Shown: positions 1-64,000 of the stretch, in pieces
How the letters are laid out: every line of letters starts with the position of its first letter
How positions within the stretch are numbered: the first letter of the stretch is position 1
NCBI RefSeq assembly: GCF_000380505.1
Contig: NZ_AQYH01000006.1
Span: forward strand, 186,001-250,000
Direction of reading: 5' to 3'
DNA: 64,000 nucleotides
Source: Kaistia granuli DSM 23481
Lineage (GTDB): Bacteria; Pseudomonadota; Alphaproteobacteria; Rhizobiales; Kaistiaceae
The notes under the pieces: model-generated
What the model was told of the DNA's origin: nothing
Database searches by the model: none
The model's input: only the letters and a program-made list of their open reading frames with translations
Program-made: the position numbers and the translations under genes

Positions 1-112
1 TTTCCTCATTGTAGGAGCCGCGATCGGCATAGTCGAAAAAGGCGCGTGGAACGCGGCGCTTCGCCAACAATCTCAGGTCTGCAATGCTCGTTGCGTCCTT
101 CAAGCCGCCCAT
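1..112 (-). CDS. alpha-hydroxy-acid (L-lactate) dehydrogenase, FMN-dependent, 5' end only
   Basis: The minus strand opens with ATG at 112 and reads 37 codons to the left edge. The peptide starts MGGLKDATSIADLRLLAKRR and continues VPRAFFDYADRGSYNEE. The pattern DLR-LA-RRVPRAFFDY-D-GS is the N-terminus of FMN-dependent alpha-hydroxy-acid dehydrogenases such as LldD, which oxidise L-lactate or related 2-hydroxy acids at the membrane or in the cytosol. A GGAG lies 8 nt before the ATG. The gene is divergent from the FCD-type GntR regulator at 216, the usual arrangement for lactate genes. Only about a tenth of the protein is present, so the exact substrate cannot be called. Confidence 0.75.
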   Translation of the reverse strand, partial: MGGLKDATSIADLRLLAKRRVPRAFFDYADRGSYNEE

Positions 113-215
113 GGCGCCGCTCCAATTTGGTCTGATTTCTTGAAAAGCGGGCCGCACCCGCCAACTGGATCAATTTCTTGACCACTTCCTGATTTCTGCT
201 GATAGGCTCTTCCGC
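113..215. promoter_or_regulatory. divergent promoter region with repeated half-sites
   Basis: This short gap separates the lactate-dehydrogenase-like gene from the GntR regulator. ATTTCTTGA occurs at 135-143 and again at 173-181, with a truncated ATTTCTG at 192-198. TGGTC at 128-132 and GACCA at 180-184 form an inverted pair. FCD-GntR regulators of the LldR group bind TGGT/ACCA-type dyads, so this is a plausible operator region, but the spacing is unusually long. Confidence 0.35.
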
Positions 216-1013
216 ATGGTGTTTCAACAGATTCCTTCCCGCGCCACGGCCGACGAGGTCGCCCGCCAGATCGAGATGCTCGTGCTCGAGGGCGTTCTGC
301 ATCCCGGCGACAAGTTGCCGGGCGAGCGCGACCTGTCGGCGACGCTCGGCGTGTCGCGACCGATCCTGCGCGATGCGCTGAAGGCACTGGAGGGGCGCGG
401 ACTGGTCGAGAGCCGGCCCGGTGGCGGCACGTATGTGGCCGCCATCGAAGGTTCGGTCTTCGCCGCGCCGATCGTCGATTTGATCGCGCAGTCGCCCAAG
501 GCCGGCGGCGACTATCTGGAATTCCGCCGCGAGATGGAGGCCAGCGCGGCCGCCATGGCGGCGGAGCGCGCCACCGAAGCCGACCGCACCATCCTTGGCC
601 GCATCATCGAGGCAATGGAGGCCGAGCACGGCAAGGACGATTTCCGGCGCGAGGCGGCGCTCGACGTCGAGTTCCACCAGGCAATCGGCGAGGCGACCCA
701 CAACATCGTCATCATCCACGTTTTGCGCGCCTGCTACCGGCTGCTCGCCGATGGCGTGTTCTACAACCGCAGCCGCCTCTATGGTCAGGCCGGCTCGCGC
801 GACCAGTTGCTCGCCCAGCACAAGGCGCTGCGCGACGCCATCTGCGCCGGCGATCCCGAAGCCGCGCGCCAGGCTGCGATCGACCATATCGACTATGTCG
901 CCGCCTCGATGAAGGACGCAGCCGAGGCCGGCGCCCGCGCCGAGATCGGAACGCTGCGTCTGATGCAGTTCGAGGAACGCGCAACGGCGAAACGGCCGGT
1001 GCGCAAGGACTGA
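216..1013 (+). CDS. FadR/GntR-family transcriptional regulator (FCD domain)
   Basis: This 265-residue protein has an N-terminal winged helix (about residues 8-75: PGDKLPGERDLSATLGVSRP, then LKALEGRGLVE and the GGGTYV wing). The C-terminal helical FCD ligand domain carries the metal-site pattern DVEFHQAI, QHKALRDAI and HID. FCD regulators are usually ligand-released repressors of organic-acid or sugar-acid genes. It is divergent from the alpha-hydroxy-acid dehydrogenase at the left edge, so an LldR-like role is the simplest inference. No strong Shine-Dalgarno precedes the ATG at 216, but the start matches where the fold begins. Confidence 0.85.
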   Translation: MVFQQIPSRATADEVARQIEMLVLEGVLHPGDKLPGERDLSATLGVSRPILRDALKALEGRGLVESRPGGGTYVAAIEGSVFAAPIVDLIAQSPKAGGDYLEFRREMEASAAAMAAERATEADRTILGRIIEAMEAEHGKDDFRREAALDVEFHQAIGEATHNIVIIHVLRACYRLLADGVFYNRSRLYGQAGSRDQLLAQHKALRDAICAGDPEAARQAAIDHIDYVAASMKDAAEAGARAEIGTLRLMQFEERATAKRPVRKD

Positions 1014-1106
1014 GATCGGCCAGCCATCGGGTGATGAACGAGGACTCGGTGCCGTTCCGGAACCATGGCATGATGCGACTATCGCACTGCGCCCGGAGGA
1101 ACCCGC

Positions 1107-1571
1107 ATGGGCCTCGCCAAGGAAACGCCGCTCTACGAGACACCGACCGATTATGAGGACGATGTCTATCTCTGGCTCTGCGAGCAGATCGAGTTGCTGC
1201 GCCAGAAGCGGATACAGGAAGTGGACCTCCCCAATCTGATCGAGGAACTCGAGGATATGGGAAGCGAGAAGCTGCATGCGCTCGAATCCGCCTACCGCCT
1301 TCTCCTCGCTCACCTCCTGAAATGGAAATACCAATCCCAGAAGCGTTCCAGCTCTTGGGAAATCACCATCGTTCGCGAACGGCACCAGATCGAGGACCGT
1401 GAGGGCGAGAGCCATACCCTGGCCGCCAAGGCAAAATCGATCGTCGACCGGATGTATGGTCGAGCCGTCCGTGAAGCTGCCATCGAGACAGGCCTGCCGC
1501 GCGAGACATTCCCGGCCGAGTGCCCGTGGACGCTCGACCAGCTTCGCGATCCGGACTTCCTGCCCGACTGA
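1107..1571 (+). CDS. DUF29 domain-containing protein
   Basis: This 154-residue, Glu/Leu-rich soluble protein fits the DUF29 family: an N-terminal YEDDVYLWLCEQIELLRQ helix, the stretch LPNLIEELEDMG, and the LLLAHLLKWKYQ segment typical of the family, ending in CPWTLDQLRDPDFLP. DUF29 proteins are common in cyanobacteria and alphaproteobacteria, often in many copies, and have no established function. A GGAGG sits 7 nt upstream of the ATG. It is convergent with the amino-acid permease, with only 3 nt between stop codons and no obvious terminator. Nothing in the sequence suggests a catalytic site. Confidence 0.8.
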   Translation: MGLAKETPLYETPTDYEDDVYLWLCEQIELLRQKRIQEVDLPNLIEELEDMGSEKLHALESAYRLLLAHLLKWKYQSQKRSSSWEITIVRERHQIEDREGESHTLAAKAKSIVDRMYGRAVREAAIETGLPRETFPAECPWTLDQLRDPDFLPD

Positions 1572-1574
1572 CCG

Positions 1575-2387
1575 CTACCGGGCGTCGCTCTTCGCCATGT
1601 GGCGCTCCAGGCCGCGGACCAGCAGCGACAGGCTGATGGTCATGACCAGGTAGAGGAACGCCACGACGTTGTAGGTCTCGAAGAACAGGAAGGTCGAGGA
1701 CGAGTAGACCTTGCCGAGTTGGGTCAGGTCCTGCACGCCGAGCGCCGAAACCAGCGCCGAATCCTTGATCATCGAGACGAAATCGTTGCCGAGCGGAGGC
1801 AGCACGGTGCGCGTCGCCTGGGGCAGCACGACGAGGCGGAACGTCTTCATCCGCGACAGGCCGAGGGCGGCGGCGGCTTCCGTCTGCCCCTTCGGCACCG
1901 CCTCGATGCCGGCGCGAAAGATCTCGGCGATGAAGGCCGAATAGCCGATGGTGAGCGCCGCGATCGCCCGCGCCGTCATGCTGAAATCGCGCACGGAAAG
2001 CCCCGGCAACAGGCCATGCTCGATCGGCATCGCCAGGGCCCAGTTCCAGAACGCCACCAGCTGCGGCGCGCCGACGAAGGCCATGTAGAACAACAGCACC
2101 AGCATCGGGATGCCGCGCACGATCTCGACATAGAAGGTGGCGATCTCGCGCAGGATCCGGTGCCGCGACGTGCGGGCAAGTGCGATCAGCAGGCCGAGGG
2201 CGGTCGCGAGCGCGAAAGCGACGAAAGTCACCCAGAGCGTGACGAACACGCCCTGCCGAACGGCGCCGAAGATCGTCGCATAATCGCCATTGGAGGCGAT
2301 CAGCCAGAGGAACAGAACGCCGAGCAAGCCGATGGCCAGCAGCCAATAGGGAATTTCGCGGCGAGTCTTTTGTGGTGGTGACGACAT
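1575..2387 (-). CDS. polar amino-acid ABC transporter permease (PAAT/HisM-GlnP type)
   Basis: This 270-residue inner-membrane permease has a first membrane span at about residues 14-30 and several later spans. The EAA-type loop reads [20 protein letters not shown], followed by [15 protein letters not shown], a signature of the His/Glu/Gln permease family. It forms the translocation path for a polar amino acid delivered by the binding protein encoded just upstream (2466-3263, same strand). The two are separated by a hairpin. Neither the partner ATPase nor a second permease is beside them, so the permease either homodimerises and borrows an ATPase or its ATPase gene lies elsewhere. Confidence 0.9.
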
Positions 2388-2407
2388 GGAAAACTCAGGC
2401 GGCAGCC

Positions 2408-2430
2408 CCCTCTCCCGCAGGGAGAGAGGG
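2408..2430. repeat. intergenic hairpin between binding-protein and permease genes
   Basis: CCCTCTCCC at 2408-2416 pairs with a GGGAGAG...GGG arm at 2420-2430 across a 3-nt loop, with two extra bases in the right arm. It lies after the binding-protein stop and before the permease. There is no T-run, so it is more likely an mRNA-stabilising or attenuating hairpin than a full terminator. It could also be one copy of a dispersed palindrome, since a related CCCCTCTC arm occurs near 11444. Confidence 0.55.
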
Positions 2431-2465
2431 CACTGGGCGACGGTGTTGCTACCCCGAGACGAGGA

Positions 2466-3263
2466 TCACTGACCGGCGCGGTACTCGTAGAACCATTTCT
2501 GGTTCAGCTTGTCGAAGCTGCCATCGGCCTTCATCGCGGCGATGGCTGCGTTGATCGGCGCGGTCAGATCCGAGCCGGGCCTCAGGATGAAACCGAATTC
2601 CTCGGTGCCGAGCGGCTCGCCGACCACCTTGAACGAGCCCGGCGAGGCGCCGATGTAGCCATCGGCCGAGGTCTTATCCATCAGCACCGTGTCGACGTCG
2701 CCCGTCTTCAGCGCCTGCACCGACGCGCCGAACGTATCGAACAGCTTGATGCGCGGGTTCTTTTCGTCGCCGTCGAGGACGTTGTAGACGGCGACGAAGA
2801 AATTCGTCGTGCCGGCCTGCGCGCCGACAAGCAGCTTGTCGTTCGGCTTGAAGCTCGCGGCATCGGTGAAGCGGCTTTCATCGGCGCGCACCAGCATCAG
2901 CTGCTGAGAAACCATGTAAGGGTCGGAGAAATCGACCTGCTTCCTGCGTTCGTCATTGATGGTGATGCCATCCATGCCGACGTCGAACTGGCCGTCGCGC
3001 ACCGCCTGGATCATCGTGTCCCAGCTCGCCAGCTTCCAGTCGACCTTGGCGTTGAGGCGCTTGGCGATCTCGTTGAAGGCGTCGTACTCCCAGCCGATGC
3101 CCTGGCCCGTCTTCGGATCGACGAAGTTCAGCGGCGTGTAGGCGTTCTCGGTGACGGCGACGATGGTGCGGCCCTTGAGATCCGGCAGATCGGCGGCGAA
3201 CGCGGCCGTGGCGCCGAGGGTCACGGCAGCGGCCGCGAGGGCGATAGTCTTCCAAAAGCGCAT
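2466..3263 (-). CDS. polar amino-acid ABC transporter substrate-binding protein
   Basis: This 265-residue periplasmic protein belongs to bacterial solute-binding family 3. A Sec signal peptide (Lys at residue 5, hydrophobic core, AFA then AD) ends near residue 23. The mature protein shows the family pattern: TENAYTPLNF, EYDAFNEIAKRL, the WDTMIQAVRDGQFDVGMDGI segment (amino-acid backbone site), ERRKQVDFSDPY, and VGAQAGTTNFF in lobe 2. It delivers a polar amino acid to the permease at 1575-2387. It is first in the transcript and separated from the permease by a hairpin, which would favour excess binding protein. The amino acid bound cannot be assigned. Confidence 0.9.
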   Translation of the reverse strand: MRFWKTIALAAAAVTLGATAAFAADLPDLKGRTIVAVTENAYTPLNFVDPKTGQGIGWEYDAFNEIAKRLNAKVDWKLASWDTMIQAVRDGQFDVGMDGITINDERRKQVDFSDPYMVSQQLMLVRADESRFTDAASFKPNDKLLVGAQAGTTNFFVAVYNVLDGDEKNPRIKLFDTFGASVQALKTGDVDTVLMDKTSADGYIGASPGSFKVVGEPLGTEEFGFILRPGSDLTAPINAAIAAMKADGSFDKLNQKWFYEYRAGQ

Positions 3264-3365
3264 GGCGAGGTTCCAGCGTTCGATTGAGGATGCGGATGCC
3301 GCGAGCCCCCCAGGCCGCGCGGATGCACCAGCATTAGCGTTTCGGCCGGCGCTTGACGAATCCGT

Positions 3366-4067
3366 TCAGCGGATAGTGGCGACCCAGGCCCGCGCCAGCG
3401 CCCGGCCGAGCTCGTCGGCGCGATCGCCCAAGGGCCCCTCCTCGCGCGCATGGCGCGCCGGCCAGTCTGAATCGATCGACAGGGCGACGTCGGCGAAGAC
3501 CTCGTTCCACTCGCGCACCAGCGCGGTATCGGCCTCGAAATGGAACTGCGTACCGTAGACGGCGCGACCAATGCGGAAGGCCTGGTTCGGCGTCATGGCG
3601 CTGGTGGCCAGGTGCACGGCGCCTTCCGGCAGACTGAACGTATCGGAATGCCAGTGGAACAGTGGCGCGGCGCCGTCGAGGACGCCGAGCACCGGATCGG
3701 CGCGGCCGGCCTCGGTCGGCGTCACGTCCTGCCAGCCGAATTCGACCGGCCGATCGAGGACGTTCTCTGCGCCGTAGCCGCGCGCCAGGATCTGCGCGCC
3801 GAGGCAGATGCCGAGTACCGATTTGTCGGCATCGCCGAACGCCCGCATCAGGGCGGCGAGGCGCGGCAAATAGGGGTGATCGTCGTCGTCGACAGCGCTT
3901 TGTCCGCCGCCGAGTACGATGATCCCGTCATAGCCTTCGGGTCCGTCCGGCAACGGATCGCCCTCATGCGCCCGGCAGATGTCGATCACGGCGCCGGCGG
4001 CGGCCAGCACCGGCCGGATCAGGCCGAGCGATGTGGCGTGGTAGTTTTCGACAACGAGAATGCGCAT
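3366..4067 (-). CDS. class I glutamine amidotransferase (GATase1-like)
   Basis: About 233 residues with the class I glutamine amidotransferase fold. The nucleophile elbow is VLGICLGAQILARGYGA, the catalytic Cys being the C of GICLG, and the catalytic His lies in YGTQFHFEAD. Such stand-alone proteins hydrolyse glutamine or gamma-glutamyl compounds, or act in purine and polyamine metabolism; no synthetase partner is adjacent. I place the start at the ATG at 4067 (MRILVVENYHAT), where the Rossmann-like first strand begins. An upstream in-frame ATG at 4094 adds 9 residues; neither has a strong ribosome site. Confidence 0.85.
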   Translation of the reverse strand: MRILVVENYHATSLGLIRPVLAAAGAVIDICRAHEGDPLPDGPEGYDGIIVLGGGQSAVDDDDHPYLPRLAALMRAFGDADKSVLGICLGAQILARGYGAENVLDRPVEFGWQDVTPTEAGRADPVLGVLDGAAPLFHWHSDTFSLPEGAVHLATSAMTPNQAFRIGRAVYGTQFHFEADTALVREWNEVFADVALSIDSDWPARHAREEGPLGDRADELGRALARAWVATIR

Positions 4068-4154
4068 GGGATGACGGCTCGCGTGGCGGGGCATCGATCA
4101 ATAGATGCCGAACCGAACGATTCCACCAGCCCGCCGTCGCGCCTCCTGCGCCGG

Positions 4155-4640
4155 TCAAGCCAACGCGGCCAAGCCGGCATGGGCCTCGCGCAACTTGGCG
4201 ATGTCGATCTTGGTCATCTGCATCATCGCGCCCATGACGCGCTGCGCCTTGGCCGGGTCGGGATCACCGAGCAGTTCGATCAGCACCGTCGGTATCACCT
4301 GCCAGGACAGGCCGAACTTGTCCTGCAGCCAGCCGCACTGGTCGGCCCGGCCGCCCTCGCCGAGCTTCTCCCAGAAATAGTCGACCTCGTCCTGCGATTT
4401 GCAGTCGATGACGAAGGAGACGGCAGGCGTGAACTTGAAATGGGGGCCGCCGTTCAGCGCGGTAAAGGTCAGCCCCTCGATCTCGAACGAGGCGACCATG
4501 ACGCTGCCGGCCGGGCCCGGTCCCGTCTCGCCATAGCGCGAAACGTGGCCCAGCTTGCCATTCCGGAACACGGAAACGTAGAAATTGGCGGCTTCCTCGG
4601 CCTGGCCGTCGAACCAGAGAAACGGCGTGATCTTCTGCAT
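4155..4640 (-). CDS. VOC-family protein (PhnB/glyoxalase-like)
   Basis: About 161 residues matching the PhnB-like branch of the vicinal-oxygen-chelate superfamily: ITPFLWFDGQAEEAANFYVS at the start, FTALNGGPHFKFTPAVSFVI in the middle, and QDEVDYFWEKLGEGG. Annotation pipelines often name this group 3-demethylubiquinone methyltransferase, but that name is not supported for stand-alone VOC proteins. Function and substrate are unknown. I prefer the ATG at 4640, with AGGGAG 8 nt upstream; an in-frame GTG at 4649 would put that site against the start. Confidence 0.85.
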   Translation of the reverse strand: MQKITPFLWFDGQAEEAANFYVSVFRNGKLGHVSRYGETGPGPAGSVMVASFEIEGLTFTALNGGPHFKFTPAVSFVIDCKSQDEVDYFWEKLGEGGRADQCGWLQDKFGLSWQVIPTVLIELLGDPDPAKAQRVMGAMMQMTKIDIAKLREAHAGLAALA

Positions 4641-4649
4641 GTCGTTCAC

Positions 4650-4862
4650 TCCCTGTTGGGTCTACGGGGAGACGACGAGCGAAGGCCGCGGAATTCGACA
4701 ACGTGAGACGCATTTTGCAGATCGGCCCAACGGTTCGTCGCTGGGAAACAGGCACTCCCGGTCACCCATCAGTCCGCGTGATGGTTCCGCGCACAAAGAT
4801 TTGCTGGACGCCGCCCGCCATTCCTGATCTCGGTGCCTGTCCCCTGCAATGCGGACTGCCCC
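4650..4862. other. divergent intergenic region, no gene seen
   Basis: This gap separates the divergently transcribed VOC protein and the EamA transporter. Short reading frames crossing it have no recognisable domains and no ribosome sites. It must carry both promoters, but I could not identify convincing boxes. Confidence 0.4.
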
Positions 4863-5801
4863 ATGACCTCCCCCGTGACTGCTACCGCCCCCGCCTCGAT
4901 GCGGTCGAATTTTCCCAACGCTTCGATGACCCGCCTCGACTATTCGCTCTATGCGGTGACGGTGTTTGCGTGGAGCACCAGCTGGATCGCGCTCAAGCTG
5001 CAATTGGGCGTGGTCGCGCCGCAGGTGGCGCTGACCTGGCGGTTCCTGCTCGCCTCATTGGTGATGTTCGGCTGGGCGATCCTCCGCCGCCATCGCCTCG
5101 CCTTCCCGCTCGCGGATCATCTGCGTTTCGTCGGGCTCGGCTTCTTCATCTTCTCGATGAATTTCCTGCAGTTCTATGTCGGCGGCGCTAAGCTCACCTC
5201 CGGCCTGCTCGCCGTCATCTTCTCGCTGGCGTCGGTCTTCAACATGCTGCTCGGCACCGTCTTCCTGCGCCAGCCGGTCGATCGCCGCATCCTGTTCGGC
5301 GCGGCCTTCGGCTTTGGCGGCGTGGCACTGATGTTCTGGCCGGAGATCGCCGGCACCGAGATCGACCATGACGCGGCGATCGGCCTGCTGCTCTGCATCG
5401 GCGGCACGCTGTTCTTCTGCATCGGCAACATGATTTCCGCCACTACACAGAAGCGCGGCATCCCGGTCGTCTCGGCCAGCGCCTGGGGCATGGCCTATGG
5501 CACGGCGATCCTGGCGTTGACCGCGGCGGCGCTGGGCAAGCCTTTCATCATCGACCCGACCTTCCAGTACATCGCGTCCTGGCTCTGGCTGTCGCTGTTG
5601 TCGTCGGTGGTGGCGTTCTTTGCCTATCTCACGCTGCTCGGCCGCATCGGCTCCGGCCGGGCCGGCTATTCGACGGTGCTGTTCCCCGTCTTCGCGCTTT
5701 TGATCTCGACCTTCGCCGAGGGCTACCACTGGACGCTGTTCGCCATCGCCGGCCTCGGACTGGTGATGATCGGCAACATCATCGTGCTTGGACGTCGCTG
5801 A
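4863..5801 (+). CDS. EamA-family (DMT superfamily) transporter
   Basis: About 312 residues with ten predicted membrane spans in two EamA repeats, each of about five helices. The first repeat starts at LYAVTVFAWSTSWIALKL and includes LAVIFSLASVFNMLLGTVFL. The second includes GMAYGTAILALTAAALG and ends in FAIAGLGLVMIGNIIVLG. DMT proteins export or exchange amino acids, nucleotides or drugs; the substrate is not predictable. The ATG at 4863 is chosen; a GTG 30 nt earlier is possible. The gene converges on the SDR gene across a hairpin terminator. Confidence 0.88.
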   Translation: MTSPVTATAPASMRSNFPNASMTRLDYSLYAVTVFAWSTSWIALKLQLGVVAPQVALTWRFLLASLVMFGWAILRRHRLAFPLADHLRFVGLGFFIFSMNFLQFYVGGAKLTSGLLAVIFSLASVFNMLLGTVFLRQPVDRRILFGAAFGFGGVALMFWPEIAGTEIDHDAAIGLLLCIGGTLFFCIGNMISATTQKRGIPVVSASAWGMAYGTAILALTAAALGKPFIIDPTFQYIASWLWLSLLSSVVAFFAYLTLLGRIGSGRAGYSTVLFPVFALLISTFAEGYHWTLFAIAGLGLVMIGNIIVLGRR

Positions 5802-5813
5802 CGCCCGAGAAGC

Positions 5814-5839
5814 CCCCGGGAGACCCAAGCCTCCCGGGG
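5814..5839. terminator. bidirectional terminator-like hairpin
   Basis: CCCCGGGAG (5814-5822) and CTCCCGGGG (5831-5839) are perfect 9-bp arms around an 8-nt loop, between two convergent genes. No long T-run follows on either strand, but the GC-rich stem and the location support termination. Confidence 0.6.
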
Positions 5840-5846
5840 AGCCTTG

Positions 5847-6593
5847 TCAGACCATCCGCATGCTCATGCCGCCATCGATGACCAGTTGCTCGCCGGTGAT
5901 GAACTCGTTGGTCAGCAATTCGACGGCCGCGGTCGCCACCTGCTCGGGCGAGCCAAAACGCTGCAGCGGAATGCGGTTGGCGAGGTTGTTGGCACGCGCT
6001 TCCGACGTCATCGCCTCGTGGAAACGGGTCTCGATGATGCCCGGGCAGATCGTGTTGACGCGGATACCCTCATGGCCGTGATCGCGGGCGAGCGCGCGCC
6101 CCATCTGCGGCAGCGCCCCCTTGACGGTCTGGTAGGCGACCGTGGCGGGGCAGCCTCGCAAACCGGCGACTGACGAAATCAGCAGCATCGCGCCACCCTG
6201 CTTCGCCAAGGCCGCATGGGCGGCGCGGAAGAGATGGAAGGGGGCGTGGACATGGACGCGGAAGGCATTCTCCCACGCCTGCGGCGAGACGGTCAGCGCC
6301 GTGCCGGGAACGGCGCCGCCGGCGGACGGGACGAGATAGTCGATCCGGCCGAACCGGGCGAGCGCCGCATCGACGATCGCCGGGGCGCTCGCCGGTTCGG
6401 CCGCGTCGGCCGCGTGGAAGAGGACGCCGGTGATGGCGCCGAGTTCCCGCAGCAGAACCTCCACCGGCTCGTCGCGATGCCGGCCGGACAGGACGAGATC
6501 GACGCCGCGCGCCGCCAGCGCCCGGGCGATCGCGGCGCCGATGCCCCGCGTTCCACCCGTTATGATTGCAACTTTCCTTGCCGAATCGCTCAT
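5847..6593 (-). CDS. SDR-family NAD(P)-dependent oxidoreductase
   Basis: A 248-residue classical short-chain dehydrogenase. The cofactor site is ITGGTRGIGAAIARAL; the NAG-like strand has changed to VPSAGGAVPG; the catalytic Ser is in LLISSVAG and the Tyr/Lys pair in VAYQTVKGA. The C-terminus IDGGMSMRMV is typical of FabG-like members. The substrate is unknown. The ATG at 6593 is preceded by CTGAGGAGG with 5-6 nt spacing, so the 22-residue N-terminal extension offered by an upstream start is rejected. The N-A-G Asn is replaced by Ser (PSAGG), a small deviation from the family norm. Confidence 0.88.
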   Translation of the reverse strand: MSDSARKVAIITGGTRGIGAAIARALAARGVDLVLSGRHRDEPVEVLLRELGAITGVLFHAADAAEPASAPAIVDAALARFGRIDYLVPSAGGAVPGTALTVSPQAWENAFRVHVHAPFHLFRAAHAALAKQGGAMLLISSVAGLRGCPATVAYQTVKGALPQMGRALARDHGHEGIRVNTICPGIIETRFHEAMTSEARANNLANRIPLQRFGSPEQVATAAVELLTNEFITGEQLVIDGGMSMRMV

Positions 6594-6752
6594 GTGAATC
6601 CTCCTCAGATCATGGCTGGCCGTATCGTATCGGTGCACGGATTGGGTGCGCCGGTCCACCGGCGAACGGCGAGTTTCCGGGCCAATGCCCAGTCCATTGC
6701 CGTTCCGACGGCGCGCCGCTAAGGTGCCGCGCCTAATTGCTTCGGAGTACTC

Positions 6753-8123
6753 ATGGCCCGCGACGCTACCGATTCCACAATCGTCGAATCGCGCGACGAA
6801 CTTGTCGACGTGATTGCCAGCGGGTCAAAACCCAAGACGCAATGGCGGATCGGCACCGAACACGAGAAGTTCGGCTTCAACATCCAGGATCTGACGCCCG
6901 TTCCCTATGAGGGCGCGCATGGCATCGAGCGCATCCTGAGGTTGATGGAAGGCCTGCTCGGCTGGCAGCCGATCGAGGATCGCGGCCTGATCATCGGCCT
7001 CGTCGATCCGGTCGGTGGCGGCGCCATCTCGCTGGAGCCCGGCGGCCAGTTCGAGCTCTCGGGCGCGCCGCTCGAGACCATCCACCAGACCTGCCGCGAA
7101 CTGCACGCGCATCTCGCCCAGGTGCGCGAATGCGCCGAGCCGCTCGGCGTCGGCTTCATCGGCCTTGGCACATCGCCGATCTGGTCGCTGGAAGAAACGC
7201 CGGTGATGCCGAAATCGCGCTACGAGATCATGGCGCGCTACATGCCGAAGGTCGGCACGCGCGGCCTCGACATGATGTTCCGCACCTCGACCGTGCAGGT
7301 GAATCTCGACTTCTCCGATGAAGCCGACATGGTCAAGAAGATGCGCGTGTCGCTGGCCCTGCAGCCGATCGCGACCGCCCTCTTCGCCAATTCGCCCTTC
7401 ATCGACAATACCGCCAACGGGCTGCTGTCGAACCGCGCCGAGATCTGGCGCGACACCGACAACCAGCGCTCCGGCCTCATTCCCTTCGCGTTCGAGGAGG
7501 GCTTCGGCTTCGAGCGCTATGTCGACTGGGCGCTCGACGTGCCGATGTATTTCGTCAAGCGTGGCGACACCTATCACGACGTCGCCGGCCAGTCGTTCCG
7601 CGACCTGCTCAAGGGCGAGCTGCCGGGCCTGCCCGGCGAAGTGGCGACCCTGTCGGACTGGAACAACCACCTCACCACGCTGTTCCCCGATGTGCGGCTC
7701 AAGAAATACATCGAGATGCGCGGCGCCGATGCCGGGCCGTGGCGCACACTGACGGCTCTGCCGGCGCTCTGGGTCGGCCTGCTCTACGACCAGGCTTCGC
7801 TCGACGCCGCCTGGGAACTGGTCAGGGACTGGACGGCGGACGAGCGCCAGGCGCTGCGCGACGGCGTGCCCATGACGGCGCTCAAGACCCCGTTCCGCAA
7901 CCGCACCGTGCGCGAAATCGCCCGCGAGATGGTCGAGATCGCCCGCAAGGGCCTCGCCGCCCGCAAACAATTGAACAGCGACGGCCATGACGAGACGGTC
8001 TATCTGCAGCCCGTCGAGGAGACGGTCGCCAGCGGGCTGACGCCGGCCGAGCGCCTGCTCGGCGAGTATCGGACGAGCTGGAACGGCGACATCCGCGAGG
8101 TCTTCCGCCGCCACGCCTATTAA
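6753..8123 (+). CDS. gshA: glutamate-cysteine ligase
   Basis: 456 residues, the usual length of the alphaproteobacterial/plant-type enzyme (GCS2 family). It makes gamma-glutamylcysteine from glutamate, cysteine and ATP, the first and limiting step of glutathione synthesis in the cytosol. Recognisable segments are WRIGTEHEKFGF near residue 31 (metal/ATP-binding Glu), GGQFELSGAP, FIGLGTSPIWS, MMFRTSTVQVNLDF, and KKYIEMRGADAGPWRTLTAL in the second half. The start has a CGGAG-type ribosome site. gshB is not in the window. Confidence 0.95.
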   Translation: MARDATDSTIVESRDELVDVIASGSKPKTQWRIGTEHEKFGFNIQDLTPVPYEGAHGIERILRLMEGLLGWQPIEDRGLIIGLVDPVGGGAISLEPGGQFELSGAPLETIHQTCRELHAHLAQVRECAEPLGVGFIGLGTSPIWSLEETPVMPKSRYEIMARYMPKVGTRGLDMMFRTSTVQVNLDFSDEADMVKKMRVSLALQPIATALFANSPFIDNTANGLLSNRAEIWRDTDNQRSGLIPFAFEEGFGFERYVDWALDVPMYFVKRGDTYHDVAGQSFRDLLKGELPGLPGEVATLSDWNNHLTTLFPDVRLKKYIEMRGADAGPWRTLTALPALWVGLLYDQASLDAAWELVRDWTADERQALRDGVPMTALKTPFRNRTVREIAREMVEIARKGLAARKQLNSDGHDETVYLQPVEETVASGLTPAERLLGEYRTSWNGDIREVFRRHAY

Positions 8124-8136
8124 CCGCGCGCAGCAT

Positions 8137-8178
8137 TTGATCCTTCTCAATCTCTTCGGGCAGAGTAGACTCTAGACT
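8137..8178 (+). promoter_or_regulatory. candidate FNR/FixK-activated promoter of the usp gene
   Basis: TTGAT-CCTT-CTCAA at 8137-8150 matches the FNR/FixK consensus TTGAT-N4-ATCAA at 9 of 10 positions. TAGACT at 8173-8178 is a plausible -10 element. A start near 8185 would place the box centre at about -41.5, the class II activator position. There is no good -35 hexamer, as expected for an activator-dependent promoter. Universal stress genes are known FNR/FixK-regulon members in alphaproteobacteria. Confidence 0.6.
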
Positions 8179-8212
8179 CGTCCGCAGATTGATCTTGGGA
8201 ATGGAGCGCATC

Positions 8213-9037
8213 ATGGACATCAAGGACATCAGCGTCGTCGTCGACCTCGCCGGAAATCGCCCCGCCGCGCGGGCGGCGGCGGACCTGGCGAAGCGTCTGG
8301 GGGCACATCTGACCGGGCTGTCGCTGGCCTATGATCCGATCGTTCCCGGCTATGCCGTCGCTCCCGTGCCGGCCGACTTCATGATCAGCGCCCGCAACCA
8401 GGCGCTGAAGGAAGCGGAAACGGCGATCGCGGCCTTCCACGCCATCGCGGCCGAGACCGGCATCGAGGCCGAGGCCCATCTCGTCGACGTGATGGCCGGC
8501 GGCGGGCTGGACGGCATCGTGCACGAGGTCCGCCTCGCCGATCTCGTCGTCATCGGCGAGGATGATCCCGAGCGGCCGGAGCCGGTGCGCGAGGCCCTGA
8601 TCGAGGCGGTCCTGTTCAACGCCGGCGCGCCGCTGCTGATCGTGCCGCGCAACGGCCCGACGACGATCAATCCGGATCGCATCATGATCGCCTGGGACGG
8701 CACCATCACGGCATCGCGCGCCGTCCGCGCCGCCATGCCGTTCCTGAAGATGGCCAAGCATGTCGAGGTCGTCGTCGTCGACGACGGCAAGAAGCTGCCG
8801 ACCGGCGAACGCCTCTGCGGCCATCTGCTACGCCACGGCATCGAGAGCAGCATCCGCAAGGTGCCCAATCCCGGCAAGGACGTCGCCAAGGCGATCCGGC
8901 AGGCGTCGATCGATGCCGATGCCGGCATCATCGTCATGGGCGCCTATGGCCATAGCCGCCTGCTCGAATGGATCCTCGGCGGCGCGACACGCGGCATGCT
9001 GACCGGGCTCGCCCTGCCGGTGCTGATGACGCACTGA
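8213..9037 (+). CDS. universal stress protein (UspA family)
   Basis: 274 residues, about twice a single Usp domain. The N-terminal half is degenerate (DISVVVDLAGNRPAARAAAD, then ADLVVIGEDDPER). The C-terminal half keeps the ATP-binding loop GAYGHSRLLEWILGGATRGM followed by LPVLMTH. Usp proteins accumulate under starvation, oxygen limitation or oxidative stress. The ATG at 8213 has GGAG 6 nt upstream, so an earlier TTG at 8189 is not needed. An FNR/FixK-like box lies 63 nt before the start. The DUF937 gene follows 80 nt downstream and may be co-transcribed. Confidence 0.9.
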   Translation: MDIKDISVVVDLAGNRPAARAAADLAKRLGAHLTGLSLAYDPIVPGYAVAPVPADFMISARNQALKEAETAIAAFHAIAAETGIEAEAHLVDVMAGGGLDGIVHEVRLADLVVIGEDDPERPEPVREALIEAVLFNAGAPLLIVPRNGPTTINPDRIMIAWDGTITASRAVRAAMPFLKMAKHVEVVVVDDGKKLPTGERLCGHLLRHGIESSIRKVPNPGKDVAKAIRQASIDADAGIIVMGAYGHSRLLEWILGGATRGMLTGLALPVLMTH

Positions 9038-9117
9038 TCAACACGACGAGCAGTTTCGTTTGACGCGGACCGACCGCCGCGCCGATCATGATTGGGCGCG
9101 GCGGCAGGAGCAATCCG

Positions 9118-9810
9118 ATGAAGACGATCTACGATCTGATGCTGGAGGCCCAGCAAGGCGCGTTCGCGTCGATGATGGCCAAGGAATTCGGCCTTTCGAC
9201 TGACCAGCAGTCCAAGGCCTTCGAGGCAATGATGCCGGCGTTCTGGCAAGGCATGCGGCGCAGCGCTGCCGATCCGTTCGGCGTCGCCGCGTTCTGGCAA
9301 CAGGTCGGCTCTGGCCAGTACAAATCCTATTTCGACAATCCCCTCGCCGCCCTGACGCCTTCGGCCAGGGCCGAGGGCGACGGCATGCTGGAGCGCATGT
9401 TCGGCTCGCCCGAGGTTGCCAAGGCGGTGGCGCTGCAGGTCGAGGCGACGACGGGGATCGCGCACGACGTCGTCCGCCGCATGATGCCCGTCATGGCCAA
9501 CATGATGATGGGCGGGCTGCAGCGGCAGACGGAGACCTACGACAACCCGTTTCTCGCCATGATGCGCGACATGACCGGCGGCGCCGCGAAACCGAAACCC
9601 AAGCCGGCGCAGCGACCCGACCTCCCCTTTGTCACGCTAATGGAAAGCTTCCTCGGCAAGGAGAAGGAACCCGAGCCGGAGCCGGGCCCCATGAGCAACG
9701 AGGAAGTGATCGATCGCCTGTTCGACGCCGGCAAGAGCATGCAGGACAATTACCGCAAGTCGATGGAGATGATCTTCGACCGCTTCGCCGGGCCGGCCCA
9801 AAAGAGTTGA
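9118..9810 (+). CDS. DUF937 domain-containing protein
   Basis: 230 residues. The N-terminal region (MKTIYDLMLEAQQG, then MMAKEFGLSTDQQSKAFEAM) is a helical DUF937-type module related to the YidB fold; the C-terminal part is Pro/Glu/Lys-rich (PKPKPAQRP, EKEPEPEPGPM) with a short final helix. It has no signal peptide or membrane span. Function is unknown. AGGAG lies 7 nt before the ATG at 9118; a longer start at 9088 lacks a ribosome site. It follows the usp gene on the same strand. Confidence 0.75.
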   Translation: MKTIYDLMLEAQQGAFASMMAKEFGLSTDQQSKAFEAMMPAFWQGMRRSAADPFGVAAFWQQVGSGQYKSYFDNPLAALTPSARAEGDGMLERMFGSPEVAKAVALQVEATTGIAHDVVRRMMPVMANMMMGGLQRQTETYDNPFLAMMRDMTGGAAKPKPKPAQRPDLPFVTLMESFLGKEKEPEPEPGPMSNEEVIDRLFDAGKSMQDNYRKSMEMIFDRFAGPAQKS

Positions 9811-9818
9811 ATGAAAAA

Positions 9819-9842
9819 GGCCCGCCACAGACGCGGCGGGCC
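9819..9842. terminator. rho-independent terminator, bidirectional
   Basis: GGCCCGCC (9819-9826) and GGCGGGCC (9835-9842) form a perfect 8-bp stem with an 8-nt loop. On the minus strand the stem is followed by five T residues, so it best serves the DUF1127 gene. On the plus strand it sits just after the DUF937 stop. Confidence 0.8.
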
Positions 9843-9917
9843 AAGTTTCGGAACCGCAAGGGGATCAATGGGTTCCGGCTGCTGGGGTGAGCGGGGTGAA
9901 GGCGCGTCGTCGCGCCC

Positions 9918-10271
9918 TTAGGCCTTGCGCTGGTAGCGGGCGGACCCGCTGGCGCGCATCTGGGCGGCGTGCACCCGGCGGTCATGCGCCTGCGCCTCGT
10001 TGGCGAAACGGCGCTCCAGCGACCGCATCTGGAGCTGCGTCGAAGCATCCTCGTTGGCGCGCGTCGCCAGGGCGGAATAAACGTCGCCTTCCGTCAGGCC
10101 GATATCGCCAAGCATATGGGCATCCCACTCCAGCAGGCGGGCGACCGAACGGCGATTTTTCCAGACCTGGTAGCGCGCCACGACGGCGGCAAGGACAGCG
10201 GCGCCGAGCGCCGGAAGCGTGCGATTGCGCGCGGGGCGAACTTCGGTGGAAAAGGTCTCGCAAGTGCTCAT
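9918..10271 (-). CDS. DUF1127 domain-containing protein
   Basis: 117 residues. An N-terminal hydrophobic patch (LPALGAAVLAAVVARY) is followed by the DUF1127 motif RRSVARLLEWDAHMLGDIGL, then TEGDV, and a polar C-terminal tail ending in RASGSARYQRKA. Small DUF1127 proteins in Brucella and Agrobacterium are activated by the LysR regulator VtlR/LsrB and have been linked to RNA-related and phosphate or carbon metabolism. The divergent neighbour here is exactly such a regulator. GGAGG lies 5 nt before the ATG at 10271. At 117 residues it is longer than the roughly 50-residue form. Confidence 0.85.
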   Translation of the reverse strand: MSTCETFSTEVRPARNRTLPALGAAVLAAVVARYQVWKNRRSVARLLEWDAHMLGDIGLTEGDVYSALATRANEDASTQLQMRSLERRFANEAQAHDRRVHAAQMRASGSARYQRKA

Positions 10272-10375
10272 GTCGGCCTCCATCGGGCAGGCGTGACAGG
10301 GTTCCTTCAAGCTCATTTGAAGGGGCTACCCGGCACGCGTCTTGGGAACGATTGAAAGATGCCACCTTGCGATTG

Positions 10376-10417
10376 ATCATTCCAACGAATGTTTTTAATA
10401 TCAGCCATTGGAATTGA
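10376..10417. promoter_or_regulatory. dyad between DUF1127 and LysR genes (candidate LsrB/VtlR site)
   Basis: ATTCCAA at 10379-10385 and TTGGAAT at 10408-10414 form a perfect inverted pair, with partial symmetry extending outward (ATC/GAT). The left arm also nests in CATTC-CAAC-GAATG. An AT-rich GTTTTTAATAT lies between the arms. A LysR regulator commonly binds such a dyad in a divergent gap and controls both neighbours. Confidence 0.45.
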
Positions 10418-10537
10418 TGATGCATGACGCAGGGAATTCCTGCCCCTCGGATGACCCTCCGAAGCGCTGCCTGAATGCCCCGGGTTCCACCGGCGACATC
10501 AAAATCCCTGCTTCATGCATCCTGCGAGGAAACGCCG

Positions 10538-11419
10538 ATGGCCAACATGCTCGACCTGGACCAGCTCCGGACTTTCGTGGCGATCGCCGATGCCGGCAGC
10601 TTCACGCGCGCCGCCGAGACGGTCCACAAGACGCAATCCGCTGTCTCGATGCAGATGCGCCGCCTCGAGGAAAGGTTGGGAAAGCCGATCTTCGGCCGCG
10701 ACGGCCGTAGCGCCAAGCTGACGGAGGACGGCGAGCGCCTGCTCGGCTATGCGCGCCGGATGGTGCGCCTCTCCGACGAGACGATGGCGGCGTTCGACGA
10801 CGACGAATTGACGGGCCGGGTGCGCCTCGGCACGCCGGATGATTATGCCGACCGCTTCCTGCCGGAGATCCTGGCGCGCTTCTCGCGCTCCAATCCGCGC
10901 GTCGAGGTGACGGTGGTCTGCGAGCCGACCGTGCAGCTGCTCGAATGCCTGCGCGCCGGCGAACTCGATCTCGGCATCATCACCAACATCAAGGGCACGC
11001 CGATGTCCGAGGTGGTGCGGCAGGAACCCCTGCTCTGGGTCGTCTCGAACCATCACCAGATCGAGCAGGAAGACGTGCTGCCGCTGGCGCTTGGCCGGGA
11101 CACCTGCTGCTGGCGCAAATCGGCGATCGAGGCGCTCGGGCCGATCGGCCGGCGCTATCGCATCCTCTATTCGAGCAACAACTCGACCGCGATTTCCGCC
11201 GCCGTGCTGGCTGGCCTCGCCATCTCGGTCCTGCCGGAATCGGCGCTCCGGCCCGGCATGCGCGTCCTCGGCGAAGCCGACGGCTTCCCGCGCCTGCCGC
11301 CCTGCGAAATCGGACTGGTGCGCGCCTGGAACAAGCCCACGACACCGCTCGTCGATGCGCTCGCCGAACACATCGTGTCGTCGCTCGATAATCTCTCGAT
11401 GCAGATCGCCGCCGAGTAA
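10538..11419 (+). CDS. LysR-family transcriptional regulator, LsrB/VtlR-like
   Basis: 293 residues. The N-terminal HTH reads LDLDQLRTFVAIADAGSFTR, then HKTQSAVSMQMRRLEERLGK and IFGRDGR. The effector domain contains RLGTPDDYADRFLPEI, DTCCWRKSAIE and AISVLPESALRPGMRVL. These segments closely resemble, from memory, rhizobial LsrB and Brucella VtlR, regulators of redox, envelope, small-RNA (abcR2) and DUF1127 genes. The adjacent Cys pair in DTCCWR lies in the effector domain and fits a redox-sensing role, though this is inference. GAGGA lies 7 nt before the ATG at 10538. It is divergent from the DUF1127 gene. Confidence 0.88.
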   Translation: MANMLDLDQLRTFVAIADAGSFTRAAETVHKTQSAVSMQMRRLEERLGKPIFGRDGRSAKLTEDGERLLGYARRMVRLSDETMAAFDDDELTGRVRLGTPDDYADRFLPEILARFSRSNPRVEVTVVCEPTVQLLECLRAGELDLGIITNIKGTPMSEVVRQEPLLWVVSNHHQIEQEDVLPLALGRDTCCWRKSAIEALGPIGRRYRILYSSNNSTAISAAVLAGLAISVLPESALRPGMRVLGEADGFPRLPPCEIGLVRAWNKPTTPLVDALAEHIVSSLDNLSMQIAAE

Positions 11420-11443
11420 AGGGCCGCAAAAGCCGCCCACCCA

Positions 11444-11485
11444 CCCCTCTCCCGGCAGCAGAGAGAAGCGTTCGTTTGAGAGGGG
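11444..11485. terminator. long-loop inverted repeat between convergent genes
   Basis: CCCCTCTC at 11444-11451 and GAGAGGGG at 11478-11485 are perfect 8-bp arms with a 26-nt loop. It lies between the stops of the LysR gene and the histidine kinase. A shorter alternative pairing (CTCTC with GAGAG) is possible inside. Termination is inferred from location only. Confidence 0.4.
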
Positions 11486-11492
11486 CCGACCG

Positions 11493-14759
<3,267 letters not shown>

Positions 14760-15114
14760 TCCGCTGCCACTCTTCCCGCGATGCCGGCGCCTGTTGCCCG
14801 GCCATGCGTTTCAGGGCGCTCTTCGGCGCCCGTCCCGTCGCTCAACAAACGCAGTTTCGTCGTCCACGCGCCCGTTCCTTAGCGACAATCTAATATAGGT
14901 CGCAGGGGCTCCGGTCCACGAAACCGCCGGCCACCCCCTTATCTCTTGCATCAGGTGGTTAATGTCCTGCTCGTTTGAAAGCTTGGATGCGAACGATCCT
15001 CGCCGAAGCGGGCGGATCCTTGCCGATCCGGAAATCCCGGCCTGGCGACGGCTCGCCTTGCGTCCGCCCGTACAGGCTCTATTGTCGCAGTGTCATCCTA
15101 GCGGGAGCAAAACG
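14760..15114. other. divergent intergenic region, no gene seen
   Basis: This 355-bp gap separates the histidine kinase and the first phasin. An in-frame upstream start at 14962 would extend the phasin by 51 residues, but that extension is Arg/Pro-rich and unlike phasins. The stretch 14885-14960 is less GC-rich and may hold the phasin promoter, but I see no clear boxes and no palindrome like that of the second phasin. Confidence 0.4.
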
Positions 15115-15495
15115 ATGGCCGACAAAACCGCGTTCGAAATTCCGGAACAAATGCGCGCTTTCGCCGACAAGAGCGTCGATCAGGCCAAGAAGGCGTTCGA
15201 CGATTTCATGGGGGCCACCGCCAAGGCTGTCGAGAAATCGGAGACGTCGGCCAAGTCGATGCAGTCGAGTGCCCGCGACGTCAACCGTCAGGCACTGGCG
15301 TTTCTCGAGGCGAATGTCGCAGCGTCGTTCGACTTCGCCCAGCAGATGGTGCGGGCCCGCACGGTCGAGGAGATCGCCCAGATCCAGCAGGCCTTTCTGA
15401 AGAAGCAGGCCGAGGTCGCCCAGACCCAGACCCGGGACATCGCCGAAACGATGAGCAAGGCCGCGGCCGACGTTCAGCAGCAGGCCAAGAAATAG
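15115..15495 (+). CDS. phasin family protein
   Basis: 126 residues, almost entirely amphipathic helix: IPEQMRAFADKSVDQAKKAF, then FMGATAKAVEKSE and FDFAQQMVRARTVEEIAQIQ, ending in AAADVQQQAKK. This is the Phasin_2 pattern of alphaproteobacteria. Phasins coat polyhydroxyalkanoate granules and control granule number; some of this small type act as general helical chaperone-like proteins. GGGAG lies about 8 nt before the ATG at 15115. A second, larger phasin gene follows 262 nt later on the same strand. Confidence 0.88.
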   Translation: MADKTAFEIPEQMRAFADKSVDQAKKAFDDFMGATAKAVEKSETSAKSMQSSARDVNRQALAFLEANVAASFDFAQQMVRARTVEEIAQIQQAFLKKQAEVAQTQTRDIAETMSKAAADVQQQAKK

Positions 15496-15619
15496 GCGAC
15501 CTGCCCAGGCTCGACCCAACCGCATGGCGTCGCGGATGGCAATCCGCGCAAGGCGACGCCATCGCGCCGCTTCCGGCGGACAGTTTGCATACTAGAGCCT
15601 TGGAACCATTCGATTTTTG

Positions 15620-15646
15620 TGCATTGCAACAAAATGTTGCAATGCA
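15620..15646. promoter_or_regulatory. perfect palindrome, candidate PhaR operator of phasin gene
   Basis: TGCATTGCAACA (15620-15631) and TGTTGCAATGCA (15635-15646) are perfect 12-bp arms around AAA. The element lies 112 nt before the phasin start. PhaR repressors of alphaproteobacteria recognise TGC/GCA-rich dyads upstream of phaP genes and release them when polymer is present. The sequence stands out as AT-richer than its surroundings. Confidence 0.65.
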
Positions 15647-15757
15647 TCATGAACCGGCTTATATTCGGGTCAAGTCGATCGGAGTGGAATGGGTCCGAGG
15701 TCGAGATCCAGGATGAAGCTCCGCGACGGCCACAGAGCCCGAAGGAGACTTTCGTTC

Positions 15758-16258
15758 ATGTCCGACACCACCGCCACCGCTCCGAAGAACGCCAAGGGTA
15801 CCAAGGCTGCGAAGGGCTTCGACGCCCCGTTCGAGGCGTTCAACATTTCCATGCCGAGCGTCGAGATGCCGGCCGTGTTCCGCGACATAGCCGACAAGGC
15901 GGTTTCCGGTTCCAAGGAAGCCTATGCCAAGCTGAAGACCGCCGCCGAAGAGACGACGGAAGCGTTCGAGGACAGCTACGAGACGACGCGTTCAGGCCTT
16001 GTCGCCCTGACCCACAAGTCGCTCGATAATGCCAAGACCCATACCGACGCCACCTATGCCTTCGCCCGTGATTTCATGGCAGTGACTTCGTTCGCCGAAG
16101 CCGTGGAGTTGCAGGCCGCCTTCGCCCGCAAGCAGTTCGAGACGCTGACGGAGCAGTCGCGCGAGTTGCAGGCCTTCGCCCAGAAGTTCTCGACCGACGC
16201 CGTGCGCCCGGTGCGCCAGGGCGCCGAGAAGGCCTTCAAGGCTTTCCAGAACGGCTGA
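15758..16258 (+). CDS. phasin family protein (PHA granule-associated)
   Basis: 166 residues. A Lys/Ala-rich N-terminus (TAPKNAKGTKAAKG) precedes the phasin domain: FEAFNISMPSVEMPAVFRDI, EAYAKLKTAAEETTEAFEDS, then FAEAVELQAAFARKQFETL and ending VRQGAEKAFKAFQNG. This is the common rhizobial PhaP-like architecture, binding the surface of polyhydroxybutyrate granules. AAGGAG lies about 10 nt before the ATG at 15758. The perfect palindrome at 15620-15646 is probably its PhaR operator. A strong terminator follows at 16299. Confidence 0.9.
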   Translation: MSDTTATAPKNAKGTKAAKGFDAPFEAFNISMPSVEMPAVFRDIADKAVSGSKEAYAKLKTAAEETTEAFEDSYETTRSGLVALTHKSLDNAKTHTDATYAFARDFMAVTSFAEAVELQAAFARKQFETLTEQSRELQAFAQKFSTDAVRPVRQGAEKAFKAFQNG

Positions 16259-16298
16259 GCCGCGACCGGCAGGCCAACCTGCCCGGCTCTGGACGACC

Positions 16299-16327
16299 CG
16301 GCCCGGAAGCAATTCCGGGCCGTTTTT
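16299..16327 (+). terminator. rho-independent terminator
   Basis: CGGCCCGGAA (16299-16308), loop GCAA and TTCCGGGCCG (16313-16322) make a perfect 10-bp stem followed by five T residues. It closes the phasin transcript before the tRNA gene. Confidence 0.92.
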
Positions 16328-16414
16328 GCAAGCGAGCAAAGCTTCTGCGGATAAGTCGAATTCCGCACTTGAAACCCGCCAGCTTTGATTCTAGGTTCCG
16401 CTCGCTTTTGGCAG

Positions 16415-16491
16415 GCAGTTGTAGCTCAGTTGGTTAGAGCGTCGGATTGTGGCTCCGAAGGTCGGTGGTTCGAGCCCACCCAACTGTACCA
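16415..16491 (+). tRNA. tRNA-His (GTG)
   Basis: A complete 77-nt cloverleaf including encoded CCA. The acceptor is GCAGTTG with CAACTGT; the D arm is GCTC...GAGC; the anticodon stem is TCGGA/TCCGA around loop TTGTGGC (anticodon GTG); the T arm is GGTGG/CCACC around TTCGAGC. The first pair is G1-U72, the discriminator is A73, and no G-1 pairs opposite it. Canonical bacterial tRNA-His has G-1:C73; this form is known from a subset of alphaproteobacteria with a matching divergent histidyl-tRNA synthetase. Confidence 0.97.
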
Positions 16492-16891
16492 AAGCATCCT
16501 CCCGCGCTCGAGCTCTCCTGCGTCGAGACGGACGCGCATCGAAGTTTCGCGCCCTCCGCCATCCGCTTAGATCTCCATGGATTAGCGCGACAGCCTCGAC
16601 CCGTCCGCATACCGGCCCGGCAACTGCGAATGCGGCCAGCCGCGCGGCTGGGGTTAGCGGCCGGCTGGACAGCGCGCTTCGACATCGATGGTCGTGGTGG
16701 CCGCGCCACCTTGGTGACCGGTCTCGATGTCGCTGCAGTGCAGCCCCCCCAGCAACACGAATCTCAACTCACCGACAAGCCGCAATATGGGCTGAGCCGC
16801 CGCTATCGATTTGTCGGTGGAGCACAACAATGCTTGACCGCGGCCCGTGCTCCGGCCGAAATACAATCGGATCCATGACCTATCCAGAACG
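16492..16891. other. intergenic region between tRNA-His and LacI regulator
   Basis: 400 bp with no supported gene. Short frames on both strands here have no domain and no ribosome site. Inverted repeats seen are GGTGG-CCGCG-CCACC near 16697-16711 and GCTGCA-G-TGCAGC at 16732-16744. Neither is clearly placed as an operator. There is no integrase or repeated tRNA end, so no sign of tRNA-targeted integration. Confidence 0.45.
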
Positions 16892-17926
16892 ATGAAGAAA
16901 TCCGACCAGCCGCGCCGCGCCACGCTTGCCGACATTGCCAAACACGCCGGTGTATCGCGCAGCCTCGCCTCGCTGGCGATCCGCGGCGAAGGCGCTGTGC
17001 GGCCGGAAACGCGCGAGCGGATCGTCGCCGCCGCGGCGGAACTGAACTACCAGCCCAACATGCATGCACGCTCGCTGGCGAGCGCCGACGCCGCCTATCT
17101 CGGCGTCGTCGTCGGCCAGATCGAGAACGGCCTGCAGGCCGAGATCGCCAAGACCGCCAGCCTGGTCGCCCGCGAGCAGGGCTACAGCGTGCTGCTGTCG
17201 ATTGACGCCGACACGGATACGGACGCCGAAAACGCCATCCGCACCCTACTCGCCCACCGCGTCTCCGGCATCCTGCTGATCGGCGCGCCCTACGAGAAGA
17301 AGACGATCGCCCGCGTCGCGGAGTGGATCCCCGTCGTCTATGTCGGCCGCCTGCTCAAAGTGGTGAATGTCGACAGCGTCACCACCGACGACGTCACCGG
17401 CGGCATGATGGCGGTCGAGCATCTCGTCTCCCTCGGCCATCGCCGCATCGCCCATATCGACGGCGGCGCCTCGCCCGGCGCCGAGCGGCGGCGCGACGGC
17501 TATCGCGCCGCGATGCAGAAGCACGGGCTGGAGCGCGAGATCCGCATTCTCGACGGCGCCTATACGATCGACGCCGGCGCCGAAGCGGCGCGGCGGATCC
17601 TCGACGAGGCCGCGCCGCGCCCAACCGCCGTCTTCGCCTGCAACGACATGACGGCGATCGGCCTGATCAACGAATGCATGAAGAGCGGTATCTCCATTCC
17701 GGGCGGCCTCTCCGTCGTCGGCTATGACGACGTCACGCTCGCCGGCACCGAGACCCTGTCGCTAACCACGATCCATCAGTCGGCGCGCGATCTCGCCACG
17801 GCCGGCGTCGCCGCCATGATCGAGCGACTCAACGCCCCCGATGCGCCGGTGAGCAAGATCCTGGTGCCACCGCGCCTGGTGCCCCGGCGCTCGACCCGCC
17901 TCGCCTCGGTCGTCAGCGCCGCCTGA
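16892..17926 (+). CDS. LacI-family transcriptional regulator
   Basis: 344 residues. The HTH reads ATLADIAKHAGVSRSLASLA followed by AAAELNYQPN and MHARSLAS (hinge). The periplasmic-binding-like effector domain contains YLGVVVGQIENGLQAEI, VSGILLIGAPYEKK, GHRRIAHIDGG and FACNDMTAIGLINECMKSGI. Such regulators repress sugar operons until the sugar binds. The transporter operon begins 211 nt downstream on the same strand behind a perfect 18-bp palindrome, its likely operator. The start at 16892 gives the shortest natural N-terminus (MKKSDQPRRATL); its ribosome site is weak. Confidence 0.9.
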   Translation: MKKSDQPRRATLADIAKHAGVSRSLASLAIRGEGAVRPETRERIVAAAAELNYQPNMHARSLASADAAYLGVVVGQIENGLQAEIAKTASLVAREQGYSVLLSIDADTDTDAENAIRTLLAHRVSGILLIGAPYEKKTIARVAEWIPVVYVGRLLKVVNVDSVTTDDVTGGMMAVEHLVSLGHRRIAHIDGGASPGAERRRDGYRAAMQKHGLEREIRILDGAYTIDAGAEAARRILDEAAPRPTAVFACNDMTAIGLINECMKSGISIPGGLSVVGYDDVTLAGTETLSLTTIHQSARDLATAGVAAMIERLNAPDAPVSKILVPPRLVPRRSTRLASVVSAA

Positions 17927-18018
17927 GCGCAGCGCGCCAATTCCGGCTATTTCCCTGGTCCGGCCCGCGACGCAAGGGTTCCCTCTGTGCGCGATGTTCG
18001 AATCAACACTGCGCCGGC

Positions 18019-18071
18019 TTGACAAGCCCGGCCGCATCCGGTGAGATCACATCTATTGGAGCGCTCCAATA
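18019..18071 (+). promoter_or_regulatory. promoter and LacI-type operator of operon B
   Basis: TTGACA at 18019-18024 is a perfect -35 box, with a weak -10 (TGAGAT, 18042-18047) 17 nt on. The perfect 18-bp palindrome TATTGGAGC-GCTCCAATA at 18054-18071 has the central GC and even symmetry of LacI-family operators. It lies at the expected transcription start, so a bound repressor would block initiation. The regulator gene is immediately upstream. Confidence 0.8.
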
Positions 18072-18137
18072 AATCGATCGACCGCGCTGCGACCCGGCCA
18101 CCGGGCCGGGCCTCTATTGCCAGAAAGACGGGGAAAC

Positions 18138-19214
18138 ATGGTCGCCATCCGGATCACCGGCGTCACCAAGAGCTTTGGCGAAGTGCCCGTGCTGCGCGGC
18201 ATCGATCTCGAGATCGGCCATTCCGAATTTGTCGTCTTCGTCGGCCCGTCCGGTTGCGGCAAGTCCACCCTGCTGCGCGTTATCGCCGGCCTCGAACAGG
18301 CGACTTCCGGCGACATCCACTTCGACGACCGCCGGATCACCGATGTGGCGCCGGCAAAGCGCGGCGTCGCCATGGTGTTCCAGTCCTACGCGCTCTATCC
18401 GCACATGACGGTCGCCGAGAACATGACGATGAGCCTGCGGCTCGCCGGCGTGCCGAAGCCGGAACGTCGTCGCCGGGCCGAAGAGGTGGCGAAGATGCTG
18501 CAGCTGACGCCGCTGCTCGACCGCAAGCCGGCGGCGCTTTCCGGCGGCCAGCGCCAGCGCGTTGCCATCGGCCGAGCCATCGTGCGCCAGCCGGACGTGT
18601 TCCTATTCGACGAGCCGCTGTCGAATCTCGACGCCGCACTCCGGGTCGAGACCCGCGTCGGCATCACCAAGCTGCACCGCACGCTCGGCAACACCATGAT
18701 CTACGTCACACACGACCAGGTCGAGGCGATGACCATGGCCGACCGCATCGTCATCCTCGACCAGGGCCGCGTTGCCCAGGTCGGCACGCCGCTGGAGCTC
18801 TATCGTCGCCCGGCCAACGCCTTCGTCGCCGGCTTCCTCGGCTCGCCGAAGATGAACTTCATCAAGGCCGACGAGATCTCGCGCAGCGGCAGCTCGATCC
18901 GCCTCAAGCTCGCCAGCGGTTCCGACATCGAGGTCAACGCCGCCGCGACCGACAAGGTGGCGTTGTTCGGCATTCGACCGGAGCATCTCACAGTCGCCAA
19001 TGAAGGTCCGATCGCCGGCACCGTCGCCGCCGTCGAGCACCTCGGCAGCGAAACGCTGATTTATGTCGAGACGAGCGCCGACACGCTGATCGTCAAGGCG
19101 GGCGAGAACGCCACCACGCAGCCGGGCGACCGCGTGAATCTGCGGCCCGAGCCGAACGCCATCCATCTTTTCGCCGCCGACGGACGTTCCGTCGCCGGCG
19201 CGCCGAACCACTGA
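18138..19214 (+). CDS. CUT1 sugar ABC transporter ATP-binding protein (UgpC/MalK type)
   Basis: 358 residues. Walker A GPSGCGKST (about residues 37-45), Q-loop FQSYALYPHMTV, signature LSGGQRQRVAIGRA, Walker B VFLFDEPLSNLDA, switch His in VTHDQVEAMT, then the C-terminal OB-type (TOBE) regulatory domain from about residue 240. It energises the permease pair at 20751-22438. GGGGA precedes the ATG at 18138. MalK-type ATPases of this class can be shared, so this one could also serve the ATPase-less CUT1 system at 41232-44300 (inference). Confidence 0.93.
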   Translation: MVAIRITGVTKSFGEVPVLRGIDLEIGHSEFVVFVGPSGCGKSTLLRVIAGLEQATSGDIHFDDRRITDVAPAKRGVAMVFQSYALYPHMTVAENMTMSLRLAGVPKPERRRRAEEVAKMLQLTPLLDRKPAALSGGQRQRVAIGRAIVRQPDVFLFDEPLSNLDAALRVETRVGITKLHRTLGNTMIYVTHDQVEAMTMADRIVILDQGRVAQVGTPLELYRRPANAFVAGFLGSPKMNFIKADEISRSGSSIRLKLASGSDIEVNAAATDKVALFGIRPEHLTVANEGPIAGTVAAVEHLGSETLIYVETSADTLIVKAGENATTQPGDRVNLRPEPNAIHLFAADGRSVAGAPNH

Positions 19215-19298
19215 CCGGGACTGCCACCAAGAACGCAGACCGGACTACACCAGCCGCCCGGACCAACCAGACGGGCGAACCAGAACGGGAGATCCTCC

Positions 19299-20675
19299 AT
19301 GCTGAAAAAGCTTCTGACAGGCGGCTCCGCCGCGCTCGTCGCCGGATTGCTCGCCTCTGCGGCGCCGGCCCAGGCCGAGACGACGATCAATGTCGTCGGC
19401 TTCGGCGCCGGCTTTGCCTGGGCCGATCTGTTCGGTCCCTCGGGCACCGAGAAGACCCAGGCGCTGCTCGACTTCGAGAAGAAGGAAGGCATCGTCATCA
19501 ACATGGAATATGCCGACGAGGACGTGGCGCGCCAGAAGGTGCTGCTCGATCTCGTCAACGGCACCGGCAACTACGATCTCGTCATGCTCGGCAGCGACGG
19601 CGCCGTGCAGACTTATTCCGCCGCCGGCTATCTCGAGCCCCTCGACGGCTATGCCGACAAGGCGACCGACTATTTCGACGCCAAGAAGGTCTACGCCCCC
19701 TTCCTCGAAGCCAACCGCGTCGACGGCCAGCTCTGGGGCCTGCCCTACTACTCGTTCGGCGCCGGCGTCCTCTACCGCAAGGACATCTTCGACAAATACG
19801 GCATCACCAGCTTCCCGAAGACCACCGAGGAGCTCGAGAAGGCTCTGCAGACGGTCAAGGACGGCCTCGCCAAGGACGGCATCACCGACGTCTATCCGCT
19901 GACCATGCGCGGCGCGCCGGGCGAAGAGCCGTCGCTCGACCTGACCGGCTTCGTCTATGCCTATGCTGGCGATTCCGCCTGGTTCGAGGGCGGCGCCGAC
20001 ACGCCGGCCAAGATCAAGGAAACCGGCGCCAAGCCCGATTTCACCGGCAAGTTCAAGCCCGGCTTCGATACCTTCGTGCGCTGGTCGAAGGAGTTCGGCC
20101 CGCCCGGCATCGCGACCCACACCTGGGTCGACATGATGAACCTCTATGCCCAGGGCAAGGCCGTCGTGCTGATGCCGTCGGCGATCAACGGCTTCGCCGG
20201 TCTCGGCAGCTCCGAAGTCGCCGCCGTCAAGGAGAACAGCGTCTTCGCCCCGTCGCCCGTCGGCCCGTCCGGCAAGGCGATCCAGAGCTTCTGGACCTTC
20301 TCGGTCGGCATGAGCAAATACGCCAAGGACAAGGAGGCCGCCTACAAGGCGCTCGCCTTCCTGACCAGCCAGCCCGTGATGGAAAACTTCGCGACCCAGA
20401 TCGGCTGGCCCTACACGACCTATCCGGAAATCATGCATGGTCCGATCCTGACCGGTAAGTGGCCGAAGGAGACGCTCGACGCGATCGAGGCCTCGTTCAA
20501 CGACGCCGAACCGCATTACTTCCCCTACATCCCCGAGCTGACCGAGTTCATGGACAAGATCGGCACCGCCGCGTCGGAATCGATCTCCGGCTCGACCACG
20601 ACCGACGAGGCGCTGAACAACCTCCAGGTCTGGGCGACCGACCGCATGGAGCGGGCCGGCTACTACAAGAAGTAA
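19299..20675 (+). CDS. CUT1 sugar ABC transporter substrate-binding protein
   Basis: 458 residues, solute-binding family 1. A Sec signal peptide (KKLLTGG, hydrophobic core, APAQA then ET) ends near residue 27. The mature protein contains VVGFGAGFAWADLFGPSG, YDLVMLGSDGAVQTYSAAGY, LWGLPYYSFGAGVLYRKDIF and YAQGKAVVLMPSAINGF. It captures an unidentified sugar or polyol in the periplasm. GGGAGAT precedes the ATG. A strong hairpin follows the stop, before the first permease gene. Confidence 0.93.
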   Translation: MLKKLLTGGSAALVAGLLASAAPAQAETTINVVGFGAGFAWADLFGPSGTEKTQALLDFEKKEGIVINMEYADEDVARQKVLLDLVNGTGNYDLVMLGSDGAVQTYSAAGYLEPLDGYADKATDYFDAKKVYAPFLEANRVDGQLWGLPYYSFGAGVLYRKDIFDKYGITSFPKTTEELEKALQTVKDGLAKDGITDVYPLTMRGAPGEEPSLDLTGFVYAYAGDSAWFEGGADTPAKIKETGAKPDFTGKFKPGFDTFVRWSKEFGPPGIATHTWVDMMNLYAQGKAVVLMPSAINGFAGLGSSEVAAVKENSVFAPSPVGPSGKAIQSFWTFSVGMSKYAKDKEAAYKALAFLTSQPVMENFATQIGWPYTTYPEIMHGPILTGKWPKETLDAIEASFNDAEPHYFPYIPELTEFMDKIGTAASESISGSTTTDEALNNLQVWATDRMERAGYYKK

Positions 20676-20696
20676 CGGGTCCGTCCCGATCCCAAC

Positions 20697-20718
20697 GGGC
20701 CGGCGCTTGCGCCGGCCC
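20697..20718 (+). repeat. intergenic hairpin after binding-protein gene (operon B)
   Basis: GGGCCGGCGC and GCGCCGGCCC are perfect 10-bp arms with only TT between them. It lies between the binding-protein stop and the permease start. No T-run follows, so processing or attenuation within the operon is more likely than full termination. Confidence 0.7.
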
Positions 20719-20750
20719 TCTCTCCCCGATGGCCTGAGGTTCGCGGCAAG

Positions 20751-21605
20751 ATGTTGCAAGACTGGCGCTTTTGGTTCCTGGCTCCGATGGTGCTCGCGCT
20801 CGGAATCGTGGTGCTGTTCCCATCGGGCTATCTCGTCTGGATGAGCGTGACGCACTGGATCGTCACCGATCCCAGCGTCTATTTCGATGGCGTCCAGAAC
20901 TTCGCGACCCTGTTCAGGTCGGCGAGCTTCGCCTCGGCCGTGCAGGTGACGGCGCTCTATCTCGTGCTGTCGACGATCCTGATGCTGATCCTCGCCTTCG
21001 GACTGGCGCTGGCACTCTCCGGTCCCAATTCGCCAGGCTTCATCCGCGCCATCGTCGTCATGCCGCTGGTCATTCCGCCCGTCGTTGCCGGCTTCACCTG
21101 GCGCTTCCTGATGAATGGCGAGATGGGTTTTCTCGGCGCCTTCGTGCTGCCGAATGTCGGCATCACAACCAACATGCTGGCCAACCCGACCGGTGCGCTG
21201 ATCTCGATCGTCATCGCCGACGTCTGGAGCCGCACGCCCTTCATGTTCCTGATCTTCCTGGCGGCGCTGCAGGCGATCCCGCGCGACCACTACGAGGCGA
21301 TCCGCCTCGATGGCGCCAGCGCGCTGCAGGAATTCTGGCTTGTGACGCTGCCGATGATGCGCAGCGCCGTCGTCATCGCCCTCCTGTTCCGCGTCATCGA
21401 CGCGCTCAACACCTTCGAGCTGATCTACGTGATGACCAAGGGCGGCCCCGGCCGTTCGACCCAGACGCTGTCGCTGCTCGGCTGGAAGACCGCCTTCCAG
21501 GGCTTCGACTTCGGCGGCGCCGCCGCCCTCGGCGTCGTCATGCTGGTCGTCACGACCGTCTGCGCCTCGATCGTCTATCGCCGCTTCCTGAGGATGCCGT
21601 CATGA
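20751..21605 (+). CDS. CUT1 sugar ABC transporter permease (MalF type)
   Basis: 284 residues with six membrane spans, the first at FWFLAPMVLALGIVVLFPSG. The EAA loop that contacts the ATPase is YEAIRLDGASALQEFWLVTL-P. The late segment YVMTKGGPGRSTQTLSLLGW is characteristic of MalF/UgpA permeases. It pairs with the next permease. The stop overlaps the next start by 4 nt (ATGA), indicating translational coupling. Confidence 0.93.
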   Translation: MLQDWRFWFLAPMVLALGIVVLFPSGYLVWMSVTHWIVTDPSVYFDGVQNFATLFRSASFASAVQVTALYLVLSTILMLILAFGLALALSGPNSPGFIRAIVVMPLVIPPVVAGFTWRFLMNGEMGFLGAFVLPNVGITTNMLANPTGALISIVIADVWSRTPFMFLIFLAALQAIPRDHYEAIRLDGASALQEFWLVTLPMMRSAVVIALLFRVIDALNTFELIYVMTKGGPGRSTQTLSLLGWKTAFQGFDFGGAAALGVVMLVVTTVCASIVYRRFLRMPS

Positions 21606-22438
21606 GCCATTCGGGTCCCGCCGGACAGAATCCGTTCGCCCGCCTCGGCCGCCTGGCCTTCCTGGGCGCGACGCTGGTCTTCGTGCTGCTGCCGATCGCC
21701 TGGCTGGCGCTTGGTTCGCTGAAGACCCGCAACGAGGCCTTGGCGTTGCCGCCCAAGCTGATCTTCACGCCGGACTTCTCCGCCTACCAGAAGATCGTCG
21801 CGCAGGGCTTCCTCGGTGCTTTCGGCAACAGCCTGACCATCGCCCTCAGCAATGTCGTGCTGACGCTTCTGCTCGGTACGCCGGCCGCCTATGCGCTGAC
21901 CCGCATCCGCGGCAAGGTGCAGGACAACCTCTCCTTCTGGGTGTTGTCGATCCGCATGGCGCCGCTCTTCGCCGTCATCCTGCCGCTCTACGTGCTGTTC
22001 AAGTCGATCGGCCTGCTCGACACGCGCTTCGCCGTCTCGCTGGCGCATCTCACCATCACGCTGCCGCTCGCGGTCTGGATGCTGATGACCTATTTCCGCA
22101 GCGTGCCGGAGGATCTCGACCAGGCGGCGATGCTGGACGGCGCCACGCATCTGCAGATCCTGCTGCTCGTCATCGTGCCGATCGCCCGGCCGATGCTGGC
22201 CTCGGTCGCGATCGTCGTCTTCATCCTGTCGTGGAATGAGTTCCTGCTCGCCTTCATCCTGACCTCGCGCGGCTCGCAGACCGTGCCGGTCGCCGTGGCG
22301 TCGCTCGCCGGCACCATGTCGTTCGACTGGCCGCTGATCGCCGCCGTCTCGGTCTGCTCGATGATCCCGGCTCTGCTCTTCGTCGGCTTCGCCCAGCGCC
22401 ATATCGTCTCCGGCCTCGCCTCGGGAGCGGTGAAATGA
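21602..22438 (+). CDS. CUT1 sugar ABC transporter permease (MalG type)
   Basis: 278 residues with six membrane spans. The first span is at FLGATLVFVLLPIAWLALGS. The EAA loop is LDQAAMLDGATHLQILLLVI-VP and the FILSWNEFLLAFILTS segment is typical of MalG/UgpE. It forms the channel together with the preceding permease. Start ATG 21602 overlaps the upstream stop, and its own stop overlaps the SDR start by 4 nt. A longer frame beginning inside the previous gene is an artefact of overlap. Confidence 0.93.
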   Translation: MSHSGPAGQNPFARLGRLAFLGATLVFVLLPIAWLALGSLKTRNEALALPPKLIFTPDFSAYQKIVAQGFLGAFGNSLTIALSNVVLTLLLGTPAAYALTRIRGKVQDNLSFWVLSIRMAPLFAVILPLYVLFKSIGLLDTRFAVSLAHLTITLPLAVWMLMTYFRSVPEDLDQAAMLDGATHLQILLLVIVPIARPMLASVAIVVFILSWNEFLLAFILTSRGSQTVPVAVASLAGTMSFDWPLIAAVSVCSMIPALLFVGFAQRHIVSGLASGAVK

Positions 22439-23169
22439 GCCGCCGTCACATCGTCATCACCGGAGCTGCGCGCGGCATAGGCCGGGCGCTCGCCGAACGC
22501 TTCCTCGCCGAAGGCTGGCTCGTCACCGGCATCGACCTCGGCGGCGCGGCGCTCGCCGATTCGACCTATCGCCACGCCGTCGCCGACATCACGGACGAAC
22601 CCGCTTTCGACGCGGCGCTGGAAGCGGCATGGGACCGGACCCCGGTCTCCGCCGTCATCGGCAACGCGGCGCTGACGGACCTCGCCCATCGCGCCGCGAT
22701 CGACCTGCCCTATGCCGACTGGCAGCGCATCCTGCGCGTCAATGTCGATGGCGCGTTCCTGACCGGCCGGCTCGCCGGCCGCCGCATGGCGGCGCAGGGC
22801 CACGGCAACATCGTCTTCGTCACGTCCTCGCTCGCCTTCCTCGACCAGGCCAAGGCCGAGGACGCGCCCTATTGCACGTCGAAGAGCGGCGTCGAGATGC
22901 TGGCCCGCGTGCTGGCGCTCGAACTCGGCCCGAACGGTGTCAACGTCAACACGCTGTTCCCCTCGGTGAAAATCGATACCGGCTTCTTCGCGCACCTTAC
23001 CGAGACCGAGCGGGCCGAGCTGGCGCCGCCTTCCATCCTCGACCCGGCCGCCCTCTGGCTGGCCGGCCGCGCGCCCGGCTACCGCGGCCCGGTCTCGATC
23101 GACCAGGAACGCTACGACGCCGATCCCGCCTATCGGGCGAGCCTCACCCAGGAGGATAAAGCCGCATGA
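22435..23169 (+). CDS. SDR-family oxidoreductase (operon B)
   Basis: 244 residues. Cofactor motif ITGAARGIGRALAERFL, then the N-A-G position as GNAALTDLAHR, catalytic Ser in FVTSSLAFLD and the pair Tyr/Lys in APYCTSKSGVEML. After the core the C-terminal part is shortened and lacks the usual LxVDGG ending, reading GPVSIDQERYDADPAY instead. Coupled by 4-nt overlaps on both sides to transport and hydrolase genes, so it probably oxidises the imported polyol, sugar or aldonate. The substrate is unknown. Confidence 0.9.
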   Translation: MSRRHIVITGAARGIGRALAERFLAEGWLVTGIDLGGAALADSTYRHAVADITDEPAFDAALEAAWDRTPVSAVIGNAALTDLAHRAAIDLPYADWQRILRVNVDGAFLTGRLAGRRMAAQGHGNIVFVTSSLAFLDQAKAEDAPYCTSKSGVEMLARVLALELGPNGVNVNTLFPSVKIDTGFFAHLTETERAELAPPSILDPAALWLAGRAPGYRGPVSIDQERYDADPAYRASLTQEDKAA

Positions 23170-23930
23170 GCGAACCGATGTTCCTCGACGCCGGCCGCGC
23201 CACGCTGCCGGAAATCGAACGCTTCATCGAGCGCGTGCCCTTCGCCATCCTGCCCGTCGGCTCGACCGAGCAGCATGGCCCGCACCTGCCGACCAACACC
23301 GACACGCTGATCGCCGAACGGATGGCACTCGAGATCGCCAAGAAGAGCTGTGGGCTGGTCCTGCCGGCGGTGCCGCTCGGCTATGCCTGGGTCTGGCGCG
23401 ACGTGCCGGCGACGCTGACGCTGCGCTTCGACACCTATATGCGCATGATCCGCGACGTCGCCGAGAGCCTCGACCGCTGGGGCATCCACGCCGTCTACGT
23501 CGTCTCGGGCCATGGCTCCAACCCGCAGCCGATCAAGCATGCGCTGCGCGAGCTGATCCACGACCAGCTCGACATCAAGATGCTCTACGGCATGTATGGC
23601 GGCCTCAAGGAGATGCTCGCCGAGGCCGACAGCAAGCCCTGGCACGACGACATCCACGCCGAGGAAATCGAGACTTCACTGATGCTGGCGATCGCGCCGG
23701 AACTGGTCCACATGGACCGCGCTGCGGCCGACTATCCGCCGGTGCCGCCCGACTACGGCAAGTCGGAGCTCTCGATGGGAAATTTCATGCGTACCGGTGT
23801 GTTCGGCGACCCGACATCGGCCACCGCCGAAAAGGGTGAGCGCTGGATTTCGCTTGCCGCCGACCGTTCCGCCACCCTCTGGCAGGGCTTTCTCGCCCGG
23901 CACGGCCTGATCCCAGGAGAAGACAAATGA
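23166..23930 (+). CDS. creatininase-family amidohydrolase
   Basis: 254 residues. The metal-binding pattern of the family is intact: Glu35 and His37 in STEQHGPHLPTNTD with Asp46, His116 in VVSGHGSNPQ, and the HAEEIETS motif (Glu167). Creatininase-fold enzymes open cyclic amides or hydrolyse formamides and related N-glycosidic or peptide bonds with two divalent metals. Here it is embedded between an SDR and a phosphotriesterase-family gene in a sugar-transport operon, so the true substrate is probably a cyclic or amide sugar derivative, not creatinine. Overlaps of 4 nt on both sides. Confidence 0.88.
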   Translation: MSEPMFLDAGRATLPEIERFIERVPFAILPVGSTEQHGPHLPTNTDTLIAERMALEIAKKSCGLVLPAVPLGYAWVWRDVPATLTLRFDTYMRMIRDVAESLDRWGIHAVYVVSGHGSNPQPIKHALRELIHDQLDIKMLYGMYGGLKEMLAEADSKPWHDDIHAEEIETSLMLAIAPELVHMDRAAADYPPVPPDYGKSELSMGNFMRTGVFGDPTSATAEKGERWISLAADRSATLWQGFLARHGLIPGEDK

Positions 23931-24853
23931 CTGAAATCATGACCGTCAACGGGCCGATCACGCCCGACCAGCTCGGCATCACCGATTATCACGAGCATCT
24001 CTATGTCGAGCCGCCGACCTGGCTGCATAGCAAGGACCCCGACTTCGCGCTCGACTCGGTTGAAAAGTCGGCCGAAGAGCTGCAGAGCTTCGCCAAGGCC
24101 GGCGGCCGCACCCTCTGCGAACTGACCGCCGTCGATTTCGGCCGTAACGTCGGCAAGATCAAGGCGATCGCCGACAAGGTGCCCGAGGTCAACGTCATCA
24201 TGACCGCCGGCTACAACCGGCCGCATTACATGGGCCGCTGGGGCCATGCCGTCGCTGAAGCCGACATGATCCGCGACACGGTGCGCGACCTAACGGTCGG
24301 CATCGACGGCACCGACATCAAGGCCGGCATCATCAAGTGCGGCACGGAATACAATAATTTCAACGAGATGGGTCAGAAGCTCGTCCGTGTCGCCGCCGCC
24401 GCCTATCGCGAGACCGGCCGACCGGTGATCACCCACACCACCGCCGGCACGATGGGCTACGAGCAGTCGGACCTTCTGATCGAGCAGGGCGTCGACGCGC
24501 ACCGCATCGCGCTCAGCCACATGGACCGCAATCCCGACGCCCCCGAACACAAGCGCATCGCGGCGATGGGCGTCTATATTGGCTATGACAGCTTCGGCAA
24601 GTCGAAATACGGCCCGGAAAGCCGCCGCGTCGCGCTGCTGCGCGACATGATCGATAGCGGCTACGGCCAGCGCCTGCTGATCGGTAACGATCTCGGCCGG
24701 CCGAGCTACTGGCGCGCCTATGGCGGCGGCCCCGGCCTCGACTTCGTGCTTACCTCGTTCCGCGCCCGCTTGCTGCAGGAAGGCTTCACCGAGGCCGAGC
24801 TGACCATGCTGTTCATCGACAATCCCCGTCGCTTTTTCGCCGGCGAGCGCTGA
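23927..24853 (+). CDS. phosphotriesterase-family metal-dependent hydrolase
   Basis: 308 residues, amidohydrolase-superfamily TIM barrel. Ligands expected for the binuclear site are present: His22 and His24 (YHEHLY), Lys136 in GIIKCG (carboxylated Lys position), His169 in VITHTTAG, His197 in LSHMDRN and Asp254 in IGNDLGR. Members include lactonases and sugar-phosphate or sugar-lactone hydrolases; phosphotriester activity is rare and usually incidental. In this operon a lactonase acting after the SDR is a reasonable inference. The start overlaps the creatininase stop by 4 nt. Confidence 0.9.
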   Translation: MTEIMTVNGPITPDQLGITDYHEHLYVEPPTWLHSKDPDFALDSVEKSAEELQSFAKAGGRTLCELTAVDFGRNVGKIKAIADKVPEVNVIMTAGYNRPHYMGRWGHAVAEADMIRDTVRDLTVGIDGTDIKAGIIKCGTEYNNFNEMGQKLVRVAAAAYRETGRPVITHTTAGTMGYEQSDLLIEQGVDAHRIALSHMDRNPDAPEHKRIAAMGVYIGYDSFGKSKYGPESRRVALLRDMIDSGYGQRLLIGNDLGRPSYWRAYGGGPGLDFVLTSFRARLLQEGFTEAELTMLFIDNPRRFFAGER

Positions 24854-24859
24854 TCCGAC

Positions 24860-26353
24860 ATGCAGGCAACGCTTGGCATCGATATCGGGACCTCGGCGGT
24901 CAAGGTGGTGGTCGTCGGTGGCGACGGGTCCGTTTTGGCCCGCGCCAGCCGGCCCTATCCGACCCGCACGCCGGCCTCCGGCTTTGTCGAGCAATCGGCC
25001 GAAGACTGGTGGGCGGCGACCTGCGCCGCCTGCCGCGATGCGCTCGGGCAGGCTGACGGCACGACAATCGCCGGTGTCGGCCTGTCGGGGCAGTTGAACG
25101 GCTTCGTGCTGCTCGACGCGGAGGACCGCATCCTCGGTGAGGCGATCATCTGGCTCGATACCCGCGCGGTGGCGGAGGCACGGGATCTCGACCAGCGCCT
25201 CGGCGACCTCCTGCGCCAGCGCGCCGCCACCGAACTGAATCCGATCGCCGTGCTTTCCAAGCTCGCCTGGCTGGCGAGGCACGAGCCCGACCGGCTCGCC
25301 CGGACGCGACGCGTCCTGCTGGTCAAGGATTTCATTCTCTGGAAACTGACCGGCGTCGAGGCGACCGACCCTTCGGATGGCTCCGCCACCGGCCTGATGG
25401 ATGTCGAGACATCGAGCTGGATCGCCGAACTGGCGGACGCCGCCGGCTTCGATCCGAAGATCCTGCCGGCGATCCTGCCCGCCTGCGCCATCGCCGGCGC
25501 GGTCACGGAAGACGCCAGCGCAGCAACCGGCCTCGCAGCCGGGACGCCGGTGGTCCCCGGTGGCGGCGACGTCGCGGCCTTGGCCGTCGGCTGTGGCGTG
25601 GTGGAACCGGGCGTGCTCGGCGTCACCCTCGGCACCGCCGGCCATGTCGTGCTTTCGGAAGCCGGCCTGCCAGCCGCCCGTACGCATCGGGGCTTCTGGC
25701 ACATCAGCCACGCCGAACCGGGCCTCTCGATCTGGCTTGGTCTCGTCATGAGCGGCGGCCTCAGCCTCGCCTGGCTGCACCGGCTGCTGTCGTCCTGGCG
25801 CGACACACCGTTGAAGTTCGAGGACATGGTCGCCTTCAGCACCGAGGTTCCGCCCGGCGCGCGCGGCCTTGCCTTCGCGCCCTTCCTCGAAGGCGCCGCG
25901 ACCCCCTACTCCGCCCCGGAAGCGCGCGCAGCCTTCTCCGGCCTCTCCTCATCACATGGCGCCGCCGAGATGGTCGTCGCCGTTATGGAGGGCGTCGCCT
26001 TCAACGTCCGCCAGTCGGTCGAGATGTTCCAGGCGCTCGGTGGCCATGTCGACGAGATCCGCGTCGCCGAGGGCGGGGCCCGCGTCGACCGCTGGTGCCA
26101 GATCCTGGCCGACGTGCTGCAGCGGCCGCTGGTGCGCATCGAGGAACTCGACGCCTCCAGCGTCGGTGCGGCGCTGATGGCACAGGTCGGTCTCGGCGCC
26201 GGCACACTCTCCGACGTGGTCGGGCGCACCGTCGCGTTCGGCCAGCGCTTCGAGCCGGATCCCGGCCGCGCCCCGTCCTATGCCGAAGCCTACCGCCGCT
26301 ATCTCGACCTCGCCGGCCATACCGTCGGAATCCCGCCGCCACAGTCGGCCTAG
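24860..26353 (+). CDS. FGGY-family carbohydrate kinase (xylulokinase-like)
   Basis: 497 residues, the length of xylulokinase. N-terminal ATP-fold motif GIDIGTSAVKVVVVGGDG; catalytic-base Asp in VPGGGDVAALAVG; adenosine-site segment VEPGVLGVTLGTAG. Two substrate-site fingerprints of XylB differ: SGQMHG is SGQLNG (residues 76-81), and the usual PYLSGERTPH is PFLEGAATPY. Xylulose is therefore doubtful; another ketose, polyol or aldonate is likely. It starts 6 nt after the phosphotriesterase stop and would commit the product of that chain by phosphorylation. Confidence 0.87.
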   Translation: MQATLGIDIGTSAVKVVVVGGDGSVLARASRPYPTRTPASGFVEQSAEDWWAATCAACRDALGQADGTTIAGVGLSGQLNGFVLLDAEDRILGEAIIWLDTRAVAEARDLDQRLGDLLRQRAATELNPIAVLSKLAWLARHEPDRLARTRRVLLVKDFILWKLTGVEATDPSDGSATGLMDVETSSWIAELADAAGFDPKILPAILPACAIAGAVTEDASAATGLAAGTPVVPGGGDVAALAVGCGVVEPGVLGVTLGTAGHVVLSEAGLPAARTHRGFWHISHAEPGLSIWLGLVMSGGLSLAWLHRLLSSWRDTPLKFEDMVAFSTEVPPGARGLAFAPFLEGAATPYSAPEARAAFSGLSSSHGAAEMVVAVMEGVAFNVRQSVEMFQALGGHVDEIRVAEGGARVDRWCQILADVLQRPLVRIEELDASSVGAALMAQVGLGAGTLSDVVGRTVAFGQRFEPDPGRAPSYAEAYRRYLDLAGHTVGIPPPQSA

Positions 26354-26451
26354 ACCGCCCCAAACCCATCCGCGCCGACCGGCGGGGCCCTGCCCTCGCC
26401 GGAACGATGCCTCACGCCGACACCCCGTCGCGCCAAGACAAGGAAATCTCG

Positions 26452-26802
26452 ATGACCATCACCCGGATCGAACCCGGCCCGCGCATGAGCAACGCCGTCA
26501 TCCACAACGGCGTCGTCTATCTCTCCGGCCTGGTCGGACGCGACGGCGAGGATGTCGCGTCGCAGACGCGCGCCGCACTCGCCGATGTCGATCGCCTGCT
26601 GGCGCTCGCCGGCACCAGCAAGTCGCATCTGATCTCGGCGACGATCTGGCTCGCCGACATCCGCGATTTCCAGGCGATGAACGCCGTCTGGGACGCCTGG
26701 GTCGATCCGGCCGCCACGCCCGCCCGCGCCACCGGCGAGGCCCGCCTTGCCAAGGACAAGTACCGCGTCGAGGTGATGATCACCGCCGCCCTGCCCGGCT
26801 GA
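26452..26802 (+). CDS. RidA family protein
   Basis: 116 residues, the standard RidA/YjgF length. Segments: AVIHNGVVYLSGLVG, SQTRAALADVDRLLALAG, ATIWLADIRDFQAMNAVWDA, and ARATGEARLAKDKYRVEVMI-TAALPG, with the conserved Arg of the ligand pocket in PARATGEA. RidA hydrolyses reactive enamine/imine intermediates. Its presence at the end of this operon hints that an amine or imine arises in the pathway. AAGGAA lies 7 nt before ATG 26452; an upstream ATG at 26407 is less well supported. Confidence 0.9.
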   Translation: MTITRIEPGPRMSNAVIHNGVVYLSGLVGRDGEDVASQTRAALADVDRLLALAGTSKSHLISATIWLADIRDFQAMNAVWDAWVDPAATPARATGEARLAKDKYRVEVMITAALPG

Positions 26803-26831
26803 AGCGCGACAGGAGGCGCTCCGGGGCCCGG

Positions 26832-28460
26832 CTAGCTTGCCGGATGCAGCCCCGGCGCCTCGCTGCCGGTGCTGGCGACATATTCGGTGTAGCCGCCGCC
26901 ATATTGGTGGATGCCATCCGGCGTCAGTTCCAGCACGCGATTGGAGAGCGCCGCCAGGAAATGGCGGTCATGCGAGACGAAGATCATCGTGCCTTCGAAC
27001 TCCGACAGCGCCGCAATCAGCATCTCCTTCGTCGCCATATCCAGATGGTTGGTCGGCTCGTCGAGAACGAGGAAGTTCGGCGGGTCGAACAGCATCTTGG
27101 CCATGACCAGGCGGGCCTTCTCGCCGCCCGACAGCACGCGGCAGCGCTTGTCGATATCGTCGCCGGAAAAGCCGAAGCAGCCGGCGAGCGCCCGGAGTGA
27201 GCCCTGGCCGGCCTGCGGGAACGATCCTTCCAGCGACTCGAACACCGTCTCGTCACCGTCGAGCAGTTCCATCGAGTGCTGCGCGAAATAGCCCATCTTC
27301 ACGCTACCGCCGAGCGTCACGCTGCCCTGATCCGGCTCGGACGCCCCCGTCACCAGCTTCAGCAGCGTGGACTTTCCCGCGCCGTTGACGCCCAGGATGC
27401 ACCAGCGCTCCTTGCGCTGGACCTGGAAATCCAGCCCGGCATAGATCGACTGCGCGCCATAGCCCTTGTGCACGTTCTTGAGGCTGACGACGTCGTCACC
27501 GGAGCGCGGCGCCGGGCGGAATTCGAACTGCACGGACTGGCGGCGACGCGGCGGTTCGATCCGGTCGATCTTCTCCAGCTTCTTCACTCGGCTCTGCACC
27601 TGGGCGGCGTGGGAGGCGCGCGCCTTGAACCGTTCGATGAACTTGATCTCCTTGGCGAGCATGGCCTGCTGGCGCTCGAACTGCGCCTGGCGCTGCTTCT
27701 CGCCGAGCGCGCGCTGCTGCTCGTAGAAGTCATAGTTGCCGGCATAGGTGGTGAGCGAGCCGCCGTCGATCTCGACCACCTTGTTGACGATGCGGTTCAT
27801 GAACTCACGGTCATGCGACGTCATCAGCAAGATGCCGTCATAGCCCTTGAGGAATTCCTCCAGCCAGATCAGGCTCTCCAGATCAAGATGGTTGCTCGGC
27901 TCGTCGAGCAACATGCCGTCGGGGCGCATGAGCAGGATGCGGGCGAGCGCCACACGCATCTTCCAGCCGCCCGACAGAGCGCCGACATCGCCGTCCATCC
28001 GCTCTTCACTGAAGCGCAGCCCCGCGAGAACCTCGCGCGCGCGGCCCTCCAACGCATAACCGTCCAGTTCCTCGAAACGGCCCTGAACGTCGCCATAGCG
28101 CGCGACGATGGCGTCCATCTCGTCCATCCGGTCCGGATCCGCCATGGCGGCCTCGAGCTCGGCCATCTCGGCCGCCAGCTCGCTGACCGGCCCGGCGCCG
28201 TCCATCACCGCCGATACGGCGCTGCGGCCCGACATCTCGCCGACATCCTGGCTGAAATAGCCGATGCTGACGCCCGGATCGATCGACACCTGGCCGTCAT
28301 CCGGCTTCTCCTCACCCGTCACCATCCGGAACAGCGTGGTCTTGCCGGCGCCATTGGGGCCGACGAGGCCGACCTTCTCGCCCTTCTGCAGTCCCATCGA
28401 GGCATCGATGAACAGGATCTGGTGGCCGTTCTGCTTGCTGATGTTATCGAGACGAATCAT
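26832..28460 (-). CDS. ABC-F family ATP-binding protein
   Basis: 542 residues with two ATPase domains and no membrane span: Walker A GPNGAGKTT near residue 37 and GVNGAGKST in the second half; signatures ALSGGWKMRVALARI and VLSGGEKARLVMAKM; Walker B LLLDEPSNHLDL and LVLDEPTNHLDM. The linker between domains is charged and helical (YEQQRALGEKQRQAQFERQQ), the ABC-F hallmark. These proteins act on the ribosome (translation factors such as EttA/Uup/YbiT) rather than in transport. The start MIRLDNISK at 28460 is chosen; the longer frame reaching 29123 overlaps the AraC gene and is rejected. Confidence 0.93.
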   Translation of the reverse strand: MIRLDNISKQNGHQILFIDASMGLQKGEKVGLVGPNGAGKTTLFRMVTGEEKPDDGQVSIDPGVSIGYFSQDVGEMSGRSAVSAVMDGAGPVSELAAEMAELEAAMADPDRMDEMDAIVARYGDVQGRFEELDGYALEGRAREVLAGLRFSEERMDGDVGALSGGWKMRVALARILLMRPDGMLLDEPSNHLDLESLIWLEEFLKGYDGILLMTSHDREFMNRIVNKVVEIDGGSLTTYAGNYDFYEQQRALGEKQRQAQFERQQAMLAKEIKFIERFKARASHAAQVQSRVKKLEKIDRIEPPRRRQSVQFEFRPAPRSGDDVVSLKNVHKGYGAQSIYAGLDFQVQRKERWCILGVNGAGKSTLLKLVTGASEPDQGSVTLGGSVKMGYFAQHSMELLDGDETVFESLEGSFPQAGQGSLRALAGCFGFSGDDIDKRCRVLSGGEKARLVMAKMLFDPPNFLVLDEPTNHLDMATKEMLIAALSEFEGTMIFVSHDRHFLAALSNRVLELTPDGIHQYGGGYTEYVASTGSEAPGLHPAS

Positions 28461-28504
28461 GGGTCCGCGGCGTCTGGGAGGATCTGGAGCGGCCTTATAG
28501 CCAT

Positions 28505-29479
28505 TCAGGCGAAGCCGCCCAAATTTTCCGACGCCCGCGCGACCGGGGCCAAGCCGAATCGGGGTCTTGCCGCCGAGGCGTATTCGCTTGGCGGGCAGCC
28601 GACGCGGTGGCTGAAGGCGGTGCTGAAGGCGCTTGCCGATTGGTAGCCGACGGCCAGGGCGACTTCCTCCAGCGTACCGGCGTCCCGTTGCAGCGCATCC
28701 TTGGCGAGAGCCATCCGCCAGCCCAGCAGATATTCGACCGGCGCGACACCGACCGCCTCGGCGAAGCGCCGTGCGAACACCGAGCGCGACATGCCGACCC
28801 GACGCGCCAACTCGCCGACCGTCCAGCCGCGCGCGACATCGGCGTGGATATGGGCCAGAGCCTGGGCCAGCTGTGGCTGGGCCAGCCCGCCAAGCAGGCC
28901 GACATGGGGGGACCATTCCGGCGCGCCCCGTCGCAGGGTTTCGATCAGCATCACCTCGATCAGGCGGCACAGGATGGCGTCGCGGCCGGACCGGGTGTCG
29001 TCCGCCTCCTCCCGGATGATCGACACCAGAGCCCGCAGTCGGGCCGCAGTCTGCTCCGCCGCCGGCACATGGACAAAGCGTGGCAACAGGCCGATCAGCA
29101 AGTCGGCATTGGCGGGTTCGCATTGGATGAGCCCGCCGAGGATTCGCGTGGTGGGGGCGGTGCCGATGTCGCCGACGCGGACCTCGCCGTCGACATGGTG
29201 CTCCGCCTTGAAGCTCTCGTCGGAGAGATGGATCTCGGCACCCGGATCGCTGAAGAAGCAGTCACTCATCGGCCTGGCGGAGAGAATGTAGTCGCCTTGC
29301 CGCAAATCGAGCGCGGTCTCCCCATCCGCCTGGAACCAGCAGCGACCTTCCGTGACGAAATAGAAGGTCGGACCCGGCTGCTCGGGCACCCGCACGCCCC
29401 ATTGCCCGGAACCGGACAGGCTCCCAAGCAGAACGGTGGCGGGCCGCAGCAGGCGGATGACATCAGTCAACGCATCCAT
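28505..29479 (-). CDS. AraC-family transcriptional regulator (cupin type)
   Basis: 324 residues. The N-terminal cupin domain (FYFVTEGRCWFQADGE, LRQGDYILSARP) is followed by the C-terminal double HTH: WTVGELARRVGMSRSVFARR and TLEEVALAVGYQSASAFSTA with the FSHRVGCPPSEYA end. This architecture is common in regulators divergent from a dehydrogenase gene, and here the SDR at 29573 starts 93 nt away on the other strand. It probably activates that SDR on binding a small aldehyde or quinone-like effector (inference). Confidence 0.9.
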   Translation of the reverse strand: MDALTDVIRLLRPATVLLGSLSGSGQWGVRVPEQPGPTFYFVTEGRCWFQADGETALDLRQGDYILSARPMSDCFFSDPGAEIHLSDESFKAEHHVDGEVRVGDIGTAPTTRILGGLIQCEPANADLLIGLLPRFVHVPAAEQTAARLRALVSIIREEADDTRSGRDAILCRLIEVMLIETLRRGAPEWSPHVGLLGGLAQPQLAQALAHIHADVARGWTVGELARRVGMSRSVFARRFAEAVGVAPVEYLLGWRMALAKDALQRDAGTLEEVALAVGYQSASAFSTAFSHRVGCPPSEYASAARPRFGLAPVARASENLGGFA

Positions 29480-29504
29480 TGGGACGATCCATAACGATAT
29501 CAGG

Positions 29505-29516
29505 ATAATGCATTAT
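29505..29516. promoter_or_regulatory. palindrome in AraC/SDR divergent promoter
   Basis: ATAATGCATTAT is a perfect 12-bp palindrome centred in the 93-bp divergent gap. It lies in an AT-rich patch (29490-29522) of a GC-rich region, so it may combine promoter and operator functions. AraC proteins usually bind asymmetric direct sites, so the link to the neighbouring regulator is uncertain. Confidence 0.4.
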
Positions 29517-29572
29517 AGATCGAACCGTCTCCTGGAGCTAGTCCTTGGCCATCCCACCAAAGGAGCCAGGAA

Positions 29573-30418
29573 ATGACCCAGACCATCCTCATCACCGGCT
29601 GTTCGACCGGCCTCGGCAAGATGACCGCCTCGCACTTTGCCGCCCAGGGCTGGAATGTTGTCGCCACCATGCGCAAGCCGGAGCCTGACCTCGCCGCCGC
29701 CTATCCCGACCGGGTTCTCGTCCACGCGCTCGACGTGTCCGACCCTCGCAGCATCGATGCTGCCATCCGGGCCGGCATCGAGCGCTTTGGTGCTCTCGAC
29801 GCCGTCGTCAACAATGCCGGTATCACCATGGTATCGGTGTTCGAGGCAACGCCCACGGAGGCGATCCGTCAGATCTTCGAAACCAATGTCTTCGGGCTGA
29901 TGAACGTAACGCGCGCCGTGCTGCCCTATCTGCGCCAGCGCAAGGGCGGCACCATCGTCAATGTCAGTTCGGGCGTCGGCCTGGTAGGCGTGCCGCTGCT
30001 GTCGATCTACGTCGCCTCCAAGCAAGCGGTCGAAGGCCTTTCCGAGTCCCTCGCCTACGAGCTGGAATCGCAGAACATCCGGATCAAGCTGGTCGAGCCG
30101 GGCGCGATGCGAAGCACCAGCTTTACCAGTTCGGGCATGGCGGCATCCGCCGAAGCGCCGGTGCCGGACGCCTACCGAGCCTATTTCGACCACGCGCTGC
30201 AATCGATGATCGACTATCCGTTCGCATCGACGGAAGAACGCTCGGTCGTCGATGCGATCTTTGAAGCCGCCGCGGATCGGTCACACCGGCTGCGCTATGT
30301 CGTCGGGCCGGATGTCGAGGAATATGCCCGCCTCCGCTGGTCGACCTCCGAAGAGCAGTATCAGGACGGAATGGGACGTCTGATGGGGCAGACAGTCTGG
30401 CGCGACATGGCACAGTGA
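29573..30418 (+). CDS. SDR-family oxidoreductase
   Basis: 281 residues. Cofactor motif LITGCSTGLGKMTASHFAAQ, NNAGITMVSVFEA, catalytic Ser in VNVSSGVGLVG and Tyr/Lys in SIYVASKQAVEGLSE. The C-terminal extension (EEYARLRWSTSEEQYQDGM) is longer than in FabG-like SDRs and typical of the short-chain group next to AraC regulators. The substrate is unknown; likely a xenobiotic or carbonyl stress response. AAAGGAG precedes the ATG. Confidence 0.9.
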   Translation: MTQTILITGCSTGLGKMTASHFAAQGWNVVATMRKPEPDLAAAYPDRVLVHALDVSDPRSIDAAIRAGIERFGALDAVVNNAGITMVSVFEATPTEAIRQIFETNVFGLMNVTRAVLPYLRQRKGGTIVNVSSGVGLVGVPLLSIYVASKQAVEGLSESLAYELESQNIRIKLVEPGAMRSTSFTSSGMAASAEAPVPDAYRAYFDHALQSMIDYPFASTEERSVVDAIFEAAADRSHRLRYVVGPDVEEYARLRWSTSEEQYQDGMGRLMGQTVWRDMAQ

Positions 30419-30701
30419 GGTTCGCCTTGGCGCGGGGGGCTGCCCCCCGGATCAGCCCGTTGTGACGGTCCGGATCGGCAACCGAGATGAGAACGGCCGC
30501 CGTCGCGACATCGGACCCTTTCGCACCGGCCCGCGTTCGGGCGGCTCGCCCGGTGCCGTCGCGCAAGGATGGGCGCCGGAAGCATAAAGTCCACCACAAG
30601 CCAGTATTCCCTCCATCACCCCATTTTACGCTTCGTTCACCGGTATGGGCGCCTAGTTGCGGCCAAGATCTGGATCCCCACACCGTTGGCTGCATCTGAT
30701 C

Positions 30702-31517
30702 ATGATAGAATTTCTTGCCTCGATCGCGGAAATCAGCGTTCTACTGTTTGGCGCGCTGCTGCTCGTCGCCCAACTCGCAGCCCTGGAAATCGGGATCCGT
30801 CTCGGGCTGTCGCGGCCGCCGGCCGCTGGACAGTCCGAGACCGTTGGCGTTGTGGTCGGCGGCATGCTGGGGCTCCTGGCCTTCGTCCTCGCATTGACGC
30901 TGACCTTCGCAAACACACGCTATGCCGAGCGTCGACAAGGGACCCTGATCGAAGCGAATGCGATCGGAACGGCGTGGCTGCGTGCCAAGGCCATCGGCGC
31001 GCCGCGGAGCGAGGAAATCGCGAGATTGATCGAGACCTATAACGGCATCCGCAAAGACTTCATCCTCGCTGAGAACGGATCCGGCACCGTCGCGACAATC
31101 ATCGACCGCACCAATGCGATGCAGTCGGAAATCTGGGGCCAGCTTTCCGGTCTGGTGCGCGAACAGCCCGGCCCGATCTCAGCATCCCTGATGGCGGCCC
31201 TCAATGACATGTTCGACGCTGCGACCAGCGAACGCTTCGCCTTCGAGACCAGCCTGCCACGGCAGATCCTGTTGCTCCTGCTCGCCATGACGCTTCTCAG
31301 CATGGGATGTCTTGGCTACCAGCAGGGTCTGAAGGAAAAGCAGTCGCGGGTGCTGCTTGTGCTGCTATCCGTGATGTGGACCATCGTCATTGTCGACATT
31401 CTCGATCTGTCGGCTCCCCGGCTCGGCAACCTCCGGACCAATGCCGCTATCTATGACTGGACGGCCAGCAGCTTTCAGAGTGGCCTGACCGTGCCACCGA
31501 TCCCTGGCAGTCCATAG
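30702..31517 (+). CDS. bestrophin-like DUF4239 membrane protein
   Basis: About 271 residues with four hydrophobic spans: ISVLLFGALLLVAQLAALEI and VVGGMLGLLAFVLALTLTFA near the N-terminus, ILLLLLAMTLLSMGCLGYQQ and VLLVLLSVMWTIVIVDILDL near the C-terminus. The soluble middle contains LIEANAIGTAWLRAKAI and IARLIETYNGIRKDFI. This two-plus-two layout with the EANAIGTA-L motif is the DUF4239 (bestrophin-like) family; ion transport is suspected but unproven. The ATG at 30702 (MIEFLASI) is preferred over an upstream in-frame start. Confidence 0.82.
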   Translation: MIEFLASIAEISVLLFGALLLVAQLAALEIGIRLGLSRPPAAGQSETVGVVVGGMLGLLAFVLALTLTFANTRYAERRQGTLIEANAIGTAWLRAKAIGAPRSEEIARLIETYNGIRKDFILAENGSGTVATIIDRTNAMQSEIWGQLSGLVREQPGPISASLMAALNDMFDAATSERFAFETSLPRQILLLLLAMTLLSMGCLGYQQGLKEKQSRVLLVLLSVMWTIVIVDILDLSAPRLGNLRTNAAIYDWTASSFQSGLTVPPIPGSP

Positions 31518-31606
31518 ATCTCGAACGTCTGGACAGGTGCGGGCGCTCGGTCAGACGCGTCTGGAAGACAGGATGCGTGTGGATGGGACCCCGACAGCAA
31601 CCGCGA

Positions 31607-31629
31607 GATCATGATCGCGGGCCCGCGAT
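31607..31629. repeat. two adjoining perfect palindromes at 3' end of ROK gene
   Basis: GATCATGATC (31607-31616) and ATCGCGGGCCCGCGAT (31614-31629) overlap by 3 nt and cover the last codons and stop of the ROK gene. They could form a terminator stem for either convergent gene; CAGACGCGTCTG at 31552-31563 is a further palindrome nearby. No T-run is present. Confidence 0.35.
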
Positions 31630-32823
31630 GCCGAACCGGGCGATCAATCCACCGACCTTGGCCGGACTGAACACGTCGTCAAGGATGAGATGGGCGGCGC
31701 CGAACAGAGCGCTGTCGGCATCCGGCTCGGCCAGGACGATGCGAAGATCGCGCGTGGCGAGCGGCAGGCAGCGCTGGTAGATCAGCTCGCGAATGCCGGA
31801 CAAGAGGATCTCGCCGCCGCGCGCCAGCGTGCCGCCGACGACGATCAGGCTCGGATTGATGATGCTGACGACGTCCGAGGCAACCTCGCCGATCGTCCGG
31901 CCGGCCTTGCGAAGCAGCATGATCGCCTCCGGCGTCTGGCTCTCGACCAGCCCGATGACGTCGCGGGCGTTTTCGGCCGGAAAGCCGAGCCGGGACAGGT
32001 CGCGGGCGATCGCCCAGCCAGCCGCCCGCGCCTCGACGCAGCCGAACTTGCCGCAACGGCAGAGCGGCGCATCGTCGGAAAGGAACTGGATGTGGCCGAT
32101 ATCGCCCGCGGCCCCCTGCGCGCCGCGAAACACCTGGCCGCTGGCGATGAAGCCGCTGCCGATGCCTGTGCCCGCCTTGATGAACAGCATGTCGTCGACG
32201 CCGGGAAAATTGTGCCGGTACTCGTAGAGCGTCATCAGGTTCACGTCGTTCTCGACATAGAAGGGAGCGCCCAGCGCCCCCTGCAGGCGCGCGATGATGT
32301 CGTATTCGTCCCAGCCCGACAGCACCGAGGGGCCGACGACGCGCCCACGCTTGAAGTCGACCGGCGTCGGCAGGCTCAGCCCGACGCCGAGCAGGACGCC
32401 GTGGCTGGACCTTGCCTCCTGCGCAAGCCTTCCCAGCTCGGCGGCGATGCGCCCGAGCGTGGCGGCGGGGCCCTCGGCGACGCTGAACGGAATCGTGCTC
32501 TGGCGGATCACGGCGGGCGTCAAATCCATCGCGGCGAGATGGATATGCGTCTCGCCGATATTGGCGACCAGCAAAAAGGCGGCCGTCTCGTTGACGGCGA
32601 GGACGCGTGTCGGTCGGCCGCCGCTCGGCAGCGTCCGGGAGGTCTCGCGCACCAGACCGGCGGCGAGCAGCGCGCCCAGCCGCTGCGTGACGGTGACGCG
32701 GGACAGCCCCGAAGCGGTGAGCAGGTCCGAACGCGACGTCGCCGCGCGCGAGGCGACCAGCGACAGAATTTCCCCCGCATTGGCCAGCGAGGACAGATCC
32801 GCCGACGTTGCGTCCTTCAGCAT
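31609..32823 (-). CDS. ROK-family transcriptional regulator
   Basis: 404 residues. N-terminal winged helix (AGEILSLVASRAATSRSDLL, SGLSRVTVTQRLGALLAAGL). The ROK fold follows, with GVGLSLPTPVDFKRG, the sugar-binding ENDVNL, IKAGTGIGSGFI, GDIGHIQFLSD and the zinc motif CRCGKFGCVEA. As in NagC and XylR, a sugar ligand probably releases it from DNA. It is divergent from the AraB-like kinase and the CUT2 operon; TTATTGA half-sites lie in the gap. AGGAG is 6 nt before ATG 32823; the longer frame to 32913 is rejected. Confidence 0.9.
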   Translation of the reverse strand: MLKDATSADLSSLANAGEILSLVASRAATSRSDLLTASGLSRVTVTQRLGALLAAGLVRETSRTLPSGGRPTRVLAVNETAAFLLVANIGETHIHLAAMDLTPAVIRQSTIPFSVAEGPAATLGRIAAELGRLAQEARSSHGVLLGVGLSLPTPVDFKRGRVVGPSVLSGWDEYDIIARLQGALGAPFYVENDVNLMTLYEYRHNFPGVDDMLFIKAGTGIGSGFIASGQVFRGAQGAAGDIGHIQFLSDDAPLCRCGKFGCVEARAAGWAIARDLSRLGFPAENARDVIGLVESQTPEAIMLLRKAGRTIGEVASDVVSIINPSLIVVGGTLARGGEILLSGIRELIYQRCLPLATRDLRIVLAEPDADSALFGAAHLILDDVFSPAKVGGLIARFGIAGPRS

Positions 32824-32909
32824 TCGAAGCTCCTGTTTCCAGCTGAGGTTTATCGACAAACGCTGAAGAGATGAAGCCGGAAATCGAAAGGTCCACGCAC
32901 CACTTATGT

Positions 32910-32941
32910 TCAATAATTTACATTATTGACCGATTTATTGA
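32910..32941. promoter_or_regulatory. candidate ROK operator array
   Basis: TCAATAAT (32910-32917) and ATTATTGA (32922-32929) are perfect 8-bp inverted arms 4 nt apart. A direct copy TTTATTGA follows at 32934-32941, about one helical turn on. AT-rich dyads of this kind are bound by ROK repressors (NagC/Mlc/XylR). The site lies in the gap between the ROK gene and the AraB-like kinase gene and could control both. Confidence 0.6.
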
Positions 32942-33075
32942 AAATATCCTATTTAATAGGGATAGCCACGAACCGCATCGAAGCGATCGATGCGGGGTCG
33001 ACCGCCGATCTCCAGCGAGAGTGCCCCCATGTTTCAGCACCGTGTCCCGAGGGACGAGACGAGCATGGTGGGCCG

Positions 33076-34662
33076 ATGACGCGCTCCTTTCTCATCGGGC
33101 TCGATTACGGTTCGGAATCGGCGCGCGGCGTGCTGATCGACGCCGCCAGCGGACATCAGGTCGAAAGCCATGTTCACGCCTATCGCCACGGGATCCTGAC
33201 GCGGACGCTGCCCGACGGCACACCGCTTTCGCGCGGCTGGGCTCTGCAGGTCGCGGCGGACTATCTCGAGGCAGCGGCGGATATTCTGACCGTGCTCGGC
33301 GGCGGGCGGCAGATCCTCTCCATCGGCGCCGGCTTCACCGCGAGCTCGCCCCTGCCGGCGACGGAAACGGGCACGCCGCTGTCGGAGATCCATCCGGGAA
33401 ATCCGCATGCCTATGTGAAGCTCTGGAAGCATCGCGCCGCACAGCCCTATGCCGACGCCATCAACAAGACAGGCGGCGGATTCCTGGCCAATTTCGGCGG
33501 CAAGCTCTCCGGCGAATGGCTGCTGGCCAAGGCGGCGCAGATCGAGGCCGAGGCGCCGGATATCTGGGCCGAGACGGGTCGCTTCATCGAGGGCGGCGAC
33601 TGGCTGGTCTGGCAACTGACCGGCATCGAGGCGCGCGGCCTCGGCCTGGCCGCCTACAAGGCGCAGTATTCCACCGAGGCCGGCTATCCCTCAAGCGTGG
33701 TGGCGGGGCTTGCGCCAAAACTGGCGCCGCCGCTCGCGGCCGGTGCCACCGCCGGCGCGCTGACCGAAAGCTGGCGTCAAAAGACTGGCATCGAAGGCCC
33801 GGCCATTGTCAGCGTTGCGACGATCGATTCCCATGTCGTGCTGCCGGCAATCCACGCCGTCTCGAGCGGTTGCCTCGTCGGTGCGCTCGGAACCTCGGCC
33901 GCTTATCTCCTGCTCAGCGACGAATTCCGCCCCCTCCCCGCCGGCATCGAGGGCGTGGCGAAAGACGGCGCTGTGCGCGGATTGTGGTGCTACGAGGCCG
34001 GCCAGGCGAGCTTCGGTGACACGCTGAGCTGGTTCGTGAAGACATTTCCACGCGGCGCCAGCGAAGCGGAGAGTTTTGCAGCCTACAATCGCGAGGCGGC
34101 GGCACTCGCCCCGGCCGCCAACTCCCTCCTCGCGCTCGACTGGTGGAACGGAAACCGGGTGCCGTTCGCCGATTCCGAGCTGACCGGGCTGCTGCTCGGC
34201 CTCTCGATGGAGACGACCGCCGTCGACATCTACCGCGCGCTGATGGAGGCGCTCTGTCACGGCGCCCGCAACGTTGTCGGCCGCTTCGAGGCCGCCGGCT
34301 TCGCGATCGAGCGGATCCTGATGACGAGCGGCCTCGCCCGCAACAATCCGGAGCTGGTGGCGATCCTGGCCGACATCCTCGAACGCGTCATCGAGGTGCC
34401 GGAGATCGAGCATCCGACCGCCGTCGGCGCGGCGATCCATGGCGCGGTCGCCGCCGGCATTGTCGCGAGCTTCCAGGACGGCGCGGCGCGGTTCGGCGCG
34501 CGCGCGTTCAAGACCTACGAGCCTCGCGCGGCGAACGCGGCGGCGCATCGCGCGCTCTATCAGCACTACCAGAACCTCAGCGCCGATGCCGTCTTGCACG
34601 CGGCGATGCACGATCTCGGCCGCCTCGCGTCGACGCGCGCCGGCGGGGCTTCGGATCGCTGA
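33076..34662 (+). CDS. FGGY-family carbohydrate kinase, ribulokinase (AraB)-like
   Basis: 528 residues, between xylulokinase and AraB in length. AraB-like segments: IGLDYGSESARGVLIDAASG, HPGNPHAYVKLWKHRAAQ, FIEGGDWLVWQLTG and LALDWWNGNRVPF. In AraB the segment GVDFTSST carries an Asp; here it reads GAGFTASSPLP, so the substrate site differs. It phosphorylates a ketopentose or related sugar after uptake. I prefer ATG 33076 (GGTGGG upstream) to the in-frame start at 32926, which adds 50 non-homologous residues. It lies between the ROK regulator and the CUT2 genes. Confidence 0.87.
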   Translation: MTRSFLIGLDYGSESARGVLIDAASGHQVESHVHAYRHGILTRTLPDGTPLSRGWALQVAADYLEAAADILTVLGGGRQILSIGAGFTASSPLPATETGTPLSEIHPGNPHAYVKLWKHRAAQPYADAINKTGGGFLANFGGKLSGEWLLAKAAQIEAEAPDIWAETGRFIEGGDWLVWQLTGIEARGLGLAAYKAQYSTEAGYPSSVVAGLAPKLAPPLAAGATAGALTESWRQKTGIEGPAIVSVATIDSHVVLPAIHAVSSGCLVGALGTSAAYLLLSDEFRPLPAGIEGVAKDGAVRGLWCYEAGQASFGDTLSWFVKTFPRGASEAESFAAYNREAAALAPAANSLLALDWWNGNRVPFADSELTGLLLGLSMETTAVDIYRALMEALCHGARNVVGRFEAAGFAIERILMTSGLARNNPELVAILADILERVIEVPEIEHPTAVGAAIHGAVAAGIVASFQDGAARFGARAFKTYEPRAANAAAHRALYQHYQNLSADAVLHAAMHDLGRLASTRAGGASDR

Positions 34663-34704
34663 TTTAATTAAGATCAGAAATATACAAAAGATAGCTTAGT
34701 GTGT

Positions 34705-34733
34705 TTGACTTTATCCAAAATGAGTGAATTAAT
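34705..34733 (+). promoter_or_regulatory. promoter for CUT2 operon C
   Basis: TTGACT at 34705-34710 and ATTAAT at 34728-34733 are separated by 17 nt, a good sigma-70 arrangement in a patch much richer in A/T than the coding DNA. An imperfect dyad CTGAT...ATCAG (34659-34677) lies just upstream, overlapping the kinase stop codon. The promoter would let the transporter genes be expressed apart from the kinase. Confidence 0.6.
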
Positions 34734-34810
34734 CCTCGTCAGCCTTTGAGGAGAAAGGCGGGAACGAGAAGCTAAAGAGCTCCAGTTCAACGCAAATCTG
34801 GGAGGATTGC

Positions 34811-35824
34811 ATGATCTCCAATCGCAGTCGTATGTCGCCTGTATCCGCGCTGAAGGCCGGATTGAAAGTCACGATCTTCGGCCTCGCGCTCAGCGGCGCC
34901 GCCATGCAGGCCGCCTCGGCCGAGGAGGTCATCGTCGGCCTCGTCACCAAGACCGAGGTGAACCCGTTCTTCGTCAAGATGCGCCAGGCCGCCGAGGAGC
35001 AGGCCAAGGCCAAGAATGTCAAGCTGATCGCCCGCGCGGGCAAGTTCGACGGCGACAACGAAGGCCAGGTCGCCGCGATCGAGGATCTGATCAGCGCCGG
35101 CGCCAAGGGCATCCTGGTCACCCCGAACAACTCGTCCGGCATGCTCGGCATCATCAAGAAGGCACGCGACGCGGGCGTCCTGGTGATCGCCCTCGATACC
35201 GCCACCGACCCGGCCGACGCCGTCGACGCGACGTTCGCCACCGACAACTTCCAGGCCGGCGTGCAGCAGGGCGCCTATGCCCGTAAGGCGATGGGCGACA
35301 TGAAGGCCGTCGTCGCCATGCTCGATGGCACCCCGGGCGGCACGGTCGACACGTTCCGTCATGACGGCTACCTGAAGGGCTTCGGCATTGCCGAGGGCGA
35401 TCCCTCGATCGCCGGCTCCGCCATCACCAATGGCGCGCAGGACAAGGGCCAGGTCGGCATGGAGAACCTTCTCTCCAAGAATGGCGACATCAACGCCGTC
35501 TACACGATCAACGAGCCGGCCGCCGCCGGCGCCTTCGCCGCGCTGAAGTCGTTCGGCAAGGAAGACGCGGTGATGCTGACCTCGATCGACGGCGGCTGCG
35601 CCGGCGTGCGTGACGTCAAGGACGGCAAGATCGCCGCCACCGTCATGCAGTTCCCCTACAAGATGGCGGCCATGGGCGTCGACGCCGTCGCCGAATACGC
35701 TGCCTCCGGCAAGAAGCCGAGCGGCTTCGTCGATACCGGCTCGTATCTGATCACCGACAAGCCGGTGGACGGCATCGAGTCCAAGGACACCGCCTGGGGC
35801 CTCGAGAACTGCTGGGGCGACTGA
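34811..35824 (+). CDS. CUT2 sugar ABC transporter substrate-binding protein (FrcB-like)
   Basis: 337 residues, periplasmic-binding family of the ribose/fructose type. The signal peptide is long (Arg at 4 and 6, core at about 20-33, ASA then EE) and ends near residue 37. Mature segments VGLVTKTEVNPFFVKMRQAA, VAAIEDLISAGAKGILVTPN, VIALDTATDPADAVDATFAT-DN and INEPAAAGAFAAL resemble rhizobial FrcB, the fructose/ribose/mannose binding protein. The upstream ROK gene also mirrors the frc cluster. The actual ligand may differ, given the neighbouring enzymes. Confidence 0.92.
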   Translation: MISNRSRMSPVSALKAGLKVTIFGLALSGAAMQAASAEEVIVGLVTKTEVNPFFVKMRQAAEEQAKAKNVKLIARAGKFDGDNEGQVAAIEDLISAGAKGILVTPNNSSGMLGIIKKARDAGVLVIALDTATDPADAVDATFATDNFQAGVQQGAYARKAMGDMKAVVAMLDGTPGGTVDTFRHDGYLKGFGIAEGDPSIAGSAITNGAQDKGQVGMENLLSKNGDINAVYTINEPAAAGAFAALKSFGKEDAVMLTSIDGGCAGVRDVKDGKIAATVMQFPYKMAAMGVDAVAEYAASGKKPSGFVDTGSYLITDKPVDGIESKDTAWGLENCWGD

Positions 35825-35834
35825 CGACACCATC

Positions 35835-35904
35835 TCCCGGAAGAGCCAATCCTTCGACCTGATAGCGCTTCGCGCCACGGGTCGGGGGCTTGGCTCGACC
35901 GGGA
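35835..35904 (+). repeat. multi-stem hairpin after binding-protein gene (operon C)
   Basis: Three nested perfect arms pair in order: TCCCGG (35835-35840) with CCGGGA (35899-35904), AGCCAA (35844-35849) with TTGGCT (35890-35895), and CGACC (35855-35859) with GGTCG (35880-35884). The outer arm overlaps the GGGAGG that would serve a start at 35911. It can protect the binding-protein mRNA and restrain permease translation. Confidence 0.7.
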
Positions 35905-35943
35905 GGTTTGATGGTTTGCTTACCCGTCAGGCTTGAGGTTCAG

Positions 35944-36929
35944 ATGACTGCTTCTTCCGCGACTGTGGCCACGCCGCGCGCCGGGCTGATGGCGCGCATC
36001 GTCGGCACGCCCTCCGTGGGTCCGCTCCTGGTGCTGCTCGTCTTCGGCACCATCTTCGCACTGACCAATCCACGCTTTCTCGCCAGCCAGAACCTCTCGA
36101 TCATCCTGCAGCAGACGGTGATCATCGGCACGCTGGCGATCGGCCAGACGCTGATCATCCTGACCGCCGGCATCGATCTCGCCGTGGGCGCCATCGCCGT
36201 GCTGGGCACGATCATCGCCGGCAAGCTAGTGGCGAACGGCTATGATCCCGTCCTCTCCATGGCCTTCGCCGTGCTCGTCTGCACAGCGGCCGGCGCCGCG
36301 GCGGGCGGGCTGATCAGCGGCCTGAAGCTGCCGCCCTTCATCGTCACGCTCGGCATTCTCGGCATCCTGACCGCCGCGCTGCGCCTGATCTCGGCCGGCG
36401 GCGCCTTCCCGGTCCGCGACGCGTTCCTCGGCTGGACCGGCAACAGTGTCAAACCGTTCGGCTTCGTCGTCACCTATGGCGTGATGATCATGCTGCTGCT
36501 CTACGCCGTCGTCTGGTATCTGCTGAACGAGACGAAGTGGGGCCGGCACGTCTATGCCATCGGCAACAATCCGGAAGCCGCCCGCCTCGTCGGCATCCCG
36601 GTGCGCCGCCATCTGCTCTCGGTCTATGTACTCGCCGGCTTCCTCTATGGCATCGGCGCCTGGCTGGCGCTCGGACGCATCCCCAACGCCGACCCCAATT
36701 CGCTGCAGACCGCCAATCTCGATTCCATCACCGCTGTGGTAATCGGCGGCACCAGCCTGTTCGGCGGACGCGGCGGCCTGGTCGGCACGCTGATCGGCGC
36801 CCTGATCGTCGGCGTGCTGCGCAACGGTCTCACCCTCGCCGGCATCGATCCGCTCTGGCAGGATCTCGTCACCGGTGTCCTTGTCATCGTCGCGGTCGCG
36901 CTCGACCAGATGTCCCGCAGGAGGCGCTG

Positions 36930-36930
<1 letters not shown>
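35944..36930 (+). CDS. CUT2 sugar ABC transporter permease (FrcC/RbsC-like)
   Basis: 328 residues, eight to ten membrane spans. Family motifs: IILQQTVIIGTLAIGQTLII, LTAGIDLAVGAI, GLISGLKLPPFIVTLGILGI, GNNPEAARLVGIPVRR, and VVIGGTSLFGGRGGLVGTLI. It forms the homodimeric channel for the sugar bound by the preceding protein. Start ATG 35944 has GAGG 5 nt upstream; an in-frame ATG at 35911 with GGGAGG, itself inside a hairpin, would add 11 residues. Its stop shares one base with the next start (TGATG). Confidence 0.92.
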
Positions 36931-37718
<788 letters not shown>

Positions 37719-37770
37719 TCGCCATCCATCCCGACGGGCATCGCCCTGTCATCCGAAACCGGAGAATTCC

Positions 37771-38793
37771 ATGTTCCGCCTTGACCAGAAGCTGGAGCGC
37801 ATCCGTTCCGGCAACTACAGCCGCAGCGACTTCATCATTGCCGACGCCAAGGACGGCGACATGGGCCCCAGCATCACGTCCTGCGGGCCGAAGCGCGAGA
37901 AGGACGGCAGCTGGAACCGCTACTACACGAGGGCGGAATTCCTCGACAACATCCGCGCCGTGGTCGAGCAGGACATCGTCGACATCATGCTGACGTCGGC
38001 GTCCAACATGGAAACGCTGATCGACATGGGCGTCTATCGCGGCAGCGCGATCAAGCCCGCCATCCGCGCCAACGACACGACGGACGTCTGGGTCGGCCGC
38101 GGCGCCAGCTACGTCAAGCAGCCCTCGCGCGCCTTCCGTACGGCGTCACTGCCGCGCGTCACCACCGGCTCGATCGATCCGGCGCCCGGAGCGCCAATCA
38201 CCGGCACCGATCTCGGCCTCTATTCGATTACCTTCAACAACGACCTCGAACACGATATGGCGTCGCTCGAGGCCTTCACCGACTTCCGGGACGACGCGGC
38301 CCGCAACAACTTCAAGTACTTCCTCGAAGTGTTCAATCCGAACGTCGCCTGCGGCGTCGATCCCGACCTGGTGCCGCACTACATCAACGATTGCATCATG
38401 CGTTGCCTCGCCGGCGTCATGAAGGCCGACCGGCCGCGGTTCCTGAAGATAGCCTATAACGGCCCGAAGGCGCTCGAAGAGTTGGCGTCCTACGACAGCA
38501 GCATCGTCGTCGGCGTGCTCGGCGGCGGCGCCGGGACCACGCGCGACTGCTTCGAGCTGCTCTCCCAGGCCGAGCGCTACGGCGCCCGGGTCGCCCTGTT
38601 CGGCCGCAAGATCAACCTCGCCGAGGATCCTCTGGCGATGATCACCTTCATGCGCGCCATCACCGACGGCACCCTGCAGCCGGTCGAGGCGGTCAAGGCC
38701 TATCACGGCAGCCTGCAGAAGAGCGGCATCACGCCGTTGCGTGATTTGGCGGCCGATAGCGAGATCACCGAAAAGCCCCTCAAGGCAGGCTAG
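37771..38793 (+). CDS. class I aldolase-like TIM-barrel protein, function unknown
   Basis: 340 residues, soluble, no signal peptide. I do not recognise a named family with certainty. The second half looks like a DhnA/LsrF/tagatose-type class I aldolase: FLKIAYNGPKALEELAS with Lys226 as possible Schiff-base residue, then VVGVLGGGAGTTRDCFELLS and ARVALFGRKINLAEDP, resembling a phosphate-binding loop. The N-terminal half (GDMGPSITSCGPKREKDGSW, VEQDIVDIMLTSASNMETLI) fits a barrel with an early catalytic Asp. It lies between the transporter and a PfkB kinase, so cleavage of a sugar (bis)phosphate is inferred. Confidence 0.6.
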   Translation: MFRLDQKLERIRSGNYSRSDFIIADAKDGDMGPSITSCGPKREKDGSWNRYYTRAEFLDNIRAVVEQDIVDIMLTSASNMETLIDMGVYRGSAIKPAIRANDTTDVWVGRGASYVKQPSRAFRTASLPRVTTGSIDPAPGAPITGTDLGLYSITFNNDLEHDMASLEAFTDFRDDAARNNFKYFLEVFNPNVACGVDPDLVPHYINDCIMRCLAGVMKADRPRFLKIAYNGPKALEELASYDSSIVVGVLGGGAGTTRDCFELLSQAERYGARVALFGRKINLAEDPLAMITFMRAITDGTLQPVEAVKAYHGSLQKSGITPLRDLAADSEITEKPLKAG

Positions 38794-38804
38794 GGTTAGG
38801 CGCC

Positions 38805-39818
38805 ATGTCCGAGCATCGCCGGGGTATCGTCACCGGGGGCACCTGGTGCGTCGACTACAATCGGGTCGTGACGCACTGGCCCGAGGAAGACGGCATGGCC
38901 GAGATCGTCGGCGAGGAACGCCATGGCGGCGGCTCGGCCTGCAACCTGGCTATCGACATCAAGCGCCTCGATCCGGACATGCCGGTCGACACGATCGGCG
39001 TGGTCGGCAGCGACGAGGCGGGACGATACCTCGTCTCGCTCGCGGAAGAATTCGGCATCGGTACGGACCAACTGACCGTGACCGACGCCATGGGGACCCA
39101 GTTCTGCGACGCCTATGTGTCGCGGATCACCCATCGCCGCACCCATGTCTACAGCGTCGGCGCGGCCGGGCTGCTGACGCCGGAGCAGTTCGATTTCTCC
39201 GCGACCCGTGCCCGCTACCTGCACCTCGGGCTTCCCGGCGTGCACCGCCAGCTCGACGCCCCGCATGGCAGCGACGAAAGCGGCTGGGTCACGGTCCTGA
39301 AGATGGCCCGCGCCGCCGGATTGAAGACCAATCTCGAGCTGGCGAGCATCGAGAAGGAGCTGTTGCTCAAACTCACCCTGCCCTGCCTGCCGCATCTCGA
39401 CTTCATCATCGTCAACGATCACGAGATCGGCGCGCTTGCCGGCATGGCGACCGTGCAGCACGGGGTGACGGACATCGACGCCTGCCAGCAGGCCGCCCTC
39501 AGGGTGTTGGAGAAGGGGGCGATGTCGGTCGTCGTGGTCCACTGCCCGGCGGTCGCCATCGCGGTCAGCCGCGACGGCCAACGGCTGATCAAGCCGTCCG
39601 TCGCCATCCCGCCGGAGCTGGTCGTCGGCGCCAATGGCGCGGGCGACGCCTTCGCCGCCGGCATGCTCTATGGTCTGCATGAGGCGTGGGCGCTGGAGGA
39701 CAGCGTCCGGCTCGCCCACGCGGCCGCGGCGGCGTCCCTGCGCAGCATTTCGACCACGGTCACGGTCGAGAGCTGGCGGAAATGCCTGGATCTGGCCCAG
39801 ACCTGGGGATGGCGGTAG
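38805..39818 (+). CDS. PfkB-family carbohydrate kinase
   Basis: 337 residues. N-terminal GIVTGGTWCVDYNRVV and GGGSACNLAIDIKRL match the first PfkB signature; the catalytic signature is VVGANGAGDAFAAGMLYGLH with the base Asp in GAGD. An Asn stands where DT usually precedes GAGD (ANGAGD). It phosphorylates a sugar or sugar phosphate. With the AraB-like kinase at 33076 and the aldolase-like protein just before it (12-nt gap), it suggests two phosphorylations before cleavage. The operon appears to end here. Confidence 0.88.
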   Translation: MSEHRRGIVTGGTWCVDYNRVVTHWPEEDGMAEIVGEERHGGGSACNLAIDIKRLDPDMPVDTIGVVGSDEAGRYLVSLAEEFGIGTDQLTVTDAMGTQFCDAYVSRITHRRTHVYSVGAAGLLTPEQFDFSATRARYLHLGLPGVHRQLDAPHGSDESGWVTVLKMARAAGLKTNLELASIEKELLLKLTLPCLPHLDFIIVNDHEIGALAGMATVQHGVTDIDACQQAALRVLEKGAMSVVVVHCPAVAIAVSRDGQRLIKPSVAIPPELVVGANGAGDAFAAGMLYGLHEAWALEDSVRLAHAAAAASLRSISTTVTVESWRKCLDLAQTWGWR

Positions 39819-40141
39819 CCCAGCGAACCGGCCGGGCGCCAGCGGGAAGCCTGATCGCGGAGCCGACTTCCCCTTGGACCAACCCTCCGTTGGCGCGGGA
39901 CCCTTCCGCCTGGCTCGATATCAGCGGATTTGCGCGCGCATTTCCAACGTTCCTCCAAGCTGTGCCGGTGGCGATCGGGTCCTGCGATCATCGCTGGCGC
40001 TTCGAAGGCGAGCGCGGGGGACCTAGTTCCGTCGCCCCCTCGTCGCCGCAGGCTGGTCGGGCACACCGCCCTTGGACCAGGCCTTCGCGCTCCGATCCCT
40101 CGGCATCAAGATCGTCTCGATATCCGGACGCAGGAATCCAT
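39819..40141. other. intergenic region, no gene seen
   Basis: About 320 bp between operons C and D. Overlapping short frames on both strands have no domains and end without conserved features. I see no strong terminator for operon C. The regulatory site of operon D begins at 40142. Confidence 0.4.
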
Positions 40142-40188
40142 TTGACTCCCTCCCAGCGCTACTTATACGTATAAATAATACGTATAAG
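40142..40188 (+). promoter_or_regulatory. promoter and double LacI-type operator of operon D
   Basis: TTGACT at 40142-40147 is a -35 box, with TATACG (40164-40169) as -10. CTTATACGTAT (40162-40172) and ATACGTATAAG (40178-40188) are perfect 11-bp inverted arms 5 nt apart. Each arm contains its own TACGTA palindrome with the central CG of LacI-family operators, so two sites lie back to back over the -10 region. The LacI gene starts 10 nt later, so autorepression is expected. Confidence 0.8.
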
Positions 40189-40198
40189 AGGACGCGCA

Positions 40199-41203
40199 GT
40201 GTCGAACAGACCGACGCAGAAAGATGTCGCCATCCGGGCCGGGGTCTCCCAGGCAACGGTGTCGATGGTGCTGGGGGGCGCGAGCACGCAGTCGGTCTCC
40301 GCCGAGACCGTCCAGCGGATCCGGGCCGTTGCCGAGGAACTCGGCTACGTGCCGAACCGCTTCGCCCAGGCGCTGAAGACGCGCCGCACGATGACGATCG
40401 CCTGCATCGTTCCCGACATCACCAACCCCTTTTATCCCGGCCTCATCCGCGGCGTGCAGAAGATCGCCCAGGACCACGACTACGATGTCATCGCGGTCAA
40501 CACCGACGGCGTTCCGGCGCGCGAGCGGCACTTCCTCGACTGGGCGCGGCAAGGCCGCGTCGACGGCGTCATCGGTGTCTTCTTCACCGTGCGCGTCCAG
40601 GACTTCGTGCCCCTGCTCAATATCGGCATTCCGGTGGTCCGGATTGAATCGGCCAAGAAGCGGGGCGGCGATCTGGCCATTGACGACATCTTCGTCGACA
40701 GTCACGCCGCCGCGATTTCCGTGACCGAGCATCTGATTGCCAAGGGCCATCGGCGCATCGCGATGGTTGCCGGCAGCGGTGGCCCGCAGGGTGTGCGCGT
40801 CGAGGGCTATCGCGAGGCGCTCGGCCGCGCCGGCATCGAGCCGCTGGTCGCCATCGAGAGCGCCTTCAGCGAGACGGGCGGATTCCGCGCCGCCGAGGCC
40901 ATCATGGCGACGGGATACGCGCCGACCGCGATCTTCGCCGCCAATGATTTGATGGCGATCGGCGTCATGCAGGCGATCCGCGAGCGCGGCATCGACATTC
41001 CCGGCCAGATCGCCGTCTTCGGCTTCGACGACATATCGGCTGCCCGGCTGGTCACCCCGCCGCTCAGCACGGTCGCACAGTTTCAGGACCGGATGGGCGA
41101 GAAGGCCGCCGAAATCCTGATCGAGCGCTTGAGCGGGTCCCGCTCGGGTGGAGGCACCATTGAGGAAATGCCGTTCCAGTTGATCGAGCGCGGCACCGTC
41201 TAG
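40199..41203 (+). CDS. LacI-family transcriptional regulator
   Basis: 334 residues from a GTG start, with AGAGGA 6-7 nt upstream. The HTH reads TQKDVAIRAGVSQATVSMVL and the hinge YVPNRFAQALKTRRT. The effector domain has IVPDITNPFYPGLIRGVQKI, GRVDGVIGVFF, GHRRIAMVAGSGGPQG and IFAANDLMAIGVMQAIRERG. It heads operon D and its operator overlaps its own promoter. The inducer is presumably the sugar moved by the transporter at 41232-44300 or its hydrolysis product. Confidence 0.92.
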   Translation: MSNRPTQKDVAIRAGVSQATVSMVLGGASTQSVSAETVQRIRAVAEELGYVPNRFAQALKTRRTMTIACIVPDITNPFYPGLIRGVQKIAQDHDYDVIAVNTDGVPARERHFLDWARQGRVDGVIGVFFTVRVQDFVPLLNIGIPVVRIESAKKRGGDLAIDDIFVDSHAAAISVTEHLIAKGHRRIAMVAGSGGPQGVRVEGYREALGRAGIEPLVAIESAFSETGGFRAAEAIMATGYAPTAIFAANDLMAIGVMQAIRERGIDIPGQIAVFGFDDISAARLVTPPLSTVAQFQDRMGEKAAEILIERLSGSRSGGGTIEEMPFQLIERGTV

Positions 41204-41231
41204 ACGTCAGATTGATCCCAGGAGGAAACCA

Positions 41232-42548
41232 ATGAAGAGACGCACATTCATCGCCGGCACGCTCGGACTGCTGGCCAGCAGCGCCCTGATCGGCCCCGCC
41301 CTTGCCCAGGGCAAGACCATCACCTGGTGGTATGAGAGCGCCGATCCGAAGCAGCAGGGCTACATCAAGTCCGGCATCATCGAGCCCTTCAACGCCGCGA
41401 ACCCGGACTTCAACCTGACCATCGACTATCGCGGCACCGAGCTCGACAAGCAGATGCGGGTGGCGCTGCTTTCCGGCAATGGCCCGGACATCGTCTACAC
41501 GGCCGGTCCGACCTATGTCGCGCCGATGGCCCGCGCCGGCCAGCTGCTGGCGCTGGACGACTATGTCACCCGCTATGGCTGGAACGACCGGATCCTCCCG
41601 GTCTTCCTCGAGATGGGCAAGTATGACGGCAAGCTCTATGCGCTGCCGAAGACCTACGAGACGCTCGGCCTCTTCTACAACAAGACCCTGTTTGAGAAGC
41701 ACGGCTGGAAGGCTCCGACGACGATCGCCGAGCTCGAGACGCTGGCCGACGCCATGCTCGCCGAGAAGATCGTGCCCTTCGCCTCGGGCAACGCCAACTG
41801 GCGCCCGGCCAACGAGCACTATGTCTCGATCGCGCTCAACTCGATCGCCGGCCCCGAGAATGTCTACAAGGCGCTGAAGGGCGAGTTGCCCTGGACGGCC
41901 GAGCCCTTCGTCAAGGCGATCGATACGCTGAACAGCTGGTGGCAGAAGGGCTATTTCGGCCCGAACTACTTCTCGCTCAGCGACGAGCAGTCCTTCGCCC
42001 AGATGGCGTCCGGACAGGCCGGCATGATGCCGTCTGGCACCTGGCAGTTCCAGCGCGTCAATACCTACTTCCCGCCCGCCAATGCCGAAGTCGGCTTTGT
42101 CGGCTTCCCGAGCGCCGAGGGCGTCAGCGGTCCGGTCTATCCGCTCGGCGTCGGCTCGACCTTTTCGGTCGCGGCCACCTCGAAGAATGCCGACGGCGCC
42201 GCGGCGGCGATCGACTACATCTTCTCCGACAAGGTCTACGGCGTCATGAATTCGTCCTGGCCGGGCGAGTGGAACACGCCGCTGGCGGATCTTTCCAAGG
42301 TGCAGGTCGACAATGGCCTGCCGATCTACACCGAGGCGATGAAGACGCTCGCCGAGGCCGTCGGCGACAACCAGTACGGCTACACCACCTGGACCTTCCT
42401 GCCGCCGGCGACCAATTCCTACCTGGTCAGCGGCATTGAGGAAGTCTGGCTCGGCCGCAGCACCACCGCGCAGTTCCTGGAGCAGCTGAACGCGACGTTC
42501 CTGCAGGAAAAGGCCGACGGCAAGGTGCCCGCCATCCCCGCCCGGTAA
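41232..42548 (+). CDS. CUT1 sugar ABC transporter substrate-binding protein
   Basis: 438 residues, solute-binding family 1. The signal peptide begins MKRRTFIAGTLGLLASSALI and ends at PALAQG; the twin Arg followed by T-F fits a possible Tat signal (RRTFI). Mature segments: TITWWYESADPKQQGYIKSG, YVAPMARAGQLLALDDYVTR, LYALPKTYETLGLFYNKTLF and ASGQAGMMPSGTWQFQ. AGGAGG is well placed before the ATG. A 13-bp hairpin separates it from the first permease. Confidence 0.93.
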   Translation: MKRRTFIAGTLGLLASSALIGPALAQGKTITWWYESADPKQQGYIKSGIIEPFNAANPDFNLTIDYRGTELDKQMRVALLSGNGPDIVYTAGPTYVAPMARAGQLLALDDYVTRYGWNDRILPVFLEMGKYDGKLYALPKTYETLGLFYNKTLFEKHGWKAPTTIAELETLADAMLAEKIVPFASGNANWRPANEHYVSIALNSIAGPENVYKALKGELPWTAEPFVKAIDTLNSWWQKGYFGPNYFSLSDEQSFAQMASGQAGMMPSGTWQFQRVNTYFPPANAEVGFVGFPSAEGVSGPVYPLGVGSTFSVAATSKNADGAAAAIDYIFSDKVYGVMNSSWPGEWNTPLADLSKVQVDNGLPIYTEAMKTLAEAVGDNQYGYTTWTFLPPATNSYLVSGIEEVWLGRSTTAQFLEQLNATFLQEKADGKVPAIPAR

Positions 42549-42562
42549 CCCCCACGCCAGAC

Positions 42563-42593
42563 GGAGCGGCGGCGCGATCGGCGCCGCCGCTCC
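42563..42593 (+). repeat. intergenic hairpin after binding-protein gene (operon D)
   Basis: GGAGCGGCGGCGC (42563-42575) and GCGCCGCCGCTCC (42581-42593) are perfect 13-bp arms with a 5-nt loop. No T-run follows. It is placed between the binding-protein stop and the permease start. Confidence 0.72.
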
Positions 42594-42612
42594 CTCCAGC
42601 GGAGACCTCAGC

Positions 42613-43458
42613 ATGCATCGGCTCTATCTCGTCCCGACATTGCTCATCAATGTCGTCATCATCTTCATTCCGGCACTCCTGACCGTTGCACTGGCCTTCT
42701 TCCGCTGGGACGGCATCACGACGCCCGTCTTTGTCGGGCTGCAGAATTTCCAGGCCTTGTGGTTCGATCGCGTGTTCTGGACCGCGCTCACCAACAATCT
42801 GATCTGGACGGGCCTGTTCCTGACTATCCCGATCTTCATGGGGTTACTGGCGGCGACGCTGCTCCTGGTCGCCCGCCGCGGCAGCATGTTCTTCCAGGTC
42901 ATCTATTTCCTGCCGATGATCATCGCCACCGCCATCCTGGCGCGCGTCTGGCAGGGCATGATCTTCAGCCCGGTCTCCGGCGTGAACGGCATGCTGCAGC
43001 GCATGGGCTTCCCCACGATCGATCCGCTGACGCAGCCCTCCACGGCGCTGCTCGGCATCGCCACGGTGGATCTCTGGCACTGGTGGGGCTTTCTCTGCGT
43101 GATCTTCTTCGCAGCGCTGCGCCAGGTGCCGCAGGAGCAGATCGAATTCGCTCGCCTGGAAGGCGCCAGCTTCTGGCAGATCATGCGCCACGTGCTGATC
43201 CCGGCGATCCGGCCGACCATCACGCTGATGATGATCATGACCGTGATCTGGTCGTTCCTCGTCTTTGACTTCGTCTACATCCTGACCCAGGGCGGCCCGG
43301 CCTTCTCCAGCGAAGTGCTCTCCACCCTCGCCTATCGCAGCGCCTTCTACGACCTTGCCGTCGGCAAGGCCGCGGCCGTCGCCGTCGTCATCAGCCTGTT
43401 CGGCCTGGTCGCGACCGCCTTCTACATCCGGGCGCAGACCAGGGAGTTCCAGTCGTGA
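42613..43458 (+). CDS. CUT1 sugar ABC transporter permease (MalF type)
   Basis: 281 residues, six membrane spans starting at LYLVPTLLINVVIIFIPALL. The EAA loop reads IEFARLEGASFWQIMRHVLI-P and the late segment YILTQGGPAFSSEVLSTLAY marks the MalF/UgpA class. It pairs with the next permease, whose start overlaps its stop by 4 nt. No ATPase gene lies in this operon. Confidence 0.93.
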   Translation: MHRLYLVPTLLINVVIIFIPALLTVALAFFRWDGITTPVFVGLQNFQALWFDRVFWTALTNNLIWTGLFLTIPIFMGLLAATLLLVARRGSMFFQVIYFLPMIIATAILARVWQGMIFSPVSGVNGMLQRMGFPTIDPLTQPSTALLGIATVDLWHWWGFLCVIFFAALRQVPQEQIEFARLEGASFWQIMRHVLIPAIRPTITLMMIMTVIWSFLVFDFVYILTQGGPAFSSEVLSTLAYRSAFYDLAVGKAAAVAVVISLFGLVATAFYIRAQTREFQS

Positions 43459-44300
43459 AGCACGAAGTGAAACTGGTCGAGAGCCGGACGACCCTCACCC
43501 TTACCTATGCGGTGCTCAGCATCGCGCTTGTTATCACGCTGTTTCCGATCGCGCTGCTGGTGCTCAACTCCGTCAAGCCGGCGGCGCAGATCGTGCAGAA
43601 CCCGCTGGCATGGCCCGAAACGTTCCGCTGGGACAATTTCACCCGCGCCTGGGAGGACGCTCGCTTCTCCACCACGATGCTGAACTCGGCCATCCTGACG
43701 GCGACCACCATAGTCCTGGTGTGCTCGACGTCGTCGCTGACGGCCTATGTACTGGCCCGGCGCAAGATCGAAAGCTGGAAGATCGTCACCTTCTACCTGC
43801 TCGGCACGACAACGGCGCCGATCCAGCTCTTCCTGTTCCCGCTCTATTTCGGCTTCGCCAAGCTCGGGCTGATCAACAACCCCTTCGCCGTCGCGCTGAT
43901 CTACACGGCGATCTTCTCGCCCTTCGCCGTCATGCTGCTCCGCACCTATTTCCTCGCCATTCCGCGCGAGCTGGAAGAAGCGGCGCAGATCGACGGCGCC
44001 AATCACTGGCAGATCTTCACCCGGGTGATGCTGCCGATCGTCTCACCCGGCATCCTGACCGTCGCGCTGATCATCGGGCTCTATTCCTGGAACGAGTTCC
44101 TGATCGCCACGACCTTCCTGCAGGGCGCCGACAACATGACGGCGATCGTCTCCTTCTTCCTGCTGAGCGGCCAGTACAGCTCGGACTGGGGTGAGATCAT
44201 GGCCGCCGCGCTGATCATCGTCCTTCCCGTCGTCATCCTCTTCGTCCTGCTGCAGCGCCGCTTCATCGAAGGCATGGCCGGCGGCTCGGTGAAGGGCTGA
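43455..44300 (+). CDS. CUT1 sugar ABC transporter permease (MalG type)
   Basis: 281 residues, six membrane spans, the first at TYAVLSIALVITLFPIALLV. The EAA loop reads LEEAAQIDGANHWQIFTRVM-LP and LYSWNEFLIATTFLQGADNM is the MalG-class segment. The C-terminal RRFIEGMAGGSVKG is the usual ATPase-contact tail of this group. It is translationally coupled to the preceding permease and followed by the glycohydrolase gene 25 nt on. Confidence 0.93.
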   Translation: MKHEVKLVESRTTLTLTYAVLSIALVITLFPIALLVLNSVKPAAQIVQNPLAWPETFRWDNFTRAWEDARFSTTMLNSAILTATTIVLVCSTSSLTAYVLARRKIESWKIVTFYLLGTTTAPIQLFLFPLYFGFAKLGLINNPFAVALIYTAIFSPFAVMLLRTYFLAIPRELEEAAQIDGANHWQIFTRVMLPIVSPGILTVALIIGLYSWNEFLIATTFLQGADNMTAIVSFFLLSGQYSSDWGEIMAAALIIVLPVVILFVLLQRRFIEGMAGGSVKG

Positions 44301-44325
44301 GAACAAAGTTTCCATGGAGGCAACA

Positions 44326-46434
44326 TTGACCCTACCGAACGACTATCTGGACCGCGTCTATGCCGGCGTTCTCGGCAAGCTGATCGGCGTCTATCTCGGC
44401 CGCCCGTTCGAGGGCTGGACCTACCAGCGCATCATGGAAGAGCTCGGGCCGATCGACTATTACGTCCACGATCGCCTCGACCAGCCGCTCGTCGTCACCG
44501 ATGACGACGTCGCCGGCACCTTCACCTTCGTCCGTGCGCTGGAAGACTACGGCATCTCGCCGGACCTTTCGGCCGAGGACATCGGCAAGGCCTGGCTCAA
44601 CTACATCGTCGAGGAGCGCTCGATCCTATGGTGGGGCGGCGTCGGCAACTCGACCGAGCACACCGCCTGGATCAACCTGAAGAAGGGTATCCCCGCCCCC
44701 GCTTCCGGCTCGATCGCCGTCAATGGTGAGCCAGTCGCCGAGCAGATCGGCGCGCAGATTTTCATCGACGGCTGGGCACTCGTCGCGCCGAACCAGCCGA
44801 AGCTGGCGGCAAAGCTCGCCGAGCAGGCCGGCAAGGTCAGCCATGACGGTGAATCCGTCTATGCGGCCATGCTCTGGGCGGCGATGGAAGCCGAAGCCTT
44901 CAAGAGCCGCGACATCGACCACCTGCTCGACGTTGGCCTCTCGGTCATTCCGGCCGACAGCCTGATCGCCAAGCTGATCGCCGACGTCCGCCGCTGGCAC
45001 AAGGAGAACGCCGACTGGCGCGTCGCCCGCCAGCTGATCCAGGACCACTACGGCTACGACAAATATCCCGGCAACTGCCACGTCGTGCCGAACCACGCGC
45101 TGATGATCATGTCGGTGCTCTATGCGCCAGACGATTTCCAGAAGGCGCAGATGATCGTCAACACGTCGGGCTGGGACACCGACTGCAACGCCGGCAATGT
45201 GGGCTGCCTGATGGGCATCATGCTCGGCCTCGACGGCATCGAGGCCGGCCCGGATTGGCGCGGCCCGATCGCCGACCGGCTGCTGATCTCCTCGGCCGAT
45301 GGCGGCAATTCGATCAACGACGCCGTCCGCGTTTCCTACTACCTCGCCAATCTCGGCCGCCTGCTCGCCGGCGAAGGCCGCCTCGACAAGCCGAAGGACG
45401 GCGCGCAGTTCCACTTCTCGCTGCCGGGCAGCCAGCAGGGATTCCGCCCGCAAGCAGGGTTCACCGCGAACGCGTTCCTCCGCGTCGCCAACGAGGAGTT
45501 CGGCCCGGCCCGCGCGCTCTCGATCGGCTACGAGGCGCTCGGCCCCGGCCAGGAAGCGGCGGCGATCACGCCGACCTTCTCGCCGCCCGAGCTGCTCAAC
45601 ATGCGCACCTACGACCTGATGGCGACGCCGCTGGTCTATCCGGGCCAGGTGGTGACGGCGCGCCTCGTGGCGCCGGCCGCCAACAGGGGCGCCGTCGAAG
45701 CTCGTCTGCGTCTGCGCGTCTATGACGGCGCCGACAAGCTGCGCGACGTCGACGGCGACAAGGTGACGCTCGCCCCCGGCGCCGACACCGTGCTCTCGTG
45801 GCGCCTGCCGGAGCTCGACGGCCAGCCGATCGCCGAGATCGGCGTCGTGCTGACCGCCTCCGGTCCGCGCGCCGACGGCAAGATCCTGGTCGACTATCTG
45901 CGCTGGGACGGCGCGGCGGAAGTGACGCTGAAGCGTCCGGCCGGCGACGGCGATTTCTGGCGCATGGCCTGGGTCAACGGCGTCAGCTTCTTCTCGAAGC
46001 GCTTCCCGCCGAGCTTCCGCATCTCGCAGTCGCTGGGAGACGGCATCGTCTCGCACGGCACCCGCGAATGGACCGATTACGCGCTCGACGCCGACATCAT
46101 GATCCATCTCGCCGTGCATGGCGGCGTCGCGCTGCGCGTCCAGGGCCTGCGTCGCTACTATGCCATCCGCATCACGCGGGACAACCAGCTTCAGATCGTG
46201 CGCGTGCGCGACGAGAAGGAAGTGATCCTGGCGACGAGGCCGTTCGAGTTCGTGCTGGAGAAGGCGATTCCGGTCCACGCCAAGGTCGTCGGATCGACGA
46301 TCTCGGCAACGGTCGGCGGCGTCACCATCGAGGCGACGGACGACAGCGCCGAAGCGTTCAAGGACGGCGGCATCGGCCTGACGGTCTATGAAGGCGCCCT
46401 CTCGACCGACGCGGTCAAGATCTCGGCCGCCTGA
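44326..46434 (+). CDS. ADP-ribosylglycohydrolase-family protein with C-terminal beta-domain
   Basis: About 702 residues. The N-terminal half is the all-helical ADP-ribosylglycohydrolase fold: VYAGVLGKLIGVYLGRPFEG, the Mg-binding VVTDDDVAG (Asp59-61) and SGWDTDCNAGNVGCLMG (Asp284/286). From about residue 380 a beta-rich half resembles sugar-binding modules (RVYDGADKLRDVDGDKVTLA, GDGFWRMAW-like region, IRVRDEKEV). In a sugar operon the likely role is hydrolysis of an N- or O-glycoside, not protein de-ADP-ribosylation. GGAGG lies 5 nt before TTG 44326, favoured over ATG 44314, which contains that site. Confidence 0.82.
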   Translation: MTLPNDYLDRVYAGVLGKLIGVYLGRPFEGWTYQRIMEELGPIDYYVHDRLDQPLVVTDDDVAGTFTFVRALEDYGISPDLSAEDIGKAWLNYIVEERSILWWGGVGNSTEHTAWINLKKGIPAPASGSIAVNGEPVAEQIGAQIFIDGWALVAPNQPKLAAKLAEQAGKVSHDGESVYAAMLWAAMEAEAFKSRDIDHLLDVGLSVIPADSLIAKLIADVRRWHKENADWRVARQLIQDHYGYDKYPGNCHVVPNHALMIMSVLYAPDDFQKAQMIVNTSGWDTDCNAGNVGCLMGIMLGLDGIEAGPDWRGPIADRLLISSADGGNSINDAVRVSYYLANLGRLLAGEGRLDKPKDGAQFHFSLPGSQQGFRPQAGFTANAFLRVANEEFGPARALSIGYEALGPGQEAAAITPTFSPPELLNMRTYDLMATPLVYPGQVVTARLVAPAANRGAVEARLRLRVYDGADKLRDVDGDKVTLAPGADTVLSWRLPELDGQPIAEIGVVLTASGPRADGKILVDYLRWDGAAEVTLKRPAGDGDFWRMAWVNGVSFFSKRFPPSFRISQSLGDGIVSHGTREWTDYALDADIMIHLAVHGGVALRVQGLRRYYAIRITRDNQLQIVRVRDEKEVILATRPFEFVLEKAIPVHAKVVGSTISATVGGVTIEATDDSAEAFKDGGIGLTVYEGALSTDAVKISAA

Positions 46435-46440
46435 CGAAAA

Positions 46441-46475
46441 TCATCGCGCAGAGGGCTCGTCCCTCTGCGCGATGA
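46441..46475. terminator. bidirectional terminator
   Basis: TCATCGCGCAGAGGG (46441-46455) and CCCTCTGCGCGATGA (46461-46475) are perfect 15-bp arms with a 5-nt loop between convergent operons D and E. On the minus strand it is followed by TTTTC, so it also closes operon E. Confidence 0.88.
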
Positions 46476-46525
46476 ACCGATTGAAGGCGATCCCGATGTC
46501 GGGCCAGCTCTCCCTTGCGACTGGC

Positions 46526-47677
46526 CTACCAGTTCGTCACTGAGCCATCGTTCCGCTTCAGGTGCGGCGCTTCCCAGAACTTGAAGCTCTGCTTCTGGAT
46601 CAGTTCCTCGTTGACCTCGACCCCCAGTCCGGGCGCGTCCAGAACGGGATAATGGGCCTTCTCGATGCGAGGCTGCACCGGGAAGAACTCGGAATTGTCG
46701 AAGCCAAGCTGCTCCGCCGTCGAGGTGCGGGTCTCAAGCCATGAGAAGTTCGGCACCGCCGCCGCGAAATGCACCGTCGCCGCCGTGCAGATCGGCCCGA
46801 GCGGATTGTGCGGCATCATGTCGACATAGTGCGCCTCGCTCCAGCCGGCGACCTTCATCGACTCGGTCAGGCCGCCGACATTGCAGACATCTATCCGGTT
46901 GAACTGATGGATGTCGCGCTCGATGAACGGCAGGAATTGCCATTTCGAGGCGAATTCCTCGCCGATAGCGAAGGGCACGTCGACCATCCGGCGCAGCGCC
47001 TCATAGGCCTCCGGCGTCTCGTCGCGGATCGGCTCCTCGAGGAAATCGAGCGTTCCCGACGGCATCTTCTGGCAGAAGCTCGCGGCTTCCGCGACCGACA
47101 GGCGGTGATGGTAGTCGATGCCGAGCACCACTTCCTCGCCCAGTTCCTCGCGCGCCTTGACGCACCATTTCGCGGTTGCCGCAATGTGTTCGCGCGGCTC
47201 ATAGATCGAGCTGTCGCCATGGCCGGACGGCGACAGGCGCATGGCGTTCCAGCCCGCCTCGATCAGCCCCCTCGCCTGCTCGATCATTTCCGGACCGGGC
47301 GGCGCCGAGGTCGTCGCGAAGGTCGGGATCCGGTCGCGCTGCTTGCCGCCCAGGAGCTGATAGACCGGCACGCCGAGCGCCTTGCCGAGAATGTCGTAGA
47401 GGGCAATGTCGATCGCCGAGATCGCCGCCTGCAGCACGCGGCCGCCCTCAAAATACTGGCTGCGATACATTTCCTGCCAGAGAGCGCCGATCCGCCGGGG
47501 ATCGCGGCCGATCAGGAATTCGCGATAGTGCTCGAGCGCCCCGACGACAGCCTTCTCGCGTCCGGACAGGCCGCTTTCGCCCCATCCGAAGATGCCCTCG
47601 TCGGTCTCGACCTTGACGATCAGCTGGTTACGCGTGCCCACCCAGACCGGATAGGGACGAATGGCGGTGATTTTCAT
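46526..47677 (-). CDS. enolase-superfamily sugar-acid dehydratase (galactonate-dehydratase-like)
   Basis: 383 residues, mandelate racemase/muconate lactonizing subgroup. Metal ligands by pattern: Asp188 in GIDYHH (with His190), Glu214 in DFLEEP, Glu240 in AIGEEF; general acid/base His290 in MMPHNPLGP and Glu315 in SWLETR. PHNPLGP is shared with D-galactonate dehydratase (DgoD). It dehydrates a sugar acid to a 2-keto-3-deoxy acid in the cytosol. It is the last gene of operon E, so substrates could include galactonate, gluconate or another aldonate. Confidence 0.87.
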   Translation of the reverse strand: MKITAIRPYPVWVGTRNQLIVKVETDEGIFGWGESGLSGREKAVVGALEHYREFLIGRDPRRIGALWQEMYRSQYFEGGRVLQAAISAIDIALYDILGKALGVPVYQLLGGKQRDRIPTFATTSAPPGPEMIEQARGLIEAGWNAMRLSPSGHGDSSIYEPREHIAATAKWCVKAREELGEEVVLGIDYHHRLSVAEAASFCQKMPSGTLDFLEEPIRDETPEAYEALRRMVDVPFAIGEEFASKWQFLPFIERDIHQFNRIDVCNVGGLTESMKVAGWSEAHYVDMMPHNPLGPICTAATVHFAAAVPNFSWLETRTSTAEQLGFDNSEFFPVQPRIEKAHYPVLDAPGLGVEVNEELIQKQSFKFWEAPHLKRNDGSVTNW

Positions 47678-47752
47678 GATCAGGATATCCGGACCGGGAG
47701 ATGAACGGGGCGGCCCGGCTCGGCGCCGGACCGCTGCGAACGCAATGTATGG

Positions 47753-48964
47753 CTACCAGTGCCAGATCGTGCCGTCCTCGAGCCGGTTGACCGGCAGATA
47801 GGCCCGTTCGTACGGATATTTGGCGGCCAGCGGCTCGTCGATATCGACGCCATGGCCGGGGGCCTCGCCCGGATGGAGATAGCCGCCATCCTGTTTCCAG
47901 GCATGCGGGAAGACCTCGTGCATCAGCGGCGTGTAGCCGGAGAATTCCTGGATGCCGAAATTGGGCACCCAGAGATCGATATGCACATTCGCGCCCATCG
48001 CGACCGGCGAGACGTCCATCGGGCCATGGCAGGCGGTGCGGACGTGGTAGATCGAGGCGAAGTCGAAGATGCGCCGCAAGCCTGTGACACCGCCGGCATG
48101 CACCGAGGTGGCGCGGATATAGTCGATCAGCTGTTCCTCGATCAGCAGCTTCGCATCCCAGATCGTGTTGAAGACCTCGCCGAGCGCGATCGGCTGCGTC
48201 GTGTGCTGGCGGATCAGGCGATAACCTTCCTGCAGTTCGGCAGGAACCGGATCCTCCAGCCAGAACAGCCGGAACGGCTCGAGATCCTTGCCGAGACGCG
48301 CCGCCTCGATCGGCGTCAGCCGGTGATGCGTGTCGTGCAGGAGGTGAAGGTCGTCGCCATAGCTGTCGCGCAGGCGGGCGAACAGCTTCGGGATGTGGAC
48401 CATGTATTTGGAGGTGGACCACACCTCCTCGTTCGGCAGCGCATCGACCATGCCGCCCTTGCCCTGCTCGGACCCCTTGCCCGTCCCGTAGATGGCGGGA
48501 AGGCCGGGAATTCCGACCTGGGCGCGGATGGCGACATAGCCCTCCTCGCGCTTCCTGCCGACGGCGTCGACGGCCTCCTCGATGCTCATGCCCTGGGCAT
48601 GCGAATAGACCATCACCTTCTCGCGCGAGGCGCCGCCGAGCAGCTGGTAGAGCGGCATGTTCGCCGCCTTGCCCTTGATGTCCCAGAGCGCCATGTCGAC
48701 GGCCGAGATCGCGGCCATGGTGATCGGTCCGCGCCGCCAGTAGGCCCCGCGATAGAGATACTGCCAGATGTCCTCGATCTGCGCCGGATCCCGCCCGATC
48801 AGCAGCGGCGCGACGTGATCCTGAAGGTAGCTGACGACGGCGAGTTCACGGCCGTTCACCGTGCCGTCGCCGATGCCGTAGAGGCCTTCGTCGGTGAAGA
48901 TCTTGACCGTGACGAAGTTGCGCCCGGGCGAACAGACAATGACTTTGACGTCGGTGATTTTCAT
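47753..48964 (-). CDS. manD: D-mannonate dehydratase, enolase superfamily (ManD/RspA)
   Basis: 403 residues, the ManD length. Tyr159 in GLPAIYGTG, Asp211-x-His213 in LLHDTHHRL, Glu237 in FWLEDPV, Glu263 in ALGEVFN and His313 in TACHGPMD correspond to the ManD active site. It converts D-mannonate to 2-keto-3-deoxy-D-gluconate with Mg2+. The residue after HG is Pro315, a position I recall as discriminating efficient from low-activity members. UxuA, a non-homologous enzyme of the same reaction, is encoded two genes upstream in the same transcript. Confidence 0.88.
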
Positions 48965-49015
48965 TGGATTCTGCCTAGATCGACATGGGCCGCGGCGGCC
49001 CGAGTGGGGGGCGGA

Positions 49016-49846
49016 TCAGATCGGGTCGTGGCGCCAGCCGAGCAGACGCTCGGCTTTGGCCGACGAGAAGAAGCTTCGGTGGCCGTCGAGGTCGCCACGG
49101 ATCGGCACATCGGGGAAGAAGCGCGCGGCGACTTCGCGAGACGGGATGTCCAGCAGGCTGTCCGGTCCGATGATGTAGAACACCTCATGGCCGGTGAAGG
49201 ACGCCTCGAGCGCTTGCAAGCAGGCCCGGGCGGCGGCGTCATAGCGCGTATAGGCCCAAAGATGCAGGGCCGCCGCCTCGGTCGCGACGCCGAACGCGGC
49301 GACCGCGTCCGCCTTTTGCTCGACGACGAGATGGAAGCGCATCGAGGCGATGCGGATATCCTCGTAGCGACGGGCGAAGCAATCGGCCTGCTGCTCGCAG
49401 ATCCATTTGGAGAGGCTGTAAGGCTCCTCGCTGTGGTTGGGATGTTCCTCGTCGATGGGAAAATAGTCGAAATGCGGCGCCCGGCTGAACGAGAGCCCGA
49501 TCGCATTGACGCTCGACGCCTGCACGATCCTGCGGATCCCGACCTCGATCGCTGCCCGCATCGCGTTGTAGCTGCCGACCACATTGTTGTTGTGCACGAC
49601 ATGGTCCGGATAGCCGATCGGCGCCGGGATCGCCGCCATGTGGATCAGCGCGTCGCAGCCCGCAAAGGCCGCGACGAGCGCGTCGTAGTCGCCAATATCG
49701 GCCTGGACGAAGCGGCAATTCGGCCGCTCCTCCGGTGCCGCCGGCGCGACGCGATCGATACTGACGACGCTATGGCCCTGGCGCAGGGCTTCGGCCGTGA
49801 TGGCACGACCGATCCTGCCGGTCGCTCCGGTAATGGCGATCTTCAT
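49016..49846 (-). CDS. NAD(P)-dependent epimerase/dehydratase family protein
   Basis: 276 residues, extended SDR fold. Rossmann motif ITGATGRIGRAITAEALRQG, acidic strand end VSIDRVAP (NAD preference), ADIGDYDALVAAFAGCDALI, HMAAIPAPIG and catalytic Tyr/Lys in PYSLSKWICEQQA. Size and motifs fit uronate dehydrogenase-like or sugar-epimerase members; between UxuA and ManD a hexuronate or lactone oxidoreductase role is inferred. ATG 49846 is preceded by an AGGA-type site; the longer frame upstream overlaps UxuA and is rejected. Confidence 0.87.
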   Translation of the reverse strand: MKIAITGATGRIGRAITAEALRQGHSVVSIDRVAPAAPEERPNCRFVQADIGDYDALVAAFAGCDALIHMAAIPAPIGYPDHVVHNNNVVGSYNAMRAAIEVGIRRIVQASSVNAIGLSFSRAPHFDYFPIDEEHPNHSEEPYSLSKWICEQQADCFARRYEDIRIASMRFHLVVEQKADAVAAFGVATEAAALHLWAYTRYDAAARACLQALEASFTGHEVFYIIGPDSLLDIPSREVAARFFPDVPIRGDLDGHRSFFSSAKAERLLGWRHDPI

Positions 49847-49856
49847 GAGCCAGGTC

Positions 49857-50819
49857 CTATTCGGCGTAAACGGCCTGGTGCAGGCCACGGATATAGCCGA
49901 TCGCGTACAGCCGCCCGAAAGCGGAGTAGCCGGCATTCTCGTTGCTATCGCCCTCGACGGTCGGCACGTGATCCGGCCGCAGCACACCGTCGAAGCCGAT
50001 GTCGCGATAGGCCTTCATACAGGCCAGCATGTCGGTCTTGCCGGCGTCGTGCCATGCTTCCTCGAAGCGGGTCGGCGTGCCGATCACGTCCCGGAAATGC
50101 ACGAAGGTGATCTTCTTGCCGAACTCGCGGATGACAGCGGGCAGGTCGTCGGTCATCAGGGTGAAGTTTCCCTGGCAGAGCGTGATGGTGTTCATCGGGC
50201 TGTCGACCAGATTGATCAGGCGCCGGTAGTTGTCGATCGAGCGCATGATGCGGCCGACACCACGGATCGGCGACAGCGGCGGATCATCGGGGTGCATCGA
50301 CAGCTTGACGTTCGCCTTTTCGGCGACCGGCAAGACCTTGCGGAGGAAGTATTCGAGATTGGTCCAGAGCGCTTCCTCGTCGATCGGCGGATTGTCGGTC
50401 AGATTGTCCGGCACATCGTTGACGTCGAAGCTCGTCACCACCGAACCACCGCGCGACGGCTTGGCCAGATTGGTGCGCACCCAGTTGAAATCGGTCATCC
50501 ACTCGTAGCACCAGACCGGAATCCCGAGCTTGCCCATGTTCTCGAGCAGGGTGCAGACGGTGGCGATCTCCTCGTCGCGGCCGGGCAGTCCGCGCTTGGC
50601 CTTGTTGAGCGGCGGCCGCGCCTCGATCACACGGAGTTCGAAACCGCCGGCCTCGTAGTTTTCCTTCATCCGCTTCAGCGGCGCGTAGTCCCAGGGCGCC
50701 TCGCCGGGCCGGAGATCGTCGGACGGAAGTCCGCCGACCGCCAGATCGACGCCCGCCTGCTTGGCGAGCTTCCACACCGGCGACGGTGCCGGGCTGATGA
50801 ATTCGGCTATTTCGAGCAT
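49857..50819 (-). CDS. uxuA: D-mannonate dehydratase, UxuA family
   Basis: 320 residues, shorter than E. coli UxuA (about 394). TIM-barrel segments: FELRVIEARPPLNKAKRGLP, GIPVWCYEWMTDFNWVRTNL, KLSMHPDDPPLSPIRGVGRI (metal His/Asp), TLCQGNFTLMTDDLPAVIRE, FVHFRDVIGTPTRFEEAWHD-AGKTDM, and LRPDHVPTVEGD. The His-Asp-Cys-His metal set is visible. It dehydrates D-mannonate to 2-keto-3-deoxygluconate with Mn2+/Fe2+ in hexuronate breakdown. It is the first catabolic gene after the transporter genes of operon E. Confidence 0.92.
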   Translation of the reverse strand: MLEIAEFISPAPSPVWKLAKQAGVDLAVGGLPSDDLRPGEAPWDYAPLKRMKENYEAGGFELRVIEARPPLNKAKRGLPGRDEEIATVCTLLENMGKLGIPVWCYEWMTDFNWVRTNLAKPSRGGSVVTSFDVNDVPDNLTDNPPIDEEALWTNLEYFLRKVLPVAEKANVKLSMHPDDPPLSPIRGVGRIMRSIDNYRRLINLVDSPMNTITLCQGNFTLMTDDLPAVIREFGKKITFVHFRDVIGTPTRFEEAWHDAGKTDMLACMKAYRDIGFDGVLRPDHVPTVEGDSNENAGYSAFGRLYAIGYIRGLHQAVYAE

Positions 50820-50842
50820 GCTAGAAAGTCCCGTGTCTTGGA

Positions 50843-50903
50843 CCGGTCAGGATGACCGGCAGGGTAGAGATGAGCAGTTGGGAAGGGCCGGAGCGAGCTC
50901 CGG
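50843..50903 (-). repeat. two hairpins between transporter and catabolic genes of operon E
   Basis: CCGGTC-AGGAT-GACCGG (50843-50859) and CCGGAGC-GA-GCTCCGG (50888-50903) are perfect stems in the 90-bp gap between the second ATPase gene and uxuA. No T-run follows. They may set the ratio of transporter to enzyme mRNA. Confidence 0.55.
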
Positions 50904-50909
50904 GGTGGT

Positions 50910-51914
50910 TCAGGCAGGCAGCAATTGGGAGAGGCGCTCCATCGCGACCTCCGGCTGCTTGTGGTGGAGGAAGCAGGATGCGGTGTGGGTCGGGCTGATC
51001 TCGAACAAGGGCGGCTCGGTCGCGCAGATGTCCATCGCCTGCGGACAACGCGAGCGGAAGCGGCATCCGCTTCCACCACCGCCCGCCTCGCGCGCCTTGA
51101 TCGGTTGAGCCCCCCAGCGCTGGTCCAGGTTGGGCCAGGGGATCGAGTCGACGAGCAGCTGCGTATAGGGGTGCTGCGGGTCCTTGATCACCGTGTCGAC
51201 GTCGCCCGCTTCCATCACCGAACCGCGATAGAGCACGATGATCGATTTCGCGATGTGATAGGCGGTGGTCAGGTCATGCGTGATGTAGATGATCGAGACG
51301 CCATGGTCGCGCTGCAGGTTGCGCAGCGTTTCCAGGATTGTGGCCCTCAGCGACGCGTCCACCATCGATACCGGCTCGTCGGCGATCAGCAGCTTCGGCT
51401 TCAGCAGCAGCGCCCGCGCGACATTGATGCGCTGGCGCTGGCCGCCCGAAAGCTGGTGCGGGAAGCGCCCGAGAATATCCTCTGGCCGCAGCCCCACCGC
51501 CGTCAGCGCTTCTTCCATCTTGGCGCGGGCATCCGCCTTCGACTTTGCCAGCTTGAAGCGCTGGATCGGCACGGTCAGCAGATGGTCGACGGTGTAGAAC
51601 GGGTTGAAGACGGCGAACGGATCCTGGAAGACGGCCTGCACTTCCCGGCGGTACGCCATCTTGTCGGCGCCGCGCAGCGTCGAGATATCCCGCCCGCGAT
51701 AGATGATCCGGCCGGTCGTCGGCTGCGTGAAGCCGAGCAACAGCATGGCCAGCGTGGTCTTGCCGCTACCGCTCTCGCCCGCGACGGTCAGGATCGTCGG
51801 CTCGTCCTCGCGCAAAGTCAGCGAGAAATCGCTGAGCGCGACATTGGACTGCGCATGCAGGAGGCCGCGCGAATAGACCTTGGAGACGTTCTCCAGCCGC
51901 AAGAGGTCGGCCAT
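50910..51914 (-). CDS. peptide/oligosaccharide-type ABC transporter ATP-binding protein (DppF/OppF class)
   Basis: 334 residues. Walker A GESGSGKTT, Q-loop VFQDPFAVFNPFYTV, signature QLSGGQRQRINVARA, Walker B LLIADEPVSMVDASL, switch His in IYITHDLTTAY; the C-terminal Cys-rich GSGCRFRSRCPQAMDICATE with later C is the oligopeptide/dipeptide domain that can hold a [4Fe-4S] cluster. ATG 51914 lies 1 nt before the upstream stop region (TGACATG), giving tight coupling; an ATG at 51932 is less likely. Confidence 0.92.
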   Translation of the reverse strand: MADLLRLENVSKVYSRGLLHAQSNVALSDFSLTLREDEPTILTVAGESGSGKTTLAMLLLGFTQPTTGRIIYRGRDISTLRGADKMAYRREVQAVFQDPFAVFNPFYTVDHLLTVPIQRFKLAKSKADARAKMEEALTAVGLRPEDILGRFPHQLSGGQRQRINVARALLLKPKLLIADEPVSMVDASLRATILETLRNLQRDHGVSIIYITHDLTTAYHIAKSIIVLYRGSVMEAGDVDTVIKDPQHPYTQLLVDSIPWPNLDQRWGAQPIKAREAGGGGSGCRFRSRCPQAMDICATEPPLFEISPTHTASCFLHHKQPEVAMERLSQLLPA

Positions 51915-51915
51915 G

Positions 51916-52944
<1,029 letters not shown>

Positions 52945-52949
52945 CGTGG

Positions 52950-53858
52950 TCACTCCGTCCTGCGCACGCGGGGATTGGCCAGTTCGTCCAGTCCCATATT
53001 GATCAGGGCGAGAGATCCGAGGATCAGGATCATCGCGATCGACGGGATGATCGGCCACCACCACCAGCCGTTGAAGATGGCGCCCTGGCTCTGCGCGGCC
53101 CAGATGATGTTGCCGAGCAGCGGCTCGCGCAGCGGCCCGAGGCCGAGCACGGCGAGATAGAACGCGGCGAACACCGCCACAAAGACCTGGGCAACGAAGG
53201 CGGCCGCGATGAACGGCAGCAAACAGGGCAGGATTTCCTTGAAGATGATGCCGAGATCACTGACGCCGGAGAGCTTCGCCACGGCGACGAACTGCCGTTC
53301 CTTCATCGTCAGGACCTGCGCCCGGATCACCAGCGTCGGCCCCATCCAGGCGAGCAGCACGACGATCAACGCCATGGTTATGATGGTGACGTCGCGCTTG
53401 TCGAGCGATCCGGCGATCACGACCTGGATCAGCAGCACCGGGATCGGCGCCAGAACCTGGCAGACCGTGCGGACCGTGCCGTCGATCCAGCCGCCGAAAT
53501 AGGCGGAGGTGAAGCCGAGAACGACGCCGATAAACGTTCCGAGACCGCCCGCCACCACGCCGATGAAGGCGGTCTGCCACATGCCCACCACCATGGCGGC
53601 GAGCAGGTCGCGACCGAAGAAATCGGTACCGAAGGGGTATTTCCAGCTCGGTGGCTTCTTGAGTGCCACGGAGAGCGGATAGGCGTTCTTGGTGTTGACC
53701 GTCATGAGGCCGATGACCGTGAACGCCACGAGACCGAAGAGGATGATCAGTCCGACGGCGAGGCCCTTGTTGCGACGCAGGTAGCGCAGCACGAGGATCA
53801 GCTTTCCCGGACGCTCGATTGATTTCTCGACGGGGGGCGACATCGCGATAGTGGACAT
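52950..53858 (-). CDS. peptide/oligosaccharide-type ABC transporter permease (DppC class)
   Basis: 302 residues. The N-terminal cytoplasmic part and first span (GLAVGLIILFGLVAFTVIGL) are followed by a periplasmic loop with KYPFGTDFFGRDLLAAMVVG, the DppC-class motif, then five more spans. The EAA-type loop is FVAVAKLSGVSDLGIIFKEI-LP. It forms the channel with the DppB-class permease encoded 9 nt upstream. The C-terminus GLDELANPRVRRTE is typical. Confidence 0.92.
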   Translation of the reverse strand: MSTIAMSPPVEKSIERPGKLILVLRYLRRNKGLAVGLIILFGLVAFTVIGLMTVNTKNAYPLSVALKKPPSWKYPFGTDFFGRDLLAAMVVGMWQTAFIGVVAGGLGTFIGVVLGFTSAYFGGWIDGTVRTVCQVLAPIPVLLIQVVIAGSLDKRDVTIITMALIVVLLAWMGPTLVIRAQVLTMKERQFVAVAKLSGVSDLGIIFKEILPCLLPFIAAAFVAQVFVAVFAAFYLAVLGLGPLREPLLGNIIWAAQSQGAIFNGWWWWPIIPSIAMILILGSLALINMGLDELANPRVRRTE

Positions 53859-53867
53859 GGTGCCCTC

Positions 53868-54872
53868 CTAGGAGTTCCGGATGCGGGGATCGAGCAGCGG
53901 GTAGAGGAACTCGACGATGGTCATCAGCACGGCCACGGTGATCGTGATGAAAAGCACGATCCCGTAGATCGTCGGGAAGTCGTTCGAGCGGATGGCGAGA
54001 TTGAGCATGGTGCCGATGCCGGGCAGACCGAACAGGCCCTCGACGATGATGGCCGAGGTCACGACCGTGCCGAGCGCCAGCGCGAAGCCGGTGACCTGCG
54101 GCAGCAGCGCATTGCGCATGTAGTAGTCGCGGAAGATGCGGCCGCCCGTGAGCCCCTTGTGCTCGGCGAAGTTCACGTAATCCTCGCCCTGGATGGTGAT
54201 GCCCATGCCGCGCATGGAGAGCACCCAGCCGCCGACAGAGCCGAAGATGAGGGCGAGCGCCGGCAGGATCTGATGCCGGAGCATGTCGAGGGCAAAGGTC
54301 CAGGAAAGGTTCGGCACCTGGCCGACGGAATAGGCACCGCCCAGCGGCAGCCATTTGAGCTTGAAGCCGACGAAGAAGATCAGAAGGATGGCCATGATCA
54401 CGGGCGGGACGCCCGTCAGCAGGATGAAGGGCGTGGCGATGCTGCGCATCCATTTCGGCGCCCGCGGCCAGGCCGCGATCCCGCCAAGCAGATTGCCGAT
54501 GACGAAGCTCAGGATCGTCGAGACCAGCAGCAGGCCGATCGTCCATGGCAGGGACTGCGCGATCAGGTCGGAGACCGTCGACGGGTAGCGGTAGAGCGAA
54601 TAGCCGAAATCCAGGCGAACGATATTGTGGAGATACTGCCAGTATTGCGTCAGAAGCGGCTGATCGAGGCCGAACTGCTGCTGCATCGAGGCGATGATCT
54701 TCTCCATGTCGCCGGGCGAGAAACCGCCGGTGCGGGCCAGTTCGCCGAACCGTTCACGCAGCGCGTTGCGGCTCGAAAGGCGGGGGATGAAGAAGACGAT
54801 GGTCGACGCCGCCCATATGACGAGAACGAGGAAGACCAGGCGTCGGAAGACGAACTTGAGAGTCACGGGCAC
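53868..54872 (-). CDS. peptide/oligosaccharide-type ABC transporter permease (DppB class)
   Basis: 334 residues. First span RRLVFLVLVIWAASTIVFFI, the FGLDQPLLTQYWQYLHNIVR and LDFGYSLYRYPSTVSDLI segments of the DppB class, then five further spans. The EAA-type loop reads YVNFAEHKGLTGGRIFRDYY, then MRNALLPQVTGFAL and IIVEGLFGLPGIG. It lies after the binding-protein gene with a hairpin between them. Confidence 0.92.
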   Translation of the reverse strand: MPVTLKFVFRRLVFLVLVIWAASTIVFFIPRLSSRNALRERFGELARTGGFSPGDMEKIIASMQQQFGLDQPLLTQYWQYLHNIVRLDFGYSLYRYPSTVSDLIAQSLPWTIGLLLVSTILSFVIGNLLGGIAAWPRAPKWMRSIATPFILLTGVPPVIMAILLIFFVGFKLKWLPLGGAYSVGQVPNLSWTFALDMLRHQILPALALIFGSVGGWVLSMRGMGITIQGEDYVNFAEHKGLTGGRIFRDYYMRNALLPQVTGFALALGTVVTSAIIVEGLFGLPGIGTMLNLAIRSNDFPTIYGIVLFITITVAVLMTIVEFLYPLLDPRIRNS

Positions 54873-54900
54873 ATTCCTGCTGGTTCTTGCCGATCGGGAT

Positions 54901-54925
54901 GGTGCGCGCCAACGCGGCGCGCACC
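54901..54925 (-). repeat. intergenic hairpin after binding-protein gene (operon E)
   Basis: GGTGCGCGCC (54901-54910) and GGCGCGCACC (54916-54925) are perfect 10-bp arms with a 5-nt loop, between the binding-protein stop and the DppB-class permease. There is no T-run on the transcribed strand. Confidence 0.7.
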
Positions 54926-54941
54926 CCTCTTCGCAAGCGGA

Positions 54942-56735
54942 CTACTTCGCGCCCGCGGGCTGAAGCGCCGTGACGATCGGCAGGCCGGTATGGGCCCAGA
55001 ACGCGCCGTTCGAACCACCGGCGAGGTTGGTCGAGCTCGGCCAGTTCTTCCAGTAGTGGTTGTTGTAGGGAATGCGGTGCAGCCACTGGATCACCGGCAC
55101 GTCGATGACGTCGCGCCAGTAGATGCCGAGAGCCTTGGCAGCCCCCTCCTGGAACTTGGGATCCTCCGAACCGAGCGGAGAGATCTCGTCCAGGAGAGCG
55201 TCAAACTCCGGATTCTTGTAGCGCGAGAACCGGTTGTTGCCGGCGGCGGAGCCGATGGTGCCGCTATACTTGCCGTGGAAGAGGTTCAACGCCTCGAACG
55301 GGTCGTACAGGCTGGCGCCGTGGCCGAACAGGTAGAGGCCTGCCTTGCCGTCGACCATGTTCTGGAAGGCGTCGGTTCCGAAGTTCACATTGGAATCGAA
55401 GCCTGCCTGGCGCAGCATTTCCGCCAGGATCGGCGCGATATCACCATGGATTGTCTCGAACGCCTGGATGGTCGCGTCGAGGGTCTTGCCGTCCTTCTCC
55501 CACAGGCCGTCACTGTTCTTGGTGAAGCCGGCCTCCGTCATCAGCTTGGCGCTTTCCTCCTGGTCGAACTTGCCAGGCTCGTACTTCGCCTCTTCGGCCT
55601 TCACGGCTTCCGAGTCCGCGAACTTCTGCAGGTTCGGATAGAGCGGGAACGGATAGATGGTAGCGATCTTGGCGCCGTCGTAGAGCACTTCGTTGATGCG
55701 CTCGCGGTCGACGGCGAGGCTGATCGCCTTGCGCACGCGAACATCGTTGTAGGGTGCGAGTTCGGTGTTCATCCAGAGCGAATTCGGCCACCAGTCGAGA
55801 TAGCCATAGGGCGACTCGGCCCCGGTCCAGGACTGGATATCCTTGTTCTGCTCAAGGATGTTGGCAATGATCTGGGCCCGCATGTCGACCGATGAATCGA
55901 ACTCGTTGTTGACCAGACGCTGGGCAACCGAGTCGATCGGCTGGTTCAGGATGTTGACGATCACGACCCGCTTGACGGCAGGCTCCGCCGAACGGCCGGC
56001 CTTCACGCCCCACCAGTCGGGCCGCAGGTCGAGGATCTTCTGGTTGGCGTTCCAGGCCACGACGCTATAGGGCCCGGAATGCGGCATCTGGTCGAGGCCG
56101 ACCGCCCGGGTCGGATCTTCCTGGGCCGACATCCATTCCGCCGGAACGATCGGCAGGCCGGTATCGAACTTCTCCGTCAGCACCTCGAACTTGAAGCGCG
56201 GCGCCGGCTGCTTGAACTTCACCTCGACGGTCAGGTCGTCCTTGGCGGTGACGCTGTCGACGAACTGGTTGAAGTGCGCGTGGTAGGGCAGCGTCTCCCG
56301 CTGCATCTGGCCTTCGAACGTATAGACGACGTCCTTGGAGGTGACCGGCTTGCCGTCACTCCATTTGGCGTCCTTGTTCAGCTTGATTTCGAGCGAGGTG
56401 AAGTCCGGGCTCGTATACTCCATGCTGTCGGCCAGCCAGGGAATGTATTCGCCCTTGAAGATGCCGTAATACATCAGAGGCTCGAACAGGAGATTGTTGC
56501 CCTCCTGATGGGTGTAGCCCGGCAGCACCCACGGATTGGTGGTGCCGATCGACGTGCCGCCGGCGACGCCCCAGGCCAGAACCAGGCTCTGGTCGCGCGG
56601 AACGGCGGGCAGATCCCCCTTTGGCGTGATTTCCTGCGCGGCGGGTAGCCCCGCATTTTGCGCGAACGACGCGGACGGCGCCAACATGGCCGCAACGACC
56701 ACGAGTGCGCCTGCAATACTTTTCAGATTGACCAT
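54942..56735 (-). CDS. ABC transporter substrate-binding protein, family 5
   Basis: 597 residues, the large three-domain family 5 type. The signal peptide (MVNLKSIAGALVVVAAMLAP then SASFAQ) ends near residue 26. Typical segments: LEIKLNKDAKWSDGKPVTSK-DVVYTFE, VEVKFKQPAPRFKFEVL, NDVRVRKAISLAVDRERINE and WPNSLWMNTELAPYN. Family 5 proteins bind peptides, nickel or oligosaccharides. With mannonate-degradation genes downstream, a hexuronide or other acidic oligosaccharide is inferred. A GGGAGG-type site precedes the ATG. It is the first gene of operon E. Confidence 0.92.
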   Translation of the reverse strand: MVNLKSIAGALVVVAAMLAPSASFAQNAGLPAAQEITPKGDLPAVPRDQSLVLAWGVAGGTSIGTTNPWVLPGYTHQEGNNLLFEPLMYYGIFKGEYIPWLADSMEYTSPDFTSLEIKLNKDAKWSDGKPVTSKDVVYTFEGQMQRETLPYHAHFNQFVDSVTAKDDLTVEVKFKQPAPRFKFEVLTEKFDTGLPIVPAEWMSAQEDPTRAVGLDQMPHSGPYSVVAWNANQKILDLRPDWWGVKAGRSAEPAVKRVVIVNILNQPIDSVAQRLVNNEFDSSVDMRAQIIANILEQNKDIQSWTGAESPYGYLDWWPNSLWMNTELAPYNDVRVRKAISLAVDRERINEVLYDGAKIATIYPFPLYPNLQKFADSEAVKAEEAKYEPGKFDQEESAKLMTEAGFTKNSDGLWEKDGKTLDATIQAFETIHGDIAPILAEMLRQAGFDSNVNFGTDAFQNMVDGKAGLYLFGHGASLYDPFEALNLFHGKYSGTIGSAAGNNRFSRYKNPEFDALLDEISPLGSEDPKFQEGAAKALGIYWRDVIDVPVIQWLHRIPYNNHYWKNWPSSTNLAGGSNGAFWAHTGLPIVTALQPAGAK

Positions 56736-57329
56736 ATGACAGAAATCCTCCCTTGCCTGTCGAATGGAACAACTTCAGTATTTCAATTCACCTCAAGGAA
56801 TGACCGCCACATTTTCTTGTTTTACGGATCCGGCAGTCAACAAACGACACGGACATCAACATAGAAAATCATCATATCGTGGCGAGCAAAGATCCAGCTT
56901 CGCCCACCGACATCCGCACCGAGTAACCTGAACGAACGTCGAGCCGATTTCCTCGATCGCCTCCGCTCGCCCCCTATTTCAACGGATTGGTGACGCCATG
57001 GAAATGGCAACAAGTATTCACAAAGAATACAAGCCCAATATATAATCCATAACGATTTTATCGACGGCCGAATGATCTTCATTCGACACTGAACGACCCC
57101 CTCCCGTTGCGGCACCGCAACATGATACAGCCCGCAATTCTATATTGTAACCTTAGCGTTAAGTCGTTTGTGCGACTTGGTCAATCTCCAAACTGTCTTT
57201 TATTTCGCGTATCAGATCAACCCTCCTGCAGGTTCACTTTTGAACTTCTCACAACCGGAAAGGTTCAGCCGGTGACCACCTTCCGCCACCCGCGCCCGTC
57301 GTCGACGAGCCTCGCGCCAACCTCGGCAT
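56736..57329. promoter_or_regulatory. operon E upstream region with candidate GntR operator
   Basis: This 594-bp gap is clearly AT-richer than the coding DNA and has no supported gene. GTATTC (57014-57019) and GAATAC (57025-57030) form a perfect dyad, with TATAAT on the plus strand at 57041-57046 and TATATT on the minus strand beside it. AAGTCG-N6-CGACTT at 57161-57178 is a further small hairpin. The dyad is a plausible site for the GntR regulator encoded at 57330, and the region must contain the operon E promoter, about 280 nt before the first gene. Confidence 0.45.
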
Positions 57330-58037
57330 CTACACCATCCCCTCCTTCGGGCTGGCACGACGCGCGGCGCGCATCTGCTCGATGATGTGCCGGCCCGATC
57401 CCTCGACATGTCGCGCCACGATCGCCGCGGCCGCGTGCTCGTCATGCGCCTTGATCGCCTCGAGCACCTCGCCATGCTCGCGCATGACCGCCGCCTGACG
57501 CCCGCGCGAGGTCTGATGCCGGCGGCCGATGGCACGCAGGATCTCGCGATGCTTCCACCAGAGGCCAACGGCATGCCGGTTGTAGTGGCGCTCATACATG
57601 GTGTGGTGGAACTGCGTATCGAGCCAGCCATGGCGGACCGGATCGGAATAGTTGAGGTCGAGCATTTCCGCGTGCAGCGCTTCGAGCGCTGCGATGTCCG
57701 CATCGGTGGCGATGCCGACGAACCAGCGCGTCAGCGCCGGCTCGATCAGCACCTCGATCTCGTAGATGTCGCGAATGAAATCCTCGTCGATCGGGCGCAC
57801 CCGGGCGCCGCGATTGGGCACCATGACGACGAAGCCCTCGCCGCGAAGTTGCTGCAGCGCCTCGCGGACCGGGTTGGTCGAGGTGCCGTGCCGTTCGGCG
57901 AGATCCGCGACGACCAGGCGGGCATTGGCCGGCAGGCGCCCGGAAATAATGTCCTCGCGGATGGCCTCGTGCAGCGCGGATTCATGATCCAACGTCTGCG
58001 AGGCCGGAAAGTCCAAGCTGGGAACAACGATGCTCAC
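57330..58037 (-). CDS. GntR-family transcriptional regulator (FCD domain)
   Basis: 235 residues from a GTG start. The HTH reads LHEAIREDIISGRLPANARL, VVADLAERHGTSTNPVREAL and LRGEGFVVMVPNRGARV. The FCD domain has the metal pattern DTQFHHTMYE, REHGEVLEAI and ARHVEGSGRH. It lies upstream of operon E on the same strand, separated by 594 bp. Such regulators commonly respond to hexuronate or 2-keto-3-deoxy acid intermediates, which fits uxuA/manD downstream (inference). Confidence 0.88.
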   Translation of the reverse strand: MSIVVPSLDFPASQTLDHESALHEAIREDIISGRLPANARLVVADLAERHGTSTNPVREALQQLRGEGFVVMVPNRGARVRPIDEDFIRDIYEIEVLIEPALTRWFVGIATDADIAALEALHAEMLDLNYSDPVRHGWLDTQFHHTMYERHYNRHAVGLWWKHREILRAIGRRHQTSRGRQAAVMREHGEVLEAIKAHDEHAAAAIVARHVEGSGRHIIEQMRAARRASPKEGMV

Positions 58038-58442
58038 CGCGCCTCAACCTCGTCCGCATGCGCGATGAACACCCGAGGGCAAGAACACGCGATCCATCCG
58101 ATTTCGTGTATGATTCATGCCGAAGTTTGCACGAGATGTCGAGTCGAGAGCACCATCTCCTCCAGAAGGGATCGATAACCTTTGCTGTCGCGATGTCATC
58201 CTCGCGTCATCATCGGCCATGGATGAGCCGCCAACGACGCGCGCCGGCTTCAAGAAACGAAAGAGAGGCCACTCATCGTCGGCGAATCTGGGCGCGGATC
58301 AGCACCTCGATGCACTGGCGCTCGTCATGCGAAATGGGGCATCACTCCGGAGCGGGGTCTTGATCCGGTCGAGGCCGCCGACGGCAAGGTCGACGGGCGG
58401 CGAGGGACCGGTGCGATTCAGGACGATGCGACAGGGACGTTG
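58038..58442. other. divergent intergenic region, no gene seen
   Basis: 405 bp between the GntR regulator and the YigZ gene. Overlapping frames of up to 108 codons on both strands lack ribosome sites and any recognisable domain. ATGA-T-TCAT at 58110-58118 is a small dyad that could serve the regulator promoter. Nothing else stands out. Confidence 0.4.
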
Positions 58443-59030
58443 ATGTTCACCCTCAAAGGAATCGAGACCTTCTCGCAGGAGATCAAGAAGAGCCGATTCC
58501 TGGCGTTCGCCGGGCCGGTGTCGGACGAGGCGGCTGCGAAGGCCTTCATCACGAACCACTCCGACCCGACGGCGAACCACAATTGCTGGGCCTGGCGCAT
58601 CGGGCAGCACTATCGCTTCCAGGACGATGGCGAACCGAGCGGAACGGCCGGCAAGCCGATCCTGCAGGCCATCGACGGGCAGTCGCTGGACGGCGTCGCC
58701 GTCGTCGTCACCCGCTGGTTCGGCGGCATCCTGCTCGGCAGCGGCGGGCTGGTGCGCGCCTATGGCGGAACGGCGGCGGCCTGCCTGCGCGCGGCCGAGA
58801 CGCTGCCGCTGATCGCGACGGAGGAGGCTACCATCAGCGTTCCGTTCGGCGATCTGGCACTGGTCCAGGCGCGCCTCGCGACACTGCCGTCGACGCAGGT
58901 ACTCAGCCAGCGCTACGACGAGTCCGGCAGCGACATCGTGGTGGCGATCCACAAGACGGAAATCGACGCCGTCGAGGCGCTGGTCGCCGACCTCACCAGC
59001 GGCCGCGCGGTCATGGCTCGCGCTCGCTGA
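58443..59030 (+). CDS. YigZ/IMPACT family protein
   Basis: 195 residues. The IMPACT/YigZ N-terminal domain has KKSRFLAFAGPVSDEAAAKA, NHNCWAWRIG, the family motif DDGEPSGTAGKPIL and VVTRWFGGILLGSGGLVRAY. A C-terminal ferredoxin-like DUF1949-type domain follows from about residue 125. The biochemical role is not settled; eukaryotic IMPACT regulates Gcn2 and bacterial YigZ is a conserved soluble protein. ATG 58443 is preceded by AGGGA; the overlapping TTG at 58440 is less likely. It stands alone between two ABC operons. Confidence 0.9.
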   Translation: MFTLKGIETFSQEIKKSRFLAFAGPVSDEAAAKAFITNHSDPTANHNCWAWRIGQHYRFQDDGEPSGTAGKPILQAIDGQSLDGVAVVVTRWFGGILLGSGGLVRAYGGTAAACLRAAETLPLIATEEATISVPFGDLALVQARLATLPSTQVLSQRYDESGSDIVVAIHKTEIDAVEALVADLTSGRAVMARAR

Positions 59031-59041
59031 TCCGGTTCTCT

Positions 59042-59740
59042 CTAGAGACCCAGGCGACGCGCCGAATTCGACAGGTGCGAGCGCATCGCCGCGGCGGCAC
59101 CGGCTGGATCCTGCGCGCGGATCGCCTCGTAGATCCGCTGGTGCTCGTCATGCGAGATCGCCTGCGTCTTGGTGAAATCGAGCGAGCGCAGCGCGACGAG
59201 GATGCTCTCCTGCAGCTTCACGTCGACGAAGGCAATGAACAGCGAGACAAACGGGTTCTTGGTCGCGCCGGCGACCGCGCGATGGAAGCTGATGTCGGTC
59301 TCGACATAGGCGCTATGCAGATCCCGGACCGCCGCCATGTTGTCGATGCAGCGGACCATTTCGACGAGATCCTCGTCGGTCCGGTTGATCGCCGCCAGTT
59401 CGGCCGCGCCAGTCTCCAGCATCAGCCGGAGCTCGTAGAGATGCCGGTAGTCCTCCGGCACGGCCAGGCTGTTCGGCTCCAGCGTCAGCGAGTTGGCCGC
59501 CTCGGGCGAGGCGACGAAGGCGCCGATGCCCTGGCGCGAGACGACCAGCCCCTCATGCCGGAGCTTGGCGATCGCCTCGCGGATGACGGCGCGACTGACA
59601 CCGTGCTGCGCCGCGAACTCCTGCTCGGTCGGCAGCTTGTCGCCCGGCTTCAGGTTGCCGCGCAGGATTTCGAAGCGCACAAAGGCGGCGACCTGGGATG
59701 GGAGCCCCTGCCGGCTGACCTTGTTCGGATTGATTTCCAT
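59042..59740 (-). CDS. FadR/GntR-family transcriptional regulator (FCD domain)
   Basis: 232 residues. HTH: LKPGDKLPTEQEFAAQHGVS, RAVIREAIAKLRHEGLVVSR and GIGAFVAS. FCD domain: LYELRLMLETGAAELAA, ETDISFHRAVAGATKNPF (metal Asp/His), ISHDEHQRIYEAIRAQD, and AMRSHLSNSARRL. It is on the same strand as operon F, 136 bp after the permease stop, so it may be the last gene of that operon and its regulator. ATG 59740 is chosen; a TTG at 59761 would add 7 residues. Confidence 0.9.
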   Translation of the reverse strand: MEINPNKVSRQGLPSQVAAFVRFEILRGNLKPGDKLPTEQEFAAQHGVSRAVIREAIAKLRHEGLVVSRQGIGAFVASPEAANSLTLEPNSLAVPEDYRHLYELRLMLETGAAELAAINRTDEDLVEMVRCIDNMAAVRDLHSAYVETDISFHRAVAGATKNPFVSLFIAFVDVKLQESILVALRSLDFTKTQAISHDEHQRIYEAIRAQDPAGAAAAMRSHLSNSARRLGL

Positions 59741-59876
59741 CGCGGCGACTTTTCCTTTCAATGATGTCCCGAACGGCGGTACTCGCCCTTCCTTCGATCG
59801 TTCACCATGGCCTCATACGCCGAGTTGCGGTCTCAGGCCAACATCGTCGCATCTTTTCCGCCGGAACGTCCGCCGA

Positions 59877-60935
59877 TCAGGCCGGCCGCGCGCGACGGCG
59901 ACCGATCTTCAGGACACGCTCATTCACGCGCTTATCGACGACGACGGCGGCGATCAGGACCAGGCCCTGGGCCACATATTGCCAGAACGGCTCGACGCCA
60001 GAGAGGTTGAGCCCGTTCGACAGCACGCCGACGATGATGGCGCCGATCACGGTTCCCATGATGCGGCCCTCGCCGCCGGAAAGGCTGGTGCCGCCGATGA
60101 TGACGGCTGCGATCACCTCCAGCTCGAAGCCGACGCCGATGTTGGGATCGCCCGAACCGACGCGCGAAGAGAGCACGATTCCCGCCAGCGCCGCCATCAT
60201 GCCGCTCAGCACATAGAGCGAGATCAGCGTGCGCTCAACCGGGACGCCGGAAAGCCGAGCCGCCTCCTCATTGCCGCCCACGGCATAGACATGCTTGCCG
60301 AACTTGGTGCGCTGGCTGGCCCAGCCATAGACCAGCGCGACGACCGCCGCGATCAGGATCGGCATCGGGAATGGGCCGAGCTTGGCCGTGCCGATGGCGG
60401 ACCAGTTCGGCGGCAGACCGACAAGAATGGCGCTCGGCGTGATCAGATAGGCGATGCCGCGCGCGATGTTGAGTGAACCGAGTGTGACGATGATCGGGCT
60501 GACCCGCATCCTGACGATGATGGCGCCGTTCAGGAAGCCGATCAGCGCTCCGAAGGCGAGCGCCGCGAGGAAGGCGAGCGGCAGCGGCACGCCCTTGACC
60601 GCGAGGCTGGCCGCGACGACCGAACAGGCCGCCAGCACGCTGCCGACCGAGAGATCGAGGCCACGCGCGATCATGACGGCGGTCATGGCGCTGGCGGCGA
60701 TGATCAGCGGCGCGGTGTTGCGCGCCAGATTCTGGAAGTTCGACAGCGTCAGGAAGCGGGGATTGAAGAAGCTGAAGACGAGAATCATCAGCAGCAACAC
60801 CAGCAGCGTGACGATCGTCTGCAGCTTCTGACGGTCGGCGACGATCGATCGCCAGACGGATGGTCTCTGCACGGAATTCCCCTCGCCGTTCTTAAGGCTA
60901 TTCTTGGATGGATGGCTGCCGAAGGGTGCGTTCAT
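59877..60935 (-). CDS. CUT2 sugar ABC transporter permease (RbsC type)
   Basis: 352 residues with eight to ten membrane spans, after a hydrophilic N-terminus of about 35 residues. Motifs: FLTLSNFQNLARNTAPLIIA, IARGLDLSVGSVLAACSVV, LNGAIIVRMRVSPIIVTLGS, YAVGGNEEAARLSGVPVERT and IIGGTSLSGGEGRIMGTVI. It is the membrane channel of operon F. The start overlaps the ATPase stop by 4 nt, indicating coupling. Confidence 0.93.
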   Translation of the reverse strand: MNAPFGSHPSKNSLKNGEGNSVQRPSVWRSIVADRQKLQTIVTLLVLLLMILVFSFFNPRFLTLSNFQNLARNTAPLIIAASAMTAVMIARGLDLSVGSVLAACSVVAASLAVKGVPLPLAFLAALAFGALIGFLNGAIIVRMRVSPIIVTLGSLNIARGIAYLITPSAILVGLPPNWSAIGTAKLGPFPMPILIAAVVALVYGWASQRTKFGKHVYAVGGNEEAARLSGVPVERTLISLYVLSGMMAALAGIVLSSRVGSGDPNIGVGFELEVIAAVIIGGTSLSGGEGRIMGTVIGAIIVGVLSNGLNLSGVEPFWQYVAQGLVLIAAVVVDKRVNERVLKIGRRRARPA

Positions 60936-62464
60936 GGCTGGTCTCCATGCAGCATCGAGAGTTCGATCACCTCCGCCTCCGAGGCGTCGCCCGGCAATTC
61001 ACCCACCACCTGCCCGTTGTTGAGGACGATGATGCGGTCGCAGAGCCCCAGCACTTCGGGCAGCTCCGACGACACGAGAAGGATCGCCAGCCCAGCCTTC
61101 GCCAGGTCGTGGATCAACTTGTAGATCTCGCGCTTGGCGCCGATATCGATGCCGCGCGTCGGCTCGTCGAGCAGCAGCACCCGCGTCTTCATCGTCAGCC
61201 ACTTGCCGACCACGACCTTCTGCTGGTTGCCACCGCTCAGGAGGCTGATGCGCTGCTGGAGCGTCGGCGTCTTGACGTTCATGCTCTCCACCGCGTGACG
61301 CGCCACCGCCTCGGGCGCGCCGCTATTTTCCCGCCGACTGGCGGGAAACTCCTGCCAGGGCAGCAGGACGTTGTCGAAGACGCTGAGCACGCCGACGATG
61401 CCCTGGCCGCGCCGTTCCTCCGGCACCAGGCCGATGCCGGCGGCGATCGCCGCGCGGACCGAATTGGCCGGCACCGGGCTGCCGTCGACCGACACCGAGC
61501 CGTCCGACACCTCGTCGGCGCCGAAGATCGAGCGCAGCAGCTCCGTGCGCCCCGCCCCGACCAGCCCAGCGACGCCGACGATCTCGCCGGCACGCACGAC
61601 CAGGTCGATATCGCGAATGCGCTCACCCGACAGCCCCCGGACCTTGAGAACCGGGCTGCCTGGCTGCCGGTCCTTGACGGGAAAGACGTCGCCGAGGTCG
61701 CGGCCGACCATCAGGCGGATCAGCTCGCGCGGCGTCGCCTCGGCGCGCGTCAGCGTCGCCACCCTGGCGCCGTCCTTGAACACCGTGACGCGGTCGCCGA
61801 TCTCCTCGATCTCGCGCATCTTGTGCGAGACATAGATGATGGCCTTGCCCTGCTGCTTCAGCGTGGCGATGACCTGGAACAGGCGGCGCACCTCCTGCTC
61901 CTCGAGCGGCGAGGTCGGCTCGTCCATAACGATAACGTCGGCATTGGCGCAGAGCGCCTTGGCGATCATCACAGCCTGCTTCTCGGCCGTCGAGAGCCGC
62001 CCAACCCGGATGTCGGGATCGAGTGCGTCGAAGCCGATGCCGAGCAGGATGTTTCGCGCCGTGTCGGTGGCGGACTTCGCGTCGAAGCGGCCGCGCCGGC
62101 CGGGCTCGGAGCCGAGCACGATGTTCTCAGCGACCGTCAGCCCGTCGACGACGCTCAACTCCTGGAAGATGAAGGCGAGGCCGAGTTCCTTGGCGTCGCG
62201 CGGGCCATGCATTTCCGCTTTCGTTCCACGCACGAAGATCTCGCCGCTATCCGGCTGGATCGCGCCGGCGAGGATCTTGACGAAGGTAGACTTTCCGGCG
62301 CCGTTCTCGCCGATCAGGCAATGCACCTCGCCGCGCATCAGGTCGAAGTCGATGCCGGCGAGCGCGCGCACACCCGGATATTGTTTGGAGAGCCCGAAGG
62401 CCTGGAGAACAGGGCGTCCCGCCTCGGTCTTCGGCGCGGGCTCCGCCAGATCCATCGACGACAT
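60932..62464 (-). CDS. CUT2 sugar ABC transporter ATP-binding protein, two-domain (RbsA type)
   Basis: 510 residues, two ATPase domains in tandem. Domain 1: Walker A GENGAGKST near residue 54, Walker B VIVMDEPTSPLEEQE; its signature is LSTAEKQAVMIAKAL, a common variant. Domain 2: degenerate Walker A GLVGAGRTEL without Lys, signature LSGGNQQKVVVGKWL and Walker B LLLDEPTRGIDIGAK. This asymmetry is normal for RbsA/XylG/MglA. It powers import of a monosaccharide by the permease at 59877. Confidence 0.93.
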   Translation of the reverse strand: MSSMDLAEPAPKTEAGRPVLQAFGLSKQYPGVRALAGIDFDLMRGEVHCLIGENGAGKSTFVKILAGAIQPDSGEIFVRGTKAEMHGPRDAKELGLAFIFQELSVVDGLTVAENIVLGSEPGRRGRFDAKSATDTARNILLGIGFDALDPDIRVGRLSTAEKQAVMIAKALCANADVIVMDEPTSPLEEQEVRRLFQVIATLKQQGKAIIYVSHKMREIEEIGDRVTVFKDGARVATLTRAEATPRELIRLMVGRDLGDVFPVKDRQPGSPVLKVRGLSGERIRDIDLVVRAGEIVGVAGLVGAGRTELLRSIFGADEVSDGSVSVDGSPVPANSVRAAIAAGIGLVPEERRGQGIVGVLSVFDNVLLPWQEFPASRRENSGAPEAVARHAVESMNVKTPTLQQRISLLSGGNQQKVVVGKWLTMKTRVLLLDEPTRGIDIGAKREIYKLIHDLAKAGLAILLVSSELPEVLGLCDRIIVLNNGQVVGELPGDASEAEVIELSMLHGDQP

Positions 62465-62496
62465 CAGGCATTCCTTGAGCGGCGTGACAGGGAGGA

Positions 62497-62523
62497 CGCG
62501 GCGGCGGATGCACCACCGCCGCG
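62497..62523 (-). repeat. intergenic hairpin after binding-protein gene (operon F)
   Basis: CGCGGCGGCGG (62497-62507) pairs with CCACCGCCGCG (62513-62523) over an ATGCA loop, with one mismatched or G-U position. It lies between the binding-protein stop and the ATPase gene. No T-run follows. Confidence 0.62.
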
Positions 62524-62535
62524 CCGGAGAGACGG

Positions 62536-63669
62536 TCAGCGCGGATATTGCTGCGTCAGCCAGGCCTTGATGCCCTCTTCCGTCGGATTGATCGGCGGGT
62601 AGCCGACGACAACCTGGGTGTTCGGGTTCGTCTTGCCCTCGACGGTGGCGCCGAGAAGGTTGAACGTCGCGAGGCTGAAGTCATAGGGCGGGTAGCCGCT
62701 CTCGGCCTTCAGCGGCGAGGCATCGCTGCCGAGCTCGGCCATCACCGGCTCGGAGCCGTCGACCGACGCGACGACGCCCCAGTCCGGCGAGTAGGAATCG
62801 GCCGCCTTCATCGCGGCGATGGCGCCGAGCGACGAGTCGTTGTTGATGCCGAAGATGACGTTCAGCTCGGGATTGCCCTGCAGCAGGTCGGCCGCTGCCG
62901 GGTTGGCCTTATCGATGACGCCGCCGCCATCGACCGACTGCGCGACCACGGCGGTCGGGATCAGCGACTTGAAGCCGTAAAGGAAGCCGTTCTTGCGGTC
63001 CTGAACCTGCGGCAGCTGCGGCAGGTCGACGATGCCGATGATGGCCGGCTTGTCGCCGAACTTCGCCTTGTAGTAGCGGGCGGCGTTGCAGCCGACGAGG
63101 CGCGGGCCGTCGAAATCATTGGCGAAGACGCGCGGTGCGACGACCTCGGTCGGCTGGACGTTGTAGGTCACGACCTTCAGCCCAGCGTCGAGCATGCGCT
63201 TGACCTGCGGCACGGCGGCGCCGCTATCGAGCGGCGCGAAGGCGACCGCGTCGGGCGCGTCCGAGATGATGTCATCGACGAGCTTCTGCACCGTGCCGGC
63301 GTCGAAGCGGCCGTCATAGACCTTCAGGTCGAACTTATACTTGGCCGCCAGCTGCTCCCAGTGGCCCTTGATCGCCAAGAAATAGGGCTGGCCGAGGCCC
63401 ATGACCGAGAGCGCGACGCGCTTGCCGGTCAGCGCGCTGGCGGCGGGCTGCTCAAGCCATGTGCCGGGCTCGGAAGCATAGCCGGTGAAGCCCGAAACGG
63501 CGGCCGGGATGTCCTTCACCGCCGCCGGATCGGACGGCTCGCAGAGTTCCGTCGAGAACGAAGCACCGGCGATCGCGACCGGCCCGTCGGCAGCGTTCGC
63601 CGCAACGGCCGAAAGCGCCAGCAGCGCGCCGGCGGCGACACCCAGGCTGAGTGATTTCAGAATAGTCAA
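62536..63669 (-). CDS. CUT2 sugar ABC transporter substrate-binding protein (ribose type)
   Basis: 377 residues from a TTG at 63669 with GGGAGG 5 nt upstream (an adjacent GTG at 63675 lacks that spacing; a frame reaching 63942 is rejected). The signal peptide ends AANA then AD near residue 27. A leader of about 55 residues (ASFSTELCEPSDPAAV and following) precedes the usual family start KRVALSVMGLGQPYFLAIKG. Further segments: DIISDAPDAVAFAPLDSGA, VIFGINNDSSLGAIAAMKAA and NPNTQVVVGYPPINPTEEG. First gene of operon F; the sugar is unknown. Confidence 0.9.
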   Translation of the reverse strand: MTILKSLSLGVAAGALLALSAVAANAADGPVAIAGASFSTELCEPSDPAAVKDIPAAVSGFTGYASEPGTWLEQPAASALTGKRVALSVMGLGQPYFLAIKGHWEQLAAKYKFDLKVYDGRFDAGTVQKLVDDIISDAPDAVAFAPLDSGAAVPQVKRMLDAGLKVVTYNVQPTEVVAPRVFANDFDGPRLVGCNAARYYKAKFGDKPAIIGIVDLPQLPQVQDRKNGFLYGFKSLIPTAVVAQSVDGGGVIDKANPAAADLLQGNPELNVIFGINNDSSLGAIAAMKAADSYSPDWGVVASVDGSEPVMAELGSDASPLKAESGYPPYDFSLATFNLLGATVEGKTNPNTQVVVGYPPINPTEEGIKAWLTQQYPR

Positions 63670-63685
63670 ATTCACCTCCCATGAT

Positions 63686-63702
63686 TGACTGGTCAACCGG
63701 TT
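63686..63702. promoter_or_regulatory. candidate GntR operator of operon F
   Basis: TGAC-TG-GTCA (63686-63695) and AACCGGTT (63695-63702) are overlapping perfect dyads 17-33 nt upstream of the binding-protein start. The core reads TGGTCAACCG, close to the TGGT-N-ACCA form bound by FCD-type GntR proteins, and a regulator of that family is encoded at the other end of the operon. Confidence 0.5.
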
Positions 63703-64000
63703 ATCATACGTCATGTCATCAGACAAGTATGGGACGAGCAGAACGCGACGGCAATCGCACGGCGATCGTTGGATTTCGACGTCTGGGTTTCGGCAGGGGT
63801 AGAGGGAGAAGGCCCAGCGCAGATCTGACCGGGCTTCGGAGGTTATAGAAAGGGCTGTGCCGCGTGTCCGCGCGACAGCCCTGGGTCGATGGCCGAGAAT
63901 GCTCGGCTCGATCGAGGCAGCCGGCCAAGCCGGATTGCGCAACGCGGAGCAGCATCGCCACGATGGCGTCAGGGCACGCCCCCCGAGTGGGGACTACCGT
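63703..64000. other. right-end region, no gene seen
   Basis: No reading frame here shows a recognisable domain. AGGGCTGT (63851-63858) and ACAGCCCT (63875-63882) enclose inner CGCG/CGCG arms with a two-base internal mismatch, making a stable hairpin. It may terminate a gene entering from beyond the right edge on the minus strand; the tail on that strand is TTTCTATAA. A short frame ending near 63970 on the minus strand is too short to judge. Confidence 0.4.

Follow-up and report, generated by a model that had tools for sequence, protein, structure and literature searches.

An operon of the soil bacterium Kaistia granuli DSM 23481 encodes an unusual creatininase-fold enzyme (CREAT). Genes of its small family frequently neighbour, in unrelated bacteria, those of an enzyme resembling a phospho-lactonase and of an aldolase that forms pyruvate, a pairing that suggests a pathway of sugar degradation not described before. 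In the window, the whole stretch of 64,000 nucleotides that was analysed, positions 22435 to 26802 hold genes for a short-chain dehydrogenase/reductase (SDR), CREAT, a phosphotriesterase-fold enzyme (PTE), an FGGY kinase and a RidA-family protein, all downstream of a sugar ABC transporter (Table 1). Creatininase and PTE are co-conserved across phyla, and the cassette is not a local accident. A literature search that covered few subscription journals found, in the text accessible to it, no description of the PTE-creatininase cassette besides a Listeria gene list (PMC2996996) and no account of the pathway, which supports the initial annotation in calling the catabolic set undescribed.

The operon in Kaistia granuli and its relatives

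Table 1. Features of the operon and its upstream region (window coordinates)
Feature	Position	Strand	Family, model or remark
LacI-family regulator	16892..17926	+	PF00356/PF13377
Perfect palindromic operator TATTGGAGCGCTCCAATA, 18 bp	18054..18071	.	Putative LacI site
UgpC/MalK-type ABC ATPase	18138..19214 (ATG; alternative TTG start 18117)	+	NF008653
Extracellular sugar-binding protein	19299..20675	+	PF01547
MalF-type permease	20751..21605	+	PF00528
MalG-type permease	21602..22438	+	PF00528
SDR	22435..23169	+	PF00106, PF13561
CREAT, cassette-specific clade	23166..23930	+	PF02633
PTE, putative phospho-lactonase type	23927..24853	+	PF02126
FGGY carbohydrate kinase, SGQLNG motif	24860..26353	+	PF00370/PF02782
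RidA-family protein	26452..26802	+	PF01042

Family matches and open reading frames agree with the set of five genes behind one sugar transporter that was annotated initially, and its reading as one catabolic operon is supported. Four 4-nt overlaps had been said to tie the MalG permease, SDR, creatininase and phosphotriesterase genes together; four do exist, but just three lie among these genes (MalG/SDR, SDR/CREAT and CREAT/PTE), the fourth being MalF/MalG. The coordinates bear out the rest of the described layout, with the kinase starting 6 nt past the PTE stop, RidA closing the run 98 nt after the kinase, and a LacI gene with a perfect operator at the head.

The operon is beyond chance, since its genes stand in the same order in five relatives (G010, G015, G004, G014 and G096). 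Identity across these five ranges from 66 to 97% for CREAT and from 66 to 99% for the binding protein, and kinase identity in the relatives is 49 to 94%; the PTE is 85 to 96% identical in three of the five and the SDR 58 to 93% in four. G014 and G096 keep the transporter, SDR, CREAT and kinase, with no PTE at E≤1e-10, and G004 has no SDR ortholog, its best match reaching 42% over about 180 residues. The transporter ATPase, which exceeds the cut-off of NF008653 (460.7 against 432 bits), has a 97% identical relative in G010 and a 56% identical one near the operon in G014; the nearest in G004 (41%) lies on the opposite strand past the LacI gene, and G015 has no close one. In G010, G015 and G004 a RidA gene comes after the operon, in G014 a 45% identical relative lies near it, and a RidA gene also stands beside the Thalassovita cassette. 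G096 carries a DAO-type FAD oxidase.

The operator lies directly upstream of the ATPase gene. With at most one mismatch it occurs at a single place in the K. granuli genome and at a single place each in Kaistia G010 and G004, which both have the operon, and in none of the remaining 11 of the 14 Kaistia genomes searched. In G010, G015 and G004 the operon is preceded by a LacI ortholog. The LacI protein probably binds this operator and would control it alone; a regulon search for a distant aldolase gene found no second operator in the K. granuli genome at the same stringency.

Spread of the cassette

A gene-neighbourhood search, suggested in the initial annotation, bore out the pairing of creatininase and PTE. 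Among 80 loci kept from a creatininase scan, with presence and absence of neighbours called by tblastn at E≤1e-6 against a reference set that includes cassette proteins and is better at detecting that kind, a PTE gene lay beside 11 of the 12 closest CREAT loci and beside none of the other 68 (p=1.1e-12). The same comparison gave 9/12 against 0/68 for a KDPG/KDGP aldolase (p=9.5e-10), 6/12 against 0/68 for a Ula-type IIC component (p=3e-6) and 4/12 against 1/68 for an FGGY kinase (p=0.0014). Neither the SDR (1/12 against 16/68) nor MalFG (2/12 against 5/68) was enriched, RidA was found at 2 of the 12, and all three lie outside the wide core of the cassette. Neither the MalFG transporter nor the SDR is thus a fixed companion of the set, contrary to what had first been supposed; the SDR is also missing from G004 and the PTE from G014 and G096.

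A tree of 100 CREAT rows placed all 20 PTE-neighboured rows, together with 8 without a PTE, in one 28-row clade (SH-aLRT 93, not starred). The 18 unique clade-1 loci comprise 7 with a PTS and no FGGY kinase, 9 with the kinase and no PTS, and 2 with neither, at contig edges. The PTS-bearing loci are mostly Bacillota, the PTS standing where others have the kinase, and this alternation is partly confounded with phylum. The lysine of the K-[LIV]-F-P motif is kept in 10 of 10 cassette aldolases. A KDPG-type aldolase is absent from the window operon, and three PF01081 genes lie elsewhere in the genome. In Deinococcus, PTE, kinase, SDR and aldolase genes stand together, with no creatininase annotated nearby. 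A sister CREAT clade in Kaistia was considered as part of the same pathway and rejected: in L042, the sole locus with named neighbours, it is flanked by a gene of adenine-deaminase type and one for a PnrA-type binding protein, and a PTE was found in none of four loci.

The encoded proteins

The PTE matches PF02126 with 201 bits and scores below the cut-offs of the models for phospho-furanose lactonase (NF045706, 162.6 against 630 bits) and organophosphate hydrolase (NF041153, 77.1 against 500). It has a metal site (H22, H24, K137, H170, H198 and D255) and a phosphate site (R201, K227, Y228, R258 and Y261). The phosphate-binding residues of MS53_0025, which we take to be K217, K244, Y245, R275 and Y278, are matched at all five positions, with one lysine replaced by arginine (Lys217 corresponding to Arg201), and the residue numbering fits structure 3msr at an offset of 2. 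Four or five of these residues are kept in 22 of 22 PTEs beside a CREAT gene, against zero to two in 7 of 11 others; the site is also present in PTEs without CREAT, in Deinococcus and Mycoplasma (5/5 each) and in two Bacteroidota (4/5 and 3/5). The window PTE is therefore probably of the phospho-lactonase type and would open a phosphorylated lactone. When sampling for this type was widened to 385 genomes of the class, 2 had a match at E≤1e-60, K. granuli included; the second, G127, was discarded, its PTE being 30% identical to that of the window, with 0/5 phosphate residues and no other reference protein within its 12 kb. On an E. faecium plasmid a DgoD-like gene lies beside a PTE that keeps 2/5 phosphate residues, which makes it a weak case of a sugar-acid dehydratase excluding CREAT beside a PTE of the phospho-lactonase type.

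The fold of CREAT is clear: PF02633 is matched at 219.4 bits (cut-off 31.3), the predicted model is confident (pLDDT 95.1), and all 26 Foldseek matches in the PDB at E≤0.001 belong to the creatininase family. Its best-scoring NCBIfam model, creatininase TIGR04448, reaches 120.1 bits against a cut-off of 235, and mycofactocin MftE (TIGR03964) and IolN (NF041098) also fall short (114.4 against 172 bits, and 70.3 bits at 1.4e-19 against 245). Like creatininase, CREAT keeps equivalents of E35, H37, D46, H116, H164 and E169. Glu122, a metal ligand in creatininase of which E122Q mutants are named in PDB titles, is instead serine, alanine or glycine in 20 of 20 cassette-clade rows. This replacement is a weak argument against amide chemistry because glutamate is rare at this position across the family (5 of 72 outgroup rows). 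The clade residues are Y73, W75, V76, W77, K124 and Y197, and the W-x-W motif and K124 set it apart from creatininase. All 24 rows of clades 1 and 2 have lysine or arginine at position 124, and the four rows of the adenine-deaminase-linked sister have alanine or serine; arginine also occurs there in 16 of 72 outgroup rows.

The kinase scores 375 bits for xylulokinase TIGR01312, marginally below the cut-off of 380.25. The motif of xylulokinase is SGQMHG; the window kinase reads SGQLNG, and also PFLEGAATPY, exactly as first annotated, and all 9 kinases that accompany a clade-1 CREAT carry GQ[LM]NG, as against 0 of 4 others. The view that it is no textbook xylulokinase is upheld by both results. 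None of the best 25 NCBIfam models exceeds its own cut-off for the SDR, whose best solved relative is 4ibo, titled 'gluconate dehydrogenase' (78.5 bits). RidA matches PF01042 (83.3 bits, cut-off 27.3) and falls below the cut-off of the TIGR00004 subfamily (50.1 against 106.25). Its PAR-motif arginine aligns with an arginine in each of the three structures displayed of solved relatives (3kjj, 9bk1, 9bjv), and the conserved arginine has a role in RidA enamine/imine deaminases. The binding protein was dropped as a guide to the substrate: its best solved relatives, 1eu8 and 4rya, are both weak matches, and its predicted model is poor (pLDDT 66.3).

Proposed route, rival explanations and known systems

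We consider it an evenly balanced proposition that the operon serves an Entner-Doudoroff-like route for the uptake and degradation of a sugar, a polyol or a compound resembling an aldonolactone. From its family, the ABC transporter would take up the substrate, which the SDR would oxidise, probably to a lactone or keto compound. The FGGY kinase, its class read from sequence, would phosphorylate the product, and the PTE, given its phosphate and metal sites, may open the phosphorylated lactone. CREAT might then convert the anionic, phosphate-bearing intermediate, either by a second hydrolysis or in a dehydratase-like step, and a pyruvate-type (KDPG-family) aldolase encoded outside the window operon would yield pyruvate and a phospho-aldehyde. 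In the clade-1 Bacillota cassettes a Ula-type PTS would take the place of both uptake and kinase. The three PF01081 genes of K. granuli are candidates for the aldolase, and RidA has no role in this scheme. In favour of the route count the PTE, aldolase, PTS and kinase neighbours of the CREAT clade, the phosphate site of the PTEs, the conserved aldolase lysine and the basic residue at CREAT position 124. Against it count the missing aldolase gene in the operon, the relatives that lack PTE or SDR, the Deinococcus set with no annotated creatininase, the SDR and MalFG genes that are not enriched, the phosphate sites of PTEs outside CREAT cassettes, arginine 124 in outgroup rows and the confounding of PTS or kinase with phylum. 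Initially the compound was held to be oxidised, ring-opened and phosphorylated in that order, which is probably wrong for the PTE: since it has a phosphate site, phosphorylation should probably precede lactone opening, and a PTS replaces the kinase in 7 of 18 clade-1 loci. The wider proposal is more tentative, and we would not call it probable: an undescribed, widespread Entner-Doudoroff-type pathway in which the PTE is a phospho-lactonase and CREAT takes the place of the sugar-acid dehydratase (or else opens another ring), so that a KDPG-family aldolase receives a 2-keto-3-deoxy sugar phosphate, with the window as its ABC-transporter and kinase version. We know of no precedent for a dehydrating creatininase-fold enzyme.

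Creatininase-fold enzymes act on amides, and the substrate could instead be a sugar derivative that contains nitrogen (a lactam, an amide or an amino sugar); CREAT would open a cyclic amide and RidA hydrolyse an enamine or imine, while the sugar part would fall to the kinase and the PTE. We regard this as unlikely, although creatininase itself is the best-scoring NCBIfam model for CREAT (120 bits), RidA accompanies the operon in four relatives and the Thalassovita cassette, the neighbours of the sister CREAT subclade in L042 (an adenine-deaminase-like amidohydrolase, a PnrA-type binding protein) form a nitrogenous context, and G096 has its DAO-type oxidase. An ascorbate-type PTS, whose known substrates are sugar-like, occurs in 7 of 18 clade-1 loci; the window operon has no aminotransferase or other PLP enzyme, and the annotation of the first Listeria PTS cassette shows none either (other PTS cassettes are incompletely annotated); and the loss of Glu122 counts weakly on the same side. 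The amide or amine of the initial annotation is not needed for the core, RidA being the sole gene of the window operon that hints at nitrogen and standing beside just 2 of the 12 closest loci.

A carbocyclic substrate is improbable. IolN, a 3-dehydro-scyllo-inosose hydrolase, is a creatininase-fold sugar enzyme that matches CREAT, and an SDR gene immediately before CREAT could supply an oxidised inositol-like ring for C-C cleavage, but an IolN-type reading of CREAT was rejected on its weak score and because the cut-off is exceeded in 0 of 61 genomes (K. granuli and relatives). The window operon has no further inositol gene, and the PTE and PTS contexts indicate phospho-lactones. Even less credit goes to a known sugar or polyol pathway, such as that of xylitol or xylulose, with hitchhiking hydrolases: the near-threshold xylulokinase score and a binding protein distantly resembling a sorbitol-binding protein would suit it, against GQ[LM]NG in place of SGQMHG in 9 of 9 kinases, and PTE and creatininase are unlikely hitchhikers because they are co-conserved across phyla.

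If true, the Entner-Doudoroff-type route would place in sugar-phosphate metabolism a creatininase-fold clade named in databases after another reaction, explain orphan PTS genes in Bacillota, including long-listed Listeria genes, and provide a short list of substrates and assays by which a new route into central metabolism could be established. Comparing the kinase-type with the PTS-type versions can serve to place phosphorylation within the pathway.

In the accessible part of PMC2996996, Listeria monocytogenes lmo1968-lmo1973 are listed among lineage genes as creatininase-like, KDPG-aldolase-like, PTE-like and PTS genes, two of the PTS parts being called 'pentitol', and are given there neither function nor substrate. 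Other literature matched by the search names lmo2650 and lmo2651 in its accessible text. The Listeria NCTC7974 cassette, equated with lmo1968-lmo1973 by gene order, shares with the window a clade-1 creatininase (41% identical to CREAT), a PTE (42%) and a KDPG-aldolase-like stretch, which carries no annotated gene, but uses a PTS and has no kinase, RidA or SDR. The Mycoplasma phospho-furanose lactonase (NF045706; MS53_0025, PDB 3msr) has metal and phosphate sites in common with the window PTE, although the M. hyorhinis member is just 31% identical to it; its gene is grouped with a Ula PTS and UlaD/E/F, and that cassette differs in running on to UlaD/E/F without a KDPG-type aldolase. With the classical Entner-Doudoroff pathway the proposed route would share oxidation, phosphorylation, lactone opening, a 2-keto-3-deoxy acid and aldol cleavage, whereas other families would open the lactone and act before the aldolase, which the window operon itself does not encode.

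Operon layout and conservation among relatives

The initial annotation had described a gene run headed by a lacI gene with a perfect operator, with 4-nt overlaps and a kinase gene starting 6 nt downstream, and this was confirmed. The operator occurs at a single place in its own genome and at one place each in G010 and G004, two other Kaistia genomes carrying the operon.

Features of the operon, in gene order, and other genes noted in the window and in two relatives
Feature	Position	Remark
LacI gene	16892-17926	
Operator	18054-18071	18-bp perfect palindrome
ABC ATPase gene		
Binding protein gene		
MalF permease gene		
MalG permease gene		4-nt overlap with MalF
SDR gene (short-chain dehydrogenase/reductase)	22435-23169	4-nt overlap with MalG
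CREAT gene (creatininase fold)	23166-23930	4-nt overlap with SDR
PTE gene (phosphotriesterase fold)	23927-24853	4-nt overlap with CREAT
FGGY kinase gene	24860-26353	starts 6 nt after PTE
RidA gene	26452-26802	starts 98 nt after kinase
ORF in the window	32926-34662	resembles another FGGY-type kinase by eye
Two genes in the window	46529-48964	29-32% identical to DgoD-annotated dehydratase
Second creatininase-like gene, G096 (L039)	3984-4634	very divergent, opposite operon side
Second creatininase-like gene, G014 (L040)	15388-16041	very divergent, opposite operon side

Of 101 genomes searched with CREAT, 74 had some creatininase relative and only six, the Kaistia granuli genome included, had one of at least 68% identity. 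The binding protein, MalF, MalG, CREAT and the FGGY kinase were present in all six. The SDR was found in five, the exception being G004, where MalG adjoins CREAT directly; its operon has no SDR counterpart, and outside it the nearest relative is 42% identical over about 180 residues. PTE was present in four of the six, with none genome-wide at E<=1e-10 in G014 and G096, and RidA (downstream of the operon, with an additional 45% relative nearby in G014) and LacI were likewise each present in four. Given these gaps, the five enzymes are not strictly co-conserved, even among near relatives.

The divergent regulator in G014 is SorC-like (PF04198), and by eye a look-alike gene occupies the same place in G096. 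The second creatininase-like gene lies beside these regulators, and in G014 a RidA relative also adjoins it. The G014 operon region contains acetoacetate-decarboxylase-like and hydroxyacid-dehydrogenase-like genes, and in G096 the kinase gene is followed by genes for an oxidase of the DAO type and an aldolase of the DHDPS family.

The creatininase-fold enzyme and its neighbours

A scan with the CREAT alignment, using one genome per species, gave at least 588 relatives. For the best 80 of these, neighbours were counted within the flanks retrieved (at most 10 kb each side), and the 12 closest (L056-L067, 40-81% identical) were separated from the other 68 by rank. Within these best 80 of at least 588, a PTE neighbour was found for 11/12 of the closest versus 0/68 of the rest (p=1.1e-12), a KDPG/KDGP aldolase for 9/12 versus 0/68 (p=9.5e-10), a Ula-type IIC component for 6/12 versus 0/68 (p=3e-6), an FGGY kinase for 4/12 versus 1/68 (p=0.0014) and RidA for 2/12 versus 0/68 (p=0.02). 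The co-occurrence of creatininase, PTE and FGGY families sought by the initial annotation was thus seen, but in the same best 80 there was no enrichment of the SDR (1/12 versus 16/68, p=0.44) or the MalFG transporter (2/12 versus 5/68, p=0.28), nor of SIS proteins (1/12 versus 0/68, p=0.15).

In a tree of 100 creatininase rows (quick method, SH-aLRT values), a 28-row clade with a support of 93, not starred, takes in all 20 rows labelled as PTE-neighboured and eight without PTE. Clade 1, which includes the window, has 18 rows (support 96) from Pseudomonadota, Coprothermobacterota, Poribacteria, Armatimonadota and Bacillota (Sporosarcina, Vagococcus, Ornithinibacillus, Lentibacillus, Hungatella and Listeria). 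The Armatimonadota locus L057 has SDR, CREAT and aldolase genes and lacks PTE. Two Listeria NCTC7974 records, 'plasmid 3' and 'plasmid 4' (L031, L033), carry the chromosomal-type genes rpsL, fusA and zwf and appear to be parts of a chromosome that were given the wrong label. In the Thalassovita and Maritimibacter loci (L063, L064) a single creatininase is surrounded by two PTEs as well as two FGGY-type kinases, perhaps for two stereoisomers. G003, G015 and G004 carry a second, distinct PTE-creatininase cassette (L048-L050), which resembles a plasmid cassette of Alicyclobacillus dauci (L032). Its other genes encode GntR, a transporter of the RbsABC type, an FGGY kinase that is divergent, and a protein related to one of 395 aa without a clear family. 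In a sister clade from other Kaistia (L041, L042, L045, L046), an RbsA-like ABC ATPase adjoins the creatininase. In L042, the locus whose neighbours were identified, these include an ABC permease, a binding protein of the PnrA type and an amidohydrolase resembling adenine deaminase; this clade possibly serves purine-related catabolism.

The predicted model of CREAT is confident (pLDDT 95.1), and all 26 PDB fold matches at E<=0.001 are of the creatininase family. The curated models for creatininase, MftE and IolN all score the protein below their cut-offs, and as far as tested it is therefore none of the three. E35, H37, D46, H116, H164 and E169 are invariant in 18/18 clade-1 and 72/72 outgroup rows. 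The column of creatininase Glu122 holds S, A or G in all 20 aligned cassette-clade rows, Glu being rare in the outgroup as well (5/72). A Y-x-W-V-W motif of its own marks clade 1 (18/18 rows); in 62/72 outgroup rows position 77, the last Trp of the motif, is His instead. Position 124, on the helix after H116 in the predicted model, is Lys in 18/18 clade-1 rows, K or R in 6/6 of clade 2, A or S in 4/4 of the adenine-deaminase-linked sister clade, and D, R (16/72), E, Q and others in the outgroup. We read the clade motif and Lys124 as a hint that the substrate of CREAT is anionic, perhaps phosphorylated.

Evidence for a phosphorylated substrate

In the Mycoplasma phospho-furanose lactonase MS53_0025 (PDB 3msr), phosphate is reportedly bound by Lys217, Lys244, Tyr245, Arg275 and Tyr278; positions 219, 246, 247, 277 and 280 of 3msr are K, K, Y, R and Y. 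The window PTE has R201, K227, Y228, R258 and Y261 in these columns, and by alignment its binuclear metal site is complete. Four or five of the five residues are kept in every one of the 22 PTEs that neighbour a cassette creatininase. Among 11 other PTEs, the number kept was 2 in Enterococcus faecium, 0, 0 and 2 in three Rhizobiaceae, 1 in Streptomyces, 0 in genome G127, 2 in Escherichia coli php, 4 and 3 in two Bacteroidota PTEs beside a ROK kinase, and 5 in both Mycoplasma and a Deinococcus FGGY cassette with no creatininase annotated. The window PTE therefore looks built for a phosphorylated substrate, judging from its residues, and the phosphate site tracks sugar-kinase or PTS contexts more broadly than CREAT. 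The Bacteroidota cassettes (L147, L148) lie near GH28 or GH88 genes and comprise SDR, ROK kinase, SIS, FAD oxidoreductase and PTE genes, with no creatininase annotated.

With L038 and L056, which are one and the same locus, counted once, clade 1 comprises 18 unique loci: seven have a Ula-type PTS without FGGY kinase, nine have the kinase without such a PTS, and two (L057 and L066, both at contig edges) have neither. This alternation would place phosphorylation in the pathway, but it partly tracks phylum and is thus suggestive rather than 16 independent cases. In the tree, the kinase versions from Roseobacteraceae nest with PTS versions from Bacillota (support 93). A. dauci, a Bacillota member of the second clade, is an exception: it pairs an ABC transporter with a xylulokinase-like kinase. 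The PTE residues are the firmer evidence.

Proposed pathway and the Listeria genes

Five PTS cassettes (L059, L060, L061, L065, L067) share the order PTS genes, PTE, KDPG-family aldolase, CREAT, packed so tightly that there is no space for a further enzyme between them, and 10/10 cassette aldolases examined have the K-[LIV]-F-P motif, which contains the catalytic Lys. Together with the phospho-lactonase-type PTE, this suggests a route in which PTE would open a lactone phosphate, CREAT would turn the product into an acid of the 2-keto-3-deoxy type, and an aldolase would split this into pyruvate and a phospho-aldehyde. The oxidised compound would come from the SDR in Kaistia, and its phosphate from the FGGY kinase. 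In Poribacteria the gene directly before CREAT, where Kaistia has the SDR, encodes a zinc-type dehydrogenase. The Kaistia operon itself has no aldolase; three PF01081 genes lie elsewhere in the genome, one of which shares 52-53% identity with the cassette aldolases of Thalassovita and Maritimibacter, and none of the three carries the operator.

Dehydration by CREAT would complete the stoichiometry of this route, but we know of no precedent in the creatininase fold. Amide hydrolysis by CREAT, as initially proposed, would call for nitrogen in the substrate; hints of this are RidA, the G096 oxidase and the sister clade's purine-like context. The initial interpretation, a sugar or polyol derivative with an amide, amine or lactone that is oxidised, ring-opened and phosphorylated, is supported in part; in the lactone-phosphate route, phosphorylation would come before lactone opening.

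No pathway description was found in the literature searched, most subscription journals being outside its coverage, and we therefore take this to be an operon for sugar catabolism in which the role of the creatininase-fold enzyme would be new. With its cross-phylum core and the phosphate site, the pathway is concrete and testable. The Listeria genes were already listed. In the part of PMC2996996 available, these are lmo1968 (creatinine-amidohydrolase-like), lmo1969 (2-keto-3-deoxygluconate-6-phosphate-aldolase-like), lmo1970 (PTE-like), lmo1971-1972 ('pentitol' PTS IIC and IIB) and lmo1973 (PTS IIA), listed there without a function for the set, which differs from that of the window in having a PTS and an aldolase-like gene.
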